This document shows positions 1 to 64,000 of a stretch of 64,000 nucleotides of DNA, piece after piece. The stretch is from Shimia sp. (lineage in GTDB: Bacteria; Pseudomonadota; Alphaproteobacteria; Rhodobacterales; Rhodobacteraceae): contig NZ_JAKVCW010000007.1 of the NCBI RefSeq assembly GCF_022448905.1, forward strand, positions 1-64,000. Direction: 5' to 3'. Under the pieces are notes generated by a model, which ran no database searches, was not told where the DNA came from, and saw only the letters and a program-made list of their open reading frames with translations. Position 1 is the first letter of the stretch. Every line of letters starts with the position of its first letter. The position numbers and the translations under genes are program-made.

Positions 1-44
1 AACACTCTCTTAGTTCACGCCGCTTTTGGTTCCAAAAACTTTGA

Positions 45-263
45 CGACGGACAGTCACGGACAAGGAGGCCCAGCTGCCCAAAGAACCCGGCTTTCTCTT
101 TGCCAATCTCTGGGCCGTGGACAAATCCGTCCAATCCTGGGCCGGTCTCGCGCCGGACGGCACCACCGCACAAGCCTTTGTTGGCGAAGTGACATTTGCG
201 CCGCTGGAAACACTCACGGCCGGTATATACTCCGCAAGGCCATTTCTGCGACGGGTCCCCTAG
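45..263 (+). pseudogene. C-terminal remnant of a coding sequence, possibly glycoside hydrolase family 16
   Basis: An open frame with coding-like composition runs from just after a TGA at 42-44 to the TAG at 261-263. It has no plausible start. The readable segment includes PGFLFANLWAVDKSVQSWAG. The order P-G-x-x-x-x-N-L-W ... W-x-G ... followed by a V-T-F-A-P strand resembles the C-terminal end of GH16 (lichenase/laminarinase-like) domains, but no catalytic E-I-D-x-x-E motif is in the window. Upstream, frame 1 (positions 1-50) also looks protein-like (HAAFGSKNFDDG), which suggests a frameshift near 45-55. The window edge cuts the region, so an intact gene with a sequence error cannot be excluded. 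The family assignment is a guess. Confidence 0.3.
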
Positions 264-278
264 AGGGCCGCCATCACC

Positions 279-404
279 TCATCGATTACTCAGAAACTCA
301 AGGTTGGTGGAAGCCGCAAAGCTCTTTTCGGCAGAGCCGGTGACCGCCATAGCAGAGACCGCCAGCACGGTCAGCGTCACAAACATCATTGCGCGTTTTT
401 GCAT
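279..404 (-). CDS. Very small secreted peptide, unknown function
   Basis: This 41-residue ORF starts at the ATG at 404-402, with an AGAGGA ribosome-binding site about 6 bases upstream. The N-terminus is a typical Sec signal: M-Q-K-R, then a hydrophobic stretch (MMFVTLTVLAVSAMAV) and a small-residue cleavage region around residues 20-26. That leaves a mature peptide of only about 15 residues. I do not recognise the family. It faces the degenerate plus-strand fragment and lies downstream of the chemoreceptor gene, beyond that gene's terminator. It could equally be the signal-peptide stub of a truncated exported protein. Confidence 0.4.
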   Translation of the reverse strand: MQKRAMMFVTLTVLAVSAMAVTGSAEKSFAASTNLEFLSNR

Positions 405-503
405 CACAAGTCCTCTACTGACACCACTCCCCCGAGTGCCTTCATCGTGGCTGGATTCGGTAAAGCTGGCGTGAAGAAATCCGCCTTTCCTCTCCACAAA
501 AGC

Positions 504-538
504 AAAGGCCGGCGTGCGATCTCCGCACCCCGGCCTTT
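504..538 (-). terminator. Rho-independent terminator after the chemoreceptor gene
   Basis: The outer stem AAAGGCCGG (504-512) pairs with CCGGCCTTT (530-538) and an inner GTGCG/CGCAC stem stacks on it. Read on the minus strand, the stem is followed by a T-rich tail (GCTTTTGTGG). It lies 30 bases after the chemoreceptor stop codon. Confidence 0.7.
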
Positions 539-567
539 GTCAAATCTGTGCGTGTTTGGAACGCCCG

Positions 568-2298
568 TCAGGCAGACTGACGATAATCCTCTTCATAAGC
601 CGTAGAGGACGCACCCCCAACAGAAGACGGACGGAAGCTTGCCACCAGTTCGGCCAACTCGCGGGCCGCTTCTTGCAAGGCCCGGCCTTGCGCGCTGGAG
701 CGGTCCACCAGGCTGGCATTCTGTTGCGTCACGCGGTCCAAATCCATCACACCGGAATTGATCTCGGTGATCGCGGTCGCCTGATCGCGCGAGCTGTCGG
801 CAATCTGCACAGCCAAGCGGCTTACTTCCTGGATTTTGGTGATGATACCCTCGATCGCCTTCCCTGCCTGATCGACAAGGTCCACACCCACTTCCACCTG
901 ATCCGCCGATGTGTCGATCAACTCTTTGATCTCATGCGCACTTGTTGCTGACCGCAGCGCCAGAGAGCGCACTTCGGAGGCCACAACCGCAAAGCCGCGA
1001 CCACTGTCACCAGCCCGTGCCGCCTCAACCCCGGCGTTCAATGCCAACAGGTTGGTCTGGAAGGAGATATCTTCGATCACGCGGTTGATTTCGCTGATCT
1101 TACCGGCGCTGTCCTTGATGTCCTGCATCGCATCCACGGCAGACTTCACAATCTCGCCGCCGCGCAGAGCCTCGGCCTTGGTGGCATCCACGGTGTTTTC
1201 CACCGACTTGGTTTGATCAGACGCAGTCTGCACCCCATCAGTGATCGAACCAATCGCCGCCGCAGTCTCTTCCAACGTTGCCGCCTGCGCCTCAGTGCGT
1301 TTGGCGAGGTTCTGCGTGCCCTCCGCCATCTCGCCGGTCTCGTCCTCGATCTGCGAAATGGTGCCCAACACGCGGCCAATCACATCGTCCAACGCCTCGG
1401 CAGTTTTGTTGAAGTCCGCCCGCAGCATCTCATAGTCGCTGCTAAATTCAACGCTAATGCGGTGGCTCAACTGCCCCTGCGCCAGCTGGTTCAACCCGTC
1501 GGCCAGCTCATTCACAACTTCGGATTGCTCCCGCGCAGACTCTTTGGCCTGATCTTCCATTGCCTTGTTGGCTTTGATCGTCTCCACAAACTCGCGCACG
1601 GCCCGCGCCAACCGGCCCAATTCGTCCTTACGCTCGGTTGACGGCACATCGCTTGCGGTGTCGCCCTCACGCAGCGCCGTGATCCGGGCCACGATCCGCG
1701 CCAAGGGACGTGTCACACCAGCCGCGGAGAAGTAGACAATCGCCGACATCACCAGACAGATCACCGCAACCGCAATCAACGACTGCATGTATAGCTCATT
1801 CACCACCGCCGCGATCACGCCGTCGTAAAAGCCCATGACCATCTCGGCCACAACTGTGCCGTCGGTGTGGTGGATCGGGAATTTCACATAGGCCACATGA
1901 TTGGCTTCCAACCGCGCCTCTGCCTCTTCCATCGCCAGGATCTCTGCGATGCCTTCTTCCCAGCCGGTTTGATCGGCGCCTTCCACGGACACTTCCGCGA
2001 ATTGCTCGCCGTCCACGAACACTTTGGCAAACAAAGCGTTTTCCATCTGGGTCACACCCGCAATCGCGCCCGCGGCGCCATCGGTGTTGAAATCCCATAC
2101 CGCTGCGGCCACAGGCGGCGCCACAAAGGTCTGCGACAACGCCAATTCACTCTCAAAGGCCTTGATCAGTGTGTTGCTCTGTTTGGTTACCCAAAACACG
2201 GTGGTCGCAATGAAGGACACCAAGATACAGGCCACGATCGGCAGCAGCAGCCGCCCCATGATCGACAGCCCAAAGGACCGCTTCTTCTCACCAGTCAT
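568..2298 (-). CDS. Methyl-accepting chemotaxis protein
   Basis: A 576-residue membrane receptor of the classical topology. There is a first membrane helix (about residues 12-35), a periplasmic sensor domain of about 130 residues, a second helix (about 170-192), a HAMP region with a following helical linker, and a cytoplasmic signalling domain. The conserved hairpin tip reads FQTNLLALNAGVEAARAG then DSGRGFAVVASEVRSLA, which is diagnostic although the usual NAAVEAARAGEQGRGF is altered at two places. The C-terminus lacks the NWETF-type pentapeptide that tethers CheR and CheB. The ligand is not predictable from sequence. The gene stands alone, with its own terminator, and no che genes are nearby. 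Confidence 0.93.
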   Translation of the reverse strand: MTGEKKRSFGLSIMGRLLLPIVACILVSFIATTVFWVTKQSNTLIKAFESELALSQTFVAPPVAAAVWDFNTDGAAGAIAGVTQMENALFAKVFVDGEQFAEVSVEGADQTGWEEGIAEILAMEEAEARLEANHVAYVKFPIHHTDGTVVAEMVMGFYDGVIAAVVNELYMQSLIAVAVICLVMSAIVYFSAAGVTRPLARIVARITALREGDTASDVPSTERKDELGRLARAVREFVETIKANKAMEDQAKESAREQSEVVNELADGLNQLAQGQLSHRISVEFSSDYEMLRADFNKTAEALDDVIGRVLGTISQIEDETGEMAEGTQNLAKRTEAQAATLEETAAAIGSITDGVQTASDQTKSVENTVDATKAEALRGGEIVKSAVDAMQDIKDSAGKISEINRVIEDISFQTNLLALNAGVEAARAGDSGRGFAVVASEVRSLALRSATSAHEIKELIDTSADQVEVGVDLVDQAGKAIEGIITKIQEVSRLAVQIADSSRDQATAITEINSGVMDLDRVTQQNASLVDRSSAQGRALQEAARELAELVASFRPSSVGGASSTAYEEDYRQSA

Positions 2299-2572
2299 TA
2301 TTCGCTCCGGCCAGACCGTCGCTACATCCTGTAGCGGAGCCTGATTAGGCGCCAGCTTTTTGGCGCAGTTTCAATCTGTTACGCGCTCCCTCCCTGCCAA
2401 TTGCGCAGACCGGAAGCCTCATCCCCCCAGCCGACGCAACGCCGGATGAGAAACCGTTACCTCTGTGTGTGTCTCTGTGCTTTGACATGGAAACCGCAAA
2501 TTCGGCCGGCCAAAAGACGCAGAGACGCCTTTAGTTCCTCGGTCAAACTAGACTTGCTGAGTTAATAGAGAC

Positions 2573-3220
2573 TTACGGGGTGCGACAGAAATTCACAGGT
2601 GACGCGCTTGGCACTTGACCCTTTGGCCAAGAGCCATTTTTTCGCAACTGCGTGGAGCTAATATCTTGCATAGGCACGTTCACAAAGGCCCAAACCGGGG
2701 CATCCTGACGACTCAGCGCGCGGCTGTTGCGCGGATGGAGTTGCGCGCGCCGAAACACTTGCGCCGCCTTGGCTGTGCGCGCCTCGATCCGGTCCCCCGG
2801 CCGCGCCAGCACCCCAACGGGCACCCGCGCCATGATGTCCTGCCAGTCTTTCCAGCGGTGAAACTGCGCCAGATTATCCGCGCCCATCAACCAGACAAAC
2901 CGCGCTTGCAGACATGTGTCCTGCAACACCGCCAGGGTCTCCGCCGTATAGCGCGTGCCGACATGGCTCTCAAAGTCACAGATATGCACGCGCGGATGGT
3001 CCATGATCTCCCGCGCCGCCGCCATACGCCGCGCCAGCTTGGCCGGCCCGCGATCTTTGAGCGGATTGCCCGGGCTCACCAGCCACCAGATCTGATCCAG
3101 ATCGAAGCGCTTCAGCGCCTCTTTGGTGATATGCACATGCCCTGCATGCGGCGGATCAAACGATCCCCCAAGCAGCCCAATCCGCTGGCCGCGCGCAACA
3201 TATGGCAATCCGTAAGGCAC
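2573..3220 (-). CDS. nadD: Nicotinate-nucleotide adenylyltransferase
   Basis: NadD (215 residues) joins ATP and nicotinate mononucleotide to make deamido-NAD in cytosolic NAD biosynthesis. The nucleotidyltransferase signature [11 protein letters not shown] is at residues 18-28, and the C-terminal nucleotide-binding I-S-S-T-Q-L-R is present ([10 protein letters not shown]). Length matches the family. The start is a GTG at 3220, six residues earlier than any internal methionine and matching the N-terminal extension usual in Rhodobacteraceae; no clear Shine-Dalgarno sequence is seen. Rhodobacteraceae often carry nadD next to obg, proA and rsfS, but here it is flanked by a chemoreceptor gene and an AT-rich island. 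Confidence 0.93.
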
Positions 3221-3392
3221 GGGGTTTAGTGGGCTTTTGTGATGGGAAGGTCAACTCTAAGTGCAAACGACAGCTCTATTTAATAGGTCGACCCAGTTTG
3301 TCTGATGTTGTGATAATCCAACGACAAAGTTGCCATCCTAGAAACAAAAAACTCCTGTTGGTTCGGCCACAATTTTTGATTATCAAGTTCCA

Positions 3393-3602
3393 ATGAAACA
3401 TTACCGCGACATGACCAAAAGTGAGCAAGTTCGAGTTGATTTGACCTGCTATATCGCAATTTGCACGATGTTCCTTCTCTTCTCGGACGACCTGCCACAA
3501 GGCGACGGCATCGCAGTGGCCAGAGCATCCCTCTTTGTCATGCCGTTCTACATAGCGCACCAATTTTACCTCCTTTGGAGGGAGACGCGGAAGAAAAAGT
3601 AA
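3393..3602 (+). CDS. Small two-helix membrane protein, paralog 1 of an island family
   Basis: A 69-residue ORF with a charged N-terminus, a hydrophobic segment around residues 19-32, a short polar loop and a second hydrophobic segment (about 44-58) ending in a basic tail (RETRKKK). It aligns along its length with the ORF at 5031-5234. Shared positions include E-Q then D-L, a Y, and P-F-Y-x-A-x-Q-x-Y before the basic end. No function is recognised. The Shine-Dalgarno is poor; an internal ATG at 3411 is an alternative start. The DNA is much more AT-rich than nadD and ettA on either side. Confidence 0.5.
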   Translation: MKHYRDMTKSEQVRVDLTCYIAICTMFLLFSDDLPQGDGIAVARASLFVMPFYIAHQFYLLWRETRKKK

Positions 3603-3732
3603 GACTCCTAATTTTTGTTGTCTGCGCCTGTACAACTGGCAATTTCCGCATAATGTCGCCGCGACCAAAATTGGAACTTGGATGCAACGTAAAGCGTGAA
3701 AAACGAAAGAAAAGAAGAGGCTCGGCGCGTTG

Positions 3733-3915
3733 ATGATCGTCTTTTTGTGCGCGCTCTGCCTCGCCGGTTTCTATTCGGCATACATTTGGGAAAGTCGGCA
3801 TGAGACGCACCTTTACAGTGACACGACGATGAAAACAGCTTTCTGGGTAAGTTTGTTTTCGGCAATTTTTCTCATATCCAAAATCCTTCCTGCAATATTT
3901 TCAAGGGAAGACTAG
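3733..3915 (+). CDS. Small two-helix membrane protein, unknown
   Basis: A 60-residue ORF from the ATG at 3733 (a TTG lies directly before it); AGAAGAGG is 12 or more bases upstream, so initiation may be weak. It has two hydrophobic segments (about residues 2-17 and 35-54) separated by a polar loop with several histidines and acidic residues, and ends in SRED. I do not recognise a family. It lies in the same AT-rich island and orientation as its neighbours, 22 bases before the next small ORF. Confidence 0.4.
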   Translation: MIVFLCALCLAGFYSAYIWESRHETHLYSDTTMKTAFWVSLFSAIFLISKILPAIFSRED

Positions 3916-3937
3916 CTGGAGGAGCTTTGCACGGGAA

Positions 3938-4111
3938 ATGAACTACCTATCTCGCATTGCAGTTTTTGCAGTCTTTGTGCTGGTTGGCTATTTCGACGAT
4001 GCGCGCATTAGCGTTTTCGACCTTTTTGGCTTGTTCATGATCGGACTGTGCTTGGTGTTTTATGACCAAAGTCGGAAGTTCCTTGAGCCGTTCATTGGGC
4101 CACCGTCATAG
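3938..4111 (+). CDS. Small membrane protein, unknown
   Basis: A 57-residue ORF (ATG 3938, stop TAG 4109). Hydrophobic segments at about residues 5-18 and 29-43 flank a Y-F-D-D loop, and a short amphipathic tail ends in P-P-S. A GGAGG sits about 15 bases upstream, rather far from the start. No family is recognised. Its composition, size and orientation match the other members of the island. Confidence 0.35.
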   Translation: MNYLSRIAVFAVFVLVGYFDDARISVFDLFGLFMIGLCLVFYDQSRKFLEPFIGPPS

Positions 4112-4153
4112 GCTAGATTGAGAACCACTTTTGAATTCTAGGGCAAAACAAAC

Positions 4154-4366
4154 ATGGCGAAGGGCACTATGATCCGAGGCTTGAAAGCGATCTATCTCAT
4201 ATTGCGGATTGTTCTTTTTGTGATTTCTTTTTTGGGGCCCATAATTTACCTGCTTTTGGGGGCGGACATCGGCCTCAAAGAAGTATCTGCATGTATAGCA
4301 TATTATGCCGTCATTGGAGTCAACGTGCTTGTTCGACGCACTGAAAGGCGTGCTGAGGACAAATGA
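4154..4366 (+). CDS. Small two-helix membrane protein, unknown
   Basis: A 70-residue ORF with a basic start (MAKGTMIRGLK), a hydrophobic segment at about 12-36 and a second at about 43-58, closing with VRRTERRAEDK. The weak Shine-Dalgarno (AGGG) is about 11 bases away. Its stop overlaps the start of the next ORF by four bases (ATGA at 4363-4366), the usual sign of translational coupling. Function is unknown. Confidence 0.45.
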   Translation: MAKGTMIRGLKAIYLILRIVLFVISFLGPIIYLLLGADIGLKEVSACIAYYAVIGVNVLVRRTERRAEDK

Positions 4367-4620
4367 ATTACCCATCCGTGCCTTTCAACAAAGCGAACGA
4401 AAACTCCATGTCCCATGAAACCGCCTCAAACCTTTTCTCGAAGGCAAATTTAGTGAGCTACCTGAGTAACCGCCTACGCCAAACAGGCGGCAAACGAAAA
4501 GCGGTAGTTCTTTTTGTGATCTATTTGGGAGGGATTTGCACCCTGCTTTTTACAACTGAAGACACGATGCGAGACACTTATGGGCGCTCCATTGACCACG
4601 TGAAGACCGTTACTTTCTGA
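4363..4620 (+). CDS. Small single-helix membrane protein, unknown
   Basis: This 85-residue ORF overlaps the preceding stop codon in ATGA. A long polar N-terminal half is followed by a basic patch (RQTGGKRK), one hydrophobic segment at about residues 47-62 and a polar C-terminus. That predicts a cytosolic N-domain anchored by one helix. An internal ATG at residue 16 is an alternative start. No family is recognised. The next 138 bases contain no credible ORF. Confidence 0.4.
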   Translation: MNYPSVPFNKANENSMSHETASNLFSKANLVSYLSNRLRQTGGKRKAVVLFVIYLGGICTLLFTTEDTMRDTYGRSIDHVKTVTF

Positions 4621-4758
4621 TACATGCACGGTCAACTTTTTGCACAAGTCGTCTCGTGGAAAGTTCAGAAACACACGGATACTACGTTGACCAACATACA
4701 ACCCATAGCTTAGATTTGACCAGCAGTATCTATCTTGTAACTAGCGAATACCGAAAAA

Positions 4759-4977
4759 ATGCAACCTCCAAAACAAAAACTCCCACAACTACCACTATGG
4801 TTGGATTTAACGGTGAGCGCTGTGGTTTATGCTGCTGCATTTTCATATTGGCACTTCATCGCGAGACATATTGAAAACCCTCACTTCTACACCCGTCAAC
4901 TTTATACAATTGTTTGGCTGTATCCGATACTGTCCTTGGTATATTTTTTGAGGAGGTATTTGAGGAAGTATAAGTAA
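4759..4977 (+). CDS. Small two-helix membrane protein, paralog 2 of an island family
   Basis: A 72-residue ORF with hydrophobic segments at about residues 15-32 and 48-63 and a strongly basic end (RRYLRKYK). The arrangement matches the ORFs at 3393 and 5031: a D-L at the start of helix 1, an aromatic or Arg-rich loop, a Y-P-I-L/P-F-Y-L helix 2, then the basic tail. I infer that the three are distant paralogs. The start has no strong Shine-Dalgarno. Confidence 0.45.
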   Translation: MQPPKQKLPQLPLWLDLTVSAVVYAAAFSYWHFIARHIENPHFYTRQLYTIVWLYPILSLVYFLRRYLRKYK

Positions 4978-5030
4978 GTGTTCAGGAATGAGATCCGGCT
5001 TCGACAAGCGACAACTAGAAAACACAGAGA

Positions 5031-5234
5031 ATGTCTAAGTTTTCCTACAAAAACCTTCCACCAAAAGAACAGCTGAAAATCGATCTCATCGGCTATGCGC
5101 TCGCTTTGATCCTTTACTGCTTACCTTATGTTGGAGTGGACTTCGGAGGCAGCGATAGGTTTCTGCGCATCGCCGTTTTTCTTGGCCCCTTCTACTTAGC
5201 TTTTCAGTGCTACCGCGTGTTGCAGCGAAAGTGA
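5031..5234 (+). CDS. Small two-helix membrane protein, paralog 3 of an island family
   Basis: A 67-residue ORF preceded by CAGAGA at a reasonable distance. It begins MSKFSYKNLPPKEQLKIDL, has helices at about 18-34 and 46-61, and ends in VLQRK. It is the clearest relative of the 3393 ORF, which has the same E-Q, D-L, R-x-x-x-F and P-F-Y-x-A-x-Q-x-Y positions. It is the last small ORF before ettA. Function is unknown; two-helix proteins with basic tails can be immunity proteins, toxin or holin-like peptides, or small regulators, and the sequence does not decide between these. Confidence 0.5.
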   Translation: MSKFSYKNLPPKEQLKIDLIGYALALILYCLPYVGVDFGGSDRFLRIAVFLGPFYLAFQCYRVLQRK

Positions 5235-5362
5235 TTTATCTTTTGGCCTTAGCCAATGCGCGCTCCCAATCAAACGACCAGCACACCAACCTCCATTGCC
5301 CCCGCCCCCGCCCTCCGCTATCACACCTCCCAACGTGAATTCTGGCGAACGGAGTCGTCCCA

Positions 5363-7018
5363 ATGGCCTCATATCAGTACGTCTACCATATGCAGGGTGT
5401 GTCCAAGACCTACCCCGGCGGCAAAAAGTGCTTTGAAAACATCCACCTGTCCTTCCTTCCGGGCGTGAAAATCGGTGTCGTCGGCGTCAACGGCGCCGGT
5501 AAATCGACCCTGATGAAAATCATGGCCGGTCTGGACAAGGACTTCACCGGCGAGGCCTGGGCCGCTGAGGGCGCCAAAGTCGGCTACCTGCCGCAGGAGC
5601 CAAAGCTCGACGAAAGCCTCAACGTGCGCGAAAACGTCATGCTGGGCGTGGCCGAGAAAAAGGCCATTCTGGACCGCTACAACGAACTCGCCATGAACTA
5701 CTCGGACGAAACCGCCGAGGAGATGGCCAAGCTGCAGGACGACATCGACGCCCAGAACCTCTGGGATCTGGACAGCCAGGTCGACATCTCCATGGAAGCC
5801 CTGCGCTGCCCGCCCGATGACGCCGCTATCGCCGACCTCTCCGGTGGTGAAAAACGCCGCGTCGCGCTTTGCAAACTGCTGCTTGAAGCGCCTGACATGC
5901 TGCTGCTCGATGAACCAACCAACCACCTCGACGCGGAAACCATCGCCTGGCTGCAACAGCACCTGATCGACTACAAGGGCACCATCCTCTGCGTCACCCA
6001 CGACCGCTACTTCCTCGACGACATCACCGGCTGGATCCTCGAGCTCGACCGCGGCCGCGGCATCCCTTACGAGGGCAACTACTCCGCATGGTTGGAGCAA
6101 AAAGCCAAACGTCTGGAGCAGGAAGCCCGCGAAGACAAATCCAAGCAGAAAACGCTGGAGCGCGAACTGGAATGGATGCGTCAGGGCCAAAAAGCCCGTC
6201 AGGCCAAGTCCAAAGCCCGTATCGCGGCTTACAACGATCTCGCCAGCCAGTCTGAGCGCGAGAAAATCACCCGCGCGCAGATCGTCATTCCAAACGGGCC
6301 GCGTCTTGGTTCCAAAGTCATCGAGGTCAACGGCCTCTCCAAACACTTTGGCGACAAGCAGCTGATCGAAAACCTCGAATTCTCCCTGCCCCCGGGTGGG
6401 ATTGTCGGCGTGATCGGCCCCAACGGCGCCGGTAAATCCACGCTCTTCAAAATGCTCACCGGTCAGGAACAACCGGACGAAGGCACCGTGGAATACGGCG
6501 ACACCGTAAAGCTCTCCTACGTCGACCAGTCCCGCGATGACCTGAACGACAAAGACACCGTCTGGGAAGCCATCTCCGGCGGCGCGGAAATCATCGAACT
6601 GGGCGACGCCCAAGTGAACTCCCGCGCCTACTGCTCGTCCTTCAACTTCAAAGGCGGCGATCAACAGAAACCGTTGAACCTGCTGTCTGGCGGTGAACGC
6701 AACCGTGTGCACATGGCGCGTCTCTTGAAAGAGGGCGGCAACGTCCTCCTGCTCGACGAACCGACCAACGACTTGGACGTGGAAACCCTCCGCGCGTTGG
6801 AAGACGCCTTGGTGGATTTTGCCGGCTGCGCCGTGGTCATCTCCCACGACCGCTTCTTCCTCGACCGCATCTGTACTCACATCCTCGCCTTCGAAGGCGA
6901 CGCCCATGTGGAATGGTTTGAAGGCAACTTTGAGGACTACGAAGAAGACAAGAAACGCCGCCTCGGCCCGGATGCCTTGGAGCCCAAGCGCCTGAAGCAT
7001 AAGAAGTTTACACGGTAA
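5363..7018 (+). CDS. ettA: Energy-dependent translational throttle protein EttA (ABC-F)
   Basis: A 551-residue soluble ABC-F protein with two ATPase domains and no membrane segments. In E. coli EttA binds the ribosomal E site and gates the first elongation steps according to ATP/ADP ratio. Walker A sites are GVNGAGKST (41-49) and, in the second half, GPNGAGKST. Signature motifs are [15 protein letters not shown] and [15 protein letters not shown], with Walker B regions [14 protein letters not shown] and [14 protein letters not shown]. The arm and linker lie between, and the C-terminus is basic. Length is that of the family (about 555). The start ATG has GGAG about 10 bases upstream. A perfect 14-bp inverted repeat overlaps its stop codon. 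Confidence 0.96.
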
Positions 7019-7044
7019 GTGTTTGACCCCGTCAAACACTTACC
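7014..7044 (+). other. Perfect 14-bp hairpin overlapping the ettA stop codon
   Basis: GGTAAGTGTTTGAC (7014-7027) and its exact complement (7031-7044) are separated by CCC. The ettA TAA (7016-7018) lies inside the 5' arm. No T tract follows, so it is not a standard terminator; the real one begins at 7129. It could stabilise the mRNA 3' end or act as a processing site. Confidence 0.6.
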
Positions 7045-7128
7045 GCGCGTGGCAGGGTTTTGGCGCAGCCAGAACCCGTACGCGCCCCGGTGAGACGGCA
7101 CCCAAACGCTGAGTGACCCAAAACTAAA

Positions 7129-7161
7129 AACACCCGCGCCCCGCCGCGGGTGTTCTTTTTT
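7129..7161 (+). terminator. Rho-independent terminator after ettA
   Basis: A perfect 10-bp stem AACACCCGCG/CGCGGGTGTT with a six-base loop is followed directly by CTTTTTT. It ends ettA transcription before the AT-rich gene downstream. The rest of 7045-7324 holds nothing I recognise. Confidence 0.88.
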
Positions 7162-7324
7162 CTACAACATCCAAAACTGCCACCCCAAAGCCCGCAAAGC
7201 AGGCTTACGCGTCCGACCCGCCCCCACGGGCGGGCGCGTTCGCACCCACCCTCGGTTCGGACGCGATTGGCAAAACATCCAAGCTTTCGAACACCACAAC
7301 TTGAAGGCGATAACGCCCGTAGTT

Positions 7325-8113
7325 ATGTTTCAGGTCATGACATCACTGAATCGCTTCAAATCGCTGAAATTCTGGCTCAAGCACGCAATATGGTTCGTCC
7401 CAACCGCGTATGTCTTAAATTTCATTTATGCCATCTCTTCCGATCAAACGGGGGGCACATTTGGCGACACCTTCGGCGCTGCGAACGCTCTGTTTTCTGG
7501 GACCGCCTTGTTGATGCTTGTGTTGGCAGTCACTCTGCAACGCGAAGAGCTTGAGCAGGTGAAAGAAGAACGCAACGATACAAGAGAACTTCTAAAAGGG
7601 CAGGAAGAACTTACGGAACTTCAAAAGAAAGCGCTTGAAAAGCAAATTTTTGAACAAACTTTTGGCTCGTTTTTGACCTCAGCGCTTAGCGAGAAAGCAA
7701 GACTGGACATAAAACCAGTCGTCAACAACCGGGAAGAGTCCTCACCGTATTTTAACGCAGCGCTGTTTGCCAAGCGCCTGCTTGAGATGGCAGCCAATGA
7801 CGAAGACCCCTTTAATCAGAATAGCGTAAATGCGGCGGCCTACGTAACCAAATGCTTCATACTCGCTAATATGCTTCTTCACATAGATAATCTTATACGA
7901 CGCACTTGTCCGGAAGACGAGTTGGTCCACCTTTCCGCATTTTTTGAATCTTTGATTGAAGACGAAATTGCTTACTGCATTGCTTGGTTTGCGTGTAAGG
8001 CAAAGCACGAACACCAAGACCAAAAATCGCTCGAAGAGTTTATTGAGAGGTATAAGTTTGAGGGCCGTTTGTCGGCGGCTGCGTGGAGTGGCTACAAAAA
8101 ACTAATTTCTTAA
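7325..8113 (+). CDS. Putative phage abortive-infection protein, AbiC-like (putAbiC) family
   Basis: About 262 residues from the ATG at 7325; TTG 7301 and ATG 7337 are alternatives and no Shine-Dalgarno decides between them. The N-terminus has two membrane helices around a G-T-F-G-D-T-F-G-A-A-N-A-L-F-S-G motif. A helix ending in LQREELEQVKEERNDTREL follows and leads into a charged coiled coil of about 50 residues. This is the characteristic N-terminal layout of the putAbiC (abortive infection C-like) family. The rest is soluble and helical. The gene is isolated and AT-rich, and its codon use differs from ettA upstream, which suggests horizontal acquisition. A role in phage defence is inferred from family resemblance only. 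Confidence 0.6.
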   Translation: MFQVMTSLNRFKSLKFWLKHAIWFVPTAYVLNFIYAISSDQTGGTFGDTFGAANALFSGTALLMLVLAVTLQREELEQVKEERNDTRELLKGQEELTELQKKALEKQIFEQTFGSFLTSALSEKARLDIKPVVNNREESSPYFNAALFAKRLLEMAANDEDPFNQNSVNAAAYVTKCFILANMLLHIDNLIRRTCPEDELVHLSAFFESLIEDEIAYCIAWFACKAKHEHQDQKSLEEFIERYKFEGRLSAAAWSGYKKLIS

Positions 8114-8440
8114 GCGCACGCAGGCTATTGGGCTGAAAGGCTTGCTTCGCAAGCCGCTGGGCATTGCCCCACTGACCGACAGGGTCGTGCGCAGCAAGAT
8201 CCCGAGAGGTGACCTCCCCCACGGGAGGGCGATCTTGCACCCGTTGCACCACAAACCACCGCCAGAAGTTTTGGCACACAGCGCCCCAAGCCATGCACCA
8301 ACCCTCGCCCACCCGAGGTCGTTCGACGCCCAGCCCTCCTACACCAATCATCACACCCCCGCCATCCCACTGTAACACCTCTTAAAACCACCACACCGCG
8401 CCCCCATCCTCAGTACACCACCACTCACGAGGATCCCCCC
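8114..8440. other. Non-coding interval with inverted repeats
   Basis: No credible gene lies in these 327 bases. A perfect 7-bp hairpin GGCTTGC-TTC-GCAAGCC is at 8139-8155. A longer imperfect fold follows, with GTGC...CAAGATC at about 8190-8204 pairing with GATCTTGCAC at about 8230-8240. The T tail needed for a terminator is absent. The 3' half is unusually C-rich and A-rich. Confidence 0.4.
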
Positions 8441-8827
8441 ATGCGTCATCTGCTCCCCGCCCTCATCGCCGCGCTCGTCATGGCCGCGCTCATCGCGCTG
8501 GACATCGCCCGCCCCCTCGGTGCGCACCCATGGTGGAGCCAAAAAACCCTGCTCGTCGGCGCGCCCATCGGCCTGATCCTCGCCACCCTCGCGGGCCTCA
8601 AACTGCGCCCGATCTCGCTCACCGTCACTTTGACCATCACCACAGCCCTAGCATTCGCCACCGCCAAATACGGCCAAACCCAATTCGCCGCCTCCTATGC
8701 CGAGGACGCGCTTGCCGGCAAGCTCTGGTATTTCGGCTGGATCGCCACAGGAGCCACCCTTGGCGCGACCTTCACGGCCATCGTCTCAGCCCTCTTCAAA
8801 ACCCGACGCCCCGACAAACCCAGATAA
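8441..8827 (+). CDS. Four-helix membrane protein, unknown
   Basis: A 128-residue integral membrane protein with predicted helices at about residues 4-23, 37-54, 57-75 and 91-115, and a basic C-terminus (KTRRPDKPR). The start ATG follows CGAGGA with good spacing. Composition is GC-rich, like the core genome, in contrast to the gene before it. I do not recognise a named family. It may be co-transcribed with the small membrane protein 96 bases downstream. Confidence 0.65.
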   Translation: MRHLLPALIAALVMAALIALDIARPLGAHPWWSQKTLLVGAPIGLILATLAGLKLRPISLTVTLTITTALAFATAKYGQTQFAASYAEDALAGKLWYFGWIATGATLGATFTAIVSALFKTRRPDKPR

Positions 8828-8923
8828 GTTTTAGCCACCGCCCACAGCAAAGCCCCAACCGTGCCACATTTGCGCCCCATTTCACCCTAGTAATGGTTAA
8901 CGACATCAACCGGAGACGCAGAC

Positions 8924-9139
8924 ATGGCCCTCATCCTCATCTTTGCTGGCAGCATCGCAGGCATCCTGCTTGGTGGCATTCAGATGATGTTTCAGGACGC
9001 CTCGGTCTGGACCGCCCTCACCACTTACCTGAGCTTCTCCCTCGGCTTCCCGCTCAGCGCTGGCCTCATTGGCCTCACGCTCACCGCCCTGCGCGGCCGC
9101 TTTGCCGAGCAAGACGAGTTTGGCCTCTACAAAGCCTAA
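8924..9139 (+). CDS. Small two-helix membrane protein, unknown
   Basis: A 71-residue protein with hydrophobic segments at about residues 2-22 and 31-54 and a charged tail (RGRFAEQDEFGLYKA). The ATG is preceded by CCGGAGACGCAGAC, so a GGAG lies about nine bases away. No family is recognised. Codon use is typical of the chromosome. Confidence 0.6.
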   Translation: MALILIFAGSIAGILLGGIQMMFQDASVWTALTTYLSFSLGFPLSAGLIGLTLTALRGRFAEQDEFGLYKA

Positions 9140-9154
9140 ACCCTTCACAGTCTG

Positions 9155-9202
9155 AAAATATCCTGGGGGAGGCCCTGCCCCGCAGGGACGGGGGCAAGGC
9201 CC
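9155..9202. repeat. GC-rich extragenic palindromic element
   Basis: Short inverted G-run and C-run pairs (GGCCCTGCCCC/GGGGCAAGGCCCC types) fill the gap before the convergent BrnA-like gene. Similar G-rich, AAA-looped palindromes recur at 16880-16936. Elements of this kind are common between genes in Roseobacters. Confidence 0.45.
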
Positions 9203-9568
9203 CTAATCCCGCAACCGCGCCGCCAGATGCGCGTCCAGTTGCACCTCCTCGGCAATCTTCATCTGCGCCCAGGTCGCGAGCAACCGATTGATGCGCGCCT
9301 AATAGCCCTGCCCCATGGCGCGGTAAAACTTCGCCACCGAACGATCCAGATACAGTGTCACCTTCTCCTTCGGCTCAGCCACATCCAAATCCTGCTCCAG
9401 CGTGTGCCACGCCTCCGGTACCGCCTCCCGCAAGGCCTCCGTCACCCAGGTCTCTGACGTCAACACTAACAGGTTGCGCCCCAACGCCTCCCGCGCCATG
9501 CGCTGCGCCTTTGTGCCTTTGCTGGCCCGCTGAAACAGCGGCAACTCTTCGCTCTGATCCTCAGACAT
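9203..9568 (-). pseudogene. BrnA-like ribbon-helix-helix antitoxin gene interrupted by an in-frame TAG
   Basis: From the ATG at 9568 (strong GAGGAGG site) 89 residues are read before a TAG at 9301-9299. The same frame then stays open for 31 more codons of plainly coding sequence (ARINRLLATWAQMKIAEEVQ...) to the true TAG at 9205-9203. Family proteins of BrnA type carry a Q-x-R-I-N after the R-A-M-G-Q-G-Y segment, so the stop replaces a CAG glutamine codon by a single C-to-T change. The full product would be 121 residues, with the beta-strand DNA-contact segment KEKVTLYLDRSVAKFYRA. No BrnT-type toxin lies next to it. A sequencing error or real inactivation are both possible. Confidence 0.75.
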
Positions 9569-9655
9569 CCTGCGCCTCCTCAGAACAGACCCTGCCCATC
9601 AGAGGTTAAAGCCGCAAAACCCCACCGCCCGCCGCCGTTGCGGAGGCCAAAAAAT

Positions 9656-9699
9656 GCACCTCCGCAAAACAGCCGCGATACAGACGCAATACCGACGTG
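9656..9699. repeat. Dispersed 44-bp repeat, copy 1
   Basis: This 44-base segment (GCACCTCCGCAAAACAG ... AATACCGACGTG) recurs at 38112-38155 with 40 of 44 positions identical. In this copy the first bases also form the 3' arm of a perfect 9-bp stem (TTGCGGAGG at 9638-9646 with CCTCCGCAA at 9659-9667). It lies between the thioesterase stop and the BrnA-like gene start. Confidence 0.75.
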
Positions 9700-9713
9700 C
9701 AAATCCGCCCTAA

Positions 9714-10121
9714 TTAGCGTGGCGGCCAGGCCGCATCTTCTTCGGGCACAGGCCGCGGTTTGCCATCTTCATCAATCGCCACATAGGTGAACACCGCCTC
9801 TGTCACCTTCTCCGAAACACCCCGCCGATGCCGCACCGCCCAGGCCTCGATTTTCACGCCCATAGAGCTGCGCCCCACGCGTTCCACCCAGGCCCAGACG
9901 CAAAGCACATCGCCCACTTGCACAGGCCGAATAAACTGCATCGCATCCACCGCCACCGTGGTCACCCGTCCCTTGGCCCGTTGGGCGGCGACAATGCCGC
10001 TGGCAATGTCCATCTGGCTCAACACCCAGCCGCCAAAGATGTCGCCATTGATGTTCACATCTGACGGCATCGCCAGCACCCGCAGGGTTGCTTCTCCGTC
10101 TGGTTGTGTCTCGTCACTCAT
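9714..10121 (-). CDS. yciA: Acyl-CoA thioesterase, hotdog fold (YciA type)
   Basis: A 135-residue single-hotdog protein from the ATG at 10121 (AAAGGAAG site). The family pattern D-x-N-x-x-G-D-I-F-G-G-W (about residues 21-32), the hotdog helix QMDIASGIVAAQRAKGRVTT and the V-D-A-M-Q-F-I-R-P-V strand are present. YciA-type enzymes hydrolyse acyl-CoA thioesters in the cytosol and usually form hexamers. The cytosolic location and lack of neighbours from one pathway give no substrate information. It faces away from the flavoprotein gene at 10209 across an 87-bp divergent gap. Confidence 0.9.
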   Translation of the reverse strand: MSDETQPDGEATLRVLAMPSDVNINGDIFGGWVLSQMDIASGIVAAQRAKGRVTTVAVDAMQFIRPVQVGDVLCVWAWVERVGRSSMGVKIEAWAVRHRRGVSEKVTEAVFTYVAIDEDGKPRPVPEEDAAWPPR

Positions 10122-10208
10122 GGCGCTTCCTTTCTTGGCTTCCCCCACCCTAACCCTCTGGCGCCGCCGCGAAAAGCTGGTAGAAACCCGCCCCAGAAGG
10201 ACACGCGC

Positions 10209-11366
10209 ATGACCCAGTTTGACATCATTGTAATTGGCGCAGGCCCCGCCGGCAGCTCTGCGGCCACCTGGGCGGCAAAACAGGGCCGTTCTGTGGCTCT
10301 GATCGACAAGGCGACCTTCCCGCGCAACAAACTCTGCGGCGGGCTGTTTACCGAGCGCAGCCGAACCTATTACCACGAGATTTTTGGCCAGGATGTTAAC
10401 CTCGCCCACGCTGTCACGCGCGAGGAAATTGCCTTCTGGCATGACGGGCGCGAGCTGGCCGTGCTCTCTGACATCCCGCCCTTGCATCTGACCATGCGAC
10501 TGGATCTCGATGCAGCGATGTTTGCCCATGCGCTGGACGCAGGCGTCGAGGATTTCACCGGACAGGCCATCGCGGAACTCACTGAAACCGCGGTGAAATT
10601 GCGCGACGGCACCACACTGACCGCCGCTGTGATCATCGGTGCGGATGGCGTAAACTCAATTGTCGCCAGGCAGCTATTTGGCAAATCCTTTGACACCAAA
10701 ACCATCGGCTTTGGTCTCGAAATCGAGGCGCCTTTGTCGGCGCAGGACCCAGCGGAGCAGCCTTTGCGCATCGACTTTGCCGCCGCCACCTGGGGCTATG
10801 GCTGGTACTTCCCCAAACAAGGCTCCACCACGGTGGGCGTCGGTGGTCTGCGGGCACCAAACCCGGACATGAAAGACCACATGCAGCGCTACATGCGCAC
10901 GTTGGGCCTGCCCTCTGAAGCCGTGAAAATCAAAGGCCACCACCTGCCATTTGGCGACTTCCGCCCCACCCCGGGGCGCGCCCATATCCTGCTGGCGGGC
11001 GACGCCGCTGGGCTGGTGGATCCGATCACCGGAGAAGGCATTGCCTTTGCGATGAAAAGCGGCCAGCTCGCCGCGCAGGCCGCCTGTGACGCGTTCAAAG
11101 CCAACGCGCCCCACACCGCCATCAATCTGTATAAAACCGAGCTCAAAGACATGCACCGCAACCTGCGCATCGCCCGCAACCTGCGCCGCATCATCTTTGC
11201 ACCCCGCTGGCAGAAAGCCTTCATCGGCACCTTCCGCCGCTCCGGCACTGTGCGCATGATGTACATGCGGCTTCTGGCGGGCGAAGTGGAATATCCGGAA
11301 CTGGCCCGCCGCGTGCTGGCCCGCCTGCCGCGCTACCTGCTCAACGCCCTCAGACGGACGCCTTGA
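10209..11366 (+). CDS. Geranylgeranyl reductase family FAD-dependent oxidoreductase
   Basis: 385 residues from the ATG at 10209, which has AGAAGGA about seven bases upstream; the frame is open further back but has no better start. The dinucleotide-binding loop GAGPAGSSAA is near the N-terminus, an RNKLCGG segment follows at about residues 41-47, the GADGVNS motif is central and the second FAD motif is LLAGDAAGLVDPITGEGI. These are the hallmarks of the GGR/p-hydroxybenzoate-hydroxylase-like flavoproteins that reduce isoprenoid double bonds. The substrate is unknown: no photosynthesis or archaeal-lipid genes are near. The 3' end overlaps convergent trxC by 17 bases. Confidence 0.85.
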   Translation: MTQFDIIVIGAGPAGSSAATWAAKQGRSVALIDKATFPRNKLCGGLFTERSRTYYHEIFGQDVNLAHAVTREEIAFWHDGRELAVLSDIPPLHLTMRLDLDAAMFAHALDAGVEDFTGQAIAELTETAVKLRDGTTLTAAVIIGADGVNSIVARQLFGKSFDTKTIGFGLEIEAPLSAQDPAEQPLRIDFAAATWGYGWYFPKQGSTTVGVGGLRAPNPDMKDHMQRYMRTLGLPSEAVKIKGHHLPFGDFRPTPGRAHILLAGDAAGLVDPITGEGIAFAMKSGQLAAQAACDAFKANAPHTAINLYKTELKDMHRNLRIARNLRRIIFAPRWQKAFIGTFRRSGTVRMMYMRLLAGEVEYPELARRVLARLPRYLLNALRRTP

Positions 11367-11781
11367 CCCACTTCACAATTGCGGCTTTGGGCATCGCGCC
11401 GGACTGCCGTGCGCGCTCTTTTCCGTTGGTAAACGCGGCCATGGTTGGAATACCCCGGATGCGATACTTGGCCCCCGCATTTTTATACGCTTCGGTGTTG
11501 AGCTTCACCAAGCGCACCGCGCCTTTGACCTCCTGTGCCGCCGCCTGATACTGCGGCGCCATCTGCCGGCACGGCCCACACCACGGCGCCCAGAAATCCA
11601 CCACCAATGGCACATCATCCGTGCGTACAGCCTTCTCAAAGGTTGCGAGATCAACCTCCGCCACCTTGCCACTCATCAGCCCTTTGCCGCAGGTGCCGCA
11701 CTTCGGCCCGGCACCCAACTTGTCATATGGCACACGGTTCACCTGGCCACAGTCAAAACAGGTCAGCTTCTTACCGCTCAT
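11350..11781 (-). CDS. trxC: Thioredoxin 2 (zinc-ribbon thioredoxin)
   Basis: A 143-residue cytosolic thiol-disulfide reductase. Two N-terminal CxxC pairs (8-11 and 28-31) form the zinc-binding extension that distinguishes TrxC from TrxA. The thioredoxin fold follows with active site W-C-G-P-C (Cys68 and Cys71) and the cis-proline segment RGIPTMAAF. Length matches TrxC. In E. coli this protein is linked to oxidative-stress defence; no regulatory site for that is recognised here. It is monocistronic and convergent with the flavoprotein gene. Confidence 0.95.
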   Translation of the reverse strand: MSGKKLTCFDCGQVNRVPYDKLGAGPKCGTCGKGLMSGKVAEVDLATFEKAVRTDDVPLVVDFWAPWCGPCRQMAPQYQAAAQEVKGAVRLVKLNTEAYKNAGAKYRIRGIPTMAAFTNGKERARQSGAMPKAAIVKWVKASV

Positions 11782-11855
11782 AAAAAGTCTCCGCCGTCAC
11801 ATTCCGCAATCCACATATGTGGCGCGCTACAAAATTGGAACCCTGCCACCAAAGA

Positions 11856-11880
11856 AAAGGCCGGGCAAAACCCGGCCTTT
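11856..11880 (-). terminator. Terminator of the pyrimidine ABC-transporter operon
   Basis: A perfect 10-bp stem AAAGGCCGGG/CCCGGCCTTT with a five-base loop lies 20 bases after the stop of the binding-protein gene. On the minus strand it is followed by TCTTTGG. It could also serve trxC leftward readthrough. Confidence 0.8.
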
Positions 11881-11900
11881 CCGCACGCCTGAAACAGATC

Positions 11901-12890
11901 TTAGTTCAGCGCTTTGTCGGTGATCGCGTGGGTCCACGCGCCTTCCGGCTTCTTGGTGATCACAGGGTCAGAACCACCAGACATCAGGCTGTCCACAGTA
12001 CGCTCATAATCCGCCACATCGAGCGCGCCGTTGCTGCCTGCGGTCAGCTTGGCAATCTCGCTCATCATGCGCACCTGATGCTCTTCGGTCTGTGCACCGG
12101 AGGCATCGTTGTCCAGCACGATCAGCGCCGCCTCTTCCGGGTTCTCTTCCGCCCACTTCCAGCCTTTCATGGACGCACGCACAAAGCGCACCATCTTGTC
12201 CTCAAATGCCGGATCGGCCAGCTTCTCTTCCATGACGTACATGCCGTCTTCCAGCGTCGCTACGCCCTGATCTTCATATTTGAACACCACCAGGTCATCT
12301 GGGCTCAGACCCGCATCAATGATCTGCCAGTATTCGTTATAGGTCATGGTCGACACACAAGCCGCCTGCCCCTGAAGGATCGGGTCCACGTTGAAGCCCT
12401 GCTTCAGAACCGTCACACCACCGTCAGAGCCGTCTGTTGCCAGGCCCAGCTTGCTCATCCAGCTCAGGAACGGATACTCGTTGCCAAAGAACCAAACGCC
12501 CAGCGTCTTGCCGGCGAAATCTTCCGGCGAGGTCACGCCGGCGTCCTTGCGGCAGGTCAGCATCATGCCGGAGGATTTGAACGGCTGCGCAATGTTCACC
12601 AGCGCGAGACCCTTTTCGCGGGACGCCAAAGCAGATGGCATCCAGTCCAGCACCACATCGGCACCACCACCGGCAATCACCTGCGCCGGGGCAATATCCG
12701 GGCCACCCGGCTTGATGGTCACGTTCAGGTCTTCTTCGGCATAAAAGCCTTTGTCCTGCGCCACATAGTAGCCCGCAAACTGGGCCTGCGTGACCCATTT
12801 GAGCTGCAAGGTTACGTCATCTGCGGCCTGCGCCACGCTGGCAGCCACGCCCAGCGCCGCTGCTGTCAGAGCTTTCATCATCGTTTTCAT
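11901..12890 (-). CDS. ABC transporter periplasmic substrate-binding protein (NMT1/ThiY type)
   Basis: 329 residues with a Sec signal peptide (cleavage after AQA at about residue 22) and an NMT1/THI5-like periplasmic fold. Family marks are LKWVTQAQFAGYYVAQDKGF, a P-G-G-P-D-I-x-P segment and a V-I-A-G-G-G-A-D-V stretch. The strong AAGGAG site is at the start. Relatives bind hydroxymethylpyrimidine-type thiamin precursors or pyrimidines. No TPP riboswitch is seen upstream, and the operon sits next to RutR-like regulators and pyrimidine-degrading enzymes, so a pyrimidine or dihydropyrimidine ligand is the better inference. It ends the operon ATPase-GNAT-permease-permease-DUF1993-binding protein. 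Confidence 0.88.
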   Translation of the reverse strand: MKTMMKALTAAALGVAASVAQAADDVTLQLKWVTQAQFAGYYVAQDKGFYAEEDLNVTIKPGGPDIAPAQVIAGGGADVVLDWMPSALASREKGLALVNIAQPFKSSGMMLTCRKDAGVTSPEDFAGKTLGVWFFGNEYPFLSWMSKLGLATDGSDGGVTVLKQGFNVDPILQGQAACVSTMTYNEYWQIIDAGLSPDDLVVFKYEDQGVATLEDGMYVMEEKLADPAFEDKMVRFVRASMKGWKWAEENPEEAALIVLDNDASGAQTEEHQVRMMSEIAKLTAGSNGALDVADYERTVDSLMSGGSDPVITKKPEGAWTHAITDKALN

Positions 12891-12931
12891 TTTGGCTTAT
12901 CTCCTTGTTGGTTTTAGCTATTTTATAGTTG

Positions 12932-13453
12932 TCACACCGTCTCTGCGGCGTTTGTTACAAAGCTGAACCCCTTGGGGTAGCTATGAAAATCGTCAAAATC
13001 ACCTTTGCCAATAGCCACGCCCTGCGCCCGCAGGATCGCGTAGCCCATGTTCAGATGAAAAAAGAAATTTGGCATCCCGTAAAGGGTGATGAAGTCGCAA
13101 GCCGGCTGGGTAAGCGTGGCTTCGCCGGCCACATGGGTCACTGCGCGGGTCTCCGCCCCCGCAAAATCCGCGGGCGTCAGGGCCGCAATCTGCGCCCGTA
13201 CAAACGCCCCGCGCAAGTTTACATCCGCCACCGAACTGGCCTCTGCCAACTCCGGCACCTCCCGTCCCAAAAACGGAAACAGACTGCGCAACACATAGCC
13301 CTGCGCAATCGCAAAGTTCTCCAGCGCCGTGAAACTCTCCGGCGTCAACCGCCCTTCCAACGCTTCCGGCGTGGCCTGTGCCATCAGGTACGCGATGCGC
13401 TCCAGATAGTGCTCAAACACACGCACGTAAGAGTGGAAAGACGTGTCGCTCAT
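12932..13453 (-). CDS. DUF1993 family protein
   Basis: A 173-residue helical cytosolic protein. The C-terminal pattern Y-G-M-P-N-F-F-F-H-L-N-M-G-Y-A-I-L-R, then G-V-x-x-G-K-x-D-F, is the signature of DUF1993, a DinB/YfiT-like four-helix family whose biochemical role is unknown. Its ATG overlaps the stop of the upstream permease gene in ATGA and has GAGGAAA before it, so it is translated with the transporter. The binding-protein gene follows after 41 bases. An enzymatic or regulatory role in pyrimidine use is possible but untested. Confidence 0.8.
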   Translation of the reverse strand: MSDTSFHSYVRVFEHYLERIAYLMAQATPEALEGRLTPESFTALENFAIAQGYVLRSLFPFLGREVPELAEASSVADVNLRGAFVRAQIAALTPADFAGAETRAVTHVAGEATLTQPACDFITLYGMPNFFFHLNMGYAILRAQGVAIGKGDFDDFHSYPKGFSFVTNAAETV

Positions 13454-14295
13454 CGCGATTTCCTCTGTGAGGGATGCCAGAAGGTCACAGACTTCTCAAG
13501 CAAGGCCACACCGCCGTAAAACAGCGAGCCTGCCAAGGCTGCGACCACAATCTCCGCCCAAACCATATCCAGCGCAAGCCGACCAACCTCTGTCGAGATC
13601 CGGAAGCCCATGCCTTTGATCGGACTGCCAAAAAATTCAGCAACGATCGCCCCGATCAAGGCCAGCGTGGTGGAGATTTTCAATCCATTGAAGATAAACG
13701 GCATCGCCGCAGGCAGCCGCAGTTTCATCAACGTCTGACCATAGCTGGACGCATAGGTCCGCATCAGATCCCGCTGCATATGATCCGTCGCTTGCAGGCC
13801 TTCCACCGTGTTCACCAACATCGGAAAGAACACCATGACCACAACCACGGCGGCCTTGGATTGCCAGTCAAAGCCAAACCACATCACCATGATCGGTGCC
13901 ATGCCAATGATCGGCAGCGCGGCGACAAAGTTGCCCACCGGCAGCAAGCCCCGTTGCAAAAACGGGAAACGGTCAATCACCAGCGCGGTCAGGAAAGCTG
14001 CACCACAGCCCAGAATGTACCCAGACATCGCGCCTTTGATCACCGTCTGCACAAAGTCTTCCCACAGGATCGGGATCGACGTGGCAAACTTCAGCGCAAT
14101 CGCCGTGGGCGCAGGCAGAAGCACCGGGTTGATCTCAAACCCGCGCACCGCGCATTCCCAAAGCACCACAATGGTCAGACCAAATATCACTGGCACCGCC
14201 AACGCGCTAAACTGCGTCCGCGGACGATGGGACAGGTAAGAATTCACCCGCCAGCCCACCAGCCACGCAACTAGTCCAAAAACAATCCAACCCAT
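13450..14295 (-). CDS. ABC transporter permease (SsuC/TauC/ThiX type), second subunit
   Basis: 281 residues from the ATG at 14295, which shares its A with the TGA of the preceding permease gene (TGATG). A lead helix is followed by five or six helices of the binding-protein-dependent permease fold. The ATPase-contact EAA loop reads MRTYASSYGQTLMKLRLPAA. It pairs with the permease encoded immediately upstream, giving a heterodimeric channel for the NMT1-type binding protein. A longer open frame extends upstream but belongs to the other permease's region. Confidence 0.9.
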   Translation of the reverse strand: MGWIVFGLVAWLVGWRVNSYLSHRPRTQFSALAVPVIFGLTIVVLWECAVRGFEINPVLLPAPTAIALKFATSIPILWEDFVQTVIKGAMSGYILGCGAAFLTALVIDRFPFLQRGLLPVGNFVAALPIIGMAPIMVMWFGFDWQSKAAVVVVMVFFPMLVNTVEGLQATDHMQRDLMRTYASSYGQTLMKLRLPAAMPFIFNGLKISTTLALIGAIVAEFFGSPIKGMGFRISTEVGRLALDMVWAEIVVAALAGSLFYGGVALLEKSVTFWHPSQRKSR

Positions 14296-15167
14296 CACGC
14301 CATCCCCATCCGTTTGAGAACCACTTTCTGGATCACGCCAATGATCGCCACCAGTGCCGCCGCAAGGGCCGCTGCCGTGATCAACGCGCTCCAGATCTGG
14401 ATCGTCTGTCCATAGTAACTGCCTGCCAGCAACCGCGCGCCCAATCCGGCCACAGCCCCCGTCGGCAATTCCCCCACAATGGCCCCCACCAGCGAGGCCG
14501 CCATGGCCACCTTCAACGAGGGGAACAGGAACGGCATCGAGCTTGGCAAACGTAGTTTCCAGAACTCCTGGCCTTTGGTAGCGCTCCAGGTCTTCATCTG
14601 ATCGACCATCATATGATCCGGGCTGCGCAGGCCTTTCACCATGCCGACAACCACCGGGAAGAAGCTGAGATACATGGAAATCACCGCTTTGGGCAGCAGG
14701 CCGGAAATGCCAATCGCGTTTAAAACCACAATAATCATCGGCGCAATCGCCAGGATCGGAATGGTCTGACTGGCAATCACCCAGGGCATGACGCTCATGT
14801 CCATGGTGCGGTTGTAAACAATCCCCACCGACAGAGCGACGCCCAACCCCGTGCCCAGCGCAAAGCCCAAAAGGGTCGCGGAGAGCGTGATCCAGCTGTG
14901 ATAAATCAGGCTGCGCTTGGAAAATGCGCGACCTTTGGCGACCATCTCGCCGGTGGTTTTCCAAATTTCCTTGCCCACCTGATGCGGTGCCGGAAGCTTG
15001 GGTTTCTTTTGCTGCATCGTGTCGGCCACCATCTCAGAGAAGGTGATCTCCACATTGGCGCGTTTGGCTTTGTCATAGGCCCAAGGCGCATTGAGCGCGA
15101 CGGCCCCCGCATACCACAGCACAAAGATCGCAGCGACAACGGTCAGGATCGGTCCGATATTCCTCAT
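14295..15167 (-). CDS. ABC transporter permease (SsuC/TauC/ThiX type), first subunit
   Basis: 290 residues. The ATG at 15167 overlaps the GNAT stop (ATGA) and has GGAG eight bases upstream; a GTG at 15176 would add three residues. After an N-terminal helix there is an unusual soluble insert of about 60 charged residues (roughly 35-95). The permease core follows, with the EAA-loop sequence KTWSATKGQEFWKLRLPSSM. The insert is not usual for SsuC-like subunits. It works with the downstream permease and the ATPase of this operon. Confidence 0.9.
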   Translation of the reverse strand: MRNIGPILTVVAAIFVLWYAGAVALNAPWAYDKAKRANVEITFSEMVADTMQQKKPKLPAPHQVGKEIWKTTGEMVAKGRAFSKRSLIYHSWITLSATLLGFALGTGLGVALSVGIVYNRTMDMSVMPWVIASQTIPILAIAPMIIVVLNAIGISGLLPKAVISMYLSFFPVVVGMVKGLRSPDHMMVDQMKTWSATKGQEFWKLRLPSSMPFLFPSLKVAMAASLVGAIVGELPTGAVAGLGARLLAGSYYGQTIQIWSALITAAALAAALVAIIGVIQKVVLKRMGMA

Positions 15168-15601
15168 GCCCGCCACTCCATCCGCACTTCACGCACCGTG
15201 TTTGGTGGCTCCGCGTCATGACGACTAACCTCTTCAAACCCTTCACGTTTGTAGAACTTCTGCGCCCGCTCATTTGGTTCATGCGTCGTCAGCCAGACAA
15301 AGTCACGCCCTGCTTTCGATTTATCCATCAACGCCTTGCCCACACCAGCGCCCGTGGTCTTGCAGTACAGGCCACCAACACGCGACACGCTCGGATCAAA
15401 CGACAGGTAGCCCTCAATCGGCTCACCCGCGACCCAAATCTCACGCTCCGGCATCGCCTCGCGAATAAACCCAGCAATCTCTTCGGGACCATAAGGCGAC
15501 TCCATCCAATCCGTGGCCGCCTCCCAGTCACAGACGATCTGCGCCATTGCAGGCACATCCGCCTCCACCGCCAGTCTCACGGCAACCTCAGTCATCGCCA
15601 T
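15164..15601 (-). CDS. GNAT family N-acetyltransferase
   Basis: 145 residues from the ATG at 15601, inside the end of the ATPase gene (14-base overlap). The acetyl-CoA-binding strand-loop-helix is visible as V-G-G-L-Y-C-K-T-T-G-A-G-V-G-K-A-L-M, and the C-terminal N-E-R-A-Q-K-F-Y-K-R-E-G-F-E pattern is typical of GNATs. The acceptor is unknown. Overlaps on both sides place it firmly within the transporter operon, so it may act on an imported pyrimidine derivative or a degradation product; that is inference. Confidence 0.85.
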   Translation of the reverse strand: MAMTEVAVRLAVEADVPAMAQIVCDWEAATDWMESPYGPEEIAGFIREAMPEREIWVAGEPIEGYLSFDPSVSRVGGLYCKTTGAGVGKALMDKSKAGRDFVWLTTHEPNERAQKFYKREGFEEVSRHDAEPPNTVREVRMEWRA

Positions 15602-16364
15602 GCCCCGCACGCAGACCATCCCGCACGCGATGTGCAATTTCGATGAACTCAGGGCTGTCGCGAATGTCCAGCGGCCGCTCTTTGGGCAATGTGCTTTCAA
15701 TCACATCATGTATGCGCCCCGGACGGGGGCTCATCACCACAATCTTTGTGCTCAAATACACCGCTTCCGGGATCGAGTGTGTCACAAAGCCAATGGTCTT
15801 ATTGGTCCGCGCCCACAGCTCCAAAAGCTGCTCATTGAGGTGATCGCGCACAATCTCATCCAGCGCACCAAACGGCTCATCCATCAACAGAATGTCGGCC
15901 TGAAACGCCAACGCCCGCGCAATCGACGCCCTCTGCTGCATCCCGCCAGACAACTGCCAGGGATACTTATTCTCAAACCCTTCCAGATGCACCAGCTCCA
16001 GCACTTCCTTCACGGACTTGTCCTGCTCGGCTTTATCAACGCCCATGATCTCCAACGGCAGGCGAATGTTGCCACCTATGGTGCGCCACGGGTACAGCCC
16101 CGCATGCTGGAACACATAGCCATAAGCCCGCGCCTTACGCGCCTCTGCCGGGCTCACCCCATTGACGGTGATCTCCCCCGCTGCGGGCTGTTCCAGATCG
16201 GCCATACAGCGCAGGAATGTGGTCTTGCCACAGCCCGACGGCCCGATGAAGGAGACAAAATCCCCTTTGTTGATCTCAAGGTTGATGTCCTTGAGCGCAT
16301 GCACCGGCCCATCGTTGGTCTGAAACGTCAGGCTCAGGTTCTTGGCGCTGATCACGCTTGACAC
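15588..16364 (-). CDS. ABC transporter ATP-binding protein (SsuB/TauB/NitT family)
   Basis: 258 residues from the GTG at 16364 (GGAG six bases upstream). A GTG at 16406 would add 14 residues but has no ribosome-binding site. Walker A is GPSGCGKTT, the Q-loop follows at Y-V-F-Q-H, the signature is QLSGGMQQRASIARAL, Walker B is ILLMDEPFGALD and the switch histidine is in FVTHSIPEA. This energises the permease pair encoded next. It is the first gene of the operon. Its promoter must lie in the narrow divergent gap with, or inside, the cupin gene. Confidence 0.92.
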   Translation of the reverse strand: MSSVISAKNLSLTFQTNDGPVHALKDINLEINKGDFVSFIGPSGCGKTTFLRCMADLEQPAAGEITVNGVSPAEARKARAYGYVFQHAGLYPWRTIGGNIRLPLEIMGVDKAEQDKSVKEVLELVHLEGFENKYPWQLSGGMQQRASIARALAFQADILLMDEPFGALDEIVRDHLNEQLLELWARTNKTIGFVTHSIPEAVYLSTKIVVMSPRPGRIHDVIESTLPKERPLDIRDSPEFIEIAHRVRDGLRAGHGDD

Positions 16365-16423
16365 ACCGCTCTCCACTTCTCTGATAGTCTTATTGTTTTT
16401 GTCCACTGCGGGAAGGAGCCCCC

Positions 16424-16837
16424 ATGTCGACCCCCATGCCCACCACCTGTCAAAAGCTGCGCCTTGGCGAGACTTATGACGGCAAACAAGGGTTTAGTTA
16501 TTTTCAAGGCATTGCGCGCGAAACCACCGGAGCGCAGGGCATTTGTATGCACCTCCTGCGCATCCCGCCCGGCGGCCGCGCCAAAGCCCATCTGCACGAA
16601 AGCCATGAAACCGCGATTTACGTGCTCGAAGGCAATGCCGTGATGTATTGGGGCGAACAGCTGGAGCACTTTATGTGCACCGATCCGGGTGATCTGGTCT
16701 ACATCCCCGCCGGCGTGCCGCATTTGCCGATCAACACCGGCGAGGTTGAGGCGGTTGCTGTGATCGCCCGCACCGACCCGCACGAACAAGAAAGCGTGCG
16801 CCTCCTGCCCGAACTTGAAGATTTGGTACCAACCTGA
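16424..16837 (+). CDS. Cupin domain protein
   Basis: A 137-residue single-cupin protein with a GAAGGAG site. Motif 1 is G(X)5HXH-like: G-G-R-A-K-A-H-L-H-E-S-H-E-T-A-I-Y-V-L-E-G. Motif 2 is P-G-D-L-V-Y-I-P-A-G-V-P-H. The metal-binding His and Glu residues are therefore present. The catalysed reaction is unknown. It diverges from the transporter operon and sits beside the dihydropyrimidinase operon, so a role in handling nitrogen-rich ring or carbamoyl compounds (compare ureidoglycolate-type cupins) is possible. Confidence 0.82.
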   Translation: MSTPMPTTCQKLRLGETYDGKQGFSYFQGIARETTGAQGICMHLLRIPPGGRAKAHLHESHETAIYVLEGNAVMYWGEQLEHFMCTDPGDLVYIPAGVPHLPINTGEVEAVAVIARTDPHEQESVRLLPELEDLVPT

Positions 16838-16879
16838 AGCGCCACGCTCAATTCTTGAGTACAGCCCTCGTCCGCGGGT

Positions 16880-16936
16880 GGGGGCAAAGCCCCCGCCCAT
16901 GGGAGCGGTCGGGGGCTGCCCGGCCAAAGGCCGGGC
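16880..16936. repeat. Tandem GC-rich hairpins with AAA loops
   Basis: Two perfect hairpins, GGGGGC-AAA-GCCCCC (16880-16894) and GCCCGGCC-AAA-GGCCGGGC (16918-16936), lie between two convergent genes. No T tract follows. They resemble REP-type extragenic palindromes and may serve as mRNA 3'-end stabilisers. Confidence 0.6.
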
Positions 16937-17001
16937 CATGTCTTCAACAACCTGCATCACGAGGCCACTTTTTTCTTCGAGTATGTGAAGCCCCAGCGTC
17001 C

Positions 17002-17379
17002 TCATGACGTGACCTCAGCAGCAGACAAGGCCCGGCTGCGACGCCAGATACGTACCATGATCACCCCAAGGCAAAGTACAGCTGCAGGGCCAACCATATA
17101 TAGATAAACCCGATCCACTATGCCGCCTGCACTGTCGCAATTGGCGATGATCTGGCCTTCGCCACCCTCGCTCGGCGAAGGCGGTACATAGACCGGGTCT
17201 TCATTGCAATAGGCGATGCCACGGGCAATGTTTTGAACAAGATACAAAATGGCAGCAATGCCCACACCCATAGCTGCATAGAGATGCAACCATCGGTCAG
17301 CGGCCCACATGATGCCCCAGATAAGAGCAACAGTAACCGCTGAAAAACCGATCAAAGCTATGAGCATCACGCCTAGCAT
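17002..17379 (-). CDS. Membrane protein coupled to dihydropyrimidinase, unknown
   Basis: 125 residues from the ATG at 17379, which shares a base with the hydA TGA (TGATG); a GTG one codon earlier is an alternative. Hydrophobic segments at about residues 2-27, 34-54 and 90-110 surround a polar loop with two cysteines (Cys58, Cys81). The end is basic (RIWRRSR). No family is recognised. The translational coupling to hydA suggests a role in the same pathway, perhaps transport or membrane anchoring. Confidence 0.6.
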   Translation of the reverse strand: MLGVMLIALIGFSAVTVALIWGIMWAADRWLHLYAAMGVGIAAILYLVQNIARGIAYCNEDPVYVPPSPSEGGEGQIIANCDSAGGIVDRVYLYMVGPAAVLCLGVIMVRIWRRSRALSAAEVTS

Positions 17380-18836
17380 CACACCCCCGTCGCCGGAATA
17401 CCGGACCGCTGTACAGGCTGCGGCGAGGTCAGCTCTTTCCAGGTGGACAGCGCCTTGTTCACCGTGGTGTTGGCCTCGCGCGCCACAAACTGGCCGTGGC
17501 CTCCCTGCGTGCGAATTTCACCGTCATGCACCGCCACCTGACCACGGGTCAGCGTAAAGCGTGGCAGACCTTTGACCTCATGACCTTCAAAGACGTTGTA
17601 ATCAATCGAGGACTGCTGGCTGCCTGCCGTGATGGTCTTAGACTTCTCCGGATCCCACACCACAAGGTCTGCATCCGCGCCCACCAAAACGGCACCCTTC
17701 TTCGGGTAGCAGTTCAAGATTTTGGCAATGTTGGTCGAGGTCACAGCCACAAACTCATTCATCGTCAACCGGCCGGTGTTCACCCCATGGGTCCAGAGCA
17801 TCGGCATCCGATCCTCAAGCCCGCCGGTCCCATTCGGAATTTGACTGAAGTCTTTAAGACCAAAGCGTTTCTGCTCCGTGGTAAAGGCACAGTGATCGGT
17901 GGCCACCACACTCAGCGAGCCAGATTGCAGACCGGCCCACAGGCTGTCCTGATGCTTCTGATTTCGGAACGGCGGCGACATCACACGGCGCGCAGCATGG
18001 TCCCAATCCGGGTTGAAATACTCGCTCTCATCCAGCGTCAGGTGCTGGATCAGCGGCTCACCCCAGACGCGTTTGCCCTGCATGCGCGCCCGGCGAATGG
18101 CCTCATGCGCCTCTTCACAGGAGGTGTGCACCACGTAAAGTGGTACGCCCGCCATATCGGCAATCATGATCGCCCGGTTGGTGGCTTCCCCTTCAACCTG
18201 CGACGGACGAGAATAGGCATGCGCCTCCGGCCCGGTGTTGCCCTCGGCCAGCAGCTTCGCGGTCATTTCCGCCACCACATCGCCGTTCTCGGCATGCACC
18301 ATAGCAATCCCGCCCAGCTCTGCCAGACGGTTGAACGAGGCAAACAGCTCGTCGTCATTCACCATCAACGCGCCTTTATAGGCGAGGAAGTGCTTAAACG
18401 TGTTGATGCCGCGCTGCTCGATCACGGTTTTCATATCGTTGAAAACCTGCTCGCCCCACCAGGTCACCGCCATGTGGAAGGAGTAGTCACAGTTCGCGCG
18501 GGTCGATTTGTTGTCCCACCGCTTGATCGCGTCCAACAGGCTCTCGCCCTGGTTCGGCAGACAGAAATCCACCACCATCGTGGTGCCGCCCGCAAGACCA
18601 GCCCGCGTGCCGCTTTCAAAATCATCGCTTGAATAGGTGCCCATAAACGGCATCTCAAGGTGCACGTGTGGGTCAATCCCGCCCGGCATCACGTAACAGC
18701 CGGTCGCATCCAGCGTCTCGTCGCCTTTGAGGCCTTTGCCAATCTCAATGATCTGCCCGTTCTCAATCAGCACATCCGCCTCATAAGACAAATCCGCCGT
18801 CACCACGGTGCCGTTCTTAATGACTTTTGTCGCCAT
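17379..18836 (-). CDS. hydA: Dihydropyrimidinase (D-hydantoinase)
   Basis: A 485-residue amidohydrolase that opens dihydrouracil or dihydrothymine (and hydantoins) to N-carbamoyl-beta-amino acids, the second step of reductive pyrimidine degradation. Metal ligands are visible: H57 and H59 in GGIDPHVH, the carboxylated lysine in HFLAYKGALM (near residue 150), histidines in MVHAENGD and VVHTSCEEA, and the aspartate in ATDHCAF. Length matches the family. The start follows AGGGAGAAAACGAT. It lies 72 bases after a small membrane gene that follows the carbamoyl-amidohydrolase gene, so these form one operon. Confidence 0.95.
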   Translation of the reverse strand: MATKVIKNGTVVTADLSYEADVLIENGQIIEIGKGLKGDETLDATGCYVMPGGIDPHVHLEMPFMGTYSSDDFESGTRAGLAGGTTMVVDFCLPNQGESLLDAIKRWDNKSTRANCDYSFHMAVTWWGEQVFNDMKTVIEQRGINTFKHFLAYKGALMVNDDELFASFNRLAELGGIAMVHAENGDVVAEMTAKLLAEGNTGPEAHAYSRPSQVEGEATNRAIMIADMAGVPLYVVHTSCEEAHEAIRRARMQGKRVWGEPLIQHLTLDESEYFNPDWDHAARRVMSPPFRNQKHQDSLWAGLQSGSLSVVATDHCAFTTEQKRFGLKDFSQIPNGTGGLEDRMPMLWTHGVNTGRLTMNEFVAVTSTNIAKILNCYPKKGAVLVGADADLVVWDPEKSKTITAGSQQSSIDYNVFEGHEVKGLPRFTLTRGQVAVHDGEIRTQGGHGQFVAREANTTVNKALSTWKELTSPQPVQRSGIPATGV

Positions 18837-18908
18837 ATCGTTTTCTCCCTGCTTGCGCCTGCGCGCACTATCCGAATTTTCGGTCTTTGATGCTGCCGAG
18901 CACTGAAA

Positions 18909-19088
18909 CTAAAGCAACCTTCTCCAGATCAGCCGAGCAAGCCATCCCCCGAGAGTGGCCCCTATTAAGACCGGGGCGAAGTAGATGGGCCCAGCATAAG
19001 GCGCCAAAGGCCCGCTTTGCTCAACGATAAGCCAGCCGATGATTGCTCCAACAGCAACTCCCAAGCTAACAACGATGACGCGGACCAC
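18909..19088 (-). CDS. Small membrane protein between the two pyrimidine hydrolases
   Basis: 59 residues from a GTG at 19088 that lies just after the TAA of the upstream amidohydrolase gene and has GGAG seven bases before it; a TTG at 19103 would overlap that gene. It is almost wholly hydrophobic: segments at about residues 4-22 and 31-52, then a basic end (LARLIWRRLL). No family is recognised. Position and spacing argue that it is expressed with its neighbours. Confidence 0.5.
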   Translation of the reverse strand: MVRVIVVSLGVAVGAIIGWLIVEQSGPLAPYAGPIYFAPVLIGATLGGWLARLIWRRLL

Positions 19089-19092
19089 TGGC

Positions 19093-20343
19093 TTACTCCA
19101 CAACTTCCGCTGTCTCGAGCACCGCGTGCAACATCACATCCGTGCCTGCGCTCGCCCACTCTTTGGAAATCTCTTCCGCCTCATTGTGGCTCAGCCCGTC
19201 CACACAAGGACACATGATCATCGCGGTCGGCGCCACATCATTGATCCAGCAGGCATCATGCCCCGCGCCGGAGACAATATCCATGTGGCTATAGCCCAGA
19301 CGCTCCGCCGCTTCGCGCACCGCGCCCACGCAGGTCTCGTCAAAGGCGGGCGGATCAAACTGGCCGACAATCTCCCAGTCCAGACCCACTTCGATCTCTT
19401 CACAAAGCTGCGGCGCCTTCTCAGCAAACTCCGCCAACATCGCGTCAATCACCTCTTGCAGGTGGCTGCGGAAATCGATGGTGAAGACCACCTTGCCCGG
19501 AATGATGTTGCGCGAGTTTGGATAGACATCCACATGCCCAATCGCGCCTACCGCATTGGGCTGATGCTTCATCGCAATTTCATGCACCAGCTCGGTGATC
19601 CGCGCCAAGCCGCGCCCAGCGTTCTTGCGCATCCGCATCGGTGTGGAACCCGTATGGCTTTCTTTACCCGTCACGGTACACTCAATCCAGCGCAGGCCCT
19701 GACCATGGGTCACAACCCCGATGTCCTTGCCTTCCGCTTCCAGAATAGGCCCCTGCTCGATGTGCAGCTCAAACATCGCGTGCATCTTGCGGGCGCCAAC
19801 CTCTTCGTCGCCAACCCAGCCAATCCGCTTCAGCTCATCCCCAAACTTCTTGCCCTCAGCATCGACGCGATCATAGGCCCAATCCTGCGTGTGCCGCCCG
19901 GTGAACACACCGGATGCCAGCATCGCTGGCGCATAGCGCGTGCCCTCTTCGTTGGTCCAGTTGGTGACCACAATCGGGTGTTTGGTCTTGATGCCCAGAT
20001 CATTCATCGAGCGCACAACTTCCAGCCCGCCAAGCACACCCAGCACGCCGTCATACTTGCCGCCGGTTGGCTGCGTGTCGAGATGGCTGCCCATATAGAC
20101 CGGCAGCGCGTCGGGGTCCTCACCTGGGCGGGTGGCAAACATATTGCCCATCGTGTCCACGCCCATGGTCATGCCCGCGGCCTCACACCACGACTGGAAC
20201 AGCGCGCGGCCTTCCGCATCTTCATCGGTCAATGTCTGGCGGTTGTTACCACCGGCGATACCGGGGCCAATTTTGGCCATTTCCATCAGGCTGTCCCACA
20301 GCCGATCCGCGTTCACCTTAAGGTTCTCACCCGGTGCACCCAT
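19093..20343 (-). CDS. hyuC: Zn-dependent carbamoyl-amidohydrolase (beta-ureidopropionase / HyuC type)
   Basis: A 416-residue M20-family metal hydrolase that removes the carbamoyl group from N-carbamoyl-beta-alanine or N-carbamoyl amino acids, the third step after HydA. Metal and dimer motifs seen are GSHLDTQPTGGKYDGVLG, the N-E-E-G-T-R-Y segment, HIEQGPILE and the C-terminal GAGHDACW. The start has a GGGAGT site. The gene is divergent from a RutR-like regulator, and two RutR-type palindromes lie in the 155-bp gap, so pyrimidine-responsive repression is likely. Allantoate amidohydrolase is a related alternative; the hydA and preTA context favours the pyrimidine route. Confidence 0.9.
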   Translation of the reverse strand: MGAPGENLKVNADRLWDSLMEMAKIGPGIAGGNNRQTLTDEDAEGRALFQSWCEAAGMTMGVDTMGNMFATRPGEDPDALPVYMGSHLDTQPTGGKYDGVLGVLGGLEVVRSMNDLGIKTKHPIVVTNWTNEEGTRYAPAMLASGVFTGRHTQDWAYDRVDAEGKKFGDELKRIGWVGDEEVGARKMHAMFELHIEQGPILEAEGKDIGVVTHGQGLRWIECTVTGKESHTGSTPMRMRKNAGRGLARITELVHEIAMKHQPNAVGAIGHVDVYPNSRNIIPGKVVFTIDFRSHLQEVIDAMLAEFAEKAPQLCEEIEVGLDWEIVGQFDPPAFDETCVGAVREAAERLGYSHMDIVSGAGHDACWINDVAPTAMIMCPCVDGLSHNEAEEISKEWASAGTDVMLHAVLETAEVVE

Positions 20344-20426
20344 AGCATCTACTCCCTATTATCTGGCCCGGGCTTGCGCCCAATTGGGCTGCCCTTGCTG
20401 GTGGGGCTCTTGATCTCACGGCCTTC

Positions 20427-20442
20427 CTGACCGTATGGTCAA
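20427..20442. promoter_or_regulatory. RutR-type operator 1
   Basis: CTGACCGTATGGTCAA matches the E. coli RutR consensus TTGACCAnnTGGTCAA at 12 of 14 defined positions. It lies 84 bases from the hyuC start and 56 from the tetR start, between divergent promoters. Confidence 0.75.
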
Positions 20443-20459
20443 ATTCAGACGAGCACACC

Positions 20460-20475
20460 CTGACCAACCGGTCAA
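20460..20475. promoter_or_regulatory. RutR-type operator 2
   Basis: CTGACCAACCGGTCAA matches TTGACCAnnTGGTCAA at 12 of 14 defined positions. Its centre is 33 bp (about three helical turns) from operator 1, which would place two dimers on the same DNA face. Confidence 0.75.
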
Positions 20476-20498
20476 GATTTTTTATCAGGGCATTTTTG

Positions 20499-21146
20499 AT
20501 GGCAGAGACCACAGCGGCATCCCCCAAAGCGACCAGCAAAAAAATGCGCCGCCAAGAGGCAGAGGCGCTCATTTTGTCAGCAGCAGAAAAAGTCTTCGCC
20601 GAGGCTGGCTTTGGCGGGGCCACGATGCAGCTCATTGCCGACGTCGCCGGACTGCCCAAGGCCAACCTGCATTACTACTTTCCTACCAAGGAGTTGCTCT
20701 ATCGGCAGGTGGTGCAAAAAATCTTCCAAATCTGGCTCCAGGCAGCCGATATCTTTGATCAGGCTGACGGCCCCGAAGAAGGCATTGGCGCCTATATCGA
20801 CGCCAAAATGGAGATCTCCCGCCGCCATGCGGATGGCTCCAAAGTCTGGGCCAGCGAGGTTATGCACGGCGCGCCGGTGATTCAGGATTATCTGGAGACC
20901 ACCCTCACCGATTGGACCAACGGGCGAATCGAGGTGATCGAACGCTGGATCGCAGAGGGCCGTATGGCGCCGATAGATCCGCGCCACCTGCTCTACATGC
21001 TTTGGGCCACCACCCAGCATTACGCCGACTTTGGCCACCAGATCGACACCCTTAACGGTGGCAGCCCCCTCAACGACAAACAGTGGGAAGCGGCCAAAAC
21101 CAATATCAAAACCATCATCCTGCGCGGGATTGGTGCCGTTGAGTAA
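20499..21146 (+). CDS. TetR family regulator, RutR-like (first of two)
   Basis: 215 residues from the ATG at 20499 (a TTG precedes it directly). The N-terminal TetR helix-turn-helix is clear (MQLIADVAGLPKANLHYYFP), followed by the C-terminal domain typical of RutR/YcdC proteins (WATTQHYADFGHQID). In E. coli RutR senses uracil and thymine and controls pyrimidine degradation. The gene is divergent from hyuC with two matching operators between, so it probably regulates hyuC-hydA and itself. It shares the same fold and C-terminal motif with the TetR gene 81 bases downstream. Confidence 0.88.
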   Translation: MAETTAASPKATSKKMRRQEAEALILSAAEKVFAEAGFGGATMQLIADVAGLPKANLHYYFPTKELLYRQVVQKIFQIWLQAADIFDQADGPEEGIGAYIDAKMEISRRHADGSKVWASEVMHGAPVIQDYLETTLTDWTNGRIEVIERWIAEGRMAPIDPRHLLYMLWATTQHYADFGHQIDTLNGGSPLNDKQWEAAKTNIKTIILRGIGAVE

Positions 21147-21227
21147 GGCTTTCCTATCCTAAATCCCTGTAGACCCACGCCTTTGGCTGCATTAGCCTAA
21201 AAGGCAAAGAAATACGGAACGTTACCT

Positions 21228-21845
21228 ATGGCCGAGGCATCGACGCGCAAACCCAGCCGCATTCAGCAGCGCAACCGCAAGCGCATTCTGGACGCCGCTC
21301 TCGAAGTGTTTTCCCGCCACGGCTATCGCGGCGCCACGCTGGACCTGATCGCCGAAGAGGCTGGTCTCTCCAAGCCCAACATCCTCTATTATTTTGGCGG
21401 CAAGGAAGACATCCATGTCACCCTGCTCAACCAGTTGATGGAAACCTGGCTCGACCCGCTGGACCACATGGATCCGGACGGCGAACCGCTTGAAGAAATC
21501 CTCGACTACGTGCACCGCAAATTGGAAATGAGCCGCGAATTCCCGCGCGAAAGCCGCCTCTTTGCCAATGAAATCCTGCAAGGCGCGCCGCGTATGGAGC
21601 CGCATCTGGAAAGCGACCTGAAACCGCTGGTCGACAAGAAGACCGCGCTCATTCGCGCATGGATCGCCCAAGGCAAACTGGCCGATGTGGACCCGCGCCA
21701 TCTGATGTTCTCGATCTGGGCCACAACCCAGCATTACGCCGATTTTGACGCGCAGGTGCAGGTGCTCAGCGACCGCGACACCGACGCGCTCGACGGCGCC
21801 GACACTTTCCTCGATCAGATGTATCGCAAGCTGCTGACGCCTTAA
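21228..21845 (+). CDS. rutR: TetR family regulator, RutR-like (second of two)
   Basis: 205 residues with helix-turn-helix region LDLIAEEAGLSKPNILYYFG and C-terminal domain ending IWATTQHYADFDAQVQ. Recalled E. coli RutR has the same segments in the ligand domain (L-K-L-E-x-S-R-x-x-P-x-x-S-R-L-F, and an I-D-P-x-H-L-x-F-x-I-W-A-S-T-Q-H-Y-A-D-F-like end), and this copy looks closer to it than the first does. Two tandem paralogs suggest either split control of uptake and degradation, or heteromeric binding. The stop overlaps the convergent HxlR gene by four bases. Confidence 0.85.
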   Translation: MAEASTRKPSRIQQRNRKRILDAALEVFSRHGYRGATLDLIAEEAGLSKPNILYYFGGKEDIHVTLLNQLMETWLDPLDHMDPDGEPLEEILDYVHRKLEMSREFPRESRLFANEILQGAPRMEPHLESDLKPLVDKKTALIRAWIAQGKLADVDPRHLMFSIWATTQHYADFDAQVQVLSDRDTDALDGADTFLDQMYRKLLTP

Positions 21846-22492
21846 TCCGCGCTGTGCAAGACCGCCATCACGGCCCCCATCATCTGGGCAAACGCACCTT
21901 CCGCGCCGGGGGTGACCACCTGCAGTTCCGCCCGTGCACCAATGAAGGCCTCCACCGGCAGGTCACCCTCTGACACGGCCAGCAAATCCTCATATCCAGC
22001 GGTCAAAACCACATCCGGCGCCTCATGCGCACCGTAGCTGGCACGCACCGCCCCATCCGCCACATCCAGTTGCATCATCTCACCATCCACAACCAGCCCA
22101 ACGCGCAGCGCGATGTCGCCAAGCTCGGCCCGCCGCGCTGCCGCCAGCAACGTGGTGACTACTGTGCGCAAATTGCCCGGTTTGACCACCTCGCCCTCAG
22201 GCTCAAATTCCGCGCCAAACACCGCCAACTCGAACAAAACATCCAGCGTCCGCGCCCCCAAAGGCGTCAGCGCATAGGTCTCCTCCTTTGACACCAGACC
22301 ATCCGCCACCAGTTTGTTGAACCGGTCGGTCAACAAGTTCGCCGCAATCCCCGGCAAGCCTTTCTGTAGCTCACCAAACCGCATCGGTCCCGCGTGCAAA
22401 TCCCGCAGGATCAGCAACGTCCACCGGTCCCCAATCCGATCCAAAGCCCGTGCTATGGGACAGAGCAATTTATACGACCGCGCCTTTGCCAT
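21842..22492 (-). CDS. HxlR-type winged-helix regulator with an SCP2-like C-terminal domain
   Basis: 216 residues from the ATG at 22492 (AGG six bases upstream). Residues of roughly 1-95 are a HxlR winged helix: C-P-I-A-R-A-L-D-R-I-G-D-R-W-T-L-L-I-L-R-D-L, then F-G-E-L-Q-K-G-L-P-G-I. The rest resembles a sterol-carrier-protein-2-like pocket (PDVVLTAGYEDLLAVSEGDL). Such proteins probably sense a hydrophobic ligand or cell stress. It is divergent from the carbonic anhydrase gene, with AT-rich palindromes between that are a likely autoregulatory operator. Confidence 0.8.
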   Translation of the reverse strand: MAKARSYKLLCPIARALDRIGDRWTLLILRDLHAGPMRFGELQKGLPGIAANLLTDRFNKLVADGLVSKEETYALTPLGARTLDVLFELAVFGAEFEPEGEVVKPGNLRTVVTTLLAAARRAELGDIALRVGLVVDGEMMQLDVADGAVRASYGAHEAPDVVLTAGYEDLLAVSEGDLPVEAFIGARAELQVVTPGAEGAFAQMMGAVMAVLHSAD

Positions 22493-22522
22493 CTTCGACC
22501 TCACGAAAGCGTTGCTTTATTT

Positions 22523-22550
22523 TTTAAAGTGATAACTTTAAATTTTAAAG
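22523..22550. promoter_or_regulatory. Palindromic operator candidate for the HxlR regulator
   Basis: TTTAAAG (22523-22529) is followed six bases later by the palindrome CTTTAAATTTTAAAG (22536-22550), giving three half-sites of one sequence. It lies in the divergent promoter region between the HxlR and carbonic anhydrase genes, in an otherwise GC-rich setting. Confidence 0.5.
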
Positions 22551-22616
22551 CACACTACCACATCCCTCCCATCGGTCCAAGACCAACCGATGACCTATTG
22601 AAAACAAGGAGCAATT

Positions 22617-23144
22617 ATGTCCAACACATCCACCCTACTCGAACGCAATCAGGCATTCGCGACCAATTTTGCCGAGGCGGATCTCTCCGTCTTCCCCACG
22701 CTTAACACCATGATCCTGACCTGCATGGACGCCCGCGTAGACCCGGCCCATATCTTCAACCTCGACCTCGGCGAAGCGGTTGTGGTGCGCAACACCGGCG
22801 GACGCGTCACCCCGGCTGTGATCGACGAAATCGCTGCGCTTTCGGTGATGATCAACCAAATCAACGGCGGACAAGACACCCCGTTTGAACTCATCCTGAT
22901 GCAGCACACCCACTGCGGCTCCGAACGGCTCACCGACCCAAATCTGGCGGCCGCGATCAAATCCAAAACTGGCGTCGATGTTGCTCCCCTGGCCATCCAC
23001 GACCATGAAGACAGTCTTCGTGAAGACCTTGAGACTCTGCGCACCTCCCCCGCCGTAGCGGACTACTTGACCGTGTCCACCATGATCTATGATGTGAAAA
23101 CCGGCCTTGTTTCAACACTCACCCCACCGGCGCAACTCACCTAA
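22617..23144 (+). CDS. Beta-class carbonic anhydrase
   Basis: A 175-residue zinc enzyme that interconverts CO2 and bicarbonate. Zinc ligands are Cys36 (C-M-D-A-R-V-D, with the Asp-Arg dyad), His97 and Cys100 (QHTHCGSE); the R-N-T-G-G-R substrate segment is also present. The AAGGAG site is at good distance. It is short for the beta class, as in type II or YvdA-like proteins, and no signal peptide is seen, so it should act in the cytosol. Its divergence from an HxlR regulator suggests inducible expression. It could supply or remove CO2/bicarbonate from carbamate breakdown, which is inference. Confidence 0.88.
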   Translation: MSNTSTLLERNQAFATNFAEADLSVFPTLNTMILTCMDARVDPAHIFNLDLGEAVVVRNTGGRVTPAVIDEIAALSVMINQINGGQDTPFELILMQHTHCGSERLTDPNLAAAIKSKTGVDVAPLAIHDHEDSLREDLETLRTSPAVADYLTVSTMIYDVKTGLVSTLTPPAQLT

Positions 23145-23162
23145 CGATCGCACAAACAAAAA

Positions 23163-23188
23163 ACCGTCGCGGGGGACACCGCGACGGT
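23163..23188 (-). terminator. Terminator of preTA
   Basis: A perfect 10-bp stem ACCGTCGCGG/CCGCGACGGT with a six-base loop. Read on the minus strand it is followed by TTTTTTTGTTTG, so it ends preA; on the plus strand the tail is not T-rich. Confidence 0.85.
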
Positions 23189-23243
23189 CAGTTTCAGGAA
23201 GGGAAGATCCCTGAAAAGCGGGCCAAACCGCCCTGTGTGAAGC

Positions 23244-24548
23244 TTACTCCGCTGCCGTGGACATCGGGTTGTTTGGATGCGCGGTCCAGTTGCCGTAATC
23301 GGCCTCCACTGGTGTGTTTGTGCGCTCATCCATCTCACCCGGCTCCAGTGTGCGCATGGTGATACAGTTCTCCACCGGACACACGTTGACGCAGAGGTTA
23401 CAGGCCACGCATTCATCGTCTTTCACGGTGAACACACGGTCCTCAGACATCTCAATCGCCTGGTGAGACGTATCCTCACACGCCGCGTAACAGCGGCCAC
23501 AGCTGATGCAGTCATCCTGATTGATCACCGCTTTGGTGACGTGGTTCAGGTTCAGATACTGCCAGTCGGTCACGTTTGGCGTCGCCATGCCGACAAAATC
23601 TGCGGTGGAGGTGTAGCCCTTCTCGTCCATCCACTGGGAAAGACCAGAGATCATCTCCTGCACAATCTTGAATCCATAGGTCATCGCCGCGGTACAAACC
23701 TGCACGTTGCCTGCGCCCAGCGCCATGAATTCCGCCGCATCGCGCCAAGTGGTCACGCCACCGATGCCGGAAATCGGCAACTTCGCCGTTTCAGGGTTGC
23801 GCGCAATTTCCGCGACCATATTGAGCGCAATCGGCTTTACAGCTGGGCCGCAATAACCGCCGTGCGTGCCTTTGCCGTCAATCATCGGCTCCGGGCTCAT
23901 CGCATCCAGGTTCACAGAGGTGATCGAGTTGATCGTGTTGATCAGGCTCACCGCATCAGCCCCACCGCGCAGCGCCGCTTCCGCAGGATGCAGGATGTTG
24001 GTGATGTTTGGCGTTAGCTTCACGATCACCGGCAGGTCGGTGGCTTCTTTACACCAGCGCGCAACCATTTCGATATAGTCTGGAACCTGCCCCACAGCGG
24101 AGCCCATGCCGCGCTCCGCCATACCGTGTGGACAGCCAAAGTTCAGCTCAAACCCGTCACAGCCGGTCTCCGCGATCATGGGAAGGATGCGTTTCCACTC
24201 TTCCTCTTCGCACGGCACCATGACCGAGGCGATCAGCGCGTGATCGGGATAATCCCGCTTCACCCGCGTCATTTCTTCAAGGTTCACTTCCAGCGGACGG
24301 TCGGTGATCAGCTCGATGTTGTTCAAACCCAGCAACCGGCGGTCTGCACCGTGAATTGCGCCGTAGCGCGGTCCGTTGACGTTCACAACGGGCGGCCCTT
24401 CCGCACCCAGAGTTTTCCACACAACACCGCCCCAGCCCGCTTCAAAGGCACGGCGCACGTTGTATTCCTTATCCGTTGGCGGCGCCGAGGCGAGCCAGAA
24501 CGGGTTGGGGGATTTGATCCCTACAAAGTCACTTTCGAGATTGGCCAT
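23244..24548 (-). CDS. preA: NAD-dependent dihydropyrimidine dehydrogenase, PreA subunit
   Basis: 434 residues from the ATG at 24548 (AAAGGAG site). PreA is the FMN and iron-sulfur subunit that reduces uracil and thymine to dihydropyrimidines. The N-terminal TIM barrel shows N-P-F-W-L-A-S-A-P-P-T, FELNFGCPHGM and the phosphate loop GIGGVTTW. Two [4Fe-4S] ferredoxin motifs close the protein: C-I-S-C-G-R-C-Y-A-A-C and C-V-A-C-N-L-C-V-N-V-C-P. It acts with PreT, which is encoded 115 bp upstream. Those 115 bp hold two GC-rich palindromes rather than a promoter I can recognise. Confidence 0.95.
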   Translation of the reverse strand: MANLESDFVGIKSPNPFWLASAPPTDKEYNVRRAFEAGWGGVVWKTLGAEGPPVVNVNGPRYGAIHGADRRLLGLNNIELITDRPLEVNLEEMTRVKRDYPDHALIASVMVPCEEEEWKRILPMIAETGCDGFELNFGCPHGMAERGMGSAVGQVPDYIEMVARWCKEATDLPVIVKLTPNITNILHPAEAALRGGADAVSLINTINSITSVNLDAMSPEPMIDGKGTHGGYCGPAVKPIALNMVAEIARNPETAKLPISGIGGVTTWRDAAEFMALGAGNVQVCTAAMTYGFKIVQEMISGLSQWMDEKGYTSTADFVGMATPNVTDWQYLNLNHVTKAVINQDDCISCGRCYAACEDTSHQAIEMSEDRVFTVKDDECVACNLCVNVCPVENCITMRTLEPGEMDERTNTPVEADYGNWTAHPNNPMSTAAE

Positions 24549-24581
24549 ATGCTTATCTCCTTTTTTGCTTGGTCCCGCCGC

Positions 24582-24650
24582 GCCCCGAACCTGATCCGGG
24601 GCCTCTAACCATCGCGCAGCCGGCGCGAGGTCCCGGGTCAAGCCCGGGAC
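24582..24650. repeat. Two extragenic palindromes between preT and preA
   Basis: GCCCCGAA-CCTGA-TCCGGGGC plus CTCT (24582-24606) is identical but for one base to the stem of the trpE terminator at 38038-38062. GTCCCGGG-TCAAG-CCCGGGAC (24630-24650) is a second perfect hairpin of a type widespread in alphaproteobacteria. Confidence 0.7.
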
Positions 24651-24663
24651 GGGGCCTATGGTG

Positions 24664-25989
24664 TCAACCGGCGCTCAAAGCCGCATGAATATCCTCAGCC
24701 GCGTCACGACCCTCAGCCACCGCAGTCACGGTCAGATCATCGCCGCCCGTGGCACAGTCGCCACCAGCCCAGATGCCATCCACGGACGTGCGCCCGTTGT
24801 CATCCACTTTGATCTTGCCCCACTCCAGCGCTGGCAGGCCCTCGCCTTCCAGTGTCTGGCCGATGGCTTTGAACACCTGATCCGCCGCCAGACGAATGGT
24901 CTGTCCGGTTGGTTTCAGATCGTTGTCGGTGTATTCGAACTCGATCTCGCGCACCGCGCCGTTGCCAATCACCGCTCTGGGCGAGGCATTGGTGATGATC
25001 CGCACGCCTTTGGAAGCCGCCAGATCCTGTTCAAACTCGGACGCATTCATCCGGTCTTTACCGCGACGATAGACAAGGCTCACGTTCAGCGCGCCCAAGA
25101 GCTTCGCTTGCACAGCTGCATCCACAGCGGTCATGCCACCGCCAATCACCACAACGTCCCGGCCAATTGCCATTTTGCCGAGGTCATCCGCCTGACGCAG
25201 CTCCGCGATGAAATCCACCGCATCATCGACGCCGTCTTTGTCTTCGCCATCCACGCCGAGCGCGTTCACGCCGCCCAGACCAATGCCAAGGAACACCGCG
25301 TCAAACTCCGCATTCAGACCATCCAGCGACAGCCCGTCGCCCAGCTTCTTGCCGGTCTCAACCGTGATGCCACCAATCTTCAGCAGCCATGCGACCTCGC
25401 GCTCGGCAAAGCTCTCAACCGATTTATAGGCCGCGATGCCAAATTCGTTCAGACCACCCGCTTTTGGACGCGCATCATAAACGGTGACATCATGCCCATG
25501 CATGGCCAGACGGTGCGCCGCGGACAGACCCGCTGGCCCCGCGCCGACCACAGCGACTTTCTTGCCGGTGCTGTCGGCTCGGCCAAAAGGGTGCAGACCC
25601 GCATCCACCAGCTTATCAGTGGCATAGCGCTGCAGCCGGCCAATCTCGACCGGATTGCCTTCGGCGGTTTCACGCACACAGACCTGCTCACAGAGCGTTT
25701 CCGTAGGACACACCCGGGCGCACATGCCACCCAGAATGTTCTGATCAAAGATCGTCTTGGCCGCCGCTTCCGGCGTGCCAGTGGCGATCTGACGAATGAA
25801 CAGAGGAATATCGATGTCTGTCGGACAAGCCGTCATACAGGGCGCGTCGTGACAGAAATAACAGCGATCCGCCGCCACAAGGGCCTCGTGATCGTCAAAC
25901 CGGGGGTGCAAATCCCCAAAATTCTCGGACAATTCCGCAGAGTCTAAACGCCCCGCTTGGATGCCGTCGCTGAACGGTGTGTTGGACAT
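24664..25989 (-). CDS. preT: NAD-dependent dihydropyrimidine dehydrogenase, PreT subunit
   Basis: 441 residues from the ATG at 25989, with GGGAGG six bases upstream; a longer frame to 26022 lacks this. PreT is the FAD/NAD(H) subunit that feeds electrons to PreA. The N-terminal cysteine-rich iron-sulfur region is visible (C-Y-F-C-H-D-A-P-C, then C-A-R-V-C-P-T-E-T-L-C-E-Q-V-C), followed by the FAD loop VVGAGPAGLSAAH and the NAD loop VIGGGMTAVD. The fold is that of glutamate-synthase small-subunit-like proteins. A near-perfect RutR palindrome lies 73 bases before the start, so this operon should share the hyuC-hydA regulator. Confidence 0.94.
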   Translation of the reverse strand: MSNTPFSDGIQAGRLDSAELSENFGDLHPRFDDHEALVAADRCYFCHDAPCMTACPTDIDIPLFIRQIATGTPEAAAKTIFDQNILGGMCARVCPTETLCEQVCVRETAEGNPVEIGRLQRYATDKLVDAGLHPFGRADSTGKKVAVVGAGPAGLSAAHRLAMHGHDVTVYDARPKAGGLNEFGIAAYKSVESFAEREVAWLLKIGGITVETGKKLGDGLSLDGLNAEFDAVFLGIGLGGVNALGVDGEDKDGVDDAVDFIAELRQADDLGKMAIGRDVVVIGGGMTAVDAAVQAKLLGALNVSLVYRRGKDRMNASEFEQDLAASKGVRIITNASPRAVIGNGAVREIEFEYTDNDLKPTGQTIRLAADQVFKAIGQTLEGEGLPALEWGKIKVDDNGRTSVDGIWAGGDCATGGDDLTVTAVAEGRDAAEDIHAALSAG

Positions 25990-26061
25990 AGGACCTCCCC
26001 ATACACCTTGTTGGCTACCCATTCAGGCTTGCACAGGTTTTTTGACCAATCAATAAAAAAA

Positions 26062-26077
26062 TTTACCACATGGTCAA
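26062..26077. promoter_or_regulatory. RutR-type operator 3, upstream of preT
   Basis: TTTACCACATGGTCAA differs from the consensus TTGACCAnnTGGTCAA at a single defined position. An isolated half-site, TTGACCA, lies at about 26042-26048, between this site and the preT start. Confidence 0.8.
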
Positions 26078-26406
26078 AACATGACAAACGGCTCCAATGC
26101 GCGCGCTTCAAGGCAACCTGCTCAAAACTTTGGCAGTACGCAAATCCAGGCGTCATTCTGCGCAAACCTCCCCGCTGGGGTGCGGCACCCCGCTTGTGGC
26201 AAGCAATGCCATGAAATTTTTGTAGAATCTGACAAGCTAAAACACTTATTGCACAAAAAGTCCTTGTTTTCTGCGGGCGTTGTTATCACATGGGGGGTGC
26301 GCAGTTTCTATTTTCGACCCCCTGCTCCTAACCGGCTCAGCTTTCGATCAAGATACCCGCCGGGTTGCCGCATGTCGCGGGCGACACAAAACATGGAGAA
26401 ACGACG
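26078..26406. other. Non-coding leader region upstream of the cold-shock gene
   Basis: No credible gene lies in these 329 bases. The region drives preT leftward near 26062 and the cold-shock gene rightward. A long untranslated leader (probably more than 100 bases) is usual for cspA-type genes. I cannot place the promoter with confidence. Confidence 0.4.
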
Positions 26407-26613
26407 ATGGCTACTGGCACCGTCAAATGGTTCAACACCACCAAAGGCTTCGGCTTCATTGCACCTGATGAAGGCGGCAAAGACGTATTTGTACATATTT
26501 CTGCTGTTGAGCGTTCCGGCCTGACCGGCCTCGCAGACAACCAGAAAGTCAGCTACGAGCTGCAGGCTGGCCGCGACGGCCGCGAAAGCGCTGTGGATCT
26601 GGCCCTGCTCTAA
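26407..26613 (+). CDS. cspA: Cold-shock protein
   Basis: A 68-residue single cold-shock domain, an OB-fold nucleic-acid chaperone. RNP1 is K-G-F-G-F-I and RNP2 is V-F-V-H-I, with the aromatic surface K-W-F-N-T-T-K-G-F-G-F-I near the N-terminus. The ATG follows GGAGAAACGACG. A strong terminator follows, so it is monocistronic. Whether this copy is cold-induced or constitutive cannot be told from the protein. Confidence 0.95.
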   Translation: MATGTVKWFNTTKGFGFIAPDEGGKDVFVHISAVERSGLTGLADNQKVSYELQAGRDGRESAVDLALL

Positions 26614-26636
26614 ACGAGCGACGGATCAGACATGAG

Positions 26637-26661
26637 AAAGGCGCCATACGGCGCCTTTTTT
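26637..26661 (+). terminator. Terminator of the cold-shock gene
   Basis: A perfect stem AAAGGCGCC/GGCGCCTTT with an ATAC loop, running into six T residues. Confidence 0.92.
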
Positions 26662-26753
26662 GTTGCCCTAAAACCGCCAACGTCCTTTTGTGTTCATGTG
26701 AGCCCATTTTCACCCAACAACGTGAAATCACACACAGTCGGTGCCCCGAGCCC

Positions 26754-27695
26754 TCAATTTCGCGTGTAAATCCGCGCGGCTTTCAAAACTGGCTCAATGT
26801 AAATCCCATAAAGCGACCGATAGTCTTTGGTTTCCTCACCAATGCCAAAATTCAGCTCTTCACGCCCATTCGGCACATAAAGCGTGCCGCCCAAGCGATC
26901 CCAGATCGCCAATCCACCACCCATGTTTTTGTCCCAATGCTTCGGATCACTGGAATGGTGGATTTGATGCATTGCGGGCGAAATCAGCCATTTTTCCAAC
27001 CGCGGCCCATAGCTTACCCAAGCTGGGCTGTGCCTCAACACCCCCCCTATCAGGTTTGACGCAAAGAAAATGACGTTTGCACCGCCCAATTGGTAAACCG
27101 TCAGATGCTCCCCAAACAGTCCGACAAAAACACCATTCACAATCGCCGCCGCAGTGACCGTCCCAAAAGAGAAAAACACCGCGTCAAACGGATGGTGCCG
27201 TTCTGCTGTGGCAAAATTCAACTGCTCCGCAGAGTGGTGGATTTTGTGGAACTCCCACAAAACAGGCACCTTGTGCTGCAGGTAATGCAACCACCAACGC
27301 ATGAAGTCATTGACCACATAAAGCGATACGGTCAACGCCACCGCAACCCAGATAGAGCCCCCCTCCGACTGTAGGTCCACGCCCAATGCTCGGATTGCAT
27401 CCGCGACAACAGGCACAAGCTGCCACAAAGTCCGCAATAGCCAATCCAAAACAAAAACCAGCAAGATCGGATTAAGCAGCAGGATGGAATAGTCGATCAA
27501 CGCAGATCGAGAGCCCCAGACTTGCTTGTTAAAAAAGACAGAACGAAACTTTCTGTCGTCTCCACCAACCCGATGCGCAACGACAGCAATTCCCATTCCA
27601 CAAAGGACATAGACCCAGAAATGACGCAAGTTCGCATTGGTCGTCATGCCGGTAATTTTGGACAGAGCCAATTGAGCAATTTCAGAGAGTTCCAT
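26754..27695 (-). CDS. Sterol desaturase / fatty acid hydroxylase family protein
   Basis: A 313-residue integral membrane di-iron oxygenase-like protein. Histidine boxes are W-W-L-H-Y-L-Q-H (near residue 137), F-H-K-I-H-H-S, E-R-H-H-P and M-H-Q-I-H-H-S, which supply the usual eight or more histidines. Hydrophobic helices precede and separate them. Family members hydroxylate or desaturate lipids; in this clade related enzymes act on carotenoids, sterol-like lipids or ornithine lipids. No lipid or carotenoid genes are adjacent, so the substrate is open. Confidence 0.85.
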   Translation of the reverse strand: MELSEIAQLALSKITGMTTNANLRHFWVYVLCGMGIAVVAHRVGGDDRKFRSVFFNKQVWGSRSALIDYSILLLNPILLVFVLDWLLRTLWQLVPVVADAIRALGVDLQSEGGSIWVAVALTVSLYVVNDFMRWWLHYLQHKVPVLWEFHKIHHSAEQLNFATAERHHPFDAVFFSFGTVTAAAIVNGVFVGLFGEHLTVYQLGGANVIFFASNLIGGVLRHSPAWVSYGPRLEKWLISPAMHQIHHSSDPKHWDKNMGGGLAIWDRLGGTLYVPNGREELNFGIGEETKDYRSLYGIYIEPVLKAARIYTRN

Positions 27696-28404
27696 TCTGG
27701 CTCCGCTACTTAACGTTCAACTTCAGGCGCCCAAAAAACTCACATGAACAGCAAAAACAGCACCTTTTGATCTACCTAGCTTACTTGCTACGGCTTTGAA
27801 AATTGTAAATTCTGCCCGGCCCAGCCAACGGGCCAAAAGGGGCAAAAACGTAGCCTGACAGCCACGCCTTTCCCTTGTCCGTCATAGCTCCGCCTACGTA
27901 ATCAGATAGTTTCCAGATACCCATGGCCCAAGGCGTCCAGAGTTCCGGTCGGCACCGTCGCATCGCGCAGGGATTCCACTTCTGCACCAGACGACATGGC
28001 CATGAACTGATCACATAATCGCCGCCGGAATTTTGCGCGCGCGCCCTGCAAGCCACCAGCGCCGTCATTCCCAAGAAGAAATCGGTCATGCGCTTTTCCG
28101 GTGTCTGCGCCGGGCACATGATTTTCCAATCGGTTCCCATCTTGGGCCCGCGCCTAGATGGTATTGCGGCAGCTCCGTCCCAACCACTCTGCGCGCGGAG
28201 CGGATCGATCCAAATGTCTTTGATCGACAAATAGCCCGAGCACTTACAAAATCGCCTTCAACGAGGAGCTGTGACCGAAGCAGTCAATCACATACCTGGC
28301 CAAAAGCAGACCACTGCCCGATCAAGCGGGCATGCGCTGCAGACGCGGATCCTGTGCCTTTTCGCTACCAGGCATCCATGGTTTTGCGCACCCGCCCAAA
28401 AGAA
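27696..28404. other. Long interval without a convincing gene, downstream of tRNA-Pro
   Basis: About 700 bases hold only overlapping open frames on the minus strand. One runs 27781-28230 (149 codons) and another 27902-28129. Neither has coding-like composition, a ribosome-binding site or a family I recognise. The interval adjoins the 3' end of a tRNA gene, a common integration site, and may be the decayed remains of an insertion. I found no copy of the tRNA 3' end here that would mark an attachment site. Confidence 0.35.
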
Positions 28405-28432
28405 AAAGACGCAGCCGGAAGGCTACGTCTTT
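28405..28432 (-). terminator. Terminator of tRNA-Pro
   Basis: A 12-bp stem (AAAGACGTAGCC/GGCTGCGTCTTT on the minus strand, one G-T pair) with a TTCC loop is followed by TTCTTTTGG. It lies 24 bases after the tRNA 3' end. Confidence 0.8.
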
Positions 28433-28455
28433 TTTCTTTTCCTCTGGGAGGAAAA

Positions 28456-28532
28456 TGGTCGGGACGGCAAGATTCGAACTTGCGACCCCCTGTACCCAAA
28501 ACAGGTGCGCTACCAGGCTGCGCTACGCCCCG
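28456..28532 (-). tRNA. tRNA-Pro (anticodon UGG)
   Basis: A 77-base cloverleaf on the minus strand begins CGGGGCGTAGCGCAGCCTGG. It has an acceptor stem CGGGGCG paired with CGTCCCG, a D-loop with GGTAGCGC, the anticodon loop TTTGGGT (anticodon TGG), a T-loop GTTCGAATC and an encoded CCA end. Confidence 0.96.
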
Positions 28533-28578
28533 ACTTGTGAGGCAGGGTTTACCCCCACTGTTCCGGAATGAAAACCCC

Positions 28579-29103
28579 CTAACAACGCCAGTTTGCAATT
28601 TCTTGTAAAAAATTTTGGTGGCGCATTTCACTGCCAACAGAAATCCCCATCGCCTTGGCCAAACCGCCATTTATTTCAAGCACATAGCGCACAGAATTGC
28701 CGCCAAAAATCGGGGTTTCGTCTAGTGGAATGGCGTTGCTGTGAATGTGTTGGATCACCCCATGCTCGTCTGCAAACAGCATATCGAGGGGAATCAGAGT
28801 GTTGCGCATCCAGAAAGATGCAGGCCGTGTGGTCTCATAGATAAACAGCATGCCCGCGCTACTTGGCATGTGAGATCGATGCATCAATCCCTGTGCCCGC
28901 TCGGCCTCTGTGTCTGCCACTTCTACGGAGAATCGCGCCTGACCAAAGTCGCCTCGTATCAACAGGCTGCTTTCGTCACAGGCGTCTTGGGCTTGGGCGG
29001 GCAAGGAGATCATGAACCCTGCCGCCAGCCACAAAAATCCGGCGCCGATCATGCGACCCGCGCCAGAGAATTTTAGTCGTTTTCCAAAACTGCGTTTTCC
29101 CAC
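28579..29103 (-). CDS. DUF192 family exported protein
   Basis: 174 residues from the GTG at 29103, which has GAGGT about eight bases upstream and overlaps the end of the cold-shock gene by 31 bases. An internal ATG at 29052 would give a cleaner signal peptide. A hydrophobic export signal ends near A-Q-A. The DUF192 core is clear: [30 protein letters not shown] and Y-V-L-E-I-N-G-G. The domain's function is unknown; in Rhodobacteraceae this pair with a double cold-shock-domain gene recurs in my recollection. Confidence 0.88.
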
Positions 29104-29636
29104 GCCAATACCTCGGTTGCCATGCGACCACGTTTACCGTCGATCACACGCAGCGCCAAGGCTTCGCCAGGCTGTAGGTCTGACAGACCTGAGCGGCGCA
29201 ATACTTCGATGTGCAGGAAAATGTCTTCCGGGCGGCCAAACACATTGGCAAAGCCAAAGCCTTTGCCTTTGTCGAACCACTTCACCCGCGCGGGCTCCAG
29301 CGGCGTCGCGCGAATATCATCCAGATCCATGCCCTCAAAATCGGACAACGCCACCGGCGTTTCCGTTTCCGGTGCTTCGATCTTATACACTTCGACTGCC
29401 TGCGCCCCGCGCTGTGTCACTTGTACGGACACTTCAATCGCGGACCCGTCTGCAACAGAGCTCTGACCGAAATTGCGCAGCACGTTTGCATGCAACAGAA
29501 TATCCGGCCCGCCGTCGTCAGACACAATAAATCCGAATCCCTTGACCGGATCGAACCATTTCACCACGCCCATCACCTGCGTGACGTCATTTTCTAGAGT
29601 ACTCAATGCCTCAACCTTAGTTTGTATCATCCCCAT
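29073..29636 (-). CDS. Cold-shock protein with two cold-shock domains
   Basis: 187 residues with two OB-fold cold-shock domains joined by an acidic linker of about 35 residues. Domain 1 has [20 protein letters not shown] (about residues 24-43) and domain 2 has [18 protein letters not shown] (about 118-135). Both keep RNP1. Domain 2 carries E-D-I-F-L-H-I for RNP2 and domain 1 the weaker D-I-L-L-H-A. It is probably an RNA- or single-strand-DNA-binding protein. An internal ATG (residue 22, M-G-V-V-K-W) is an alternative start that would remove the N-terminal 21 residues. Confidence 0.9.
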
Positions 29637-29726
29637 GATCTGCGTGACTGTGCTGCATCAAGACGACTTCGGCAAGCGCAAAATTTCCATGCTTTTCATG
29701 CGCTTGCCACGAAAATTTTTAACTAA

Positions 29727-30332
29727 TTAAGGGTTAAGACGCTGAATTTCCCACTGTTTTTCAGGGGCTTCACGGGTCCATCGGAAGCGGTCGTGTAACC
29801 GAAAGGCCCCATCCGCCCAAAATTCAATTTCGGCTGGAATAAGCCGATATCCGCCCCAGAAAGGCGGGCGTTTGGGATGGGTACCGTGCGCAGCTGTCAT
29901 TTTTGCCACTTTTGCTATTAATTCTGTACGCGAATTTAGAGGTTGAGACTGTTCCGACGCCCAGGCGCCCAGCTTGCTCTTCAAACTGCGCGACTCAAAA
30001 TATGCATCCGCCTGCGGACCCTCTTCCCGCATAACGTGTCCCCTGACCCGAATTTGGCGGCGCAAAGATTTCCAGTGCATCACAAAGGACGCCTTGCCTG
30101 CGCCGTCCAGTTCCTGCGCTTTGGCGCTGCCATAATTTGTATAGAACACAAACGCCGCATCCTCGATGTCCTTCAAGAGCACCATGCGGGAATTTGGCAT
30201 GCCGTCCGCGTCCACTGTCGACAACGCAATCGCATTGGGGTCATTTGGCTCGCTCTTCTCAGCCTCCGCCAACCATGACCGCGCGATCTCAAACGGGTCC
30301 TCGCCCGCAAAAATCCCTGTTCTCTCGCTCAT
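29727..30332 (-). CDS. pdxH: Pyridoxine/pyridoxamine 5'-phosphate oxidase
   Basis: 201 residues from the ATG at 30332 (GGAGGCAGTG before it). This FMN enzyme makes pyridoxal 5'-phosphate in the last step of vitamin B6 synthesis. Features seen are S-R-M-V-L-L-K in the FMN site, F-Y-T-N-Y-G-S, F[12 protein letters not shown] and the C-terminal R-L-H-D-R-F-R-W. The extreme end Q-R-L-N-P is the classical PdxH terminus. It diverges from fabI. Confidence 0.95.
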
Positions 30333-30456
30333 CACTGCCTCCAAATGCATCATCCAGCCTCTCAGGCTAGGCATATTCCACGTCGGCGAAGACCTTGATG
30401 CGACAGGGTCAATCGCCTAAACGTCACGCATAACCAAGTGGGACGGAGTTCACCGG

Positions 30457-31275
30457 ATGTCAAATCAACTCATGGCAGGCAAACGCGGTCTGATTATGGG
30501 ACTTGCCAATGACAAGTCTATTGCCTGGGGTATTGCCAAAGCCTGTGCCGACGCCGGCGCCGAACTGGCATTCTCTTATATGGGTGACGCTTTCATAAAG
30601 CGTGTGGTCCCGCTCGCTCAGCAACTCAATGTTGACACGCTGATCGACTGTGATGTTTCCGACGCAGCCTCCATCGACGCAGCCTTTGCTGAGATCGAAG
30701 AGAAATGGGGCAAAATCGACTTCATCGTGCATGCCATTGGCTTCTCGGACAAAAACGAGCTGCGCGGCCGCTATGTCGACACCTCCAAAGACAACTTCCT
30801 GATGACCATGGACATCTCCGTCTATTCCTTCACCGCCGTGATGCAGCGCGCGGAGAAGCTGATGACGGACGGCGGCTCTGCCCTCACTCTCACCTACTAC
30901 GGTGCCGAGCAGGTCATGCCGCACTATAACGTCATGGGTGTCGCCAAGGCCGCCCTGGAAGCCTCCGTGAAATACCTCGCGGAAGACCTCGGTAAAGACG
31001 GCATCCGCGTGAACGCCATCTCCGCAGGCCCGATCAAAACCCTCGCGGCTTCTGGTATCGGCGATTTCCGCTACATCCTGAAATGGAACGAGTTGAACTC
31101 CCCACTGCGCCGCAACGTTGGCATCGAAGACGTGGGCAACTCCGCGCTTTACCTGCTGTCCGATCTGGGCAGCGGCGTCACCGGTGAGAACTTGCACGTG
31201 GATGCTGGCTATCACGTTGTAGGCATGAAAGCGGTCGACGCGCCGGACATCGACGCCGTGGTGGGCCGCAAATGA
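30457..31275 (+). CDS. fabI: Enoyl-[acyl-carrier-protein] reductase (NADH)
   Basis: A 272-residue short-chain dehydrogenase that performs the last step of each fatty-acid elongation cycle. The FabI-type N-terminus G-L-A-N-D-K-S-I-A-W-G is present, with the catalytic Tyr-x6-Lys in PHYNVMGVAKAALEASV and the K-T-L-A-A-S-G-I flap. Biocides of the triclosan type target this family. The stop overlaps the next gene's start in ATGA. Confidence 0.95.
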   Translation: MSNQLMAGKRGLIMGLANDKSIAWGIAKACADAGAELAFSYMGDAFIKRVVPLAQQLNVDTLIDCDVSDAASIDAAFAEIEEKWGKIDFIVHAIGFSDKNELRGRYVDTSKDNFLMTMDISVYSFTAVMQRAEKLMTDGGSALTLTYYGAEQVMPHYNVMGVAKAALEASVKYLAEDLGKDGIRVNAISAGPIKTLAASGIGDFRYILKWNELNSPLRRNVGIEDVGNSALYLLSDLGSGVTGENLHVDAGYHVVGMKAVDAPDIDAVVGRK

Positions 31276-31886
31276 GCCTCGCCGCCTTTATCGCCGCCGT
31301 CTCTCTTTGCCTGATGGCCGCCGTCAGCCCTGGCCCCGCCGTGCTCATGGCCGCCCGCGTGGGTCTGCAACAAGGCCTCAAAACCGGCGCGGCGCTCTCG
31401 GTGGGCATCGGCCTCGGCGCGGTCTTCTGGGCGGCCTCCGCCCTCTTTGGCCTTGCCTTGCTGTTTGAATACGCACCGTTCCTGCTGACCGTTCTCAAGA
31501 TCGGCGGCGCAGCCTTCCTGATCTGGACCGCGTTCAAAATGTGGCGTGCAGCGGATGAACCTCTGGAAGACAACGGCGCCGAAGTTGCCGCCATGACACC
31601 TTTGTCCGCACTGCGCCTCGGCATCTGGACCCAGCTCGCCAACCCAAAACCCGCTGTCTTCTTTGGCGCGGTCTTTGTCGGCACCGTGCCAACTGACGCC
31701 ACCCCGCTGGCGCTGGCGCTACTGCTGGTATGTATCTTCCTCGGTGAATTCCTCTGGAACACCTCCGTGGCGCGTCTGTTCTCTCTGGACCGCACCCGCA
31801 AAATCTACATCGGCCTCAAGCACCTGATTGACCGCGTCTTTGGCGGCCTTCTGGCGGCTCTAGGTGTCAAGATCGCGGCCACCTAA
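31272..31886 (+). CDS. LysE/RhtB family exporter
   Basis: A 204-residue inner-membrane protein with about six helices. The family N-terminal signature appears as S-P-G-P-A-V-L-M-A-A-R-V-G-L-Q-Q-G-L-K-T-G, and N-P-K-P-A-V-F-F in the second half. Members export amino acids or homoserine-lactone-like compounds; the substrate is not predictable. It is translationally coupled to fabI, an unexpected partner. Confidence 0.88.
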   Translation: MSLAAFIAAVSLCLMAAVSPGPAVLMAARVGLQQGLKTGAALSVGIGLGAVFWAASALFGLALLFEYAPFLLTVLKIGGAAFLIWTAFKMWRAADEPLEDNGAEVAAMTPLSALRLGIWTQLANPKPAVFFGAVFVGTVPTDATPLALALLLVCIFLGEFLWNTSVARLFSLDRTRKIYIGLKHLIDRVFGGLLAALGVKIAAT

Positions 31887-31900
31887 GCCGCGCTCGGACC

Positions 31901-32659
31901 ATGCGCAAACTCCTCAAGGCTCTCTTCTTTTTGCTCTGCATCATGAGCGCCTTGGGGATTTTTGCGCTCTACCGTCCGCATTTCATTCCGCCCCCGATCA
32001 AAGACGCCATATGGCCGCGGGACAACATCGCCGTGGTACGCGCCCGTCAAACGCCTGTTCTGAACGCGGGCTTTGCCGCTCACAACACCACCCTTGGCGC
32101 GCCGGTCTACATCCGCATTTTCAAAGAAGAACGCGAGTTGGAACTCTGGGTACAAACCCCAAGCGACACCTACGCCCTCTTCAAAACCTATCCGATCTGC
32201 AACCACTCCGGCGACCTCGGCCCCAAGCTCAAAGAAGGTGACCGCCAATCGCCTGAGGGCTTTTACACGGTCACCAAATCCGCCTTAAACCCAAACAGCA
32301 GCTACCACCTGTCTTTCAACTTGGGCTTCCCCAACCGCTTTGACCGCGCACACGACCGCACCGGCAGCTTCCTGATGGTACATGGCGACTGCGTCTCTAT
32401 CGGCTGCTACGCCATGACCGATCCTGCGATCGAGGAAATCTACGTCGCCGTCGAAGCGGCCCTGAACAACGGTTTATCCTCAGTGCCCGTGCACGCCTTC
32501 CCCTTCCGCCCCATACCGCAACGCATGGCGGCGGCATCCGGTCACAAGTGGGAAGACTTCTGGCAGCAGCTCGCCCCCGCCTACCACGCCTTTGACAAAA
32601 CCGGCCGCCCGCCCAAAATCACGCTGAAAGAAAACAAATACCGCGTCACCGCTTGGTAG
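31901..32659 (+). CDS. L,D-transpeptidase family protein (YkuD domain)
   Basis: 252 residues. An N-terminal membrane helix (about residues 7-24) anchors a periplasmic YkuD-type domain. The catalytic motif H-G-x-x-x-x-x-G-C is at His161 to Cys169 (HGDCVSIGCYAMTD). Such enzymes cross-link peptidoglycan stems or attach lipoproteins and usually use murein tetrapeptides. This subfamily (related to YafK) can instead act as a murein-lipoprotein endopeptidase, so the reaction is uncertain. It follows the exporter gene by 14 bases. Confidence 0.85.
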   Translation: MRKLLKALFFLLCIMSALGIFALYRPHFIPPPIKDAIWPRDNIAVVRARQTPVLNAGFAAHNTTLGAPVYIRIFKEERELELWVQTPSDTYALFKTYPICNHSGDLGPKLKEGDRQSPEGFYTVTKSALNPNSSYHLSFNLGFPNRFDRAHDRTGSFLMVHGDCVSIGCYAMTDPAIEEIYVAVEAALNNGLSSVPVHAFPFRPIPQRMAAASGHKWEDFWQQLAPAYHAFDKTGRPPKITLKENKYRVTAW

Positions 32660-32732
32660 GCACGCAAACAGTTTGCGCCGCCCTTCCCGTCTGCTAGAAC
32701 AGCCCAAATCTGCGACAAAGGGGTGAGTCCAC

Positions 32733-33251
32733 ATGAGCGAGCGTCTGCCACACGAAAAAGGCTTCCACATCAGCTGGGATCAAATCCACCGCGACAGCCG
32801 CGCGCTGGCATGGCGTCTGGACGGCAAAGGCCCAAATGATGGCGCATGGAAGGCCGTCGTGGCCATCACCCGTGGGGGCATGGCCCCGGCGATGATCGTC
32901 AGCCGGGAACTCGACATCCGTACCGTCGATACCATCTCCGTAAAATCCTACTACTCCGGCGGTGGTGCACAGGACAAACAGCGTGAGGCGCAGGTCCTCA
33001 AAAGCCCGGACGCAGAGCTGATGGGCGACGGTGAAGGCATCCTGATCGTCGACGATCTGGTGGATTCCGGCAAAACCCTCGAACTGGTGCGCCAGATGTT
33101 CCCTAAGGCCCACTTCGCCACCGTATACGCCAAACCTGCAGGCGAGCCGATGGTCGACACCTTCATCACCGGCGTCAGCCAGGACACCTGGATTTTCTTC
33201 CCATGGGACATGGCGTTGCAATACGTCGAGCCTTATCGCGGCACCGATTGA
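32733..33251 (+). CDS. gpt: Xanthine phosphoribosyltransferase
   Basis: A 172-residue type I phosphoribosyltransferase that salvages xanthine and guanine with PRPP. The PRPP loop [14 protein letters not shown] (about residues 104-117) is present, and the N-terminal [13 protein letters not shown] matches E. coli Gpt. Length agrees. A strong terminator follows. Confidence 0.92.
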
Positions 33252-33299
33252 TCGCACCGGTTGGTGGGCTTGGCCCACATCACAAACCGCCCAATTCGG

Positions 33300-33332
33300 A
33301 CCGCAGCGAGGCGCCTCGCTGCGGTTTTCTTT
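33300..33332 (+). terminator. Terminator of gpt
   Basis: The exact 26-base palindrome 33300-33325 (12-bp arms ACCGCAGCGAGG and complement) is followed by TTTCTTTT. It closes the fabI-to-gpt stretch. Confidence 0.9.
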
Positions 33333-33361
33333 TGCCCGCTTTTGCCTGAGAGATTGACCAA

Positions 33362-34537
33362 ATGACCCTCACCCGCACCGCCGCCACCTTTGCCCCGCCC
33401 GTGATGGAGGCCCGCCGCTGGCTCGAAGGCGTGACCTTTCCGGCCGACCGCCCGCTGATCAACGTCAGCCAGGCCGCCCCTGTCGCCGCCCCACCGGAGC
33501 CCCTCCTGCACCACATCGCAGACACCGCGCTCAACCATCCGGAGGCCCACCTCTATGGCCCTGTGCTAGGGTTGCCCGAGTTGCGCGCCGAAGTCGCCAC
33601 GCAATGGTCCGCCGCCTACGCAGGCGACATCGCCCCGGCGCAAGTCGCCATCACCTCTGGCTGCAACCAAGCCTTCTGCGCCACCCTCACCGCAATTGCT
33701 GGCGAAGGAGATGAGGTCATCCTACCAACCCCATGGTACTTCAATCACAAAATGTGGCTCGACATGCAGGGCGTCACCACCGTGCCGTTGCCCACCGACG
33801 CCCATCTCCAACCAGACCCAGAGCACGCCGCCGCCCTGATCACAGAGCGCACCCGCGCCATTGTACTGGTCACGCCCAACAACCCCGGCGGCGTCGAGTA
33901 TCCGGCAGAGCTGGTACGCGCCATGTATGAGCTTGCCAAATCCCGTGGCATTCGCCTGATCGTCGATGAAACATACCGCGATTTTGACAGCCGCACCGGC
34001 GCACCGCATAACCTCTTTGGCGACCCGGATTGGCAAGACACATTGGTGCAACTCTACTCCTTCTCCAAAGCCTATCGCCTCACCGGCCACCGTGTCGGCG
34101 CCATGGTAGGCAGCGCGACGTTGCTGGCGGAGGCGGAAAAATTCCTCGACACCGTCACCATCTGCCCCAACCAACTCGGCCAGCACGCCGCGCTCTGGGG
34201 CATGCAAAATCTGAGCCAATGGCTCGCCGGCGAACGCGCCGAAATCCTCGACCGCCGCGCGGCAATTGCCGACAATCTGCCCCTGCTCACCGACCAGGGT
34301 TGGGAACTTCAAGGCGCAGGCGCCTACTTCGCTTACATGAAGCATCCCTTCGCCCTGCCATCTGACCAATTGGCGCAGCAACTGGTGCAAAGCCACGGCA
34401 TCCTGACCCTGCCAGGCACCATGTTCACGCCTGAGGGCGATCAGGCGGGCAAAGACACCCTGCGTATCGCCTTTGCCAACGTCGATCGCGCCGGAATCGG
34501 CGATCTCTTTGCCCGTCTGGCCACGGTCAGCGCCTGA
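33362..34537 (+). CDS. PLP-dependent aminotransferase, class I/II
   Basis: A 391-residue fold-type I aminotransferase. The PLP-lysine segment is Y-S-F-S-K-A-Y-R-L-T-G-H-R-V-G and the cofactor-binding aspartate region is I-V-D-E-T-Y-R-D-F. N-N-P-G-G-V and T-S-G-C-N-Q-A-F are also typical. The amino-acid substrate is not recognisable from sequence. A short CCTGAGAGATT leader precedes the start with little room for a riboswitch. It reads toward the ppiD-trpE genes. Confidence 0.88.
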   Translation: MTLTRTAATFAPPVMEARRWLEGVTFPADRPLINVSQAAPVAAPPEPLLHHIADTALNHPEAHLYGPVLGLPELRAEVATQWSAAYAGDIAPAQVAITSGCNQAFCATLTAIAGEGDEVILPTPWYFNHKMWLDMQGVTTVPLPTDAHLQPDPEHAAALITERTRAIVLVTPNNPGGVEYPAELVRAMYELAKSRGIRLIVDETYRDFDSRTGAPHNLFGDPDWQDTLVQLYSFSKAYRLTGHRVGAMVGSATLLAEAEKFLDTVTICPNQLGQHAALWGMQNLSQWLAGERAEILDRRAAIADNLPLLTDQGWELQGAGAYFAYMKHPFALPSDQLAQQLVQSHGILTLPGTMFTPEGDQAGKDTLRIAFANVDRAGIGDLFARLATVSA

Positions 34538-34644
34538 CGCAACCACTACACAGGGGCGACAAGCCAATCATGCTTGCCCCCCCTGCCCCAACCGCGTAGA
34601 CCTTCGCAGAAGAAACTTGAACGATTACAGGGCGGACATCGGAC

Positions 34645-36486
34645 ATGGCGCAGAGCAAAACCTCCAAAACAGCGGTCTGGATTCTCATGGGCTTGCTCAT
34701 TCTGGGCTTGGGCGGTTTTGGCGCGACCAGCCTCACCGGCACCGTGCGCACCGTGGGCACCGTGGGCGACAAAGACATCTCAGTCGACGATTACGCCCGC
34801 GCCCTGCAAGAAGAGCTGCGCGCGCTTGAGGCCCAAACCGGCCAGTCGCTGCCATTTGTGCAGGCACAGGCCTTTGGCATCGACCGCATGGTGCTCTCCC
34901 GCCTTTCCACCACCCGCTCGATAGATGCGGAGAATGAACGCCTCGGCATCTCCATTGGCGACGAAAACCTGCGCCAGGAGCTGATGAACATCCCGTCCTT
35001 CCAAGGGCTCGACGGCTCCTTTGATCGCGACGCCTACAGCTTTGCCATCGACCAGGCCGGCATGAACGAATCCGAGTTTGAAGACAGCGTGCGCGAAGAC
35101 ACCGTGCGCTCCCTGCTGCAAAGCGCCGTGGTCTCCGGTCTGGTGATGCCCGATGTCTACGCCGACACCGTGATCAAATTTGTCGCCGAAGAGCGCGACT
35201 TCACCTGGTCCAAGCTCACAGCCGACAACCTGACCCGCGCCGTGGACGCCCCCACCGAGGCCGAGATCGAAGCCCACTACACCGAAAATCAGGACCGCTT
35301 TATGCTGCCCGCCACCCGCCAGATCACCTACGCGTGGCTGTCGCCTGAAATGATCATCGATCAGGTGGACGTGGACGAAGCCTCCCTGCAAAACCTCTAT
35401 GATGAGCGCGACGCCGAGTTTAACCGCCCGGAGCGCCGTCTGGTCGAGCGTCTGGCCTTTGCCGACGAAGCCGCCGCGCAAGCCGCCATGGACCAGATTG
35501 CTGCGGGCACCGCCACCTTCACCAGCCTGGTTGAAGGACGTGGCCTGTCGCTGTCTGATGTGGACCTTGGTGACGTGACCAAAGCGGACCTTGGCGAAGC
35601 CGGTGAAGCTGTCTTCCTCGCACCCGCCAACGGCATCGCCGGTCCTGCGCCGTCCAACCTCGGCCCAGCCCTGTTCCGCGTGAACGGTGTGTTGGCCGCG
35701 CAGACCACCACCTTTGACGAAGCCAAAGAGCTGCTGCGCGAAGAGCTCGCCGCAGATCGGTCCCGCCGCCTGATCGACACCCAGATCGGCAACATCGACG
35801 ACCTGCTCGCCGGTGGCGCGACCCTGGAAGAACTGGTGGCCGAAACCGACATGGAGCTTGGCACCATCAATTGGCACCCGCTGTCAGAAGATGACCTCGC
35901 TGGCTACGAAGGCTTCCGCGAAGTGGCTTCTACCGTGACCGTCGAAGACTTCCCACAGATCGAAGTGCTTGAAGACGGCGGCATCTTTGCCCTGCGTCTG
36001 GAGGGCGAAACCCCAAGCCAGCCTGCCCCATTGGCAGATGTGGCCGAAGAGGCCGCCGCGCAGATCACCGCCGACCGCACCACCGAAGCGCTCAAAGGCC
36101 TGATCGAAACCCTGAAGCCACGCCTGAACGACGGCACCAGCTTCACCTCCTTTGGCTTCACCGCCAACGAAGAGGTCGAAATGGACCGCGCCGCCTTTGT
36201 GCCGGGCACCCCTGCAGAATTCCTCTCCGAAATCTTTGAGATGGAAGTGGGCGAGCTGCGCACACTGGACAGCCCGGACGGCCTGATTGTGGTGCGCCTG
36301 AACGCCATCACCGAGCCTGCGACCGACGATCCAGAAGTCACCGCGCTCAAGGCGGCGATCACCGCACAGCTCTCCAGCGGCATCTCTCAGGACGTCTTCG
36401 CCGCCTACGCACAGGCGCTGCAAGGCATGTACCCGACCCAGATCAACCAGCAGGCACTGAACGCGGTGCACGCGAACTTCCAGTAA
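34645..36486 (+). CDS. ppiD: PpiD-like periplasmic folding factor (SurA-N/peptidyl-prolyl isomerase)
   Basis: 613 residues: one N-terminal membrane helix (about 10-30) and a large periplasmic region. The N-terminal SurA-like chaperone domain (D-K-D-I-S-V-D-D-Y-A-R-A-L-Q and onward) is followed by PpiC-type rotamase-like segments that are poorly conserved, so enzyme activity is doubtful. PpiD helps newly exported outer-membrane proteins leave the SecYEG translocon. It precedes trpE by 15 bases, an arrangement I recall as recurrent in Rhodobacteraceae. Confidence 0.88.
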   Translation: MAQSKTSKTAVWILMGLLILGLGGFGATSLTGTVRTVGTVGDKDISVDDYARALQEELRALEAQTGQSLPFVQAQAFGIDRMVLSRLSTTRSIDAENERLGISIGDENLRQELMNIPSFQGLDGSFDRDAYSFAIDQAGMNESEFEDSVREDTVRSLLQSAVVSGLVMPDVYADTVIKFVAEERDFTWSKLTADNLTRAVDAPTEAEIEAHYTENQDRFMLPATRQITYAWLSPEMIIDQVDVDEASLQNLYDERDAEFNRPERRLVERLAFADEAAAQAAMDQIAAGTATFTSLVEGRGLSLSDVDLGDVTKADLGEAGEAVFLAPANGIAGPAPSNLGPALFRVNGVLAAQTTTFDEAKELLREELAADRSRRLIDTQIGNIDDLLAGGATLEELVAETDMELGTINWHPLSEDDLAGYEGFREVASTVTVEDFPQIEVLEDGGIFALRLEGETPSQPAPLADVAEEAAAQITADRTTEALKGLIETLKPRLNDGTSFTSFGFTANEEVEMDRAAFVPGTPAEFLSEIFEMEVGELRTLDSPDGLIVVRLNAITEPATDDPEVTALKAAITAQLSSGISQDVFAAYAQALQGMYPTQINQQALNAVHANFQ

Positions 36487-36501
36487 AGAAAGGCCGCCAA
36501 G

Positions 36502-38013
36502 GTGGACCTGACTCCCTCGTTTGAAGATTTTGCCAAAGCCTATGAGGCCGGTGAAAATCAGGTAGTGTACACGCGGCTCGCCGCCGACCTCGACACCCCA
36601 GTGTCGCTCATGCTCAAGCTCACCGGCGCTCACAAAGACGCCTTCATGCTGGAGTCTGTGACCGGTGGTGAAGTGCGTGGACGGTATTCCATGATTGGCA
36701 TGAAGCCCGATCTGATCTGGCAAACCCACGGCACCGAAAGCCGCATCAACCGCACCGCGCGGTTTGATCCCGATGGCTTCACCCCACAGGACGGCGACCC
36801 GCTCACCAACCTGCGTGCCCTGATTGCCGAAAGCAAAATTGACCTGCCCGAAGACCTGCCACAGGCCTCCGCCGGTCTGTTTGGCTACCTCGGCTATGAC
36901 ATGATCCGGCTGGTGGAGCATCTGCCCAACATCAACCCGGACCCGCTTGGCCTGCCCGACGCCTGCATGTTGCGCCCTTCTGTGGTGGCCGTGCTCGACG
37001 GCGTGAAAGGCGAAGTCACCGTGGTTTCTCCCGCTTGGGTCAGCGACGGCCAATCCGCCCGCGCCGCCTATGCGCAGGCTGCCGAACGTGTCATGGACGC
37101 CGTGCGCGATCTCGAACGCGCCATGCCCCAAGCAGCGCGTGATCTGGGGGAAGCGCACGAAGTCTCCCCGCCGGTCTCCAACTTCACCAAAGAGGGCTAC
37201 CTGGCCGCTGTGGAGAAGGCCAAGGAGTACATCAAAGCCGGCGACATCTTCCAAGTGGTGCCCGCCCAACGCTGGACGCAGGATTTCCCGCAGCCACCAT
37301 TTGCGCTCTACCGCTCCCTGCGCCGCACCAACCCGTCACCGTTTATGTTCTACTTCAACTTCGGTGGGTTTCAGGTGGTCGGCGCCAGCCCGGAAATCCT
37401 CGTGCGGGTGTTTGGCGACGAAGTCACCATCCGCCCGATCGCAGGCACCCGCCCCCGTGGCGCCACGCCAGAAGAGGACAAGGCCCTCGAAGAGGATCTC
37501 TTGGCGGACAAGAAAGAACTCGCCGAGCACCTCATGCTCTTGGATCTGGGTCGCAATGATACTGGCCGCGTTTCCAAAATCGGCACCGTGCGCCCCACCG
37601 AGAAATTCATCATCGAGCGCTATAGCCACGTGATGCACATCGTCTCCAACGTCGTCGGCGAATTGACGGAAGACAAAGACGCGCTGGATGCTTTCTTTGC
37701 CGGCATGCCTGCGGGCACCGTCTCCGGCGCCCCTAAAGTGCGCGCGATGGAAATCATCGACGAGCTGGAACCCGAAAAACGTGGCATCTATGGCGGCGGC
37801 GTTGGCTACTTCAGCTCAGGCGGCGATATGGACATCTGTATCGCGCTGCGCACAGCGATTGTGAAAGACCAGAAGCTCTACATTCAGGCCGGCGGCGGCG
37901 TTGTCTATGACAGCGACCCGGAGGCCGAATACATGGAAACCGTGCACAAATCCAACGCCATCCGCCGCGCCGCTGCGGATGCTGCGCGGTTCACCGGCAA
38001 CGGCAACTCCTAA
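36502..38013 (+). CDS. trpE: Anthranilate synthase component I
   Basis: 503 residues from a GTG at 36502 (AAAGG upstream). TrpE makes anthranilate from chorismate, with ammonia supplied by TrpG. The feedback motif region L-L-E-S appears as F-M-L-E-S-V-T-G-G-E. The chorismate-binding core shows I-A-G-T-R-P-R-G, D-L-G-R-N-D-T-G-R-V, H-I-V-S-N-V and Y-G-G-G-V-G-Y. trpG, trpD and trpC do not follow; a terminator built on a repeat does. In many Rhodobacteraceae they lie close by, so the operon is either split here or the partner genes lie elsewhere. Confidence 0.95.
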   Translation: MDLTPSFEDFAKAYEAGENQVVYTRLAADLDTPVSLMLKLTGAHKDAFMLESVTGGEVRGRYSMIGMKPDLIWQTHGTESRINRTARFDPDGFTPQDGDPLTNLRALIAESKIDLPEDLPQASAGLFGYLGYDMIRLVEHLPNINPDPLGLPDACMLRPSVVAVLDGVKGEVTVVSPAWVSDGQSARAAYAQAAERVMDAVRDLERAMPQAARDLGEAHEVSPPVSNFTKEGYLAAVEKAKEYIKAGDIFQVVPAQRWTQDFPQPPFALYRSLRRTNPSPFMFYFNFGGFQVVGASPEILVRVFGDEVTIRPIAGTRPRGATPEEDKALEEDLLADKKELAEHLMLLDLGRNDTGRVSKIGTVRPTEKFIIERYSHVMHIVSNVVGELTEDKDALDAFFAGMPAGTVSGAPKVRAMEIIDELEPEKRGIYGGGVGYFSSGGDMDICIALRTAIVKDQKLYIQAGGGVVYDSDPEAEYMETVHKSNAIRRAAADAARFTGNGNS

Positions 38014-38037
38014 CAGCACCCCTAAAAGAAACCACGC

Positions 38038-38068
38038 GCCCCGGACCTGATCCGGGGCCTCTTTTTTT
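38038..38068 (+). terminator. Terminator of trpE built from a dispersed repeat
   Basis: The stem GCCCCGGA-CCTGA-TCCGGGGC is followed by CTCTTTTTTT. The first 25 bases match the palindrome between preT and preA (24582-24606) at 24 of 25 positions. Confidence 0.85.
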
Positions 38069-38111
38069 GCGCCACAACGCCCGTTGCGTTAACGCCTTAT
38101 CGCCCTAAAAC

Positions 38112-38155
38112 GCACCTCCGCAAAACAGTCGCGATACCGACAGAATACCGACGTG
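38112..38155. repeat. Dispersed 44-bp repeat, copy 2
   Basis: Matches 9656-9699 at 40 of 44 positions (same orientation). It lies in the spacer between the trpE terminator and the nucleotidase gene, 164 bases before that gene's start. Confidence 0.75.
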
Positions 38156-38319
38156 GTTTTGACCTCCAAAACCGCCGGTTAACGCGCAGACATCCGCCCA
38201 TGTCTCAGAAATTTGTCCGCGCGGTCAAATCGCTGTTACACTCCCTGCATTATTCCAAAAACAAACCCGCCTCGGCCCCAGCCGTGCGGGCAATATCTAT
38301 TACAACAGAGAGCACCAAA

Positions 38320-40281
38320 ATGGCCCAATTCACCCTGTCCCGCCGCCACTTCCTGGCCTCCACCGCAGGCTTCGTCGTCCTGCACCCCTTCTCGGCAAAT
38401 GCTGCGCAAAATCAAGCACATCTGCGGATTATGGAGACCACGGACCTGCACGTGCACGTCTTCCCGTACGACTATTACGCCGACAAACCGCGCGACACTG
38501 TAGGCCTCGCCCGCACCGCCTCGCTGATCAAAAACATCCGCGATGAAGCCACCAACTCGATGCTGATCGACAACGGCGATTTCCTGCAGGGCAACCCAAT
38601 GGGCGACTACATCGCCTATGAGCGCGGCATGAAAGAAGGCGACATGCATCCGATCATCACCGCGATGAACGCTGTGGGCTATGACGCCGCCACAATCGGC
38701 AACCACGAATTCAACTACGGCATTGATTTCCTGATGAAATCCATGGCTGGCGCGGACTTTGAAACCGTGCTCTCCAACATCTCTCTGGAGCAAGGCGGCA
38801 CCCCGCGCGAAGACAAAACCATGTTCAAACCCTATTCCATTCTGGAGCGTGAACTCACCGACGGTGCGGGCGAGAAACACATAATTAAGGTTGGTGTGAT
38901 TGGCTTTACCCCTCCCCAAGTCATGAACTGGGATCGCCGCCACCTCGAAGGCAACGTACAGGCGCGTGACATTGTCGAAACCGCCAAAGCCTTCGTGCCG
39001 CAGATGAAAGAAGAAGGCGCCGACATCATCATCGCGCTCAGCCACTCCGGCATCGGCGCCGCAGATCATTCCGATGGCATGGAAAACGCCTCCGTGCCGC
39101 TTGCCGCTGTTGAGGGCATCGACGCCGTCCTCACCGGCCACCACCACCGCGTCTTCCCGTCCTCCGCGTATGACGGCATGGCTGGCGTGGACGTGGCAAA
39201 CGGCACCATTATGGGCAAACCAGCGGCCATGGGCGGTTTCTGGGGCTCACACATGGGTCTCATCGACCTGATGCTGGAACGCTCTGGAAATGAATGGAAA
39301 ATCGTCTCTCATAGCACCGAAGCGCGCCCAATTTCCAAGCGGAACGAAGACCGCTCCATCACCGCGCTGGTCGAAGACCAACCAGACGTTCTGGCCAGCG
39401 TCCAGAAAGAACACGACGAGACGCTGGCGTATGTCCGCCGCGCCGTTGGCAAGACCGACGCGCCTCTGCACAGCTATTTCGCGCTGGTGGCCGATGACCC
39501 ATCGGTTCAGATCGTCTCCATTGCCCAGCTCTGGTACATCGAACAGATGATGAAAGGCACCGAACACGAAGGCTTGCCCATCCTCTCCGCCGCTGCCCCA
39601 TTCAAGGCCGGTGGCCGTGGTGGTCCGGAGTATTACACCGACGTGGCCAAAGGCGACGTGGCGATTAAAAACGTCTCCGACCTCTACCTCTACCCCAACA
39701 CCGTCCGCGCCGTGCGCGTGACAGGTCAGGAGGTCAAAGACTGGCTGGAACGCTCCGCAGGCATCTTCAACCAAGTCGAGACTGGCAAAGCCGATCAGGT
39801 GCTGCTGAACCCAGAATTCCCGTCTTACAACTTCGACGTCATGGACGGTGTGACCTATGAAATCGACCTGTCCCAACCATCCAAATTCGACCCCAAAGGC
39901 AACCTGATCAACGCCGATGCCAACCGCATCACCAACCTGATGTTTGACGGCAAGCCTTTGGACATGAACGCAGAATTCATCATCGCCACCAACAACTACC
40001 GCGCCGGCGGCGGCGGCAAATTCCCCGGCGCCATGGGTGACACCATCGTGTTTGAAGGCCCGGACACCAACCGCGACGTGATCGTGCGCTACATCGTGGA
40101 AAAAGGCACCATCAGCCCCCGCGCCGAAGCCAACTGGACCTTCGCGCCGCTGCCAGGCACCTCGGTCCTGTTTGACACCGGCCCTAAGGCGGCAGACTAC
40201 AGCGACAGCGTGGAAGGCGTCTCTATTGAGGCTGCAGGCGAAGGCCCCGACGGTTTCGCCCGCTTCCGCATCCAACTGTAA
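38320..40281 (+). CDS. cpdB: Bifunctional 2',3'-cyclic-nucleotide 2'-phosphodiesterase/3'-nucleotidase
   Basis: 653 residues from the ATG at 38320; the longer frame to 38200 lacks a ribosome-binding site. A twin-arginine signal is clear (S-R-R-H-F-L-A-S, then a hydrophobic stretch and A-N-A-A-Q). The calcineurin-like metal domain has T-D-L-H-V-H, N-G-D-F-L-Q-G-N-P, G-N-H-E-F-N-Y-G and T-G-H-H-H-R. The C-terminal 5'-nucleotidase domain begins near residue 350 and carries N-N-Y-R-A-G-G-G-G-K-F. In the periplasm it scavenges phosphate, ribose and bases from cyclic nucleotides and RNA breakdown. A terminator follows. No Pho-box was convincing. Confidence 0.92.
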   Translation: MAQFTLSRRHFLASTAGFVVLHPFSANAAQNQAHLRIMETTDLHVHVFPYDYYADKPRDTVGLARTASLIKNIRDEATNSMLIDNGDFLQGNPMGDYIAYERGMKEGDMHPIITAMNAVGYDAATIGNHEFNYGIDFLMKSMAGADFETVLSNISLEQGGTPREDKTMFKPYSILERELTDGAGEKHIIKVGVIGFTPPQVMNWDRRHLEGNVQARDIVETAKAFVPQMKEEGADIIIALSHSGIGAADHSDGMENASVPLAAVEGIDAVLTGHHHRVFPSSAYDGMAGVDVANGTIMGKPAAMGGFWGSHMGLIDLMLERSGNEWKIVSHSTEARPISKRNEDRSITALVEDQPDVLASVQKEHDETLAYVRRAVGKTDAPLHSYFALVADDPSVQIVSIAQLWYIEQMMKGTEHEGLPILSAAAPFKAGGRGGPEYYTDVAKGDVAIKNVSDLYLYPNTVRAVRVTGQEVKDWLERSAGIFNQVETGKADQVLLNPEFPSYNFDVMDGVTYEIDLSQPSKFDPKGNLINADANRITNLMFDGKPLDMNAEFIIATNNYRAGGGGKFPGAMGDTIVFEGPDTNRDVIVRYIVEKGTISPRAEANWTFAPLPGTSVLFDTGPKAADYSDSVEGVSIEAAGEGPDGFARFRIQL

Positions 40282-40297
40282 AGACACACGAAACCAC

Positions 40298-40325
40298 AAA
40301 AGGCCGGAGTTTTCTCCGGCCTTTT
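40298..40325 (+). terminator. Terminator of the cyclic nucleotidase gene
   Basis: Perfect 12-bp stem AAAAGGCCGGAG/CTCCGGCCTTTT with a TTTT loop; the A-rich and T-rich arms make it bidirectional. Confidence 0.88.
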
Positions 40326-40365
40326 CTACCCCCTGTCTCGTTACAAGACTATTTAGCGAACCATT

Positions 40366-40719
40366 CTAGCTTCGCAGACGGTTTTGAAGCTCTTCTCTCC
40401 GCAGTTTCTGGTAGTGATGTAGCACGGCCGCATCCAGCTCTCGCGCATTTTCAATTTTTGGTTTTACACAAAATCCATGAGCAAGAGCCCAAACTACGGA
40501 AAGTGTCATACTCAACGCCACCCACACAATCATAGGTCGTATCTGTAGCAACTCCGACATTGGCAAAACTAACCGGTTGCCCAATACAAACAACATCACC
40601 ATGATCAGCGCAAAACCAGCCGTCAAAATGAGCATCACCTCCGATCGGAAGTTACGTTTTGCCGTGCGCGAGATGCGCTGTCTTTCAGCGCCGGTAAGCT
40701 TGGACACATCTTGGGCCAT
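40366..40719 (-). CDS. Two-helix membrane protein, unknown
   Basis: 117 residues from the ATG at 40719 (GAGG about eight bases before). A basic cytosolic start (K-L-T-G-A-E-R-Q-R-I-S-R-T-A-K-R) is followed by helices at about residues 27-47 and 59-79, and a charged C-terminal helix (L-R-R-E-E-L-Q-N-R-L-R-S). No family is recognised. Composition is more AT-rich than the flanking genes. It converges with cpdB. Confidence 0.55.
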   Translation of the reverse strand: MAQDVSKLTGAERQRISRTAKRNFRSEVMLILTAGFALIMVMLFVLGNRLVLPMSELLQIRPMIVWVALSMTLSVVWALAHGFCVKPKIENARELDAAVLHHYQKLRREELQNRLRS

Positions 40720-40873
40720 AAAATAACCTCGTAGCGTTATTCTCAAAACAATACTTGCTTTGTCGCCCAAATATTGATGCCAAGCAGGGAAGGAATTCAA
40801 GTGGTCCAGCGTAATAGATTTAATTAGATTTAGCTTTCTAAGACTGAGCCTATTCAGGCCTTTTTACAAGTGC

Positions 40874-41443
40874 TCAAAGGCAGGTCCACGTCTCCACATC
40901 ATAACGCGGAGCCGGCATCTCTGGCCAAGCTTCCGGCGCCCCGCTTGGATCGCGCAGCAGCGGATCAAACTGCTCTTTCCGGTTGCGCAAACTCTCCGGG
41001 TCCAGTGCCAGTCGCTGACACTTTGCCAAGTCGCTGATGGTTGTGCCTCCGGTCTGCGTGAGGTCAATCATATGCCCCCGCCGCTGACTCATCGTCGCGC
41101 GAAAGCGCAACGTCTGATCCAGCTTGAACAAATGCGTGTGCACCCCAAACATCCGCGCCTCGCCCTGCCACTCTTCGCCAGAAGCAAACACCAGCTCAAA
41201 CCGCCCAGGCGGCACCAATACCTGAAAGAACTCCCCACCCCGCACGTAAGCGGCCAGCACGACTTTGTCGCGCTCAACATCCCGTAAATTCAGGAAATAA
41301 TCCGCACCGTCGTTGGTCTTGATCAACAACGGCAAAGTCGCAGGCAACCCCGAGCGGTTCCACATAAGCCCCTGCGGCCGCTCTTCTGCCAAGGCAGACC
41401 AAGCGGACACCGAAAGCACAAAAACCAAAAGCAACCGTATCAT
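40874..41443 (-). CDS. Exported protein, unknown
   Basis: 189 residues from the ATG at 41443; a TTG six bases earlier is possible. A Sec signal ends at A-L-A near residue 20. The mature part is soluble and beta-rich (V-V-L-A-A-Y-V-R-G-G-E-F-F-Q-V-L-V-P-P-G), with two cysteines at the C-terminal side, one being the penultimate residue. I do not recognise a family. It is encoded just after the RND operon terminator, in the same direction. Confidence 0.55.
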   Translation of the reverse strand: MIRLLLVFVLSVSAWSALAEERPQGLMWNRSGLPATLPLLIKTNDGADYFLNLRDVERDKVVLAAYVRGGEFFQVLVPPGRFELVFASGEEWQGEARMFGVHTHLFKLDQTLRFRATMSQRRGHMIDLTQTGGTTISDLAKCQRLALDPESLRNRKEQFDPLLRDPSGAPEAWPEMPAPRYDVETWTCL

Positions 41444-41476
41444 GCCCAAAGGCTACCGAGCTTTACGCCAAACAAA

Positions 41477-41502
41477 AAGGGCCGGAGTTGCCTCCAGCCC
41501 TT
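41477..41502 (-). terminator. Terminator of the RND efflux operon
   Basis: An 11-bp stem (AAGGGCTGGAG/CTCCGGCCCTT on the minus strand, one G-T pair) with a four-base loop, followed by TTTGTTTGG on the minus strand. It lies 20 bases after the pump stop codon. Confidence 0.8.
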
Positions 41503-41521
41503 CTCTATTATTCTCAGCACC

Positions 41522-44500
41522 TTACGCCGCTTCAGACGGCTCCGCCTTCTTGTTGGTGCCCTTGACCCACTCCCGCATGCCTTGCAGCAACACGTAAAGG
41601 ATCGGCACAATCACCACCCCAATCACGGTCGCCGCCAGCATGCCGCCAAACACGGCCACACCAATGGCCTTCTGGCTTGCCGCCCCGGCGCCATTGGCCA
41701 CCAACAGCGGCACCACGCCCAACAGGAACGACAGCGCCGTCATCATCACCGCACGGAAACGCTGGCTCGCGGCCTCAATTGCGGCCTCCTTGATGCTCAG
41801 CCCCGCGGCACGCCGCTCCATCGCAAATTCCACGATGAGAATGGCGTTTTTGGAGGCCAGACCAATCAGCATGATCATCCCGATCTGGGTGTAGAGGTTC
41901 ACATCCCCACCGGACACAAGCACCGCCGCCAGCGCGCCAAACAGCGCCACGGTGACCGAGAGCAGAATGCCCACCGGCATGGTCCAACTCTCGTACTGCG
42001 CCACAAGGAACAGGTAGCCAAAGACCACCGCCATGATCAGGATCAGCACCACAAGACCGCCTGCGGCTTGCTGCTGCTGCGCGGTCCCGGTCCACTCAAA
42101 GGCATATCCCGGAGGCAGAGCCGTCGCGGCCTCCTCTTCCAGAACGCGGATCGCATCCCCGGTCGACAGGCCTTCTTTTGGCACCCCGGTCACAGTCGCA
42201 GAGCGGAACATATTGTAGCGGTTCAGCGCCACCGGCCCCAACTCATTGCGCACCGTCACAAGCGTACCCATAGGCACCATCTCGCCGCTTTGGGACCGCA
42301 CATACAGCGCATTGATGTCCTCGACTTGCGAGCGGAATTCACCGTCCGCTTGAATCATCACACGATAGACGCGACCAAACAGGTTGAAGTCATTCACATA
42401 AATCGAGCCCATATAGCCCTGCAGCGTGGTGAAGACGTCGGCAATCGACACGTTGAGCGACTTCGCCTTTTCCCGATCCAGGTCGACATAGACCTTTGGC
42501 ACGTTGGCGCGGAAGGTCGAATAGCTCTGTGCCATCTCGTCCCGTTGGTTGGCCGCATAGACCAGCGAGCCAACAGCGGCCGCCAAGTCCTGTGCGGTGC
42601 CGCCACCGGTTTGCTGCACCTTCATTTCCACACCCGCACTCAGACCAAGGCCAGAGATCGGCGGTGGGTTAAAGGCAATCACGCTGGCGGAAATCTCCTG
42701 ATTGGCAAGGCCATAAACCTTGGCCAAAATCCCATCCGCGCTCAGCTCATCTGTCTGGCGATCATCCCAAGGCTCCAGGTTCAAAATGATCATCGCCCCG
42801 TTGGAGCCAGACCCGTTCAGCAAACTAAAGCCGTTCACAAGCACAGAGCCAGCCACGCCTGGGATTTCCATCAGCTGCTCGTTCAAACGTGTGGTGACCT
42901 TCTCGGTCCGCTCAAGCGAGGCCGCATCCGGCAGCTGAACATCCACAAACAGCGTGCCGTTGTCTTCCAGCGGGATGAAGCCTGCAGGGATCGATTTGAT
43001 CAACGTGCCGGAGCCCGCCATCATCGCGCCAATGATCACAAGCGCCAGGATTGGGATACGCACAAACCGACGTACAATCCCAACATAAGCGCCCCGCGCG
43101 CCGTCCACGCCTTTCTCAAACGTCGCCATCAGGCCCTTAGGGCCACCCGGATCACGCGGCTTCAGGATCAGCGAGCACAACGCCGGAGACAGCGTCAGCG
43201 CGTTGATCGAGGAAATCACCACAGCGGTGGAGATGGTCACGGCAAACTGCGTGTAGAGCCGCCCGGTGATGCCCGGCATGAAGGTCACCGGCACAAACAC
43301 CGCCAGCAATACCAGCGTGGTTGCAATCACCGGCCCGGTGATCTGTCCCATCGCCTTGCGGGTGGCGTCCGCCGCAGACAGCCCCTCTTCCGCAATGATG
43401 CGCTCAACATTCTCCACCACAACAATCGCGTCATCCACCACGATCCCGATCGCAAGCACCAAGGCAAACAAGGAGATCGTGTTCAGCGACATGCCGAACA
43501 ACAACAAGAAGGCAAATGCACCAATCAAAGACACTGGAATGGCCACCGCAGGAATGACCGTCGCCCGCACATTGCCAAGGAAGATGAATACCACCGAGAT
43601 CACGAGGATGAACGTCAGGATCAAGGTCGAGACCACATCGCTCAGCGACTGCTCCACAAACAGTGTGCTGTCATACGGAATGGCGTACTCTACATCATCC
43701 GGGAAGGCGCTCGACAGGCGTTCGACTTCGGCCTTCACAGCCTCCGCCACCGCCAAAGCGTTTTCGCCCGGCGCCTGATAGATCGCCAGAACCGTCGCCG
43801 GGTTGCCATCCGCTCGGCCAGAGGCATTGTAGTAGTTCGCTCCCAGCTCGACCCGCGCCACATCTTTCATGCGCACAATGCTGCCCGCCTCGCCGGTACG
43901 CAGCACGATCTCTTCAAATTCCTTCACCGTGGTCAGACGGCCTTTGGATTTGATGGTGTATTGAAACTGCTGCCCGGTTGGGATCGGTGGCGTCCCAATT
44001 TGACCAGCAGAGACCTCAAGGTTCTGCTCACGAATGGCCGCTACCAGATCCCCTGGTGTGAGCCCCAACCCTGCCATACGGTCTGGATCCATCCACATCC
44101 GCATGGAGTATTCAAAGTTGGTCATCACGTCCGCTTTACCGACGCCTTTCACACGTGCCAACGCATCGCGCAGGTTGATCGAAGCGTAGTTGGACAAGAA
44201 CACCTCGTCATAGGTGCTGTTTGGCGAGACCAGCGTGACAATCATCAACATGTTGGTGGAGGACTTCTGTGTCACCACCCCGCTGTTGGTCACCTCGGTT
44301 GGCAAAGACGACGTCGCCTGTGCCACGCGGTTCTGCACGTTCACCGAGGCAATGTCCGGATCTGTTCCCACCTCAAAGGTCACAGACAGGTTGTAGGAGC
44401 CGGTGTCCGTACTGTCCGACGACATATAGATCATGTCGTCCACCCCGTTCACCTGTGCCTCAATCGGCGCGGCCACGGTGTTCTCCACAGTTTCGGAGTT

Positions 44501-44659
44501 CGCGCCAGTGTAGTTGGCTGACACGGTCACCACAGGGGGCGTGATGTCCGGGAACTGCTCCACAGGGAGCGCATTATACCCGATGAACCCCATAATGGAG
44601 AGCACCAGAGAAATCACAAACGCCGTTTTCGGGCGCCGGATGAAGATCGCTGAAAACAC
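41522..44659 (-). CDS. RND efflux pump, HAE1 (AcrB/MexF-like) inner-membrane subunit
   Basis: A 1045-residue proton-driven drug exporter. Twelve helices and two large periplasmic loops are predicted. The proton-relay aspartates are visible in [20 protein letters not shown] and a lysine partner region in the second half ([16 protein letters not shown]). The N-terminus [10 protein letters not shown] is typical. The upstream gene encodes its adaptor three bases away. No TolC-type channel gene accompanies it, so it must use one encoded elsewhere. Confidence 0.95.
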
Positions 44660-44662
44660 GGG

Positions 44663-45799
44663 TTACTGCTCCTCTGTCGGCTGACCGGCCAGCACCGCAT
44701 CAACGGTCACACCGGGGCGCACACGCTGGAGGCCTTCGACAATCACGGACTCGCCTTCACGCATGCCATCCTCAACCACCACCGCGGTTTCGACCTGACG
44801 GCCTAGGGTCACATAGCGCTGCTCCACAGTCTGTTGTTGGCCAACCACCAGCACAAAGTCCCCACGCTGGTCTCGTTGCACAGCGGCCTGCGGAATCATC
44901 AACACTTGACTTGGGGCCGCACTGGCAATGCGGATGTTCAGGAACGCGCCGTCCAGCAACAGCCCACGCTCATTGGCAAATTCCGCGCGCAAGGTGATGG
45001 TGCCGGTTGACGGGTTGATCCGGTTGTCGACAAAGACCACCTGTCCAACTTCATCCAGTTCGTCGCCGTTGGGCAAGATTGCAAAGACCTTTGGCGCCTT
45101 CTCTCTATCTGACAATTCCTGAAGTTCCGCTTCGTGGTGTTCCATCACCTCCACCAGCTGCTTTTCAGTCAGGGAGAATTCCACAAAGATCGGCGCGGTA
45201 CGCACGATGTTGATCAGATAGGTGGTGTTTGGACCAACCAACTCGCCCACGCTGACGTTGGACCGGCCGATGCGCCCGTCAAACGGCGCATGGATTTTGG
45301 TGTAGTCCAGATCCAGCTGTGCCTGCGCAATGGCAGCTTTGGCTATCGACACCTGCGCCTTGGCCACCTCGTTGTTGGCCACGGCCACATCGCGATCCGC
45401 CTCGGTGCCGACATCCCGCTCAAACAGCTCGGTCTTTCGCACCAACTCGACCTCTGTCAGACGCAGATTGGCTTCCGCCTGTGCCAGGTCCGCCTGCCGC
45501 GCATCCACGGCCGCCTGATAGACCTCCGGCTCGATCTCAAACAACAGATCGCCCTCAGCCACCTCGTCGCCGTCCTGCCCGTGGATCTTCTCCACAAAGC
45601 CGCTCACGCGGGCCACAAGGTCCACTTTGTCCACGGCTTCGCCTTTACCGATAAAAATCACTTCATCCACCAACTCGTCAGTGTAGGCGGCAGCTATTGC
45701 GACTTTTGGAGCTGGCGCATCCTGCGCCGCCGCGCTGGTCGCCAATAAGCTGACCGAGAGCATGGCCGCAGAGAGAGAGGTGAAAATCGGAAACTTCAT
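44663..45799 (-). CDS. RND efflux periplasmic adaptor subunit (membrane fusion protein)
   Basis: 378 residues with a Sec signal ending near A-A-A-Q. The lipoyl-like motif halves G-F-V-E-K-I-H-G-Q-D-G-D-E-V and I-H-A-P-F-D-G-R-I-G-R-S-N-V-S-V-G-E surround an alpha-helical hairpin of about 70 residues. The beta-barrel and membrane-proximal domains follow. It lacks the lipobox cysteine of AcrA, so it is probably soluble periplasmic or retained by its partners. The upstream 195 bases carry the operon promoter and, beyond, the terminator of the mrp operon. Confidence 0.92.
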   Translation of the reverse strand: MKFPIFTSLSAAMLSVSLLATSAAAQDAPAPKVAIAAAYTDELVDEVIFIGKGEAVDKVDLVARVSGFVEKIHGQDGDEVAEGDLLFEIEPEVYQAAVDARQADLAQAEANLRLTEVELVRKTELFERDVGTEADRDVAVANNEVAKAQVSIAKAAIAQAQLDLDYTKIHAPFDGRIGRSNVSVGELVGPNTTYLINIVRTAPIFVEFSLTEKQLVEVMEHHEAELQELSDREKAPKVFAILPNGDELDEVGQVVFVDNRINPSTGTITLRAEFANERGLLLDGAFLNIRIASAAPSQVLMIPQAAVQRDQRGDFVLVVGQQQTVEQRYVTLGRQVETAVVVEDGMREGESVIVEGLQRVRPGVTVDAVLAGQPTEEQ

Positions 45800-45940
45800 G
45801 GTGTCTTATCCCAATAGCTTGGAGATCAGGGCCAAATGAAACGGCGGTGATCACATGACAATTTTTGCCATAGAACCATGGCCCGCCTCAGGCGGCAAGA
45901 GTGCGTTAACCACAAAAGCCAAGCATCTGGCAGAAAAAGC

Positions 45941-45969
45941 AAAAACGCGCCGACGAGCGGCGCGTTTTT
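45941..45969 (-). terminator. Terminator of the mrp operon
   Basis: Perfect 11-bp stem AAAAACGCGCC/GGCGCGTTTTT plus an inner G-C pair and a five-base loop. On the minus strand it runs into a T-rich tail. Confidence 0.9.
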
Positions 45970-45994
45970 CCGAATATTTCAGGTATCAAAACGA

Positions 45995-46363
45995 TCAGTC
46001 GTTGTCGTAATAGGCGGGCGGATCATCATAAATCGCCCAGCCAAATTCCCCTTCAGAGCCTGGCAGCTCCTCCGGCTTCATCTTCGCCTGAATGTAAGTT
46101 TTTGCGACAAAATGCGCGCTCACCGGCGCGGTCAGGAACAGGAAGATCGTGATCAGCAACTCGTGAAACGACAGCGTGCCTTTCACCAGCAGGAAGTACA
46201 GCATCGAGGCGATCAATACGCCGCCCACTCCAAGCGTGGTCGCCTTGGTGGGGGCGTGTAGCCGTTGCATGGTGTCTTTGAGTTTGAGCATGCCAAAACT
46301 GCCGACCAGCCCAAACACTCCGGCCAGCACGATGAAGAAGGACACAAGGATTTCTGCAAACAT
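45995..46363 (-). CDS. mrpG: Na+/H+ antiporter subunit G
   Basis: 122 residues from the ATG at 46363 (AAAGGAGAG site); the longer frame to 46588 overlaps mrpF and is a shadow. Three helices are predicted, and the family pattern G-L-V-G-S-F-G-M-L-K-L-K-D-T-M-Q-R-L-H-A-P-T-K-A is present. MrpG is a small required subunit of the Mrp complex. It is the last gene of the operon. Confidence 0.9.
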   Translation of the reverse strand: MFAEILVSFFIVLAGVFGLVGSFGMLKLKDTMQRLHAPTKATTLGVGGVLIASMLYFLLVKGTLSFHELLITIFLFLTAPVSAHFVAKTYIQAKMKPEELPGSEGEFGWAIYDDPPAYYDND

Positions 46364-46374
46364 CTGTCTCTCCT

Positions 46375-46644
46375 TTACTCGATGATGTCGCCGCGCAGTA
46401 CGAAGCGGCAGTAGGCAACCGTTGACACAAACCCGACCATAGCCACCAGCATGGAGGCCTCGTAGTAGATCGCCGTCCCTTTGTGCACGCCGTACAAGAT
46501 CAAAAGCGCAATCGCGTTGATCACTATGGTGTCCAGCGCCAAAATGCGATCCGCCGCGGTGGGGCCTTTTGCGATGCGAAACACGCACATCAACATGCCA
46601 AGTCCAAAGCAGGCAAAGCCAAAATAGAGAGCCATTGTGATCAT
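46375..46644 (-). CDS. mrpF: Na+/H+ antiporter subunit F
   Basis: 89 residues, three helices, with the R-I-x-K-G-P-T-A-A-D-R-I-L-A-L-D motif diagnostic of MrpF. The start overlaps the mrpE stop in ATGA (46641-46644). Confidence 0.9.
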   Translation of the reverse strand: MITMALYFGFACFGLGMLMCVFRIAKGPTAADRILALDTIVINAIALLILYGVHKGTAIYYEASMLVAMVGFVSTVAYCRFVLRGDIIE

Positions 46645-47132
46645 GAGAAAATCTCCTTCAACCGGCGCTCGTAGCGGTTTTTGATCTCATCGCGCACCGC
46701 CTCCGGATCTTCACAGTCCAGACAATGCACCAGCACGCTTGTGCCATCCGCGGACAACATCGCCGACACCGTACCCGGGGTCATGGTGATGGTGCCTGCC
46801 AGAATGGTGATCGCCTCCGGTGACGTGACATCCAACGGCACGGTGACCCATTTCGCGTGAATGTCCTTGTTGCGCTTGAACAGAATGATCGCGGCGACGT
46901 GGAAGTTCGCGACCACAATGTCCCATAGCACCACCAGCACATATTCCACCACTTTGAAGTAGTTTTGGATATGTGGGCGTCCCGGCCAATAGGGCGCAGT
47001 CAGAATAGGTACGATCACCCCAAAAATCGCCCCCAAGAGCACGTTACCGACCGTCACCTTGTTGACCAGCATCAGCCAAATCACCAACAAGGTCAGGCTC
47101 AAAATCGGGTGTGGTAGAAGTTTCCGTCTCAT
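46641..47132 (-). CDS. mrpE: Na+/H+ antiporter subunit E
   Basis: 163 residues. Two N-terminal helices are followed by a cytosolic region with the family segment TPGTVSAMLSADGTSVLVHCLD. MrpE is needed for complex assembly. It overlaps mrpD upstream and mrpF downstream by four bases each. Confidence 0.9.
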   Translation of the reverse strand: MRRKLLPHPILSLTLLVIWLMLVNKVTVGNVLLGAIFGVIVPILTAPYWPGRPHIQNYFKVVEYVLVVLWDIVVANFHVAAIILFKRNKDIHAKWVTVPLDVTSPEAITILAGTITMTPGTVSAMLSADGTSVLVHCLDCEDPEAVRDEIKNRYERRLKEIFS

Positions 47133-48661
47133 TTCAGATCCTCCCCATTCTGCCCAAGCACCGCGTCAACATAGCCTGACACATCAAACAGCTGAGCTGA
47201 GGTTTGCTCCAGATAGCCCATCACAGGCCCGGCAAACGCCGCCAACAGCACCAAGGTAGCCAAAGACAAACTCACACCGGTCAGCGCATTTACACCAATT
47301 GTCGCTGCGTCTTTCGGCTCTTCCGCCTCAGGATCGGCCAAAGCTGTGGCTTTCCAGAACACCACGCTGCCCGCTCGCGCAAAGCCCACAATGGTCACCA
47401 ACGAGCCGATCAGGATCGCCGCCCAGGCCGTCGCCATCCATGGCATGTCGCGCACCCCGTCTAGCACCAGCAGCTTGCCCAGGAACCCGCTCAGCGGCGG
47501 CATCCCCGTCACGCCAATGGCGCCCACAAAGAAGAACGCTGCAAACAAGCCGTTCTGATAGATTGGCGGCTGGGCTGACAAAGCATCGCTGCCGCGTCGT
47601 GTCACCACCAGATCCGCCAGCAGGAACAGCGCTGCCGCCGCAAAGGTCGAGTGCAGCAGGTAGTACAATCCCGCCGAAATCGCCTCAGGCGTAAACGCCG
47701 CTACCGCGAGCAACAATGTGCCCATGGAGCCTACCACTGCAAAGGACAGCATCGGCATCAACCGCCGTGCACCCAACACGCCAATCGCGCCCACCGCCAA
47801 GGTGATCACCGCCGCGGGCATGACCCAGCTTCCGATCAGCCCGTCCACCGCAGCCACATCCGGCCCAAACACCAATGTGTAGAAGCGGATGATCGCGTAG
47901 GCACCGACTTTGGTCATGATCGCAAACAACGCCGCCACAGGTGCTGGCGCATTGGCATAGGTCGCGGGCAGCCAAAACTGCACCGGGAACAGCGCTGCCT
48001 TGATGGCAAAGACCATCAACAGCAACACCGCCGACACGCGCAGGATAGCGGCCTCTTCCACCGGAAGTCCCCGCACTTTCACGGCCAGATCCGCGATGTT
48101 CAGCGTGCCGGTCGACGCATACAGCCCGCCAAGTGCAAACAAGAACAGCGTGGAGCCCGCAAGGTTCATCACCACATACTGCAGGCCTGCTTTCAGCCGC
48201 ACCTTGCCACCGCCGTGGATCATCAAACCATAGGAGGCGATCAGCAGCACTTCGAAGAACACAAACAAGTTAAACGCGTCACCGGTCAGGAAGGCACCAC
48301 AGACCCCCATCAACTGGAACTGGAACAGCGCGTGGAAGTGCCGTCCGCGGTTGTCCCACTCCGTGGCAATCGCATGCCACAGCACAATCAGCGCCAAAAT
48401 GGTTGTCAGAAGCACCATCATCGCCGACAGGCGGTCGAGTACCAACACAATGCCAAAGGGCGCAGGCCAGTCGCCAAGGTAGTAGACATGCGTCTCACCA
48501 TCTGCCGCCATCGCCAGCAAGCCGAGCGAAATCGCCGCCAACATCACCGTGCCCGCCACCGACGCATAGCGCGCAAGCTTAATGTCGTGCCGCATGACAT
48601 AAGCGATCACCGGCGCCAACAGCGCTGGCAGCACAACAGGAGCAATAATCCAGTGGTTCAT
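47129..48661 (-). CDS. mrpD: Na+/H+ antiporter subunit D
   Basis: A 510-residue NuoL/M/N-type proton-translocating membrane subunit with about 14 helices. The quinone-antiporter family core appears in F-P-V-Q-F-W-L-P-A-T-Y-A-N-A-P-A-P-V-A-A-L and a conserved lysine lies in I-M-T-K-V-G. It works with the A-B and C subunits to exchange cytosolic Na+ for periplasmic H+. It overlaps mrpC and mrpE by four bases each. Confidence 0.93.
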   Translation of the reverse strand: MNHWIIAPVVLPALLAPVIAYVMRHDIKLARYASVAGTVMLAAISLGLLAMAADGETHVYYLGDWPAPFGIVLVLDRLSAMMVLLTTILALIVLWHAIATEWDNRGRHFHALFQFQLMGVCGAFLTGDAFNLFVFFEVLLIASYGLMIHGGGKVRLKAGLQYVVMNLAGSTLFLFALGGLYASTGTLNIADLAVKVRGLPVEEAAILRVSAVLLLMVFAIKAALFPVQFWLPATYANAPAPVAALFAIMTKVGAYAIIRFYTLVFGPDVAAVDGLIGSWVMPAAVITLAVGAIGVLGARRLMPMLSFAVVGSMGTLLLAVAAFTPEAISAGLYYLLHSTFAAAALFLLADLVVTRRGSDALSAQPPIYQNGLFAAFFFVGAIGVTGMPPLSGFLGKLLVLDGVRDMPWMATAWAAILIGSLVTIVGFARAGSVVFWKATALADPEAEEPKDAATIGVNALTGVSLSLATLVLLAAFAGPVMGYLEQTSAQLFDVSGYVDAVLGQNGEDLK

Positions 48662-49020
48662 ACGCCCTGCCCCTCTGTGTCCTGCGCACCATCGTCGTCT
48701 GTCATGTTGATCTCATCACTGTCCGCCTCAAGATAGGCGCCCAGCGCGATCATCACCAAAACCGCGGTCATGCCAAAGCTGATCACAATCGCGGTCAACA
48801 CCAAGGCCTGCGGCAGCGGATCAGAATAGCTGACATCAGCATATTTGTTCAGGATCGGCGGTGCGTTCACCGCCAGACGCCCGGTGGCAAATAGGAACAC
48901 GTTCACCGCATAAGACAGCAACGCCATCCCGAGGATCACAGGAAAGGCCCGCAGGCGCAGGATCAGGTAGATCCCCCCCGCCGTCAGCACGCCAATGGCA
49001 CTGGCAACAATCATCTCCAT
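48658..49020 (-). CDS. mrpC: Na+/H+ antiporter subunit C
   Basis: A 120-residue NuoK-like subunit with three helices. The N-terminal half shows G-G-I-Y-L-I-L-R and L-L-S-Y-A-V-N-V, and P-L-P-Q-A-L-V-L-T-A-I-V-I is the family signature. The C-terminal extension is acidic (E-A-D-S-D-E-I-N-M-T-D-D-D). It starts one base after the mrpA stop and overlaps mrpD. Confidence 0.92.
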   Translation of the reverse strand: MEMIVASAIGVLTAGGIYLILRLRAFPVILGMALLSYAVNVFLFATGRLAVNAPPILNKYADVSYSDPLPQALVLTAIVISFGMTAVLVMIALGAYLEADSDEINMTDDDGAQDTEGQGV

Positions 49021-49021
49021 G

Positions 49022-51898
49022 TCATTGGCCCTCCTTCTGTTCTTGCTCGTCTACGCCATCCTCCGGCGCCTCGGACGGGTCGTGATCCATAGGGGTCACG
49101 TTGATGGTTTCCCCGGCAAACCGCGCAATCCGCGACAGGCTGTAGAGCATCAGCATCACCGCGCCCAACACCGCCAAGAACACGCCCAAATCAAACGCCA
49201 TCGCCGTGGCCCACTCAAACTCTTCGATAGGTGGGAAGTGCAGATAGCCATAGGCGCTGGTCAGGAACGGTTTGCCCGCCAGCCACGCACCCGCACCGGT
49301 CAACCCGGCGATGATGACGCCCCAGCCAATCATCGAGTGATACTCGATCCGCTGCCGCAACTGCGCCCAGGCAAAGCCCGAGGCCATGTACTGCATCAGC
49401 AAGGCAATGGAGATCACCAGACCCGCAACAAAGCCGCCACCAGGCTGGTTGTGCCCGCGCAAGAAGATGTAGAGCCCCACCATCACTGCCATCGGCAGCA
49501 TGGCCCGGGTCGCCACCACCATCATCAGCGGGTGACGGTCACGCGACCGATCTGGCGAGAACGCCCGATCCCGCAAACGCTTCGCCGCTGGGCCCCGCAA
49601 CAGCGCGTCCATCAACGCAAAGATCGCCAGGCCCGCAATGCCCAGCACGATGATCTCGCCGTAGGTATCATAGCCCCGGAAATCCACGAGGATCACGTTC
49701 ACCACATTGGTACCGCCGCCGCCTTTATAGGAATTGGCCAGGTGATAGGCCGAAATGCTGTCCACATCGCGTGTCAGGAAGGCCATCGCCAAAGCGGCCA
49801 CTGCGCCGCCGCCAGCAATCGCCACCACAGCATCACGCAGCCGCTTGCCGTTGCTGCTTTCCGCTGGCGTGTCTTTTGGCAGGAAGTAGAGCGCCAAAAG
49901 CAGCAGCATGATGGTCACGGTCTCAACCGAAATCTGCGTCAGCGCGAGGTCCGGTGCGGAGAGGTACACAAACCCACCCGAAATCACGAGGCCGATGATC
50001 GAGATAAACACCAAAGAGCGGAAGCGATTGCGGTGCTGGCTCACCACCAGCCACGTGGCCGCAATCAGCGACAACCAACCAACCCAAACCAAAGGCGGCA
50101 CCGGCAGGATCTCTCGTGTTGGCGCGCTGATACCACCGGTGAAATAGGCATGTGCGCCCACCCCGACTGCAGCCACAACCAACAACGCCAGATAGCGGCT
50201 CATCACGCCATTATGGGTACCTCGGGCAATGGCTTTGGCCAGCGCCACGCAACTGTCCATGATCGCATCAAAGATCGCTTTCGCCTCAGGCCGACGTGCC
50301 CGCAGCCAAATCGCATCCAGCTTGCCGTGCACAGCCAACAGACCACCGCCCACAACAAATGCAATCACCGACATCCACAGCGCCGGTGTCACACCGTGCC
50401 AAAGCTTCAAATGCGGATGCGTATCCAAGCCGGTCACAGCATTGGCCGCCACGGTCACCAGCGGCTCTGCCAAAAACGGCATTGCGCCAATGCCAACCAC
50501 CAGCACCGTCAACAGCGCAGGCGCGGCGTAGAGCCCAAAGGGCGGATCATGTGGCGTGGACGGATAGTCATCGCGCACCGGCCCGCCAAACACGTGGAAG
50601 ATAAACCGGAAAGAATAGGCCACAGAGAAACAGGCCCCCAAAGTTGCCAGAACCGGTACAATCCAAGGGTTGTTATACCACACCGTGTGCGCCGCTTCTT
50701 CAAGCATCATCTCTTTGGAAATAAACCCATTCAGTGGTATGGTCCCCGCCATCGACAGCGCTGTGATCGTCCCGATGATCGCGGTGATTGGCATCAGTTT
50801 GGCCAAGCCACCCAGCCGTTTGATGTCCCGCGTGTGCGCCTCGTGGTCGACAATCCCAGCGGTCATAAACAACGCAGCCTTAAAGGTCAGGTGGTTGATG
50901 ATGTGGAACACAGCCGCAATCACCGCGGCTTTGGTGCCAAAGCCCAACAACATGGTCAGCAGGCCCAAGTGGCTCACGGTCGAAAACGCCAACAAGCCTT
51001 TGAGATCATCTTTGAACAGCGCAATCACAGCACCCAGCACCATCGTGATCAGGCCGGTGGTCGCCACGATATAGAACCATGGGTCCGTGCCCGCCAAAAC
51101 AGGCCACATCCGGGCCATCAGGAACACACCAGCTTTCACCATAGTGGCAGAGTGCAGATAGGCCGACACCGGGGTTGGCGCCGCCATCGCATGTGGCAGC
51201 CAGAAGTGGAACGGGAACTGCGCGGACTTGGTGAATGCGCCGATCAGGATCAGGATCAGTGCCAGCATATACCATTCACTCGCCTTGATCACATCGCCCT
51301 GCGCCAGAATGTCGGTCAGGTTGTAGCTGCCCACGATGTTTCCAAGGATCAGCATACCGCCAATCATCGCCAAGCCACCTGCGCCGGTCACGGTCAACGC
51401 CATCCGTGCGCCCTGACGGCCTTCTGGCAGGTGCTTCCAATAACCAATCAACAAGAAGGACGAGAGGCTGGTCAGCTCCCAGAAAATCAACAAAAGCAGG
51501 ATGTTGTCGGACAAAACGATGCCAAGCATCGCGCCTTGGAAGAGCAGCAAGTAGGTATAAAACTGCCCCATCGGATCATCACCGGATAGGTAGAACCGGG
51601 CATAAAGAATGATCAACAGGCCAACCCCAAGGATCATCCCGGCAAAGAGCAGGCCCAAGCCGTCTAAAAAGAAGCTTGCGGACAAGCCAAGCTGTGGCAA
51701 CCACTGTATGGTTGTACTCACAACCTCGCCCCGCATCACCGCCGGAGCTTGCGTGCCCAACAGGATAAGCGCCAAAATGGTTGGCACGGCGGTAAATGAC
51801 GCACAGGCGTTACGCCCTGCACGGATCATAATGCCTGGAACCAACGCACCTAAAAAAGGAAGAATGGCAATCACTGCCAAAACACTGCCGTCGCTCAT
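49022..51898 (-). CDS. mrpA: Na+/H+ antiporter fused subunits A and B
   Basis: 958 residues: a NuoL-like MrpA region with about 20 helices (roughly residues 1-780) fused to an MrpB domain at the C-terminus (from about 800), ending in an acidic tail with E-Q-K-E-G. Proton-channel lysine and glutamate segments are visible (F-W-E-L-T-S-L-S-S-F-L-L-I-G, F-P-F-H-F-W-L-P-H-A-M). The fusion is usual for the A(B)CDEFG operons of alphaproteobacteria (PhaAB in rhizobia). The complex supports Na+ and alkali tolerance, as expected of a marine organism. The start has GGGAGGG. Confidence 0.94.
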   Translation of the reverse strand: MSDGSVLAVIAILPFLGALVPGIMIRAGRNACASFTAVPTILALILLGTQAPAVMRGEVVSTTIQWLPQLGLSASFFLDGLGLLFAGMILGVGLLIILYARFYLSGDDPMGQFYTYLLLFQGAMLGIVLSDNILLLLIFWELTSLSSFLLIGYWKHLPEGRQGARMALTVTGAGGLAMIGGMLILGNIVGSYNLTDILAQGDVIKASEWYMLALILILIGAFTKSAQFPFHFWLPHAMAAPTPVSAYLHSATMVKAGVFLMARMWPVLAGTDPWFYIVATTGLITMVLGAVIALFKDDLKGLLAFSTVSHLGLLTMLLGFGTKAAVIAAVFHIINHLTFKAALFMTAGIVDHEAHTRDIKRLGGLAKLMPITAIIGTITALSMAGTIPLNGFISKEMMLEEAAHTVWYNNPWIVPVLATLGACFSVAYSFRFIFHVFGGPVRDDYPSTPHDPPFGLYAAPALLTVLVVGIGAMPFLAEPLVTVAANAVTGLDTHPHLKLWHGVTPALWMSVIAFVVGGGLLAVHGKLDAIWLRARRPEAKAIFDAIMDSCVALAKAIARGTHNGVMSRYLALLVVAAVGVGAHAYFTGGISAPTREILPVPPLVWVGWLSLIAATWLVVSQHRNRFRSLVFISIIGLVISGGFVYLSAPDLALTQISVETVTIMLLLLALYFLPKDTPAESSNGKRLRDAVVAIAGGGAVAALAMAFLTRDVDSISAYHLANSYKGGGGTNVVNVILVDFRGYDTYGEIIVLGIAGLAIFALMDALLRGPAAKRLRDRAFSPDRSRDRHPLMMVVATRAMLPMAVMVGLYIFLRGHNQPGGGFVAGLVISIALLMQYMASGFAWAQLRQRIEYHSMIGWGVIIAGLTGAGAWLAGKPFLTSAYGYLHFPPIEEFEWATAMAFDLGVFLAVLGAVMLMLYSLSRIARFAGETINVTPMDHDPSEAPEDGVDEQEQKEGQ

Positions 51899-51926
51899 CC
51901 GCGCCCTCCCGTAAAATTAATCCCGA

Positions 51927-51955
51927 GTGATACTCGTCTCATCGGGCTTGCACAA
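51927..51955 (-). promoter_or_regulatory. Possible promoter of the mrp operon
   Basis: On the minus strand, TTGTGC (51955-51950) and TATCAC (51932-51927) are 17 bases apart, upstream of the mrpA start. The spacing is ideal but the boxes match sigma-70 consensus only partly, so this is a guess. Confidence 0.3.
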
Positions 51956-52028
51956 CCGGATGCCGGTCAAAGCTTGCTATGACTGCGACCTCCTACACAG
52001 GCTTTCGCCAACTTACCACACTGATTTT

Positions 52029-53966
52029 TCAGAATTGTTCCGCCAATTGCCGTAAATCCGGATCATCAGGGTTGTAAACCAGCGCCTGACGCATACGTTT
52101 CTGCGCTGCGCGACGCCCTTCAACCTGCGCCGTCATCCGGATCAAGCTGCTCCAGGCCTGCGTGTTTTGCGGATTGAGCTTAACCGCCTCCGACAACGCA
52201 GCAACGGCTGAGGGGATGTTGCCCGATACCATGGAATAGCCTGCAACCTGCAAATGCGCCTCGGCAAAATCCATCTGGTTTTGAACCACAGAGCCAAATT
52301 CCCGATAGGCTTGCCCCAAGGCGGCACGGAGGTCATCCGGCAAGCGATCCGGCCGCTGGCTCATAATGGCCCGCGCCGCCGCCAAGCGCACTGCTTTTAC
52401 GTCATCATTCAAGCCTTGCAACAAATAGGGCGCGGTCGCCACGACGGCCCGTGCACGCAACGCATTGAGCGCCCCAACCCGGATTTGCGGATCGTCGTTC
52501 TGCAAAAACGCCCCCAGATCTTCCAAATCCAGCGTTGTCGCCCCCGGCCCCAACAACCATAATGCCGTCGCCCGCACCAAATTTGGCTGTTCCTCATCTT
52601 GTGCCAGCCCCATCAAATCACCCGCAGCGGCTTGCGGATTGGCGCGCCCTTTGGCCAACACTTCGCCGTAGTGAGGCTCCTGCCAGCGGCCATTAGGGAA
52701 CCAATCGCGCACCTTACCTGCCGCCCACTCGTTGCTCTTATCGTCATGGCAGGTGATGCAGGCGTTGGGACTGTCCAGCGCATCGCTTAGGTCAGGTCGC
52801 GGCACGCGAAAGCTGTGATCCCGGCGCGGATCGGTGCCCATATAAACCTTATCCACCATATGACAGCTCACACACTGCGCCGCTTCGGTGCCTTCAGGGT
52901 GGTTGGTATGCGCCACATCCTCATAATCTGCCAACCGCAAACTTTCGAAGTCCGGGTTGCCCGCTGGCGAGTGGCACTGCGTACACACGGCATTATCCTC
53001 TGCCAAAACCTCTGCGGTATGCGGATCATGACAATTGGCGCAGGTCACGCCTTTCTGAGACATCTTGGACAGCAAAAAGGAGCCGTAGACGTAGACCTCA
53101 TCCAAAATCTGCCCGTCGGCATGATACAACCCTGGCCGCAACATGGAGAGGTTGTAGTTGTCCGCAAATGCCTCCCCCGGCAACGGATTGCCGTTGCCAA
53201 AACCTTCGCGCCGCGCATGGCAACCTGCGCACTGCTCCATCGCCTCGGCCGGCTCTGACATCGTCGCCGTGAAGCCCCAATCGTCCAAACTGACAGCAAA
53301 GCGCTCCGGCCGCTCACCGGCCACAATCTGGACATGCGCTGCCCCCGGCCCGTGACAGGCTTCACACCCCACCCCTATTTCAACTTGTGTGCTGGCGTAG
53401 CGACGGGTCCGAAAATCATAGTTTTTCTCAAATGCGGTCGCATGACACTCTGCGCAGCGCCCGTTCCAGTTTTTATAAACACCCGTCCAATGATACGCAT
53501 CTTGCGGTGGCAAGTCCTGATCCGGATAGAGATGGTACCAGCGCTTCTGTTCCACATCCCAGACCACATCAAAACTCTGCAACCGCCCTTTGCCGGTCGA
53601 CAGGATCGGATGCTCCAATGGGTGTACCCCGCCCACCGAATGCATCTCATATGTCGCTTCAACACCGTCTTTCTCGCGCACAGTCACAACATGGGTTTCA
53701 CCGTCCTTAGTAAAGGTGGCACGCATGCCATCATGCTCAAAACTCTCGCCTTCAAAAGCCCCAACAAAACTGTCCTCGCTCGGCATCCGCCAGGCTTCGC
53801 CGTGGTGCGAGGTTTTCCAATCATCGTAGGCATCTGTGTGACAATCGCGACAGGTCTCTGACCCCACATATGCTGGCACGCCTGCGCCGTGTGGTGTTTG
53901 CGTATTCCCGGCACTCCCCAGCGTCAAGCACGCCAGGACCACGCCGAAAAAAGTCTTTAATGTCAT
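52029..53966 (-). CDS. Octaheme c-type cytochrome with HEAT/TPR-like C-terminus
   Basis: 645 residues with a Sec signal peptide of about 20 residues. Eight CxxCH heme-attachment sites are readable: CRDCH, CAECH, CEACH, CAGCH, CANCH, CTQCH, CVSCH and CITCH. After the last, about 200 residues are helical: HEAT-like repeats (D-D-P-Q-I-R-V-G-A-L-N-A-L-R-A-R, D-D-V-K-A-V-R-L-A-A-A-R-A-I) and then TPR-like units (A-A-L-S-E-A-V-K-L-N-P-Q-N). The N-terminal half resembles the cytochrome c554-type periplasmic multiheme domains. It starts 11 bases after the batD stop, so it is probably the last gene of the moxR-bat operon. Substrate or electron partner is unknown. Confidence 0.88.
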   Translation of the reverse strand: MTLKTFFGVVLACLTLGSAGNTQTPHGAGVPAYVGSETCRDCHTDAYDDWKTSHHGEAWRMPSEDSFVGAFEGESFEHDGMRATFTKDGETHVVTVREKDGVEATYEMHSVGGVHPLEHPILSTGKGRLQSFDVVWDVEQKRWYHLYPDQDLPPQDAYHWTGVYKNWNGRCAECHATAFEKNYDFRTRRYASTQVEIGVGCEACHGPGAAHVQIVAGERPERFAVSLDDWGFTATMSEPAEAMEQCAGCHARREGFGNGNPLPGEAFADNYNLSMLRPGLYHADGQILDEVYVYGSFLLSKMSQKGVTCANCHDPHTAEVLAEDNAVCTQCHSPAGNPDFESLRLADYEDVAHTNHPEGTEAAQCVSCHMVDKVYMGTDPRRDHSFRVPRPDLSDALDSPNACITCHDDKSNEWAAGKVRDWFPNGRWQEPHYGEVLAKGRANPQAAAGDLMGLAQDEEQPNLVRATALWLLGPGATTLDLEDLGAFLQNDDPQIRVGALNALRARAVVATAPYLLQGLNDDVKAVRLAAARAIMSQRPDRLPDDLRAALGQAYREFGSVVQNQMDFAEAHLQVAGYSMVSGNIPSAVAALSEAVKLNPQNTQAWSSLIRMTAQVEGRRAAQKRMRQALVYNPDDPDLRQLAEQF

Positions 53967-53977
53967 AAACCTGTCTT

Positions 53978-55258
53978 TCAGTTCTGATGCGTGGAGACCG
54001 GATTGAGCGGCGGCAAATCCGGAGTCTTCGTGTCGCGACGATAGCGGGTTTCGCGGTGTTTTCTATGGCAGAGTGTTTTGAGGTGATCCCAAGCCTGCGC
54101 TTCCTCGGCGGTACCGGCAGTACCGAACCGCGCCGCGCCAATCTGCAAGAATGCCTCCTCAATGCCGAGTTCGGTTTCCTGCTCCGCAAGCGGCACCTTC
54201 TGCGCCCAACGCAAATAGGCCGGTTTGGCGGCACTCAAATCCCGTTTCTGCACCGCCTGTTTCAGCAAGCCGTAAGCATAGCCCGCACTTTGCAACCGCC
54301 GTTCCTGTGCTAAGCCCCAAGACCGGCGCAAAACCGGCACGCCCCAACGCGCAAAAGCCCATGCAACAAATAACAGCGCCACCAAAGCCACGCCCCACCG
54401 TACGATTTTCTCGACATCCAACGGCTCCGCACTGGGCGCCAAAACCGGCGCATCCGCCTGCACGTCAATGGCTTCCGCCGTGGCTTCTTCCACTTTGCCA
54501 GTCTTCAGATTGAACCACTGCAAACGCGCCTCAGGCAGCGTGCCTTCCACGCCACCTTCCACCACATAGACCGTCTTCTCCACCCTCGAGCCACTCACCA
54601 CGCCGCGGTTTTCCGTCTCCTCGGCCACAGGACTTTCTGGATAGGCACGCAGCCCTGCAAGCCCTTCCTCCGGCGTCACAGTTGGCAAAAACATCGGCGA
54701 CACGCCTTCGATCTTCACCTCAAGAACCCGCGTAAAACTTGCACCGGCATCCAACCCCGTGGTCTCCCCCTCAACAGCTTGCGTCAGGGTCAGCTTCTCG
54801 GCGGCCACAAACGGATCCATCGCTTCCGCGCCTTCCGGCACAACACCTGTCACTGTCTGCGCGGGGACCGGCAGCGTTGCCTCGAGCACTTCGCTACCGT
54901 CAAGCGCGCGATACCGTACCTTCACCTCTCCCGCCGGAATCTCAAACGTTCCCGGCACCACCGGTGTGATCTGATAGCGCCGCGAAATGCCGGACCAGGT
55001 CTCCCCGCCGATGCTCTTGCTGGTCGGCGAGCTCGCCTTGGACGGCAGCCGTACCATCAGGTTCGGGGTCTCAAAATCCGGCCACACTGGCGGGTCCGGC
55101 ATAAACGTTGGCACCAACACCGTCAGCCGCAGGGTTAACGGCTGTCCCGGCACGGTCTCGCTTTCCTCAAACGTCACCTCCAGCTTGGGCTGAACATCTT
55201 GCGCCCAAACCGCCACAACGCTCACCACCCAGAGCACAAAGGCAAAGCCCCATCTCAT
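53978..55258 (-). CDS. batD: BatD-like protein
   Basis: 426 residues from the ATG at 55258 (overlapping the previous stop in ATGA); the open frame extends to 55339 but without a start signal. A signal peptide precedes tandem beta-rich domains of BatD type (V-P-G-Q-P-L-T-L-R-L-T-V-L-V-P then P-S-K-A). A membrane helix lies at about residue 290-315 (V-A-L-V-A-L-L-F-V-A-W-A) with a basic cytosolic tail. BatD proteins accompany MoxR-VWA modules and are thought to be periplasmic partners; the molecular role is not settled. Confidence 0.85.
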   Translation of the reverse strand: MRWGFAFVLWVVSVVAVWAQDVQPKLEVTFEESETVPGQPLTLRLTVLVPTFMPDPPVWPDFETPNLMVRLPSKASSPTSKSIGGETWSGISRRYQITPVVPGTFEIPAGEVKVRYRALDGSEVLEATLPVPAQTVTGVVPEGAEAMDPFVAAEKLTLTQAVEGETTGLDAGASFTRVLEVKIEGVSPMFLPTVTPEEGLAGLRAYPESPVAEETENRGVVSGSRVEKTVYVVEGGVEGTLPEARLQWFNLKTGKVEEATAEAIDVQADAPVLAPSAEPLDVEKIVRWGVALVALLFVAWAFARWGVPVLRRSWGLAQERRLQSAGYAYGLLKQAVQKRDLSAAKPAYLRWAQKVPLAEQETELGIEEAFLQIGAARFGTAGTAEEAQAWDHLKTLCHRKHRETRYRRDTKTPDLPPLNPVSTHQN

Positions 55259-56241
55259 GGCCGCTCCCCCCGTGCCGCTTCCAACCGGAACCGTTGTTTC
55301 AGGAAATCCTCTGTGCGCGTGTCCACCGTGCGCATCCATTGTTCCGTCGACAAATGCGCCGGCGCATCTTCCTGCGGCACTTCGATCTGCGTGTCTTCCC
55401 CGCGCCCACTTTCGTTGTCAAACACCACATCGTCCGCGCCAATCCCGGTGTCCTCGCCCGTGTCAGACTGCTCCCGCGTGGTATCCACATAGTCCACGAT
55501 GGCTTTGGAGATCGGCAGGTTCTGCTGTGCATCCTTGTGCTCGGGATTGATCTCCAAAGCCCGCTCAAACGCCCGCACCCCATCGCGATACCCGCGCGAC
55601 TTCAGATGCGCCATGCCCTGCAAAAACGCTGCCTCCGCCGTGTCCAGCCGCGCCATCTCCTGCGCTGCCGTCTCATATTGCCCACTGCGATATAGCGCCA
55701 CGCCGCGCAAATACGGGTCTTCGAACGCCTCCGCAGCAACGGCGTAGTCCTTACGCTCAAACGCCCGCCATCCCTGCTGATCCGGCGTCAAAAACCAATC
55801 GCGCCAGCCATCTGCCTGCGCCTGCCCCGGCTGCAACATCCACAGCACCAAGGCCGCTTGTCCGGCCCAACGCACCGCCATCCCGCGCCGGAACCACAGC
55901 AGCATCAAAGCCAACGCCGGCCAGGCCAACCACGCGCCGCGATCCTCCCACGGCTGCGCCTCATCTTCCAATTGCGCCCGCCGATAGGCCGAGGCCAACG
56001 TGCGCTCCACCTCCGCGACATCCCGATTGTCTGGCGTCACGCGTGTTGCCGAGGCCCCGTCCGGCACCTGTGGCAGCTCAGTACCTTCAGGCAGCATGAA
56101 CAAAAAACTCATCGAAGCCACAGTTTCAGAGGCTACCGCCTCCTCCGCACCAGAATCAGCTTTGCCCCCAAGCCTCCGCCAGTTCCGCCGCCGCGCTGGC
56201 GGATAGCTCATCGACCATAAACACCACGCCCCCCGGCGCAC
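55255..56241 (-). CDS. TPR part of a split BatB-like gene (continuation frame)
   Basis: This frame is open from 56241, but sense-like sequence begins near 56169, where the VWA frame of the upstream part ends out of register. It reads A-D-S-G-A-E-E-A-V-A-S-E-T, then F-L-F-M-L-P-E-G-T-E-L-P, an acidic linker, one or two membrane helices (W-L-A-W-P-A-L-A-L-M-L-L-W), and a TPR-like soluble segment (F-E-R-A-L-E-I-N-P-E-H-K-D-A). Joined to the upstream part by deletion of one G it would make the usual VWA-TPR protein of Roseobacters. The first ATG inside is at about 56112. If restarted, it would be a separate TPR protein. Confidence 0.6.
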   Translation of the reverse strand: MRRGAWCLWSMSYPPARRRNWRRLGGKADSGAEEAVASETVASMSFLFMLPEGTELPQVPDGASATRVTPDNRDVAEVERTLASAYRRAQLEDEAQPWEDRGAWLAWPALALMLLWFRRGMAVRWAGQAALVLWMLQPGQAQADGWRDWFLTPDQQGWRAFERKDYAVAAEAFEDPYLRGVALYRSGQYETAAQEMARLDTAEAAFLQGMAHLKSRGYRDGVRAFERALEINPEHKDAQQNLPISKAIVDYVDTTREQSDTGEDTGIGADDVVFDNESGRGEDTQIEVPQEDAPAHLSTEQWMRTVDTRTEDFLKQRFRLEAARGERP

Positions 56242-56827
56242 CCTCCCGCGCCAAAAGCGCCTGCGCCGTGGCTAACCCGGCCTGAATGTCCTGCCCTTCA
56301 ATCGGCATGACAGCCGTGGTCAGCCCCTCCAAATAAGGCTGCATCACCCCGGGGTCTTCACTCATCGGCACCACCACATGCGCAGTCCCTGCAAAGGCCA
56401 CCAATGCCGTACGCGCTCCGCTGCGCAAGGCAAGCAAATCCATCGTCTTCTGCCGCGCCCGCGCCAGCCGCTGTGGCGCCACATCGGTTTGCTCCATCGA
56501 CGGCGTGACCTGCATCACCACCACCAGTGGCGCGGTCTGGGCCGCAAAAGGTGTCGGTGCGCGGGTCCAGCTCGGCCCAGCCACAGCGAGAACCAAAAGC
56601 AGCAAAACAACCGAGATCACATCAATCGGCTGAACCCGCCCCGCCGCATTCCCGGGCACAGTCAAAGCCTCGGCCAAATGCGGTGCAAGCCAGCAGTCGT
56701 TGCCGCCTGTCGCGCCGCGTCGTTGCCGCAACCGGCACCAGGTCACCAATACTGGCAATCCCAACACAAGCAACCAAGGCCGCAGGAAATGAAACGCCTC
56801 AAGGAACAGCGACAAGTCAAAGGTCAT
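56156..56827 (-). CDS. batB: VWA part of a split BatB-like gene
   Basis: 223 residues from the ATG at 56827 (overlapping the batA stop in ATGA) to the TGA at 56156. A membrane helix (about residues 10-30) and a second one (about 72-90) precede a von Willebrand A domain whose metal site is degenerate: the first motif reads M-Q-V-T-P-S-M-E instead of D-x-S-x-S. The frame ends just after E-L-S-A-S-A-A-A-E-L-A-E-A-W-G-Q-S. The natural continuation lies in another frame after a run of five G (plus-strand C 56165-56169). A sequence error, a pseudogene, or programmed frameshifting are all open. Confidence 0.65.
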   Translation of the reverse strand: MTFDLSLFLEAFHFLRPWLLVLGLPVLVTWCRLRQRRGATGGNDCWLAPHLAEALTVPGNAAGRVQPIDVISVVLLLLVLAVAGPSWTRAPTPFAAQTAPLVVVMQVTPSMEQTDVAPQRLARARQKTMDLLALRSGARTALVAFAGTAHVVVPMSEDPGVMQPYLEGLTTAVMPIEGQDIQAGLATAQALLAREGAPGGVVFMVDELSASAAAELAEAWGQS

Positions 56828-57807
56828 GCCCGCGCCCTCCCGTGATCCCGCACCCAAAGCGACATCAACAAGATCAACCCAATCGCCATAGCCGCCATCA
56901 AAGGCCAATGCGCCAAGTTTTGCTGAGGCCGCCAACTCAATGTCTCGATCTCCTGCGGGTTCAGCGCGTCAATTTCATCGTAAATGCTGTCCAACGCGTC
57001 CGCATCGGCGGCAAAATAAGCCTCCCCCCCCGTGCGTTGTGCCAAATTGTTGAGCAACGCCATATCCAGCCGATCCTCGCCGCTAGCCTCCGGGTCACCA
57101 ACCCCAATCGCAAACATGCGCACGCCCTTGTCCCGCGCAATCTCGGCGGCATTCACCGGGCTCATCCGGCTCGCCGTGTCATTGCCATCGGACAAAAGGA
57201 TCAACAGCCGTTCCTCAATCTCGCTGGCCTCAAACGTGTTGATCGCCAAGCCAATCGAGTCGCCCAGCGCCGTATGTGGCCCAGCCATGCCCACCTCGGT
57301 CTGCGCCAACAACGCCCGCACCGTGTCCAGATCCTCGGTCAACGGCGCCTGCACATAGGCCCGCGTGCCAAACACAATCAGCGCCACCCGGTCGCCAGTC
57401 CGATCCGCCAGAAACGCCTCGACCACCTCTTGCACCGCCGCCAGCCGCTGCACCGGTTTGCCGTCCTCACCTGGAAAATCTCGCGTGTCCATGCTGCCGG
57501 AAATATCAATCGCCAGGATAACATCCCGCGTCGCCTTGGTGATCTCCTGCGGCGGCCCCAACCGCACCGGCCCTGCCAAGGCCAGCACCAGCAGCGCCCA
57601 CATCAGGCCGCCCCCAATCAGCGCCCGCCGCTTGTGCGCCACAATCGCAGCTCCGTCTTGAACGGTCAGCCCGGCAGCCTCCGCGATCTGATCAAAAAAC
57701 GGCACCCGCAGCGCGTCTTGCCGTTGCCGGTATGGAGGCACAATCCGCCGCCAAATCAACGGCAAAGGCAACAGCAACAGCACCCAAGGATGGCTCAGCT
57801 CAAACAT
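56824..57807 (-). CDS. batA: BatA-like VWA domain protein
   Basis: 327 residues from the ATG at 57807. Two N-terminal helices (about residues 8-20 and 60-78) lead to a periplasmic- or cytosol-facing von Willebrand A domain with an intact metal site, D-I-S-G-S-M-D, and the second motif T-A-L-G-D-S. A third helix closes the C-terminus. BatA/VWA proteins are the usual partners of MoxR ATPases and bind or deliver metal-dependent targets. It overlaps DUF4381 by eight bases and batB by four. Confidence 0.88.
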   Translation of the reverse strand: MFELSHPWVLLLLPLPLIWRRIVPPYRQRQDALRVPFFDQIAEAAGLTVQDGAAIVAHKRRALIGGGLMWALLVLALAGPVRLGPPQEITKATRDVILAIDISGSMDTRDFPGEDGKPVQRLAAVQEVVEAFLADRTGDRVALIVFGTRAYVQAPLTEDLDTVRALLAQTEVGMAGPHTALGDSIGLAINTFEASEIEERLLILLSDGNDTASRMSPVNAAEIARDKGVRMFAIGVGDPEASGEDRLDMALLNNLAQRTGGEAYFAADADALDSIYDEIDALNPQEIETLSWRPQQNLAHWPLMAAMAIGLILLMSLWVRDHGRARA

Positions 57808-58285
57808 CCGCCACCTCCGGTGGCTTATGCGATGTAACCCACGCCCGTGCCGCCGCCAGCAACCCCGGATCTGCCTCCACCGGAGCTCTCTGATAGGCCG
57901 CGCGCGCCAAGGCCGTCTCCTCAAACTCTCCCGCGCCGGTCTCGCTCAAAAACGTGACCCAAGCCGGCCCACTCAACCCGGCCACACGTCGCCGCCCATA
58001 GGCAGCCATCGCCGCACGTTTCAAAATTCCCGAAACAGCCGCCGGATCGTCCCCTGCCTGCGCCAGAGCCTTCAACGCCGCCCGCCGATACGCATTGGCC
58101 CGATAGTGCTGCCACGTCCGCCAGCCGCGCCACGCAGAAACAGCCAAGACAATCCCCGCCAACACAAGCCACCCGGCTGTCTGTGGCACCATCGACACCG
58201 GTGCCGGGTCCGGCACTTCCGCAAGCTGATTGATCAGCTCGACAAGGCTGTCGTTGTCCACGGCTGCGGTGGCCTCGTCGCTCAT
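57800..58285 (-). CDS. DUF4381 family protein
   Basis: 161 residues from the ATG at 58285. One membrane helix (about residues 37-55) is preceded by an acidic N-terminal segment and followed by a helical cytosolic domain (A-N-A-Y-R-R-A-A-L-K-A-L). DUF4381 occurs almost only next to MoxR-DUF58-VWA genes; its role is unknown. Overlaps with the DUF58 gene (ATGA) and batA. Confidence 0.83.
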   Translation of the reverse strand: MSDEATAAVDNDSLVELINQLAEVPDPAPVSMVPQTAGWLVLAGIVLAVSAWRGWRTWQHYRANAYRRAALKALAQAGDDPAAVSGILKRAAMAAYGRRRVAGLSGPAWVTFLSETGAGEFEETALARAAYQRAPVEADPGLLAAARAWVTSHKPPEVADV

Positions 58286-59265
58286 CGCGCGCGCCCTCCC
58301 AGCAACCGCACCACCTGCGCCAGCGTGTCTTCCGCGGAGGTCAACGGCAGCACCGACAGGCGCATCCGCTTCTGCCACTCTGCCACCTGGTCCCGCCGCG
58401 ATCCAGTCACCTGCGCCAAGCCCGCACGGACCTCCGCCGCCTGAAAATCCAACAAGGTTTGTTTCTGCCCATCAGACGCCGTCACCTCGCCGGTCTCTGG
58501 CACCATGTCCGCGCTGGGGTCACCCACTAGTCCAAGCACCACATCATTGTGCAGCGCAATCGCGCCGAGCCGTCGCTCAGTCTCTTCATCACAGGCGTCA
58601 AAATCACTGATCACGATCACCAGATGATCCCGCGTCGCCAACCGCGCCACCGCCGCTAGCACATCGTTAAACGGCATCGGGATCGCTTTTGGCGCATCAG
58701 CCTTCAAGCGATGATTGGCCGTCTCCAAACAGGTCAAAAATCGCGTCACCGCCGCCCGTCCCCGTCCGGGGCGCAGCTCATCTATATCGGCATCCCCAAA
58801 CACCACACCACCCACACGGTCGCCTTGCTTGGCCACCCGATGTGCCACAATCGCTGCGCATTCCGCCGCCGTGACCGCTTTGGTGTTGTGTACCGTGCCG
58901 TAAAACATCGACATACGCTGATCGACCACAATCAATGTCGGACGATCCCGCTCCTCGGTGTAAACGCGCACATAGGGCGACCCCGCCCGCGCCGTGACCT
59001 TCCAGTCAATCGCGCGCACATCATCTCCCGGCAAGTAGTCGCGCAGCTCTTCAAAGTCCAAACCACGCCCGCGAATGCGTGACCTATGTCGCCCCTGCAA
59101 CGCTGACCGCGCGGGCTGTTTAGGCAAAAAGGAGATTGCCCGCGCCGCCGCCTCCAAAGACCGCAGCCCCTGCAAACTCACATGGATGCGCGAGTCATCC
59201 GCTGCTTCAGACGGCGACCGATCTGGGGCCACACCGGCACGAGACAAAGCTGCACGGTTTCGCAT
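58282..59265 (-). CDS. DUF58 family protein
   Basis: 327 residues; the ATG follows GGAGGACGCG. The family signature is G-R-G-L-D-F-E-E-L-R-D-Y-L-P-G-D-D-V-R-A-I-D-W-K (read in two halves), followed by a VWA-like domain. No transmembrane helix, so it is cytosolic, unlike many DUF58 proteins with two helices. It is 12 bases downstream of moxR. Confidence 0.88.
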   Translation of the reverse strand: MRNRAALSRAGVAPDRSPSEAADDSRIHVSLQGLRSLEAAARAISFLPKQPARSALQGRHRSRIRGRGLDFEELRDYLPGDDVRAIDWKVTARAGSPYVRVYTEERDRPTLIVVDQRMSMFYGTVHNTKAVTAAECAAIVAHRVAKQGDRVGGVVFGDADIDELRPGRGRAAVTRFLTCLETANHRLKADAPKAIPMPFNDVLAAVARLATRDHLVIVISDFDACDEETERRLGAIALHNDVVLGLVGDPSADMVPETGEVTASDGQKQTLLDFQAAEVRAGLAQVTGSRRDQVAEWQKRMRLSVLPLTSAEDTLAQVVRLLGGRAR

Positions 59266-59277
59266 CGCGTCCTCCGC

Positions 59278-60273
59278 TTACGGCACCGCCACCAAGGTCA
59301 ACAGCTCGGCCACCACATCATCCGCAGACACCCCACTGCCCTGCGCCTCATAGCTCAGTGCCAATCGATGGCGCAGCACATCCGGCGCAATCGCCTGAAT
59401 GTCTTCCGGGTCCACATAGTCGCGCCCCTTCATCCAGGCATGCGCCCGCGAGCATCGATCCAGCGCCAGAGACGCCCTTGGGCTACCGCCCAGCTCAATC
59501 CACTTGGCGAGGTTTTCACCAAACGCCGCAGGCGTGCGGGTGGCTTGCACAATCGTGGCCATATAGACCTCCATCGCTTCGGCACAGTGCAGACCTGCGA
59601 TCTCGCGCCGCGCTTGGAACACCACGTCTTGCGAAATCGGTTCACGCGGCGCTTTTGCCGCCTTCTCCGCTGCCTGCTCCTGCAATTGCGCCTGATCTTC
59701 ACCGCGCACCAGCCGGATCACTTCAATCTCATCTTCCAGTGGCGGATACAGGATGTTCACATGCATCAGGAACCGGTCCATCTGTGCCTCTGGCAGCGGA
59801 TAGGTCCCCTCCTGCTCCACCGGGTTCTGTGTCGCCATCACCATGAACAGCGGCTCCATCTGATGCGTGGTCCCGGCCACCGTCACCTGCCGCTCTTCCA
59901 TCGCTTCCAGCAGAGCTGCCTGCACCTTGGCTGGCGCGCGGTTGATCTCATCCGCCAGTACAACGTTGGCAAAAATTGGCCCCGGTTGAAACCGAAACTG
60001 GTCTCCGTCGGCCGCGCCTTGCACATACATCTCCGTGCCGGTCACATCCGCAGGCAGCAAATCCGGCGTAAACTGGATACGCGAATAGTCACACTCCAAG
60101 TTCTTCGCCAAGGCCTTCACCGCACGGGTCTTGGCCAAGCCCGGCAACCCTTCCAGCAACAGGTTGCCATTGGCCAAAAGCCCAATCAGCAAGCGGTCAA
60201 TCACATCGCGCTGGCCAATGATGCTCTCACCCATGCGCTCACGAAGCGCATTGATCTCGTCCAGTGCTGCCAT
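59278..60273 (-). CDS. moxR: MoxR family AAA+ ATPase
   Basis: 331 residues from the ATG at 60273, which shares a base with the HAD gene stop (TGATG). Walker A is G-L-P-G-L-A-K-T (42-49) and Walker B is V-V-L-A-D-E-I-N-R-A-P. Sensor 1 is A-T-Q-N-P. The C-terminal lid domain follows. MoxR ATPases act as chaperones for maturation of enzyme complexes, often with VWA proteins that insert metals. This one drives a module with a sulfatase/HAD pair upstream. Confidence 0.94.
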   Translation of the reverse strand: MAALDEINALRERMGESIIGQRDVIDRLLIGLLANGNLLLEGLPGLAKTRAVKALAKNLECDYSRIQFTPDLLPADVTGTEMYVQGAADGDQFRFQPGPIFANVVLADEINRAPAKVQAALLEAMEERQVTVAGTTHQMEPLFMVMATQNPVEQEGTYPLPEAQMDRFLMHVNILYPPLEDEIEVIRLVRGEDQAQLQEQAAEKAAKAPREPISQDVVFQARREIAGLHCAEAMEVYMATIVQATRTPAAFGENLAKWIELGGSPRASLALDRCSRAHAWMKGRDYVDPEDIQAIAPDVLRHRLALSYEAQGSGVSADDVVAELLTLVAVP

Positions 60274-61265
60274 CACTCTGCCTCGCCGGTGAAAATCCGC
60301 GTCCACTCGTTTTTCATATCCACCAGCACCCAGCCGCGATCTTCGGCCTCATCCAATCCACGATTGAGCACCCCAATGTGCCCTTCTCGGTCATAAGCCC
60401 ATTCACGCTCACCATCGGTGTGGTGGATATACACCCCCAGCCGCGCGCCCTCACCTGCAGTGGTGTATTCCAGCATCTCAAAGTCGCCGTCTGAGTTGCC
60501 CACAGCCATGATCGGCCGTTTGCCGATGTGGTGATTGATTGCCACAGGCTTTCCCGCCTTGTCATCGTTGAAGAACAATGTGTCCTTCTTGATAATCGTC
60601 GGCACCCCGTCGACCACTTCATAGGTAGACGTTAACGACGACCCAATCGTCTGCTCTGGCGGGATGCCATAAACGTCCTCGGCAAAGACCCGCATAAAAT
60701 CGATCCCGCCACCAGAAACGATATAGGTCTTGAACTCCTCGTCCCGCAGATACCGCAGCAGTTCCACCATTGGCTGATAGGTCATCTCATCATAGCCCAA
60801 CCCCGTGGTCGGATGCTTTGTCTCTGAGACCCACGCGGCCACATCGGCAGAAAAATCATCCAGGCTCTGGTTGGCATGGGACAGCGCCAAAATCTCGATC
60901 AGCCCCTCTTTGCCCCCAGCCAAAACACCATCCATGTCGCCCGCCGCGGCAGCCTTCAGCACATCGCTGCTCAGTTTCGACGGATTTTCCGCCCCAATCT
61001 TGGCCACGCGATCGAGCGCAAAAAACAGTTGGAAGTACATCGGCTGCTCCGCCCAAAGCGTGCCGTCATTGTCAAAAACCGCAATTCGGTCTGCCGGCGT
61101 CACATAGTCGTCGCCGCCAACCTCAGACACCGCTTCGACAAACGCAATGATCCGGTCTTTGGACGCCCCCTGCCAGGACGGCAGTGGATCGGCCAAACCA
61201 ACACCGGCAACGCCCACCAGAGCCAAAGACAAACAAGTTGTTTTAAACGAAGTCAACAAAATCAT
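60273..61265 (-). CDS. Exported HAD-family phosphatase-like protein
   Basis: 330 residues from the ATG at 61265, with a Sec signal (L-S-L-A-L-V-G-V-A-G-V-G-L-A-D). The HAD motif I is D-N-D-G-T-L-W (F-D-N-D-G-T-L-W), motif II appears at T-Y-I-V-S-G-G-G, and motif III/IV at G-N-S-D-G-D-F-E-M. A periplasmic phosphatase or phosphonoacetaldehyde-like hydrolase is the best reading; the substrate is unknown. Its stop overlaps moxR (TGATG), so a non-Bat gene leads the MoxR operon. Confidence 0.85.
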   Translation of the reverse strand: MILLTSFKTTCLSLALVGVAGVGLADPLPSWQGASKDRIIAFVEAVSEVGGDDYVTPADRIAVFDNDGTLWAEQPMYFQLFFALDRVAKIGAENPSKLSSDVLKAAAAGDMDGVLAGGKEGLIEILALSHANQSLDDFSADVAAWVSETKHPTTGLGYDEMTYQPMVELLRYLRDEEFKTYIVSGGGIDFMRVFAEDVYGIPPEQTIGSSLTSTYEVVDGVPTIIKKDTLFFNDDKAGKPVAINHHIGKRPIMAVGNSDGDFEMLEYTTAGEGARLGVYIHHTDGEREWAYDREGHIGVLNRGLDEAEDRGWVLVDMKNEWTRIFTGEAE

Positions 61266-61311
61266 GGGACCATCCAAATTGCATTGGGGCCGCGCCCCAG
61301 ATCAAAAATAT

Positions 61312-61339
61312 CCCTCCCGGCCAAAACCGGCCGGAAGGG
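61312..61339 (-). terminator. Hairpin (weak terminator) after the sulfatase gene
   Basis: An 11-bp stem (CCCTTCCGGCC/GGCCGGGAGGG on the minus strand, one T-G pair) with a TTTT-containing loop is followed by ATATTTTTGA. It lies 17 bases after the sulfatase stop and may limit readthrough into the HAD gene. Confidence 0.6.
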
Positions 61340-61356
61340 TTTTCTCCATCAGGATC

Positions 61357-62931
61357 TTACTTGGAGCCAATCTGGCTGAAGATCTTGTCCTTGGCATCGC
61401 CAATGGTGAAGCTGCCCGGCTTCTGACGTGGTGGGAATTCCTCAAATGTTGCAAGGAACTCGCTCACGTAACCAGCCGCTGGCAACAGCAGGTAGACGCG
61501 GTCCAGATACCAATCCCAATAGGTGTTGGAAGTGATGTTGGCGCGTTCATACGGGTCGCGACGCAGGTTGAACAACAGCGGAATACGCAGCTCTGTCCAT
61601 GGCTCCGCCCAGGCCCGCAGGGTCTGCGGATAGCGGTGCTCGAGGAAGATCACCTTCCAGTCGTTGTAGCGCAGCGCGGTCAGATCACCGTCATCAGAGA
61701 AGTAGAAGATCTCCCGACGCGGGGTCTCTTCGGTCTCACCCGTCAGGTATGGCAGGAAGTTGTAGCCATCCAGATGCACCTTGTACTCACGGCCAATCGC
61801 CTGAACACCACCGGCTTTGAGCTCTTCCTTGATGTCCGGTTTTCCGGCAACCGCCAGATAGGTTGGCAGCCAATCCATGTGGTGCATGATCTCATTGGAG
61901 ATCGACCCGGCTTCAATGTTGCCCGGCCAACGCACCATAGATGGCACGCGCCAGCCGCCTTCCCAGTTGGTGTTTTTCTCACCACGGAACGGGGTCATCG
62001 CCGCATCCGGCCAGCTGTTCATATGCGGCCCGTTGTCGGTGGAGTAATGCACAATGGTGTTGTCGGCGATGCCAAGCTCGTCCAGCACATCCAGAAGCTG
62101 CCCAACATGCATGTCATGTTCGATCATGCCTGCCTGGTACTCATCCATATGTTTGCCAGCGATCTCATCCGCCTTCAGACGCATCTCGTCTTTCACGTGC
62201 GTGCGGAAGTGCATCCGCGTACCGCTCCACCAGACAAAAAACGGCTGTCCCTGCTCGTTGGAACGCTTGATGAAGTCAATCGCCGCCGCAACGGTCTCTT
62301 CATCCACGGTCTCCATCCGCTTTTTGGTCAGCGGGCCGGTGTCTTCGATTGTGCCATCTGCGGACGACTTGATCACACCACGTGGACCAAACCGCTCGCG
62401 GAACTCAGGATCCTGAGGATAATCCTCATTCTCCGGCTCTTCTTCTGCGTTCAGGTGGTAGAGGTTGCCAAAGAACTCATCAAAGCCATGGTTGGTTGGC
62501 AGCATCTCGTCCCGGTCACCCAGGTGGTTTTTACCAAACTGCCCGGTGACATAGCCTTCCGCTTTCAGCAGCCCCGCAATGGTCGGATCTTCCACCTGCA
62601 TGCCCTCAGGCGCGCCCGGCATGCCCACTTTGGACAGACCTGTACGGAACACCGATTGGCCGGTGATGAAAGATGACCGGCCTGCGGTACAGGATTGCTC
62701 ACCATAGTAGTCGGTGAAAATCATGCCCTCTTTGGCCACGCGGTCGATGTTTGGCGTTTGATAGCCCATCAGTCCCATGGTGTAGGCCGAGATATTGGAC
62801 TGGCCAATATCATCCCCCCAGATCACAAGAATGTTGGGCTTTTCTTGCGCCGCTAGTGCGGTCGCAACCGTCGTGACCACAGCGGTGACCGCTGATAGAC
62901 GTACGACAGCCTTCATTGGGTTCAGACCCAT
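61357..62931 (-). CDS. Secreted arylsulfatase family protein
   Basis: 524 residues with a Sec signal peptide (about residues 6-29) and GGGAGT before the start. The sulfatase catalytic motif is C-T-A-G-R (Cys81 to Arg85), where the cysteine would be oxidised to formylglycine; the usual proline is an alanine. The metal ligands of the N-terminal fold are seen in W-G-D-D (39-41). Substrate could be sulfated algal polysaccharide or steroid-like sulfates. A formylglycine-generating enzyme is not in the window. Two palindromes lie upstream (63056-63084). Confidence 0.9.
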   Translation of the reverse strand: MGLNPMKAVVRLSAVTAVVTTVATALAAQEKPNILVIWGDDIGQSNISAYTMGLMGYQTPNIDRVAKEGMIFTDYYGEQSCTAGRSSFITGQSVFRTGLSKVGMPGAPEGMQVEDPTIAGLLKAEGYVTGQFGKNHLGDRDEMLPTNHGFDEFFGNLYHLNAEEEPENEDYPQDPEFRERFGPRGVIKSSADGTIEDTGPLTKKRMETVDEETVAAAIDFIKRSNEQGQPFFVWWSGTRMHFRTHVKDEMRLKADEIAGKHMDEYQAGMIEHDMHVGQLLDVLDELGIADNTIVHYSTDNGPHMNSWPDAAMTPFRGEKNTNWEGGWRVPSMVRWPGNIEAGSISNEIMHHMDWLPTYLAVAGKPDIKEELKAGGVQAIGREYKVHLDGYNFLPYLTGETEETPRREIFYFSDDGDLTALRYNDWKVIFLEHRYPQTLRAWAEPWTELRIPLLFNLRRDPYERANITSNTYWDWYLDRVYLLLPAAGYVSEFLATFEEFPPRQKPGSFTIGDAKDKIFSQIGSK

Positions 62932-63055
62932 AACAAGACTCCCTTAAATAAGCACACCTGAAAAACTTCTTGGCTAAAATCTTGGCAAACAAAAACCGTC
63001 AGGTGCCACGCCGAAAAAATGCGCAACCCTCACCCCACTGTCAATTGAAATTACT

Positions 63056-63084
63056 CCACAATTTGTGGATTTCACAATGTGAAA
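63056..63084. promoter_or_regulatory. Two palindromes upstream of the sulfatase gene
   Basis: CCACAATTTGTGG (63056-63068) and TTTCACAATGTGAAA (63070-63084) are perfect odd-centred inverted repeats with similar CACA/TGTG half-sites. They lie 125-153 bases before the sulfatase start. This is typical of repressor operators; the protein is unknown. Confidence 0.5.
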
Positions 63085-63136
63085 CACAACCCTAAAGAAT
63101 GCGACATTTAGCCGTGGGACACTGGGTCAACGGAGG

Positions 63137-63916
63137 TCAGAGGCTGGCAAACCTCGTCGTCAGGTCCTGCGCCTCCGCTTGCAGTCCATAAGGCGCGTTT
63201 ATGATGAACATGCCTGACCCTATCATACGATGGCCCTCTTTTGCAGGGGGGAATTCCACCTCATGCCGCAGGGCCTTGGGGAAGCTTTTCGCCTCCAGCG
63301 CCTCCAGCATCGCTTTGTGCGTGCCGTCTCGCAGGATCGGATACCACAGCGCAATCACACCGACGTTCCACTTGCGGTGCACGTTTGCGATCCAACCCGG
63401 CAGGGTTTTGTAGTCGCTCTTGATCTCGTAACTCGGATCAATCAACAGCACACCCCGGCGCGGCGTTGGCGGGCAAATCCCCATGACGGTCTCAAACCCG
63501 TCTTTCTGATGCACCTTCGCGCCGCTGCCTTTCATAGCCTGGCGCAACGCCGTCGCTTCCTGAGGATGCAACTCACAAAGCTGCATGCTGTCCTCGCCCC
63601 TCAGCAACGCCTGCGCAATCGCCGGCGAGCCGGGATAGGCGGTGTCCCCATGCCGCGCTTGCACAGCCATCAAGGCCCGTTTGTAAGGGTGATCGTCCGC
63701 AAACCACCCCGCCACCTTGCCAATCCCGGCCTCGGCCTCACCGGTTTTCACCGCCGCCGCATCATCGAGCTGATAGACCCCGCGCGCTGCGTGGGTCTCT
63801 AGATAGCTCATCGGCTTGGGCTTTTGCCCCATATATTCCAGCATCACCGCCAAAAGCGCGTGTTTCTGAACATCGGCCAGATTGCCGGCGTGGAAGATGT
63901 GTTGGTAACTCAGCAT
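63137..63916 (-). CDS. rlmJ: 23S rRNA (adenine2030-N6)-methyltransferase
   Basis: 259 residues. RlmJ methylates A2030 of 23S rRNA using S-adenosylmethionine. The family N-terminus is M-L-S-Y-Q-H-I-F-H-A-G-N-L-A-D-V-Q-K-H, and the catalytic motif is L-I-D-P-S-Y-E (serine in place of the second proline of DPPY). Length is close to the E. coli protein (about 280). No partner genes visible; the last 84 bases of the window hold nothing recognised. Confidence 0.93.
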   Translation of the reverse strand: MLSYQHIFHAGNLADVQKHALLAVMLEYMGQKPKPMSYLETHAARGVYQLDDAAAVKTGEAEAGIGKVAGWFADDHPYKRALMAVQARHGDTAYPGSPAIAQALLRGEDSMQLCELHPQEATALRQAMKGSGAKVHQKDGFETVMGICPPTPRRGVLLIDPSYEIKSDYKTLPGWIANVHRKWNVGVIALWYPILRDGTHKAMLEALEAKSFPKALRHEVEFPPAKEGHRMIGSGMFIINAPYGLQAEAQDLTTRFASL

Positions 63917-64000
63917 CCGCTTTCAATAGCCTGCCCGCGCGCCAAAGCCCAGACGGCAGTTTTTGGCCCACCAAAACCGTCAGATTTTGCAACTTCCCGC

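Follow-up and report, generated by a model that had tools for sequence, protein, structure and literature searches.

The window, a stretch of 64,000 nucleotides from a contig of Shimia sp. (NZ_JAKVCW010000007.1), carries on its minus strand a sulfatase gene followed by a compact operon. The sulfatase (SULF, 61357..62931) is a type I arylsulfatase, as judged from its PF00884 match (E 9e-51) and its C/S-x-A/P-x-R motif; its version of this formylglycine motif, C81-T-A-G-R85 (62677..62691, minus strand), is invariant in all 19 rows of an alignment, and its N-terminus, examined by eye, is Sec-like and predicts export. Downstream lie genes for an exported HAD phosphatase (60273..61265; PF12710), a MoxR AAA+ ATPase (59278..60273; PF07726, E 7e-63), a DUF58 protein (58282..59265; PF01882, E 4e-39), a DUF4381 protein (57800..58285; PF14316, E 4e-29), the VWA protein BatA (56824..57807; PF00092, E 6e-21), BatB (VWA then TPR, 55255..56827), BatD (53978..55258) and, as the last gene, an octaheme c-type cytochrome with a HEAT/TPR tail (CYT, 52029..53966). 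The junctions are tight: HAD and MoxR have 1 bp in common (TGATG), MoxR and DUF58 are separated by 12 bp, DUF58/DUF4381, BatA/BatB and BatB/BatD overlap by 4 bp and DUF4381/BatA by 8 bp, and 11 bp separate BatD from the cytochrome. This confirms the gene order, coordinates and close packing from HAD to cytochrome given in a preliminary description of this DNA. The operon it described is real, but it mentioned neither a frameshift in batB nor a hairpin between the sulfatase and HAD genes. Beyond this cassette, genes for an AI-2E transporter, BrkB, PLD and a CRP regulator are conserved neighbours.

The hairpin lies in the 91 bp between SULF and HAD. It is a terminator-like stem (61339-61312, minus strand) of 12 pairs, nine of them G-C, followed by the T-rich tail ATATTTTT; it is the longest of 12 such sites in the region, where shuffling leads one to expect 11.3. 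The components of a MoxR-Bat operon (MoxR, DUF58, a VWA pair and BatD) are all present, with batB frameshifted. From ORF calls, Pfam and alignment, the VWA half of batB occupies 56156-56827 and the remainder continues in another frame down to 55255; the alignment to locus L034, the sole one displayed whole, places one extra base at a G-run near 56170. In the eight nearest loci (L034-L041) batB is intact as one ORF of ~1.7-1.9 kb, and the frameshift may be a true lesion or a sequencing error. BatD of the window matches PF13584 below the Pfam cut-off (E 0.0019, 19.3 bits vs 24.1 required); with E values up to 1 allowed, 15 of 17 aligned BatD members match this family, the window's among them, the best at 1.6e-9.

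The HAD protein has the motifs FDNDG and GNSDGD, invariant in 16/16 sequences, which we take to be the DxD nucleophile and the C-terminal acidic motif. In some relatives a PF01663 phosphatase substitutes for HAD, and CYT is tightly linked to one or the other; all six CYT genomes that lack HAD have another phosphatase. In S. meliloti the gene names and map position indicate that SMa1683 is presumably SULF and SMa1682 HAD. A link to a phenotype in that organism was sought; in the portions of the two papers available to us these genes appear only in tables, one giving -5.0 for a tolC mutant (PMC2912261) and the other concerning PhaR (PMC12542648), which are uninformative.

All eight heme-binding motifs of CYT are CXXCH, their C and H being invariant in 41/41 rows, and the protein matches PF14522, PF13435 and HEAT_2, with HEAT and TPR repeats. 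CXXCK, the motif of the catalytic heme in nitrite reductases of the NrfA/ONR type, is absent from the eight. When the predicted model (pLDDT 87.4, pTM 0.88) is compared by Foldseek, OcwA (PDB 6I5B) comes out on top, at E 4e-10 with 17% identity and a TM-score of only 0.39-0.51. A sequence comparison of the heme part also puts OcwA first, and CYT has weak sequence similarity to MccA and cytochrome c554. OcwA, an outer cell wall cytochrome and the closest solved fold, has nine hemes as against the eight of CYT, and we know of no HEAT/TPR tail or sulfatase operon associated with it; these differences and the TM-score set CYT apart from OcwA. Seven candidate distal His are more than 90% conserved for eight hemes, which would leave space for one catalytic heme. 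Among the Pfam, NCBIfam and PDB matches of CYT are cytochrome families and repeats only, none with a named function, and no PF03781, radical SAM or SPASM match was found in it at E 0.001.

Co-occurrence tests show that the gene set occurs together beyond chance. Among 295 genomes of the host family, 44 have CYT, 45 have SULF, counted as this clade of arylsulfatases, and 42 have both (Fisher p 7e-45), and CYT is present in 38 of the 39 with HAD. A strong BatD match is accompanied by CYT in 29/29 genomes and by SULF in 28/29, one genome with a weak BatD (G048, 105 bits) having been dropped before counting, as were loci L094, L053 and L178-L185 (duplicates or short stretches). In one genome (G133) the linkage holds at the genome level though CYT sits on a different contig from the other genes. 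The preliminary description had said that finding the set together in few genomes would speak against it; that is not what these counts show, and they support its view of the genes as a single functional unit that takes in both the exported HAD and the sulfatase upstream. Many relatives of CYT have no nearby sulfatase: among named loci, a sulfatase-like ORF accompanies 7 of the 19 that score high and 20 of the 61 that score lower.

Where CYT is absent, the same sulfatase-HAD(-MoxR-Bat) operons can contain the formylglycine-generating enzyme FGE (FGE/SUMF1, PF03781), and the same sulfatase-MoxR-Bat operons can contain anSME (AtsB, TIGR03942; Rahnella L280, L213, L215, L216 and L218), whose gene lies between those of SULF and MoxR. 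FGE uses O2 and copper, and anSME is a radical SAM enzyme. FGE is unrelated in sequence to CYT, which is exported and heme-based; the FGE of genome G075, lacking a signal peptide, presumably stays in the cytoplasm. A search with SULF yielded 22 loci with SULF and MoxR, of which eight have CYT only, six FGE only, five anSME only, one CYT plus FGE, and two none of these. Exactly one of the three is thus present in 19/22 loci vs 9.9 in shuffles (p 1.35e-4), presence being scored anywhere within the fetched stretch, so that the 'slot' is a loose one, and the loci not being phylogenetically independent. FGE can be 4-5 kb from SULF (L273, L276), and CYT of the window sits at the opposite end of the operon, behind BatD. 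In the order SULF-X-MoxR, X is CYT in L189-L191, L210 and Vibrio L267, and anSME in L213, L215 and Rahnella L280. Over all 66 SULF-searched loci the exclusion of CYT and FGE is a trend only (1 in common vs 3.6 expected, p 0.06), and 29 of the 66 have neither CYT nor FGE nor anSME. R. sullae L274 carries both CYT and FGE, and genomes G397 and G573 have CYT-linked as well as anSME-linked operons. In each of the three host-family genomes that have SULF and lack CYT, FGE adjoins SULF or is one gene off.

The motifs and signals of the sulfatases were compared between these contexts. All 72 sulfatases that lie no more than 6 kb from CYT and have a resolved motif are Cys-type, with several motif types among them, and all 29 in FGE contexts are Cys-type too; Ser-type sulfatases occur solely near anSME (3/7), which in this respect is unlike CYT. 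(These counts are without de-duplication, come mostly from CYT-centred loci and leave out one unresolved motif from a CYT context.) Strict Tat signals were found in 9/20 FGE-linked vs 1/12 CYT-linked sulfatases of the SULF-searched loci, the pattern one would predict for an FGE that works ahead of export and a CYT that works once export is done. In the FGE loci of seven CYT genomes that were compared, the sulfatase near FGE looks cytosolic in two; this sample is too small to argue from.

The window genome itself has three sulfatases with a modifiable CTAGR motif and no match to PF03781 or TIGR03942 at E 0.001. PF03781 is likewise unmatched in 13 of the 42 host-family genomes with CYT and SULF (the window's included) and in 9 of 12 further congeners of the window strain; another 13 of the 42 have weaker PF03781 matches only, and 16 have a strong FGE or anSME. 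In a phylum sample, none of 10 CYT-linked genomes has a PF03781 match of at least 190 bits. CYT genomes do not stand out in lacking FGE, which is missing about as often from family genomes without SULF (no match in 9 of 21 such controls, a strong one in 5). Moreover, in the excerpts consulted, E. coli is described as modifying Cys-type sulfatases by machinery termed elusive, choline sulfatase left unmodified still turns over, and Benjdia 2007 is cited on a third maturation system (PMC6189696); the part consulted of a review counts two formylglycine-making systems, FGE and anSME (PMC3920027). Given the E. coli route, absence of FGE and anSME is no proof that CYT is a maturase.

What was observed directly is that the genes are linked and co-occur, that CYT alternates with FGE and anSME, that the sulfatase motifs are of the Cys type only, and that there are genomes with no FGE or anSME match. 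From this association we infer that CYT would mature the sulfatase in place of FGE and anSME, and the Cys-to-formylglycine chemistry, the compartment and the part played by MoxR-Bat are likewise predictions. It seems to us an even bet that the cytochrome, with its eight hemes and HEAT/TPR tail, takes the place of FGE or anSME as a periplasmic factor for sulfatase maturation, and that MoxR-Bat serves the sulfatase as chaperone. The fuller proposal is more tentative, and we put it at rather under even: that the multiheme cytochrome is a third, heme-based maturase which, with the help of a MoxR-Bat chaperone, forms formylglycine on Cys-type sulfatases after Sec has brought them into the periplasm, and which is swapped with FGE and anSME in one operon conserved across Pseudomonadota (the cytochrome form also occurring in Desulfoluna). 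CYT, with its signal peptide, heme core and HEAT/TPR solenoid, would bind the still-unfolded Cys-type sulfatase after Sec export and would serve as, or provide, the oxidant that converts the active-site Cys of CTAGR to formylglycine, the electrons moving along its hemes. MoxR, DUF58, DUF4381 and BatA/B/D could form a dedicated chaperone keeping the sulfatase competent or metal-loaded, and a substrate might then be processed by the mature sulfatase and by the exported phosphatase, be it HAD or its PF01663 stand-in.

Sulfatase maturation was not considered in the preliminary description, in which the cytochrome was suggested as a possible client matured by MoxR-Bat or electron partner of an enzyme so matured. 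The operon layout and the precedent for MoxR-VWA modules in the maturation of cofactor enzymes are in keeping with that idea, but 11 loci pair MoxR-Bat with the same sulfatase without CYT (FGE in six, anSME in five) and this BatD is missing from 15 of the 44 CYT genomes. What accompanies MoxR-Bat consistently is the sulfatase, not CYT, and because the loci without CYT still pair MoxR-Bat with the sulfatase we consider a client or partner role for CYT very improbable; a general client it does not appear to be. A different oxidoreductase role, in which CYT accepts electrons from, or otherwise acts on, the product of the sulfatase and phosphatase while maturation occurs in trans, would account for the lack of a local maturase in CYT operons. 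The octaheme OcwA-like fold, the weak similarity to MccA and cytochrome c554, the tight link to a phosphatase and the FGE or anSME elsewhere in 16/42 genomes all fit such a role, which we nevertheless think unlikely, though worth serious thought: it does not explain why the operon alternatives to CYT are the two known maturases, nor the genomes with no maturase match, and CYT beside several sulfatase motif types fits a general factor better than a single substrate. Less probable than this role, in our judgement, though not as improbable as the client or partner one, is that the sulfatase is matured by a CYT-independent route as in E. coli, or is active with an unmodified Cys, its link to CYT reflecting other shared physiology. 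The partly consulted report on elusive machinery and unmodified choline sulfatase (PMC6189696) and the control genomes lacking FGE are compatible with this; the three-way alternation, and FGE near SULF in 3/3 family genomes that have SULF and lack CYT, are not readily so.

The operon shares MoxR, DUF58, BatA, BatB and BatD with the Bat (aerotolerance)/MoxR-VWA operon, and differs from it in the sulfatase link, DUF4381 and the presence of a sulfatase maturase or CYT. Literature searches on arylsulfatase with MoxR and multiheme cytochrome, and on a sulfatase 'third maturation system', gave no match; among the matches on MoxR/DUF58 none involved DUF4381, and the portions consulted of the texts on MoxR and sulfatase do not describe a CYT-sulfatase system. 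CYT may be a third, hitherto undescribed route to the sulfatase active site. If so, a periplasmic maturase that works with heme would bring a novel type of post-translational chemistry, and would explain how bacteria keep Cys-type sulfatases without FGE or anSME. MoxR-Bat operons, whose clients are to our knowledge mostly unknown, would gain a concrete one. The maturase question can be addressed in a single strain lacking both known enzymes, and even if CYT has no catalytic role, its alternation with FGE and anSME indicates the process that the operon serves.

The minus-strand operon HAD-MoxR-DUF58-DUF4381-BatA-BatB-BatD-cytochrome (52029-61265) stands as first proposed, with overlaps of 1-8 bp or gaps no wider than 12 bp from the HAD phosphatase gene (60273-61265) to the cytochrome (CYT, 52029-53966), which carries eight CXXCH motifs plus HEAT and TPR repeats. 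The preliminary description overlooked a break in batB and a hairpin before HAD. In the window BatB is split over two frames (56156-56180), whereas batB is one long ORF in the eight nearest loci; alignment with locus L034 gives the window a single additional base at a G-run near 56170, either a lesion or a sequencing error. The hairpin, which is terminator-like and has 12 pairs, lies inside the 91 bp separating HAD from the exported arylsulfatase (SULF, 61357-62931, minus strand), so transcription of the sulfatase may be separate from that of the HAD operon. Downstream of the cytochrome (45995-51898) are genes that we take to be an Mrp-type Na+/H+ antiporter cluster; their homologues appear again in nine congener loci.

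The set was proposed for a co-occurrence check, and it does recur. The cytochrome was found in 22 of 40 relatives and in 44 of 295 evenly drawn family genomes (E 1e-50), in which SULF occurs in 45 (E 1e-180), HAD in 39 (E 1e-50) and BatD in 30 (E 1e-20), or 29 once a weak 105-bit match in genome G048 is left out; the profiles were built from our own cluster and run on these same 295 genomes, with cut-offs of our choosing. CYT and SULF occur together in 42 genomes (Fisher 7e-45) and CYT and HAD in 38 (2e-40), and all 29 BatD genomes have CYT (2e-29). Gene order varies (single operon, divergent, or downstream), and genome G133 has CYT on one contig and SULF, HAD and BatD on another. MoxR-Bat of the window type is present in 29 of the 44 CYT genomes. 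HAD is absent from six, and a PF01663 phosphatase is present in every one of these. Its gene sits between those of SULF and MoxR in L042-L044 (L042:16192-17946, where HAD would be) and ahead of MoxR in L049, and in these four loci the enzyme is a non-homologous replacement. Fifteen of the 295 genomes have it, every one a CYT genome (p 4e-14), and it is complementary to HAD among CYT genomes (p 7e-4). Given these associations, the core is CYT, a sulfatase and a phosphatase. A congener's PF01663-like gene forms two abutting ORFs (L036:13270-14979), and a cytochrome copy in a 75% complete genome gives two matches with a TAG inside (G258:C258:2525-4350).

Outside the family, the whole set occurs in Halomonas litopenaei (L122) and Pseudomonas sp. 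UFMG81 (L154), and Desulfoluna butyratoxydans (L173) has MoxR-Bat, CYT and SULF, with no HAD match at the locus; a fully supported branch splits these three cytochromes from the other 42 of MoxR loci (FastTree, 147 cytochromes). Sinorhizobium, Rhizobium and Roseibium plasmids carry sulfatase-HAD-CYT without MoxR-Bat nearby. Many CYT relatives lack a nearby sulfatase: among the best 80 of 429 matches, of the 19 high-scoring named loci 7 have a sulfatase-like ORF (4 of them within 3 kb), and of the 61 lower-scoring ones 20 do (17 within 3 kb). In Wenyingzhuangia a predicted lipoprotein with FGE-like sequence (L130:8865-9809, 225 bits) is encoded immediately upstream of CYT; it lacks the Cys pair that the FGE of genome G075 shows, and is possibly a sulfatase-binding scaffold next to a redox cytochrome. 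A histidine kinase and response regulators adjoin the cassette in Rhizobium and Alloyangia (L033:8205-10735, L028:1548-4016), and CRP-type regulators are found in 13 further loci.

Because CYT-centred loci are biased towards CYT, the search was turned to the sulfatase. SULF was found in 30 of 299 phylum-sample genomes (57 copies, E 1e-150). All copies but those of the window genome and G004 were fetched (50 loci, 15 extended), 16 plasmid loci were added for taxon spread from 60 listed of 205 records, and CYT and the known maturases FGE (PF03781) and anSME (TIGR03942) were scored anywhere within the fetched stretch. The 66 loci have CYT in 12, FGE in 20, anSME in 6 and none in 29, with one overlap (L274); exclusion between CYT and FGE is here only a trend (1 common vs 3.6 expected, p 0.06). 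Among the 22 loci with MoxR, eight have CYT only, six FGE only, five anSME only, one CYT with FGE and two none, one of these last (L198) ending at a contig end; 19 loci thus have exactly one of the three, where shuffling gives 9.9 on average (p 1.35e-4). All p values in this work are weakened by phylogenetic non-independence. A quick MoxR tree of 66 labelled loci, with some long branches, required 9 label changes (minimum possible 4) and nested anSME-linked L216 and L218 among CYT-linked loci. Paracoccus yeei pYEE2 has SULF-MoxR-DUF58-DUF4381-VWA-VWA-BatD (DUF58, annotated hypothetical, being named by position) with FGE about 5 kb upstream, Rahnella SULF-anSME-MoxR-DUF58-DUF4381-VWA-VWA-BatD-like, Methylobacterium nodulans FGE-SULF-HAD, and Vibrio THAF190c SULF-CYT-MoxR..BatD. 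The place between SULF and MoxR can be taken by CYT as well as by anSME; the window has CYT after BatD.

At E 0.001 neither PF03781 nor TIGR03942 finds a match in the window genome (99.99% complete), yet this has three CTAGR sulfatases (in the window, L186 and L187) with N-termini that look Sec-like by eye. Of 42 family genomes with CYT and SULF, 13, the window's included, lack a PF03781 match and 13 have only weaker ones; FGE of at least 190 bits, or anSME above its cut-off, occurs in 16. The 190-bit line is ours; FGEs adjoining SULF score 256-290 bits, and matches below the line may be PF03781 proteins of another kind. The three SULF genomes without CYT (G075, G287, G122) all have a strong FGE, adjoining SULF or one gene away. 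Among 21 control genomes without SULF, nine lack a match and five have a strong one, so CYT genomes in themselves are not poorer in FGE; the point is that Cys-type sulfatases persist in its absence. Of the 30 SULF genomes in the phylum sample the PF03781 search covered 24; FGE of at least 190 bits occurs in 0 of 10 CYT-linked vs 6 of 14 other genomes (p 0.024), a comparison that is partly circular since five of the six were already known to be FGE-linked. Of the ten CYT-linked genomes, G397 and G573 carry an anSME-linked operon as well.

Two predictions were checked afterwards. The first is that Ser-type sulfatases should be missing from the neighbourhood of CYT if it modifies nothing but Cys. 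Within 6 kb of CYT, all 72 sulfatases whose motif could be resolved are Cys-type (CTAGR 53, CSPTR 7, CTPGR 6, plus others), as are 29 of 29 in FGE context, while 3 of 7 in anSME context are Ser-type (counts not de-duplicated). The second is that Tat signals should accompany FGE if FGE works before export and CYT once Sec export is over. In SULF-searched loci the strict Tat pattern occurs in 9 of 20 FGE-linked vs 1 of 12 CYT-linked cases (p 0.05, or 0.012 if the sole CYT-linked case, L229, is counted as not Tat), and over all loci in 10 of 31 vs 2 of 101; 18 further CYT-linked sulfatases have an RR pair outside the pattern, including Vibrio-type KRRLAI. No anSME-linked sulfatase has the strict pattern, which limits the test to telling FGE from CYT.

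The AlphaFold2 model of CYT (41 sequences; pLDDT 87.4, pTM 0.88) has OcwA as its best solved match (E 4e-10, 17% identity, TM 0.39-0.51); the others listed are mostly TPR, HEAT or alphaRep proteins. Sixteen of the 17 Cys are in CXXCH motifs; the remaining one, residue 13, falls in the signal region. Outside these motifs, seven His are conserved in 40 or all 41 of the aligned sequences; as the hemes outnumber these by one, the alignment would allow one catalytic heme.

A review describes two formylglycine-making systems (PMC3920027), and the open-licence papers searched gave no description of the present arrangement. The strongest rival explanation is an unidentified maturation route like that of E. 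coli (PMC6189696), together with an unrelated electron-transfer role for CYT. It is mainly because CYT alternates with the two known maturases that we take CYT as a maturase stand-in; that it is itself catalytic we infer, going beyond replacement. Aryl-sulfate sulfotransferase genes near the sulfatase on Methylosinus and Salipiger plasmids (L030:5831-7192, L270:19646-20785) hint at a phenolic sulfate substrate. In our reading the cassette forms a sulfatase unit, with a cytochrome in place of the maturase.
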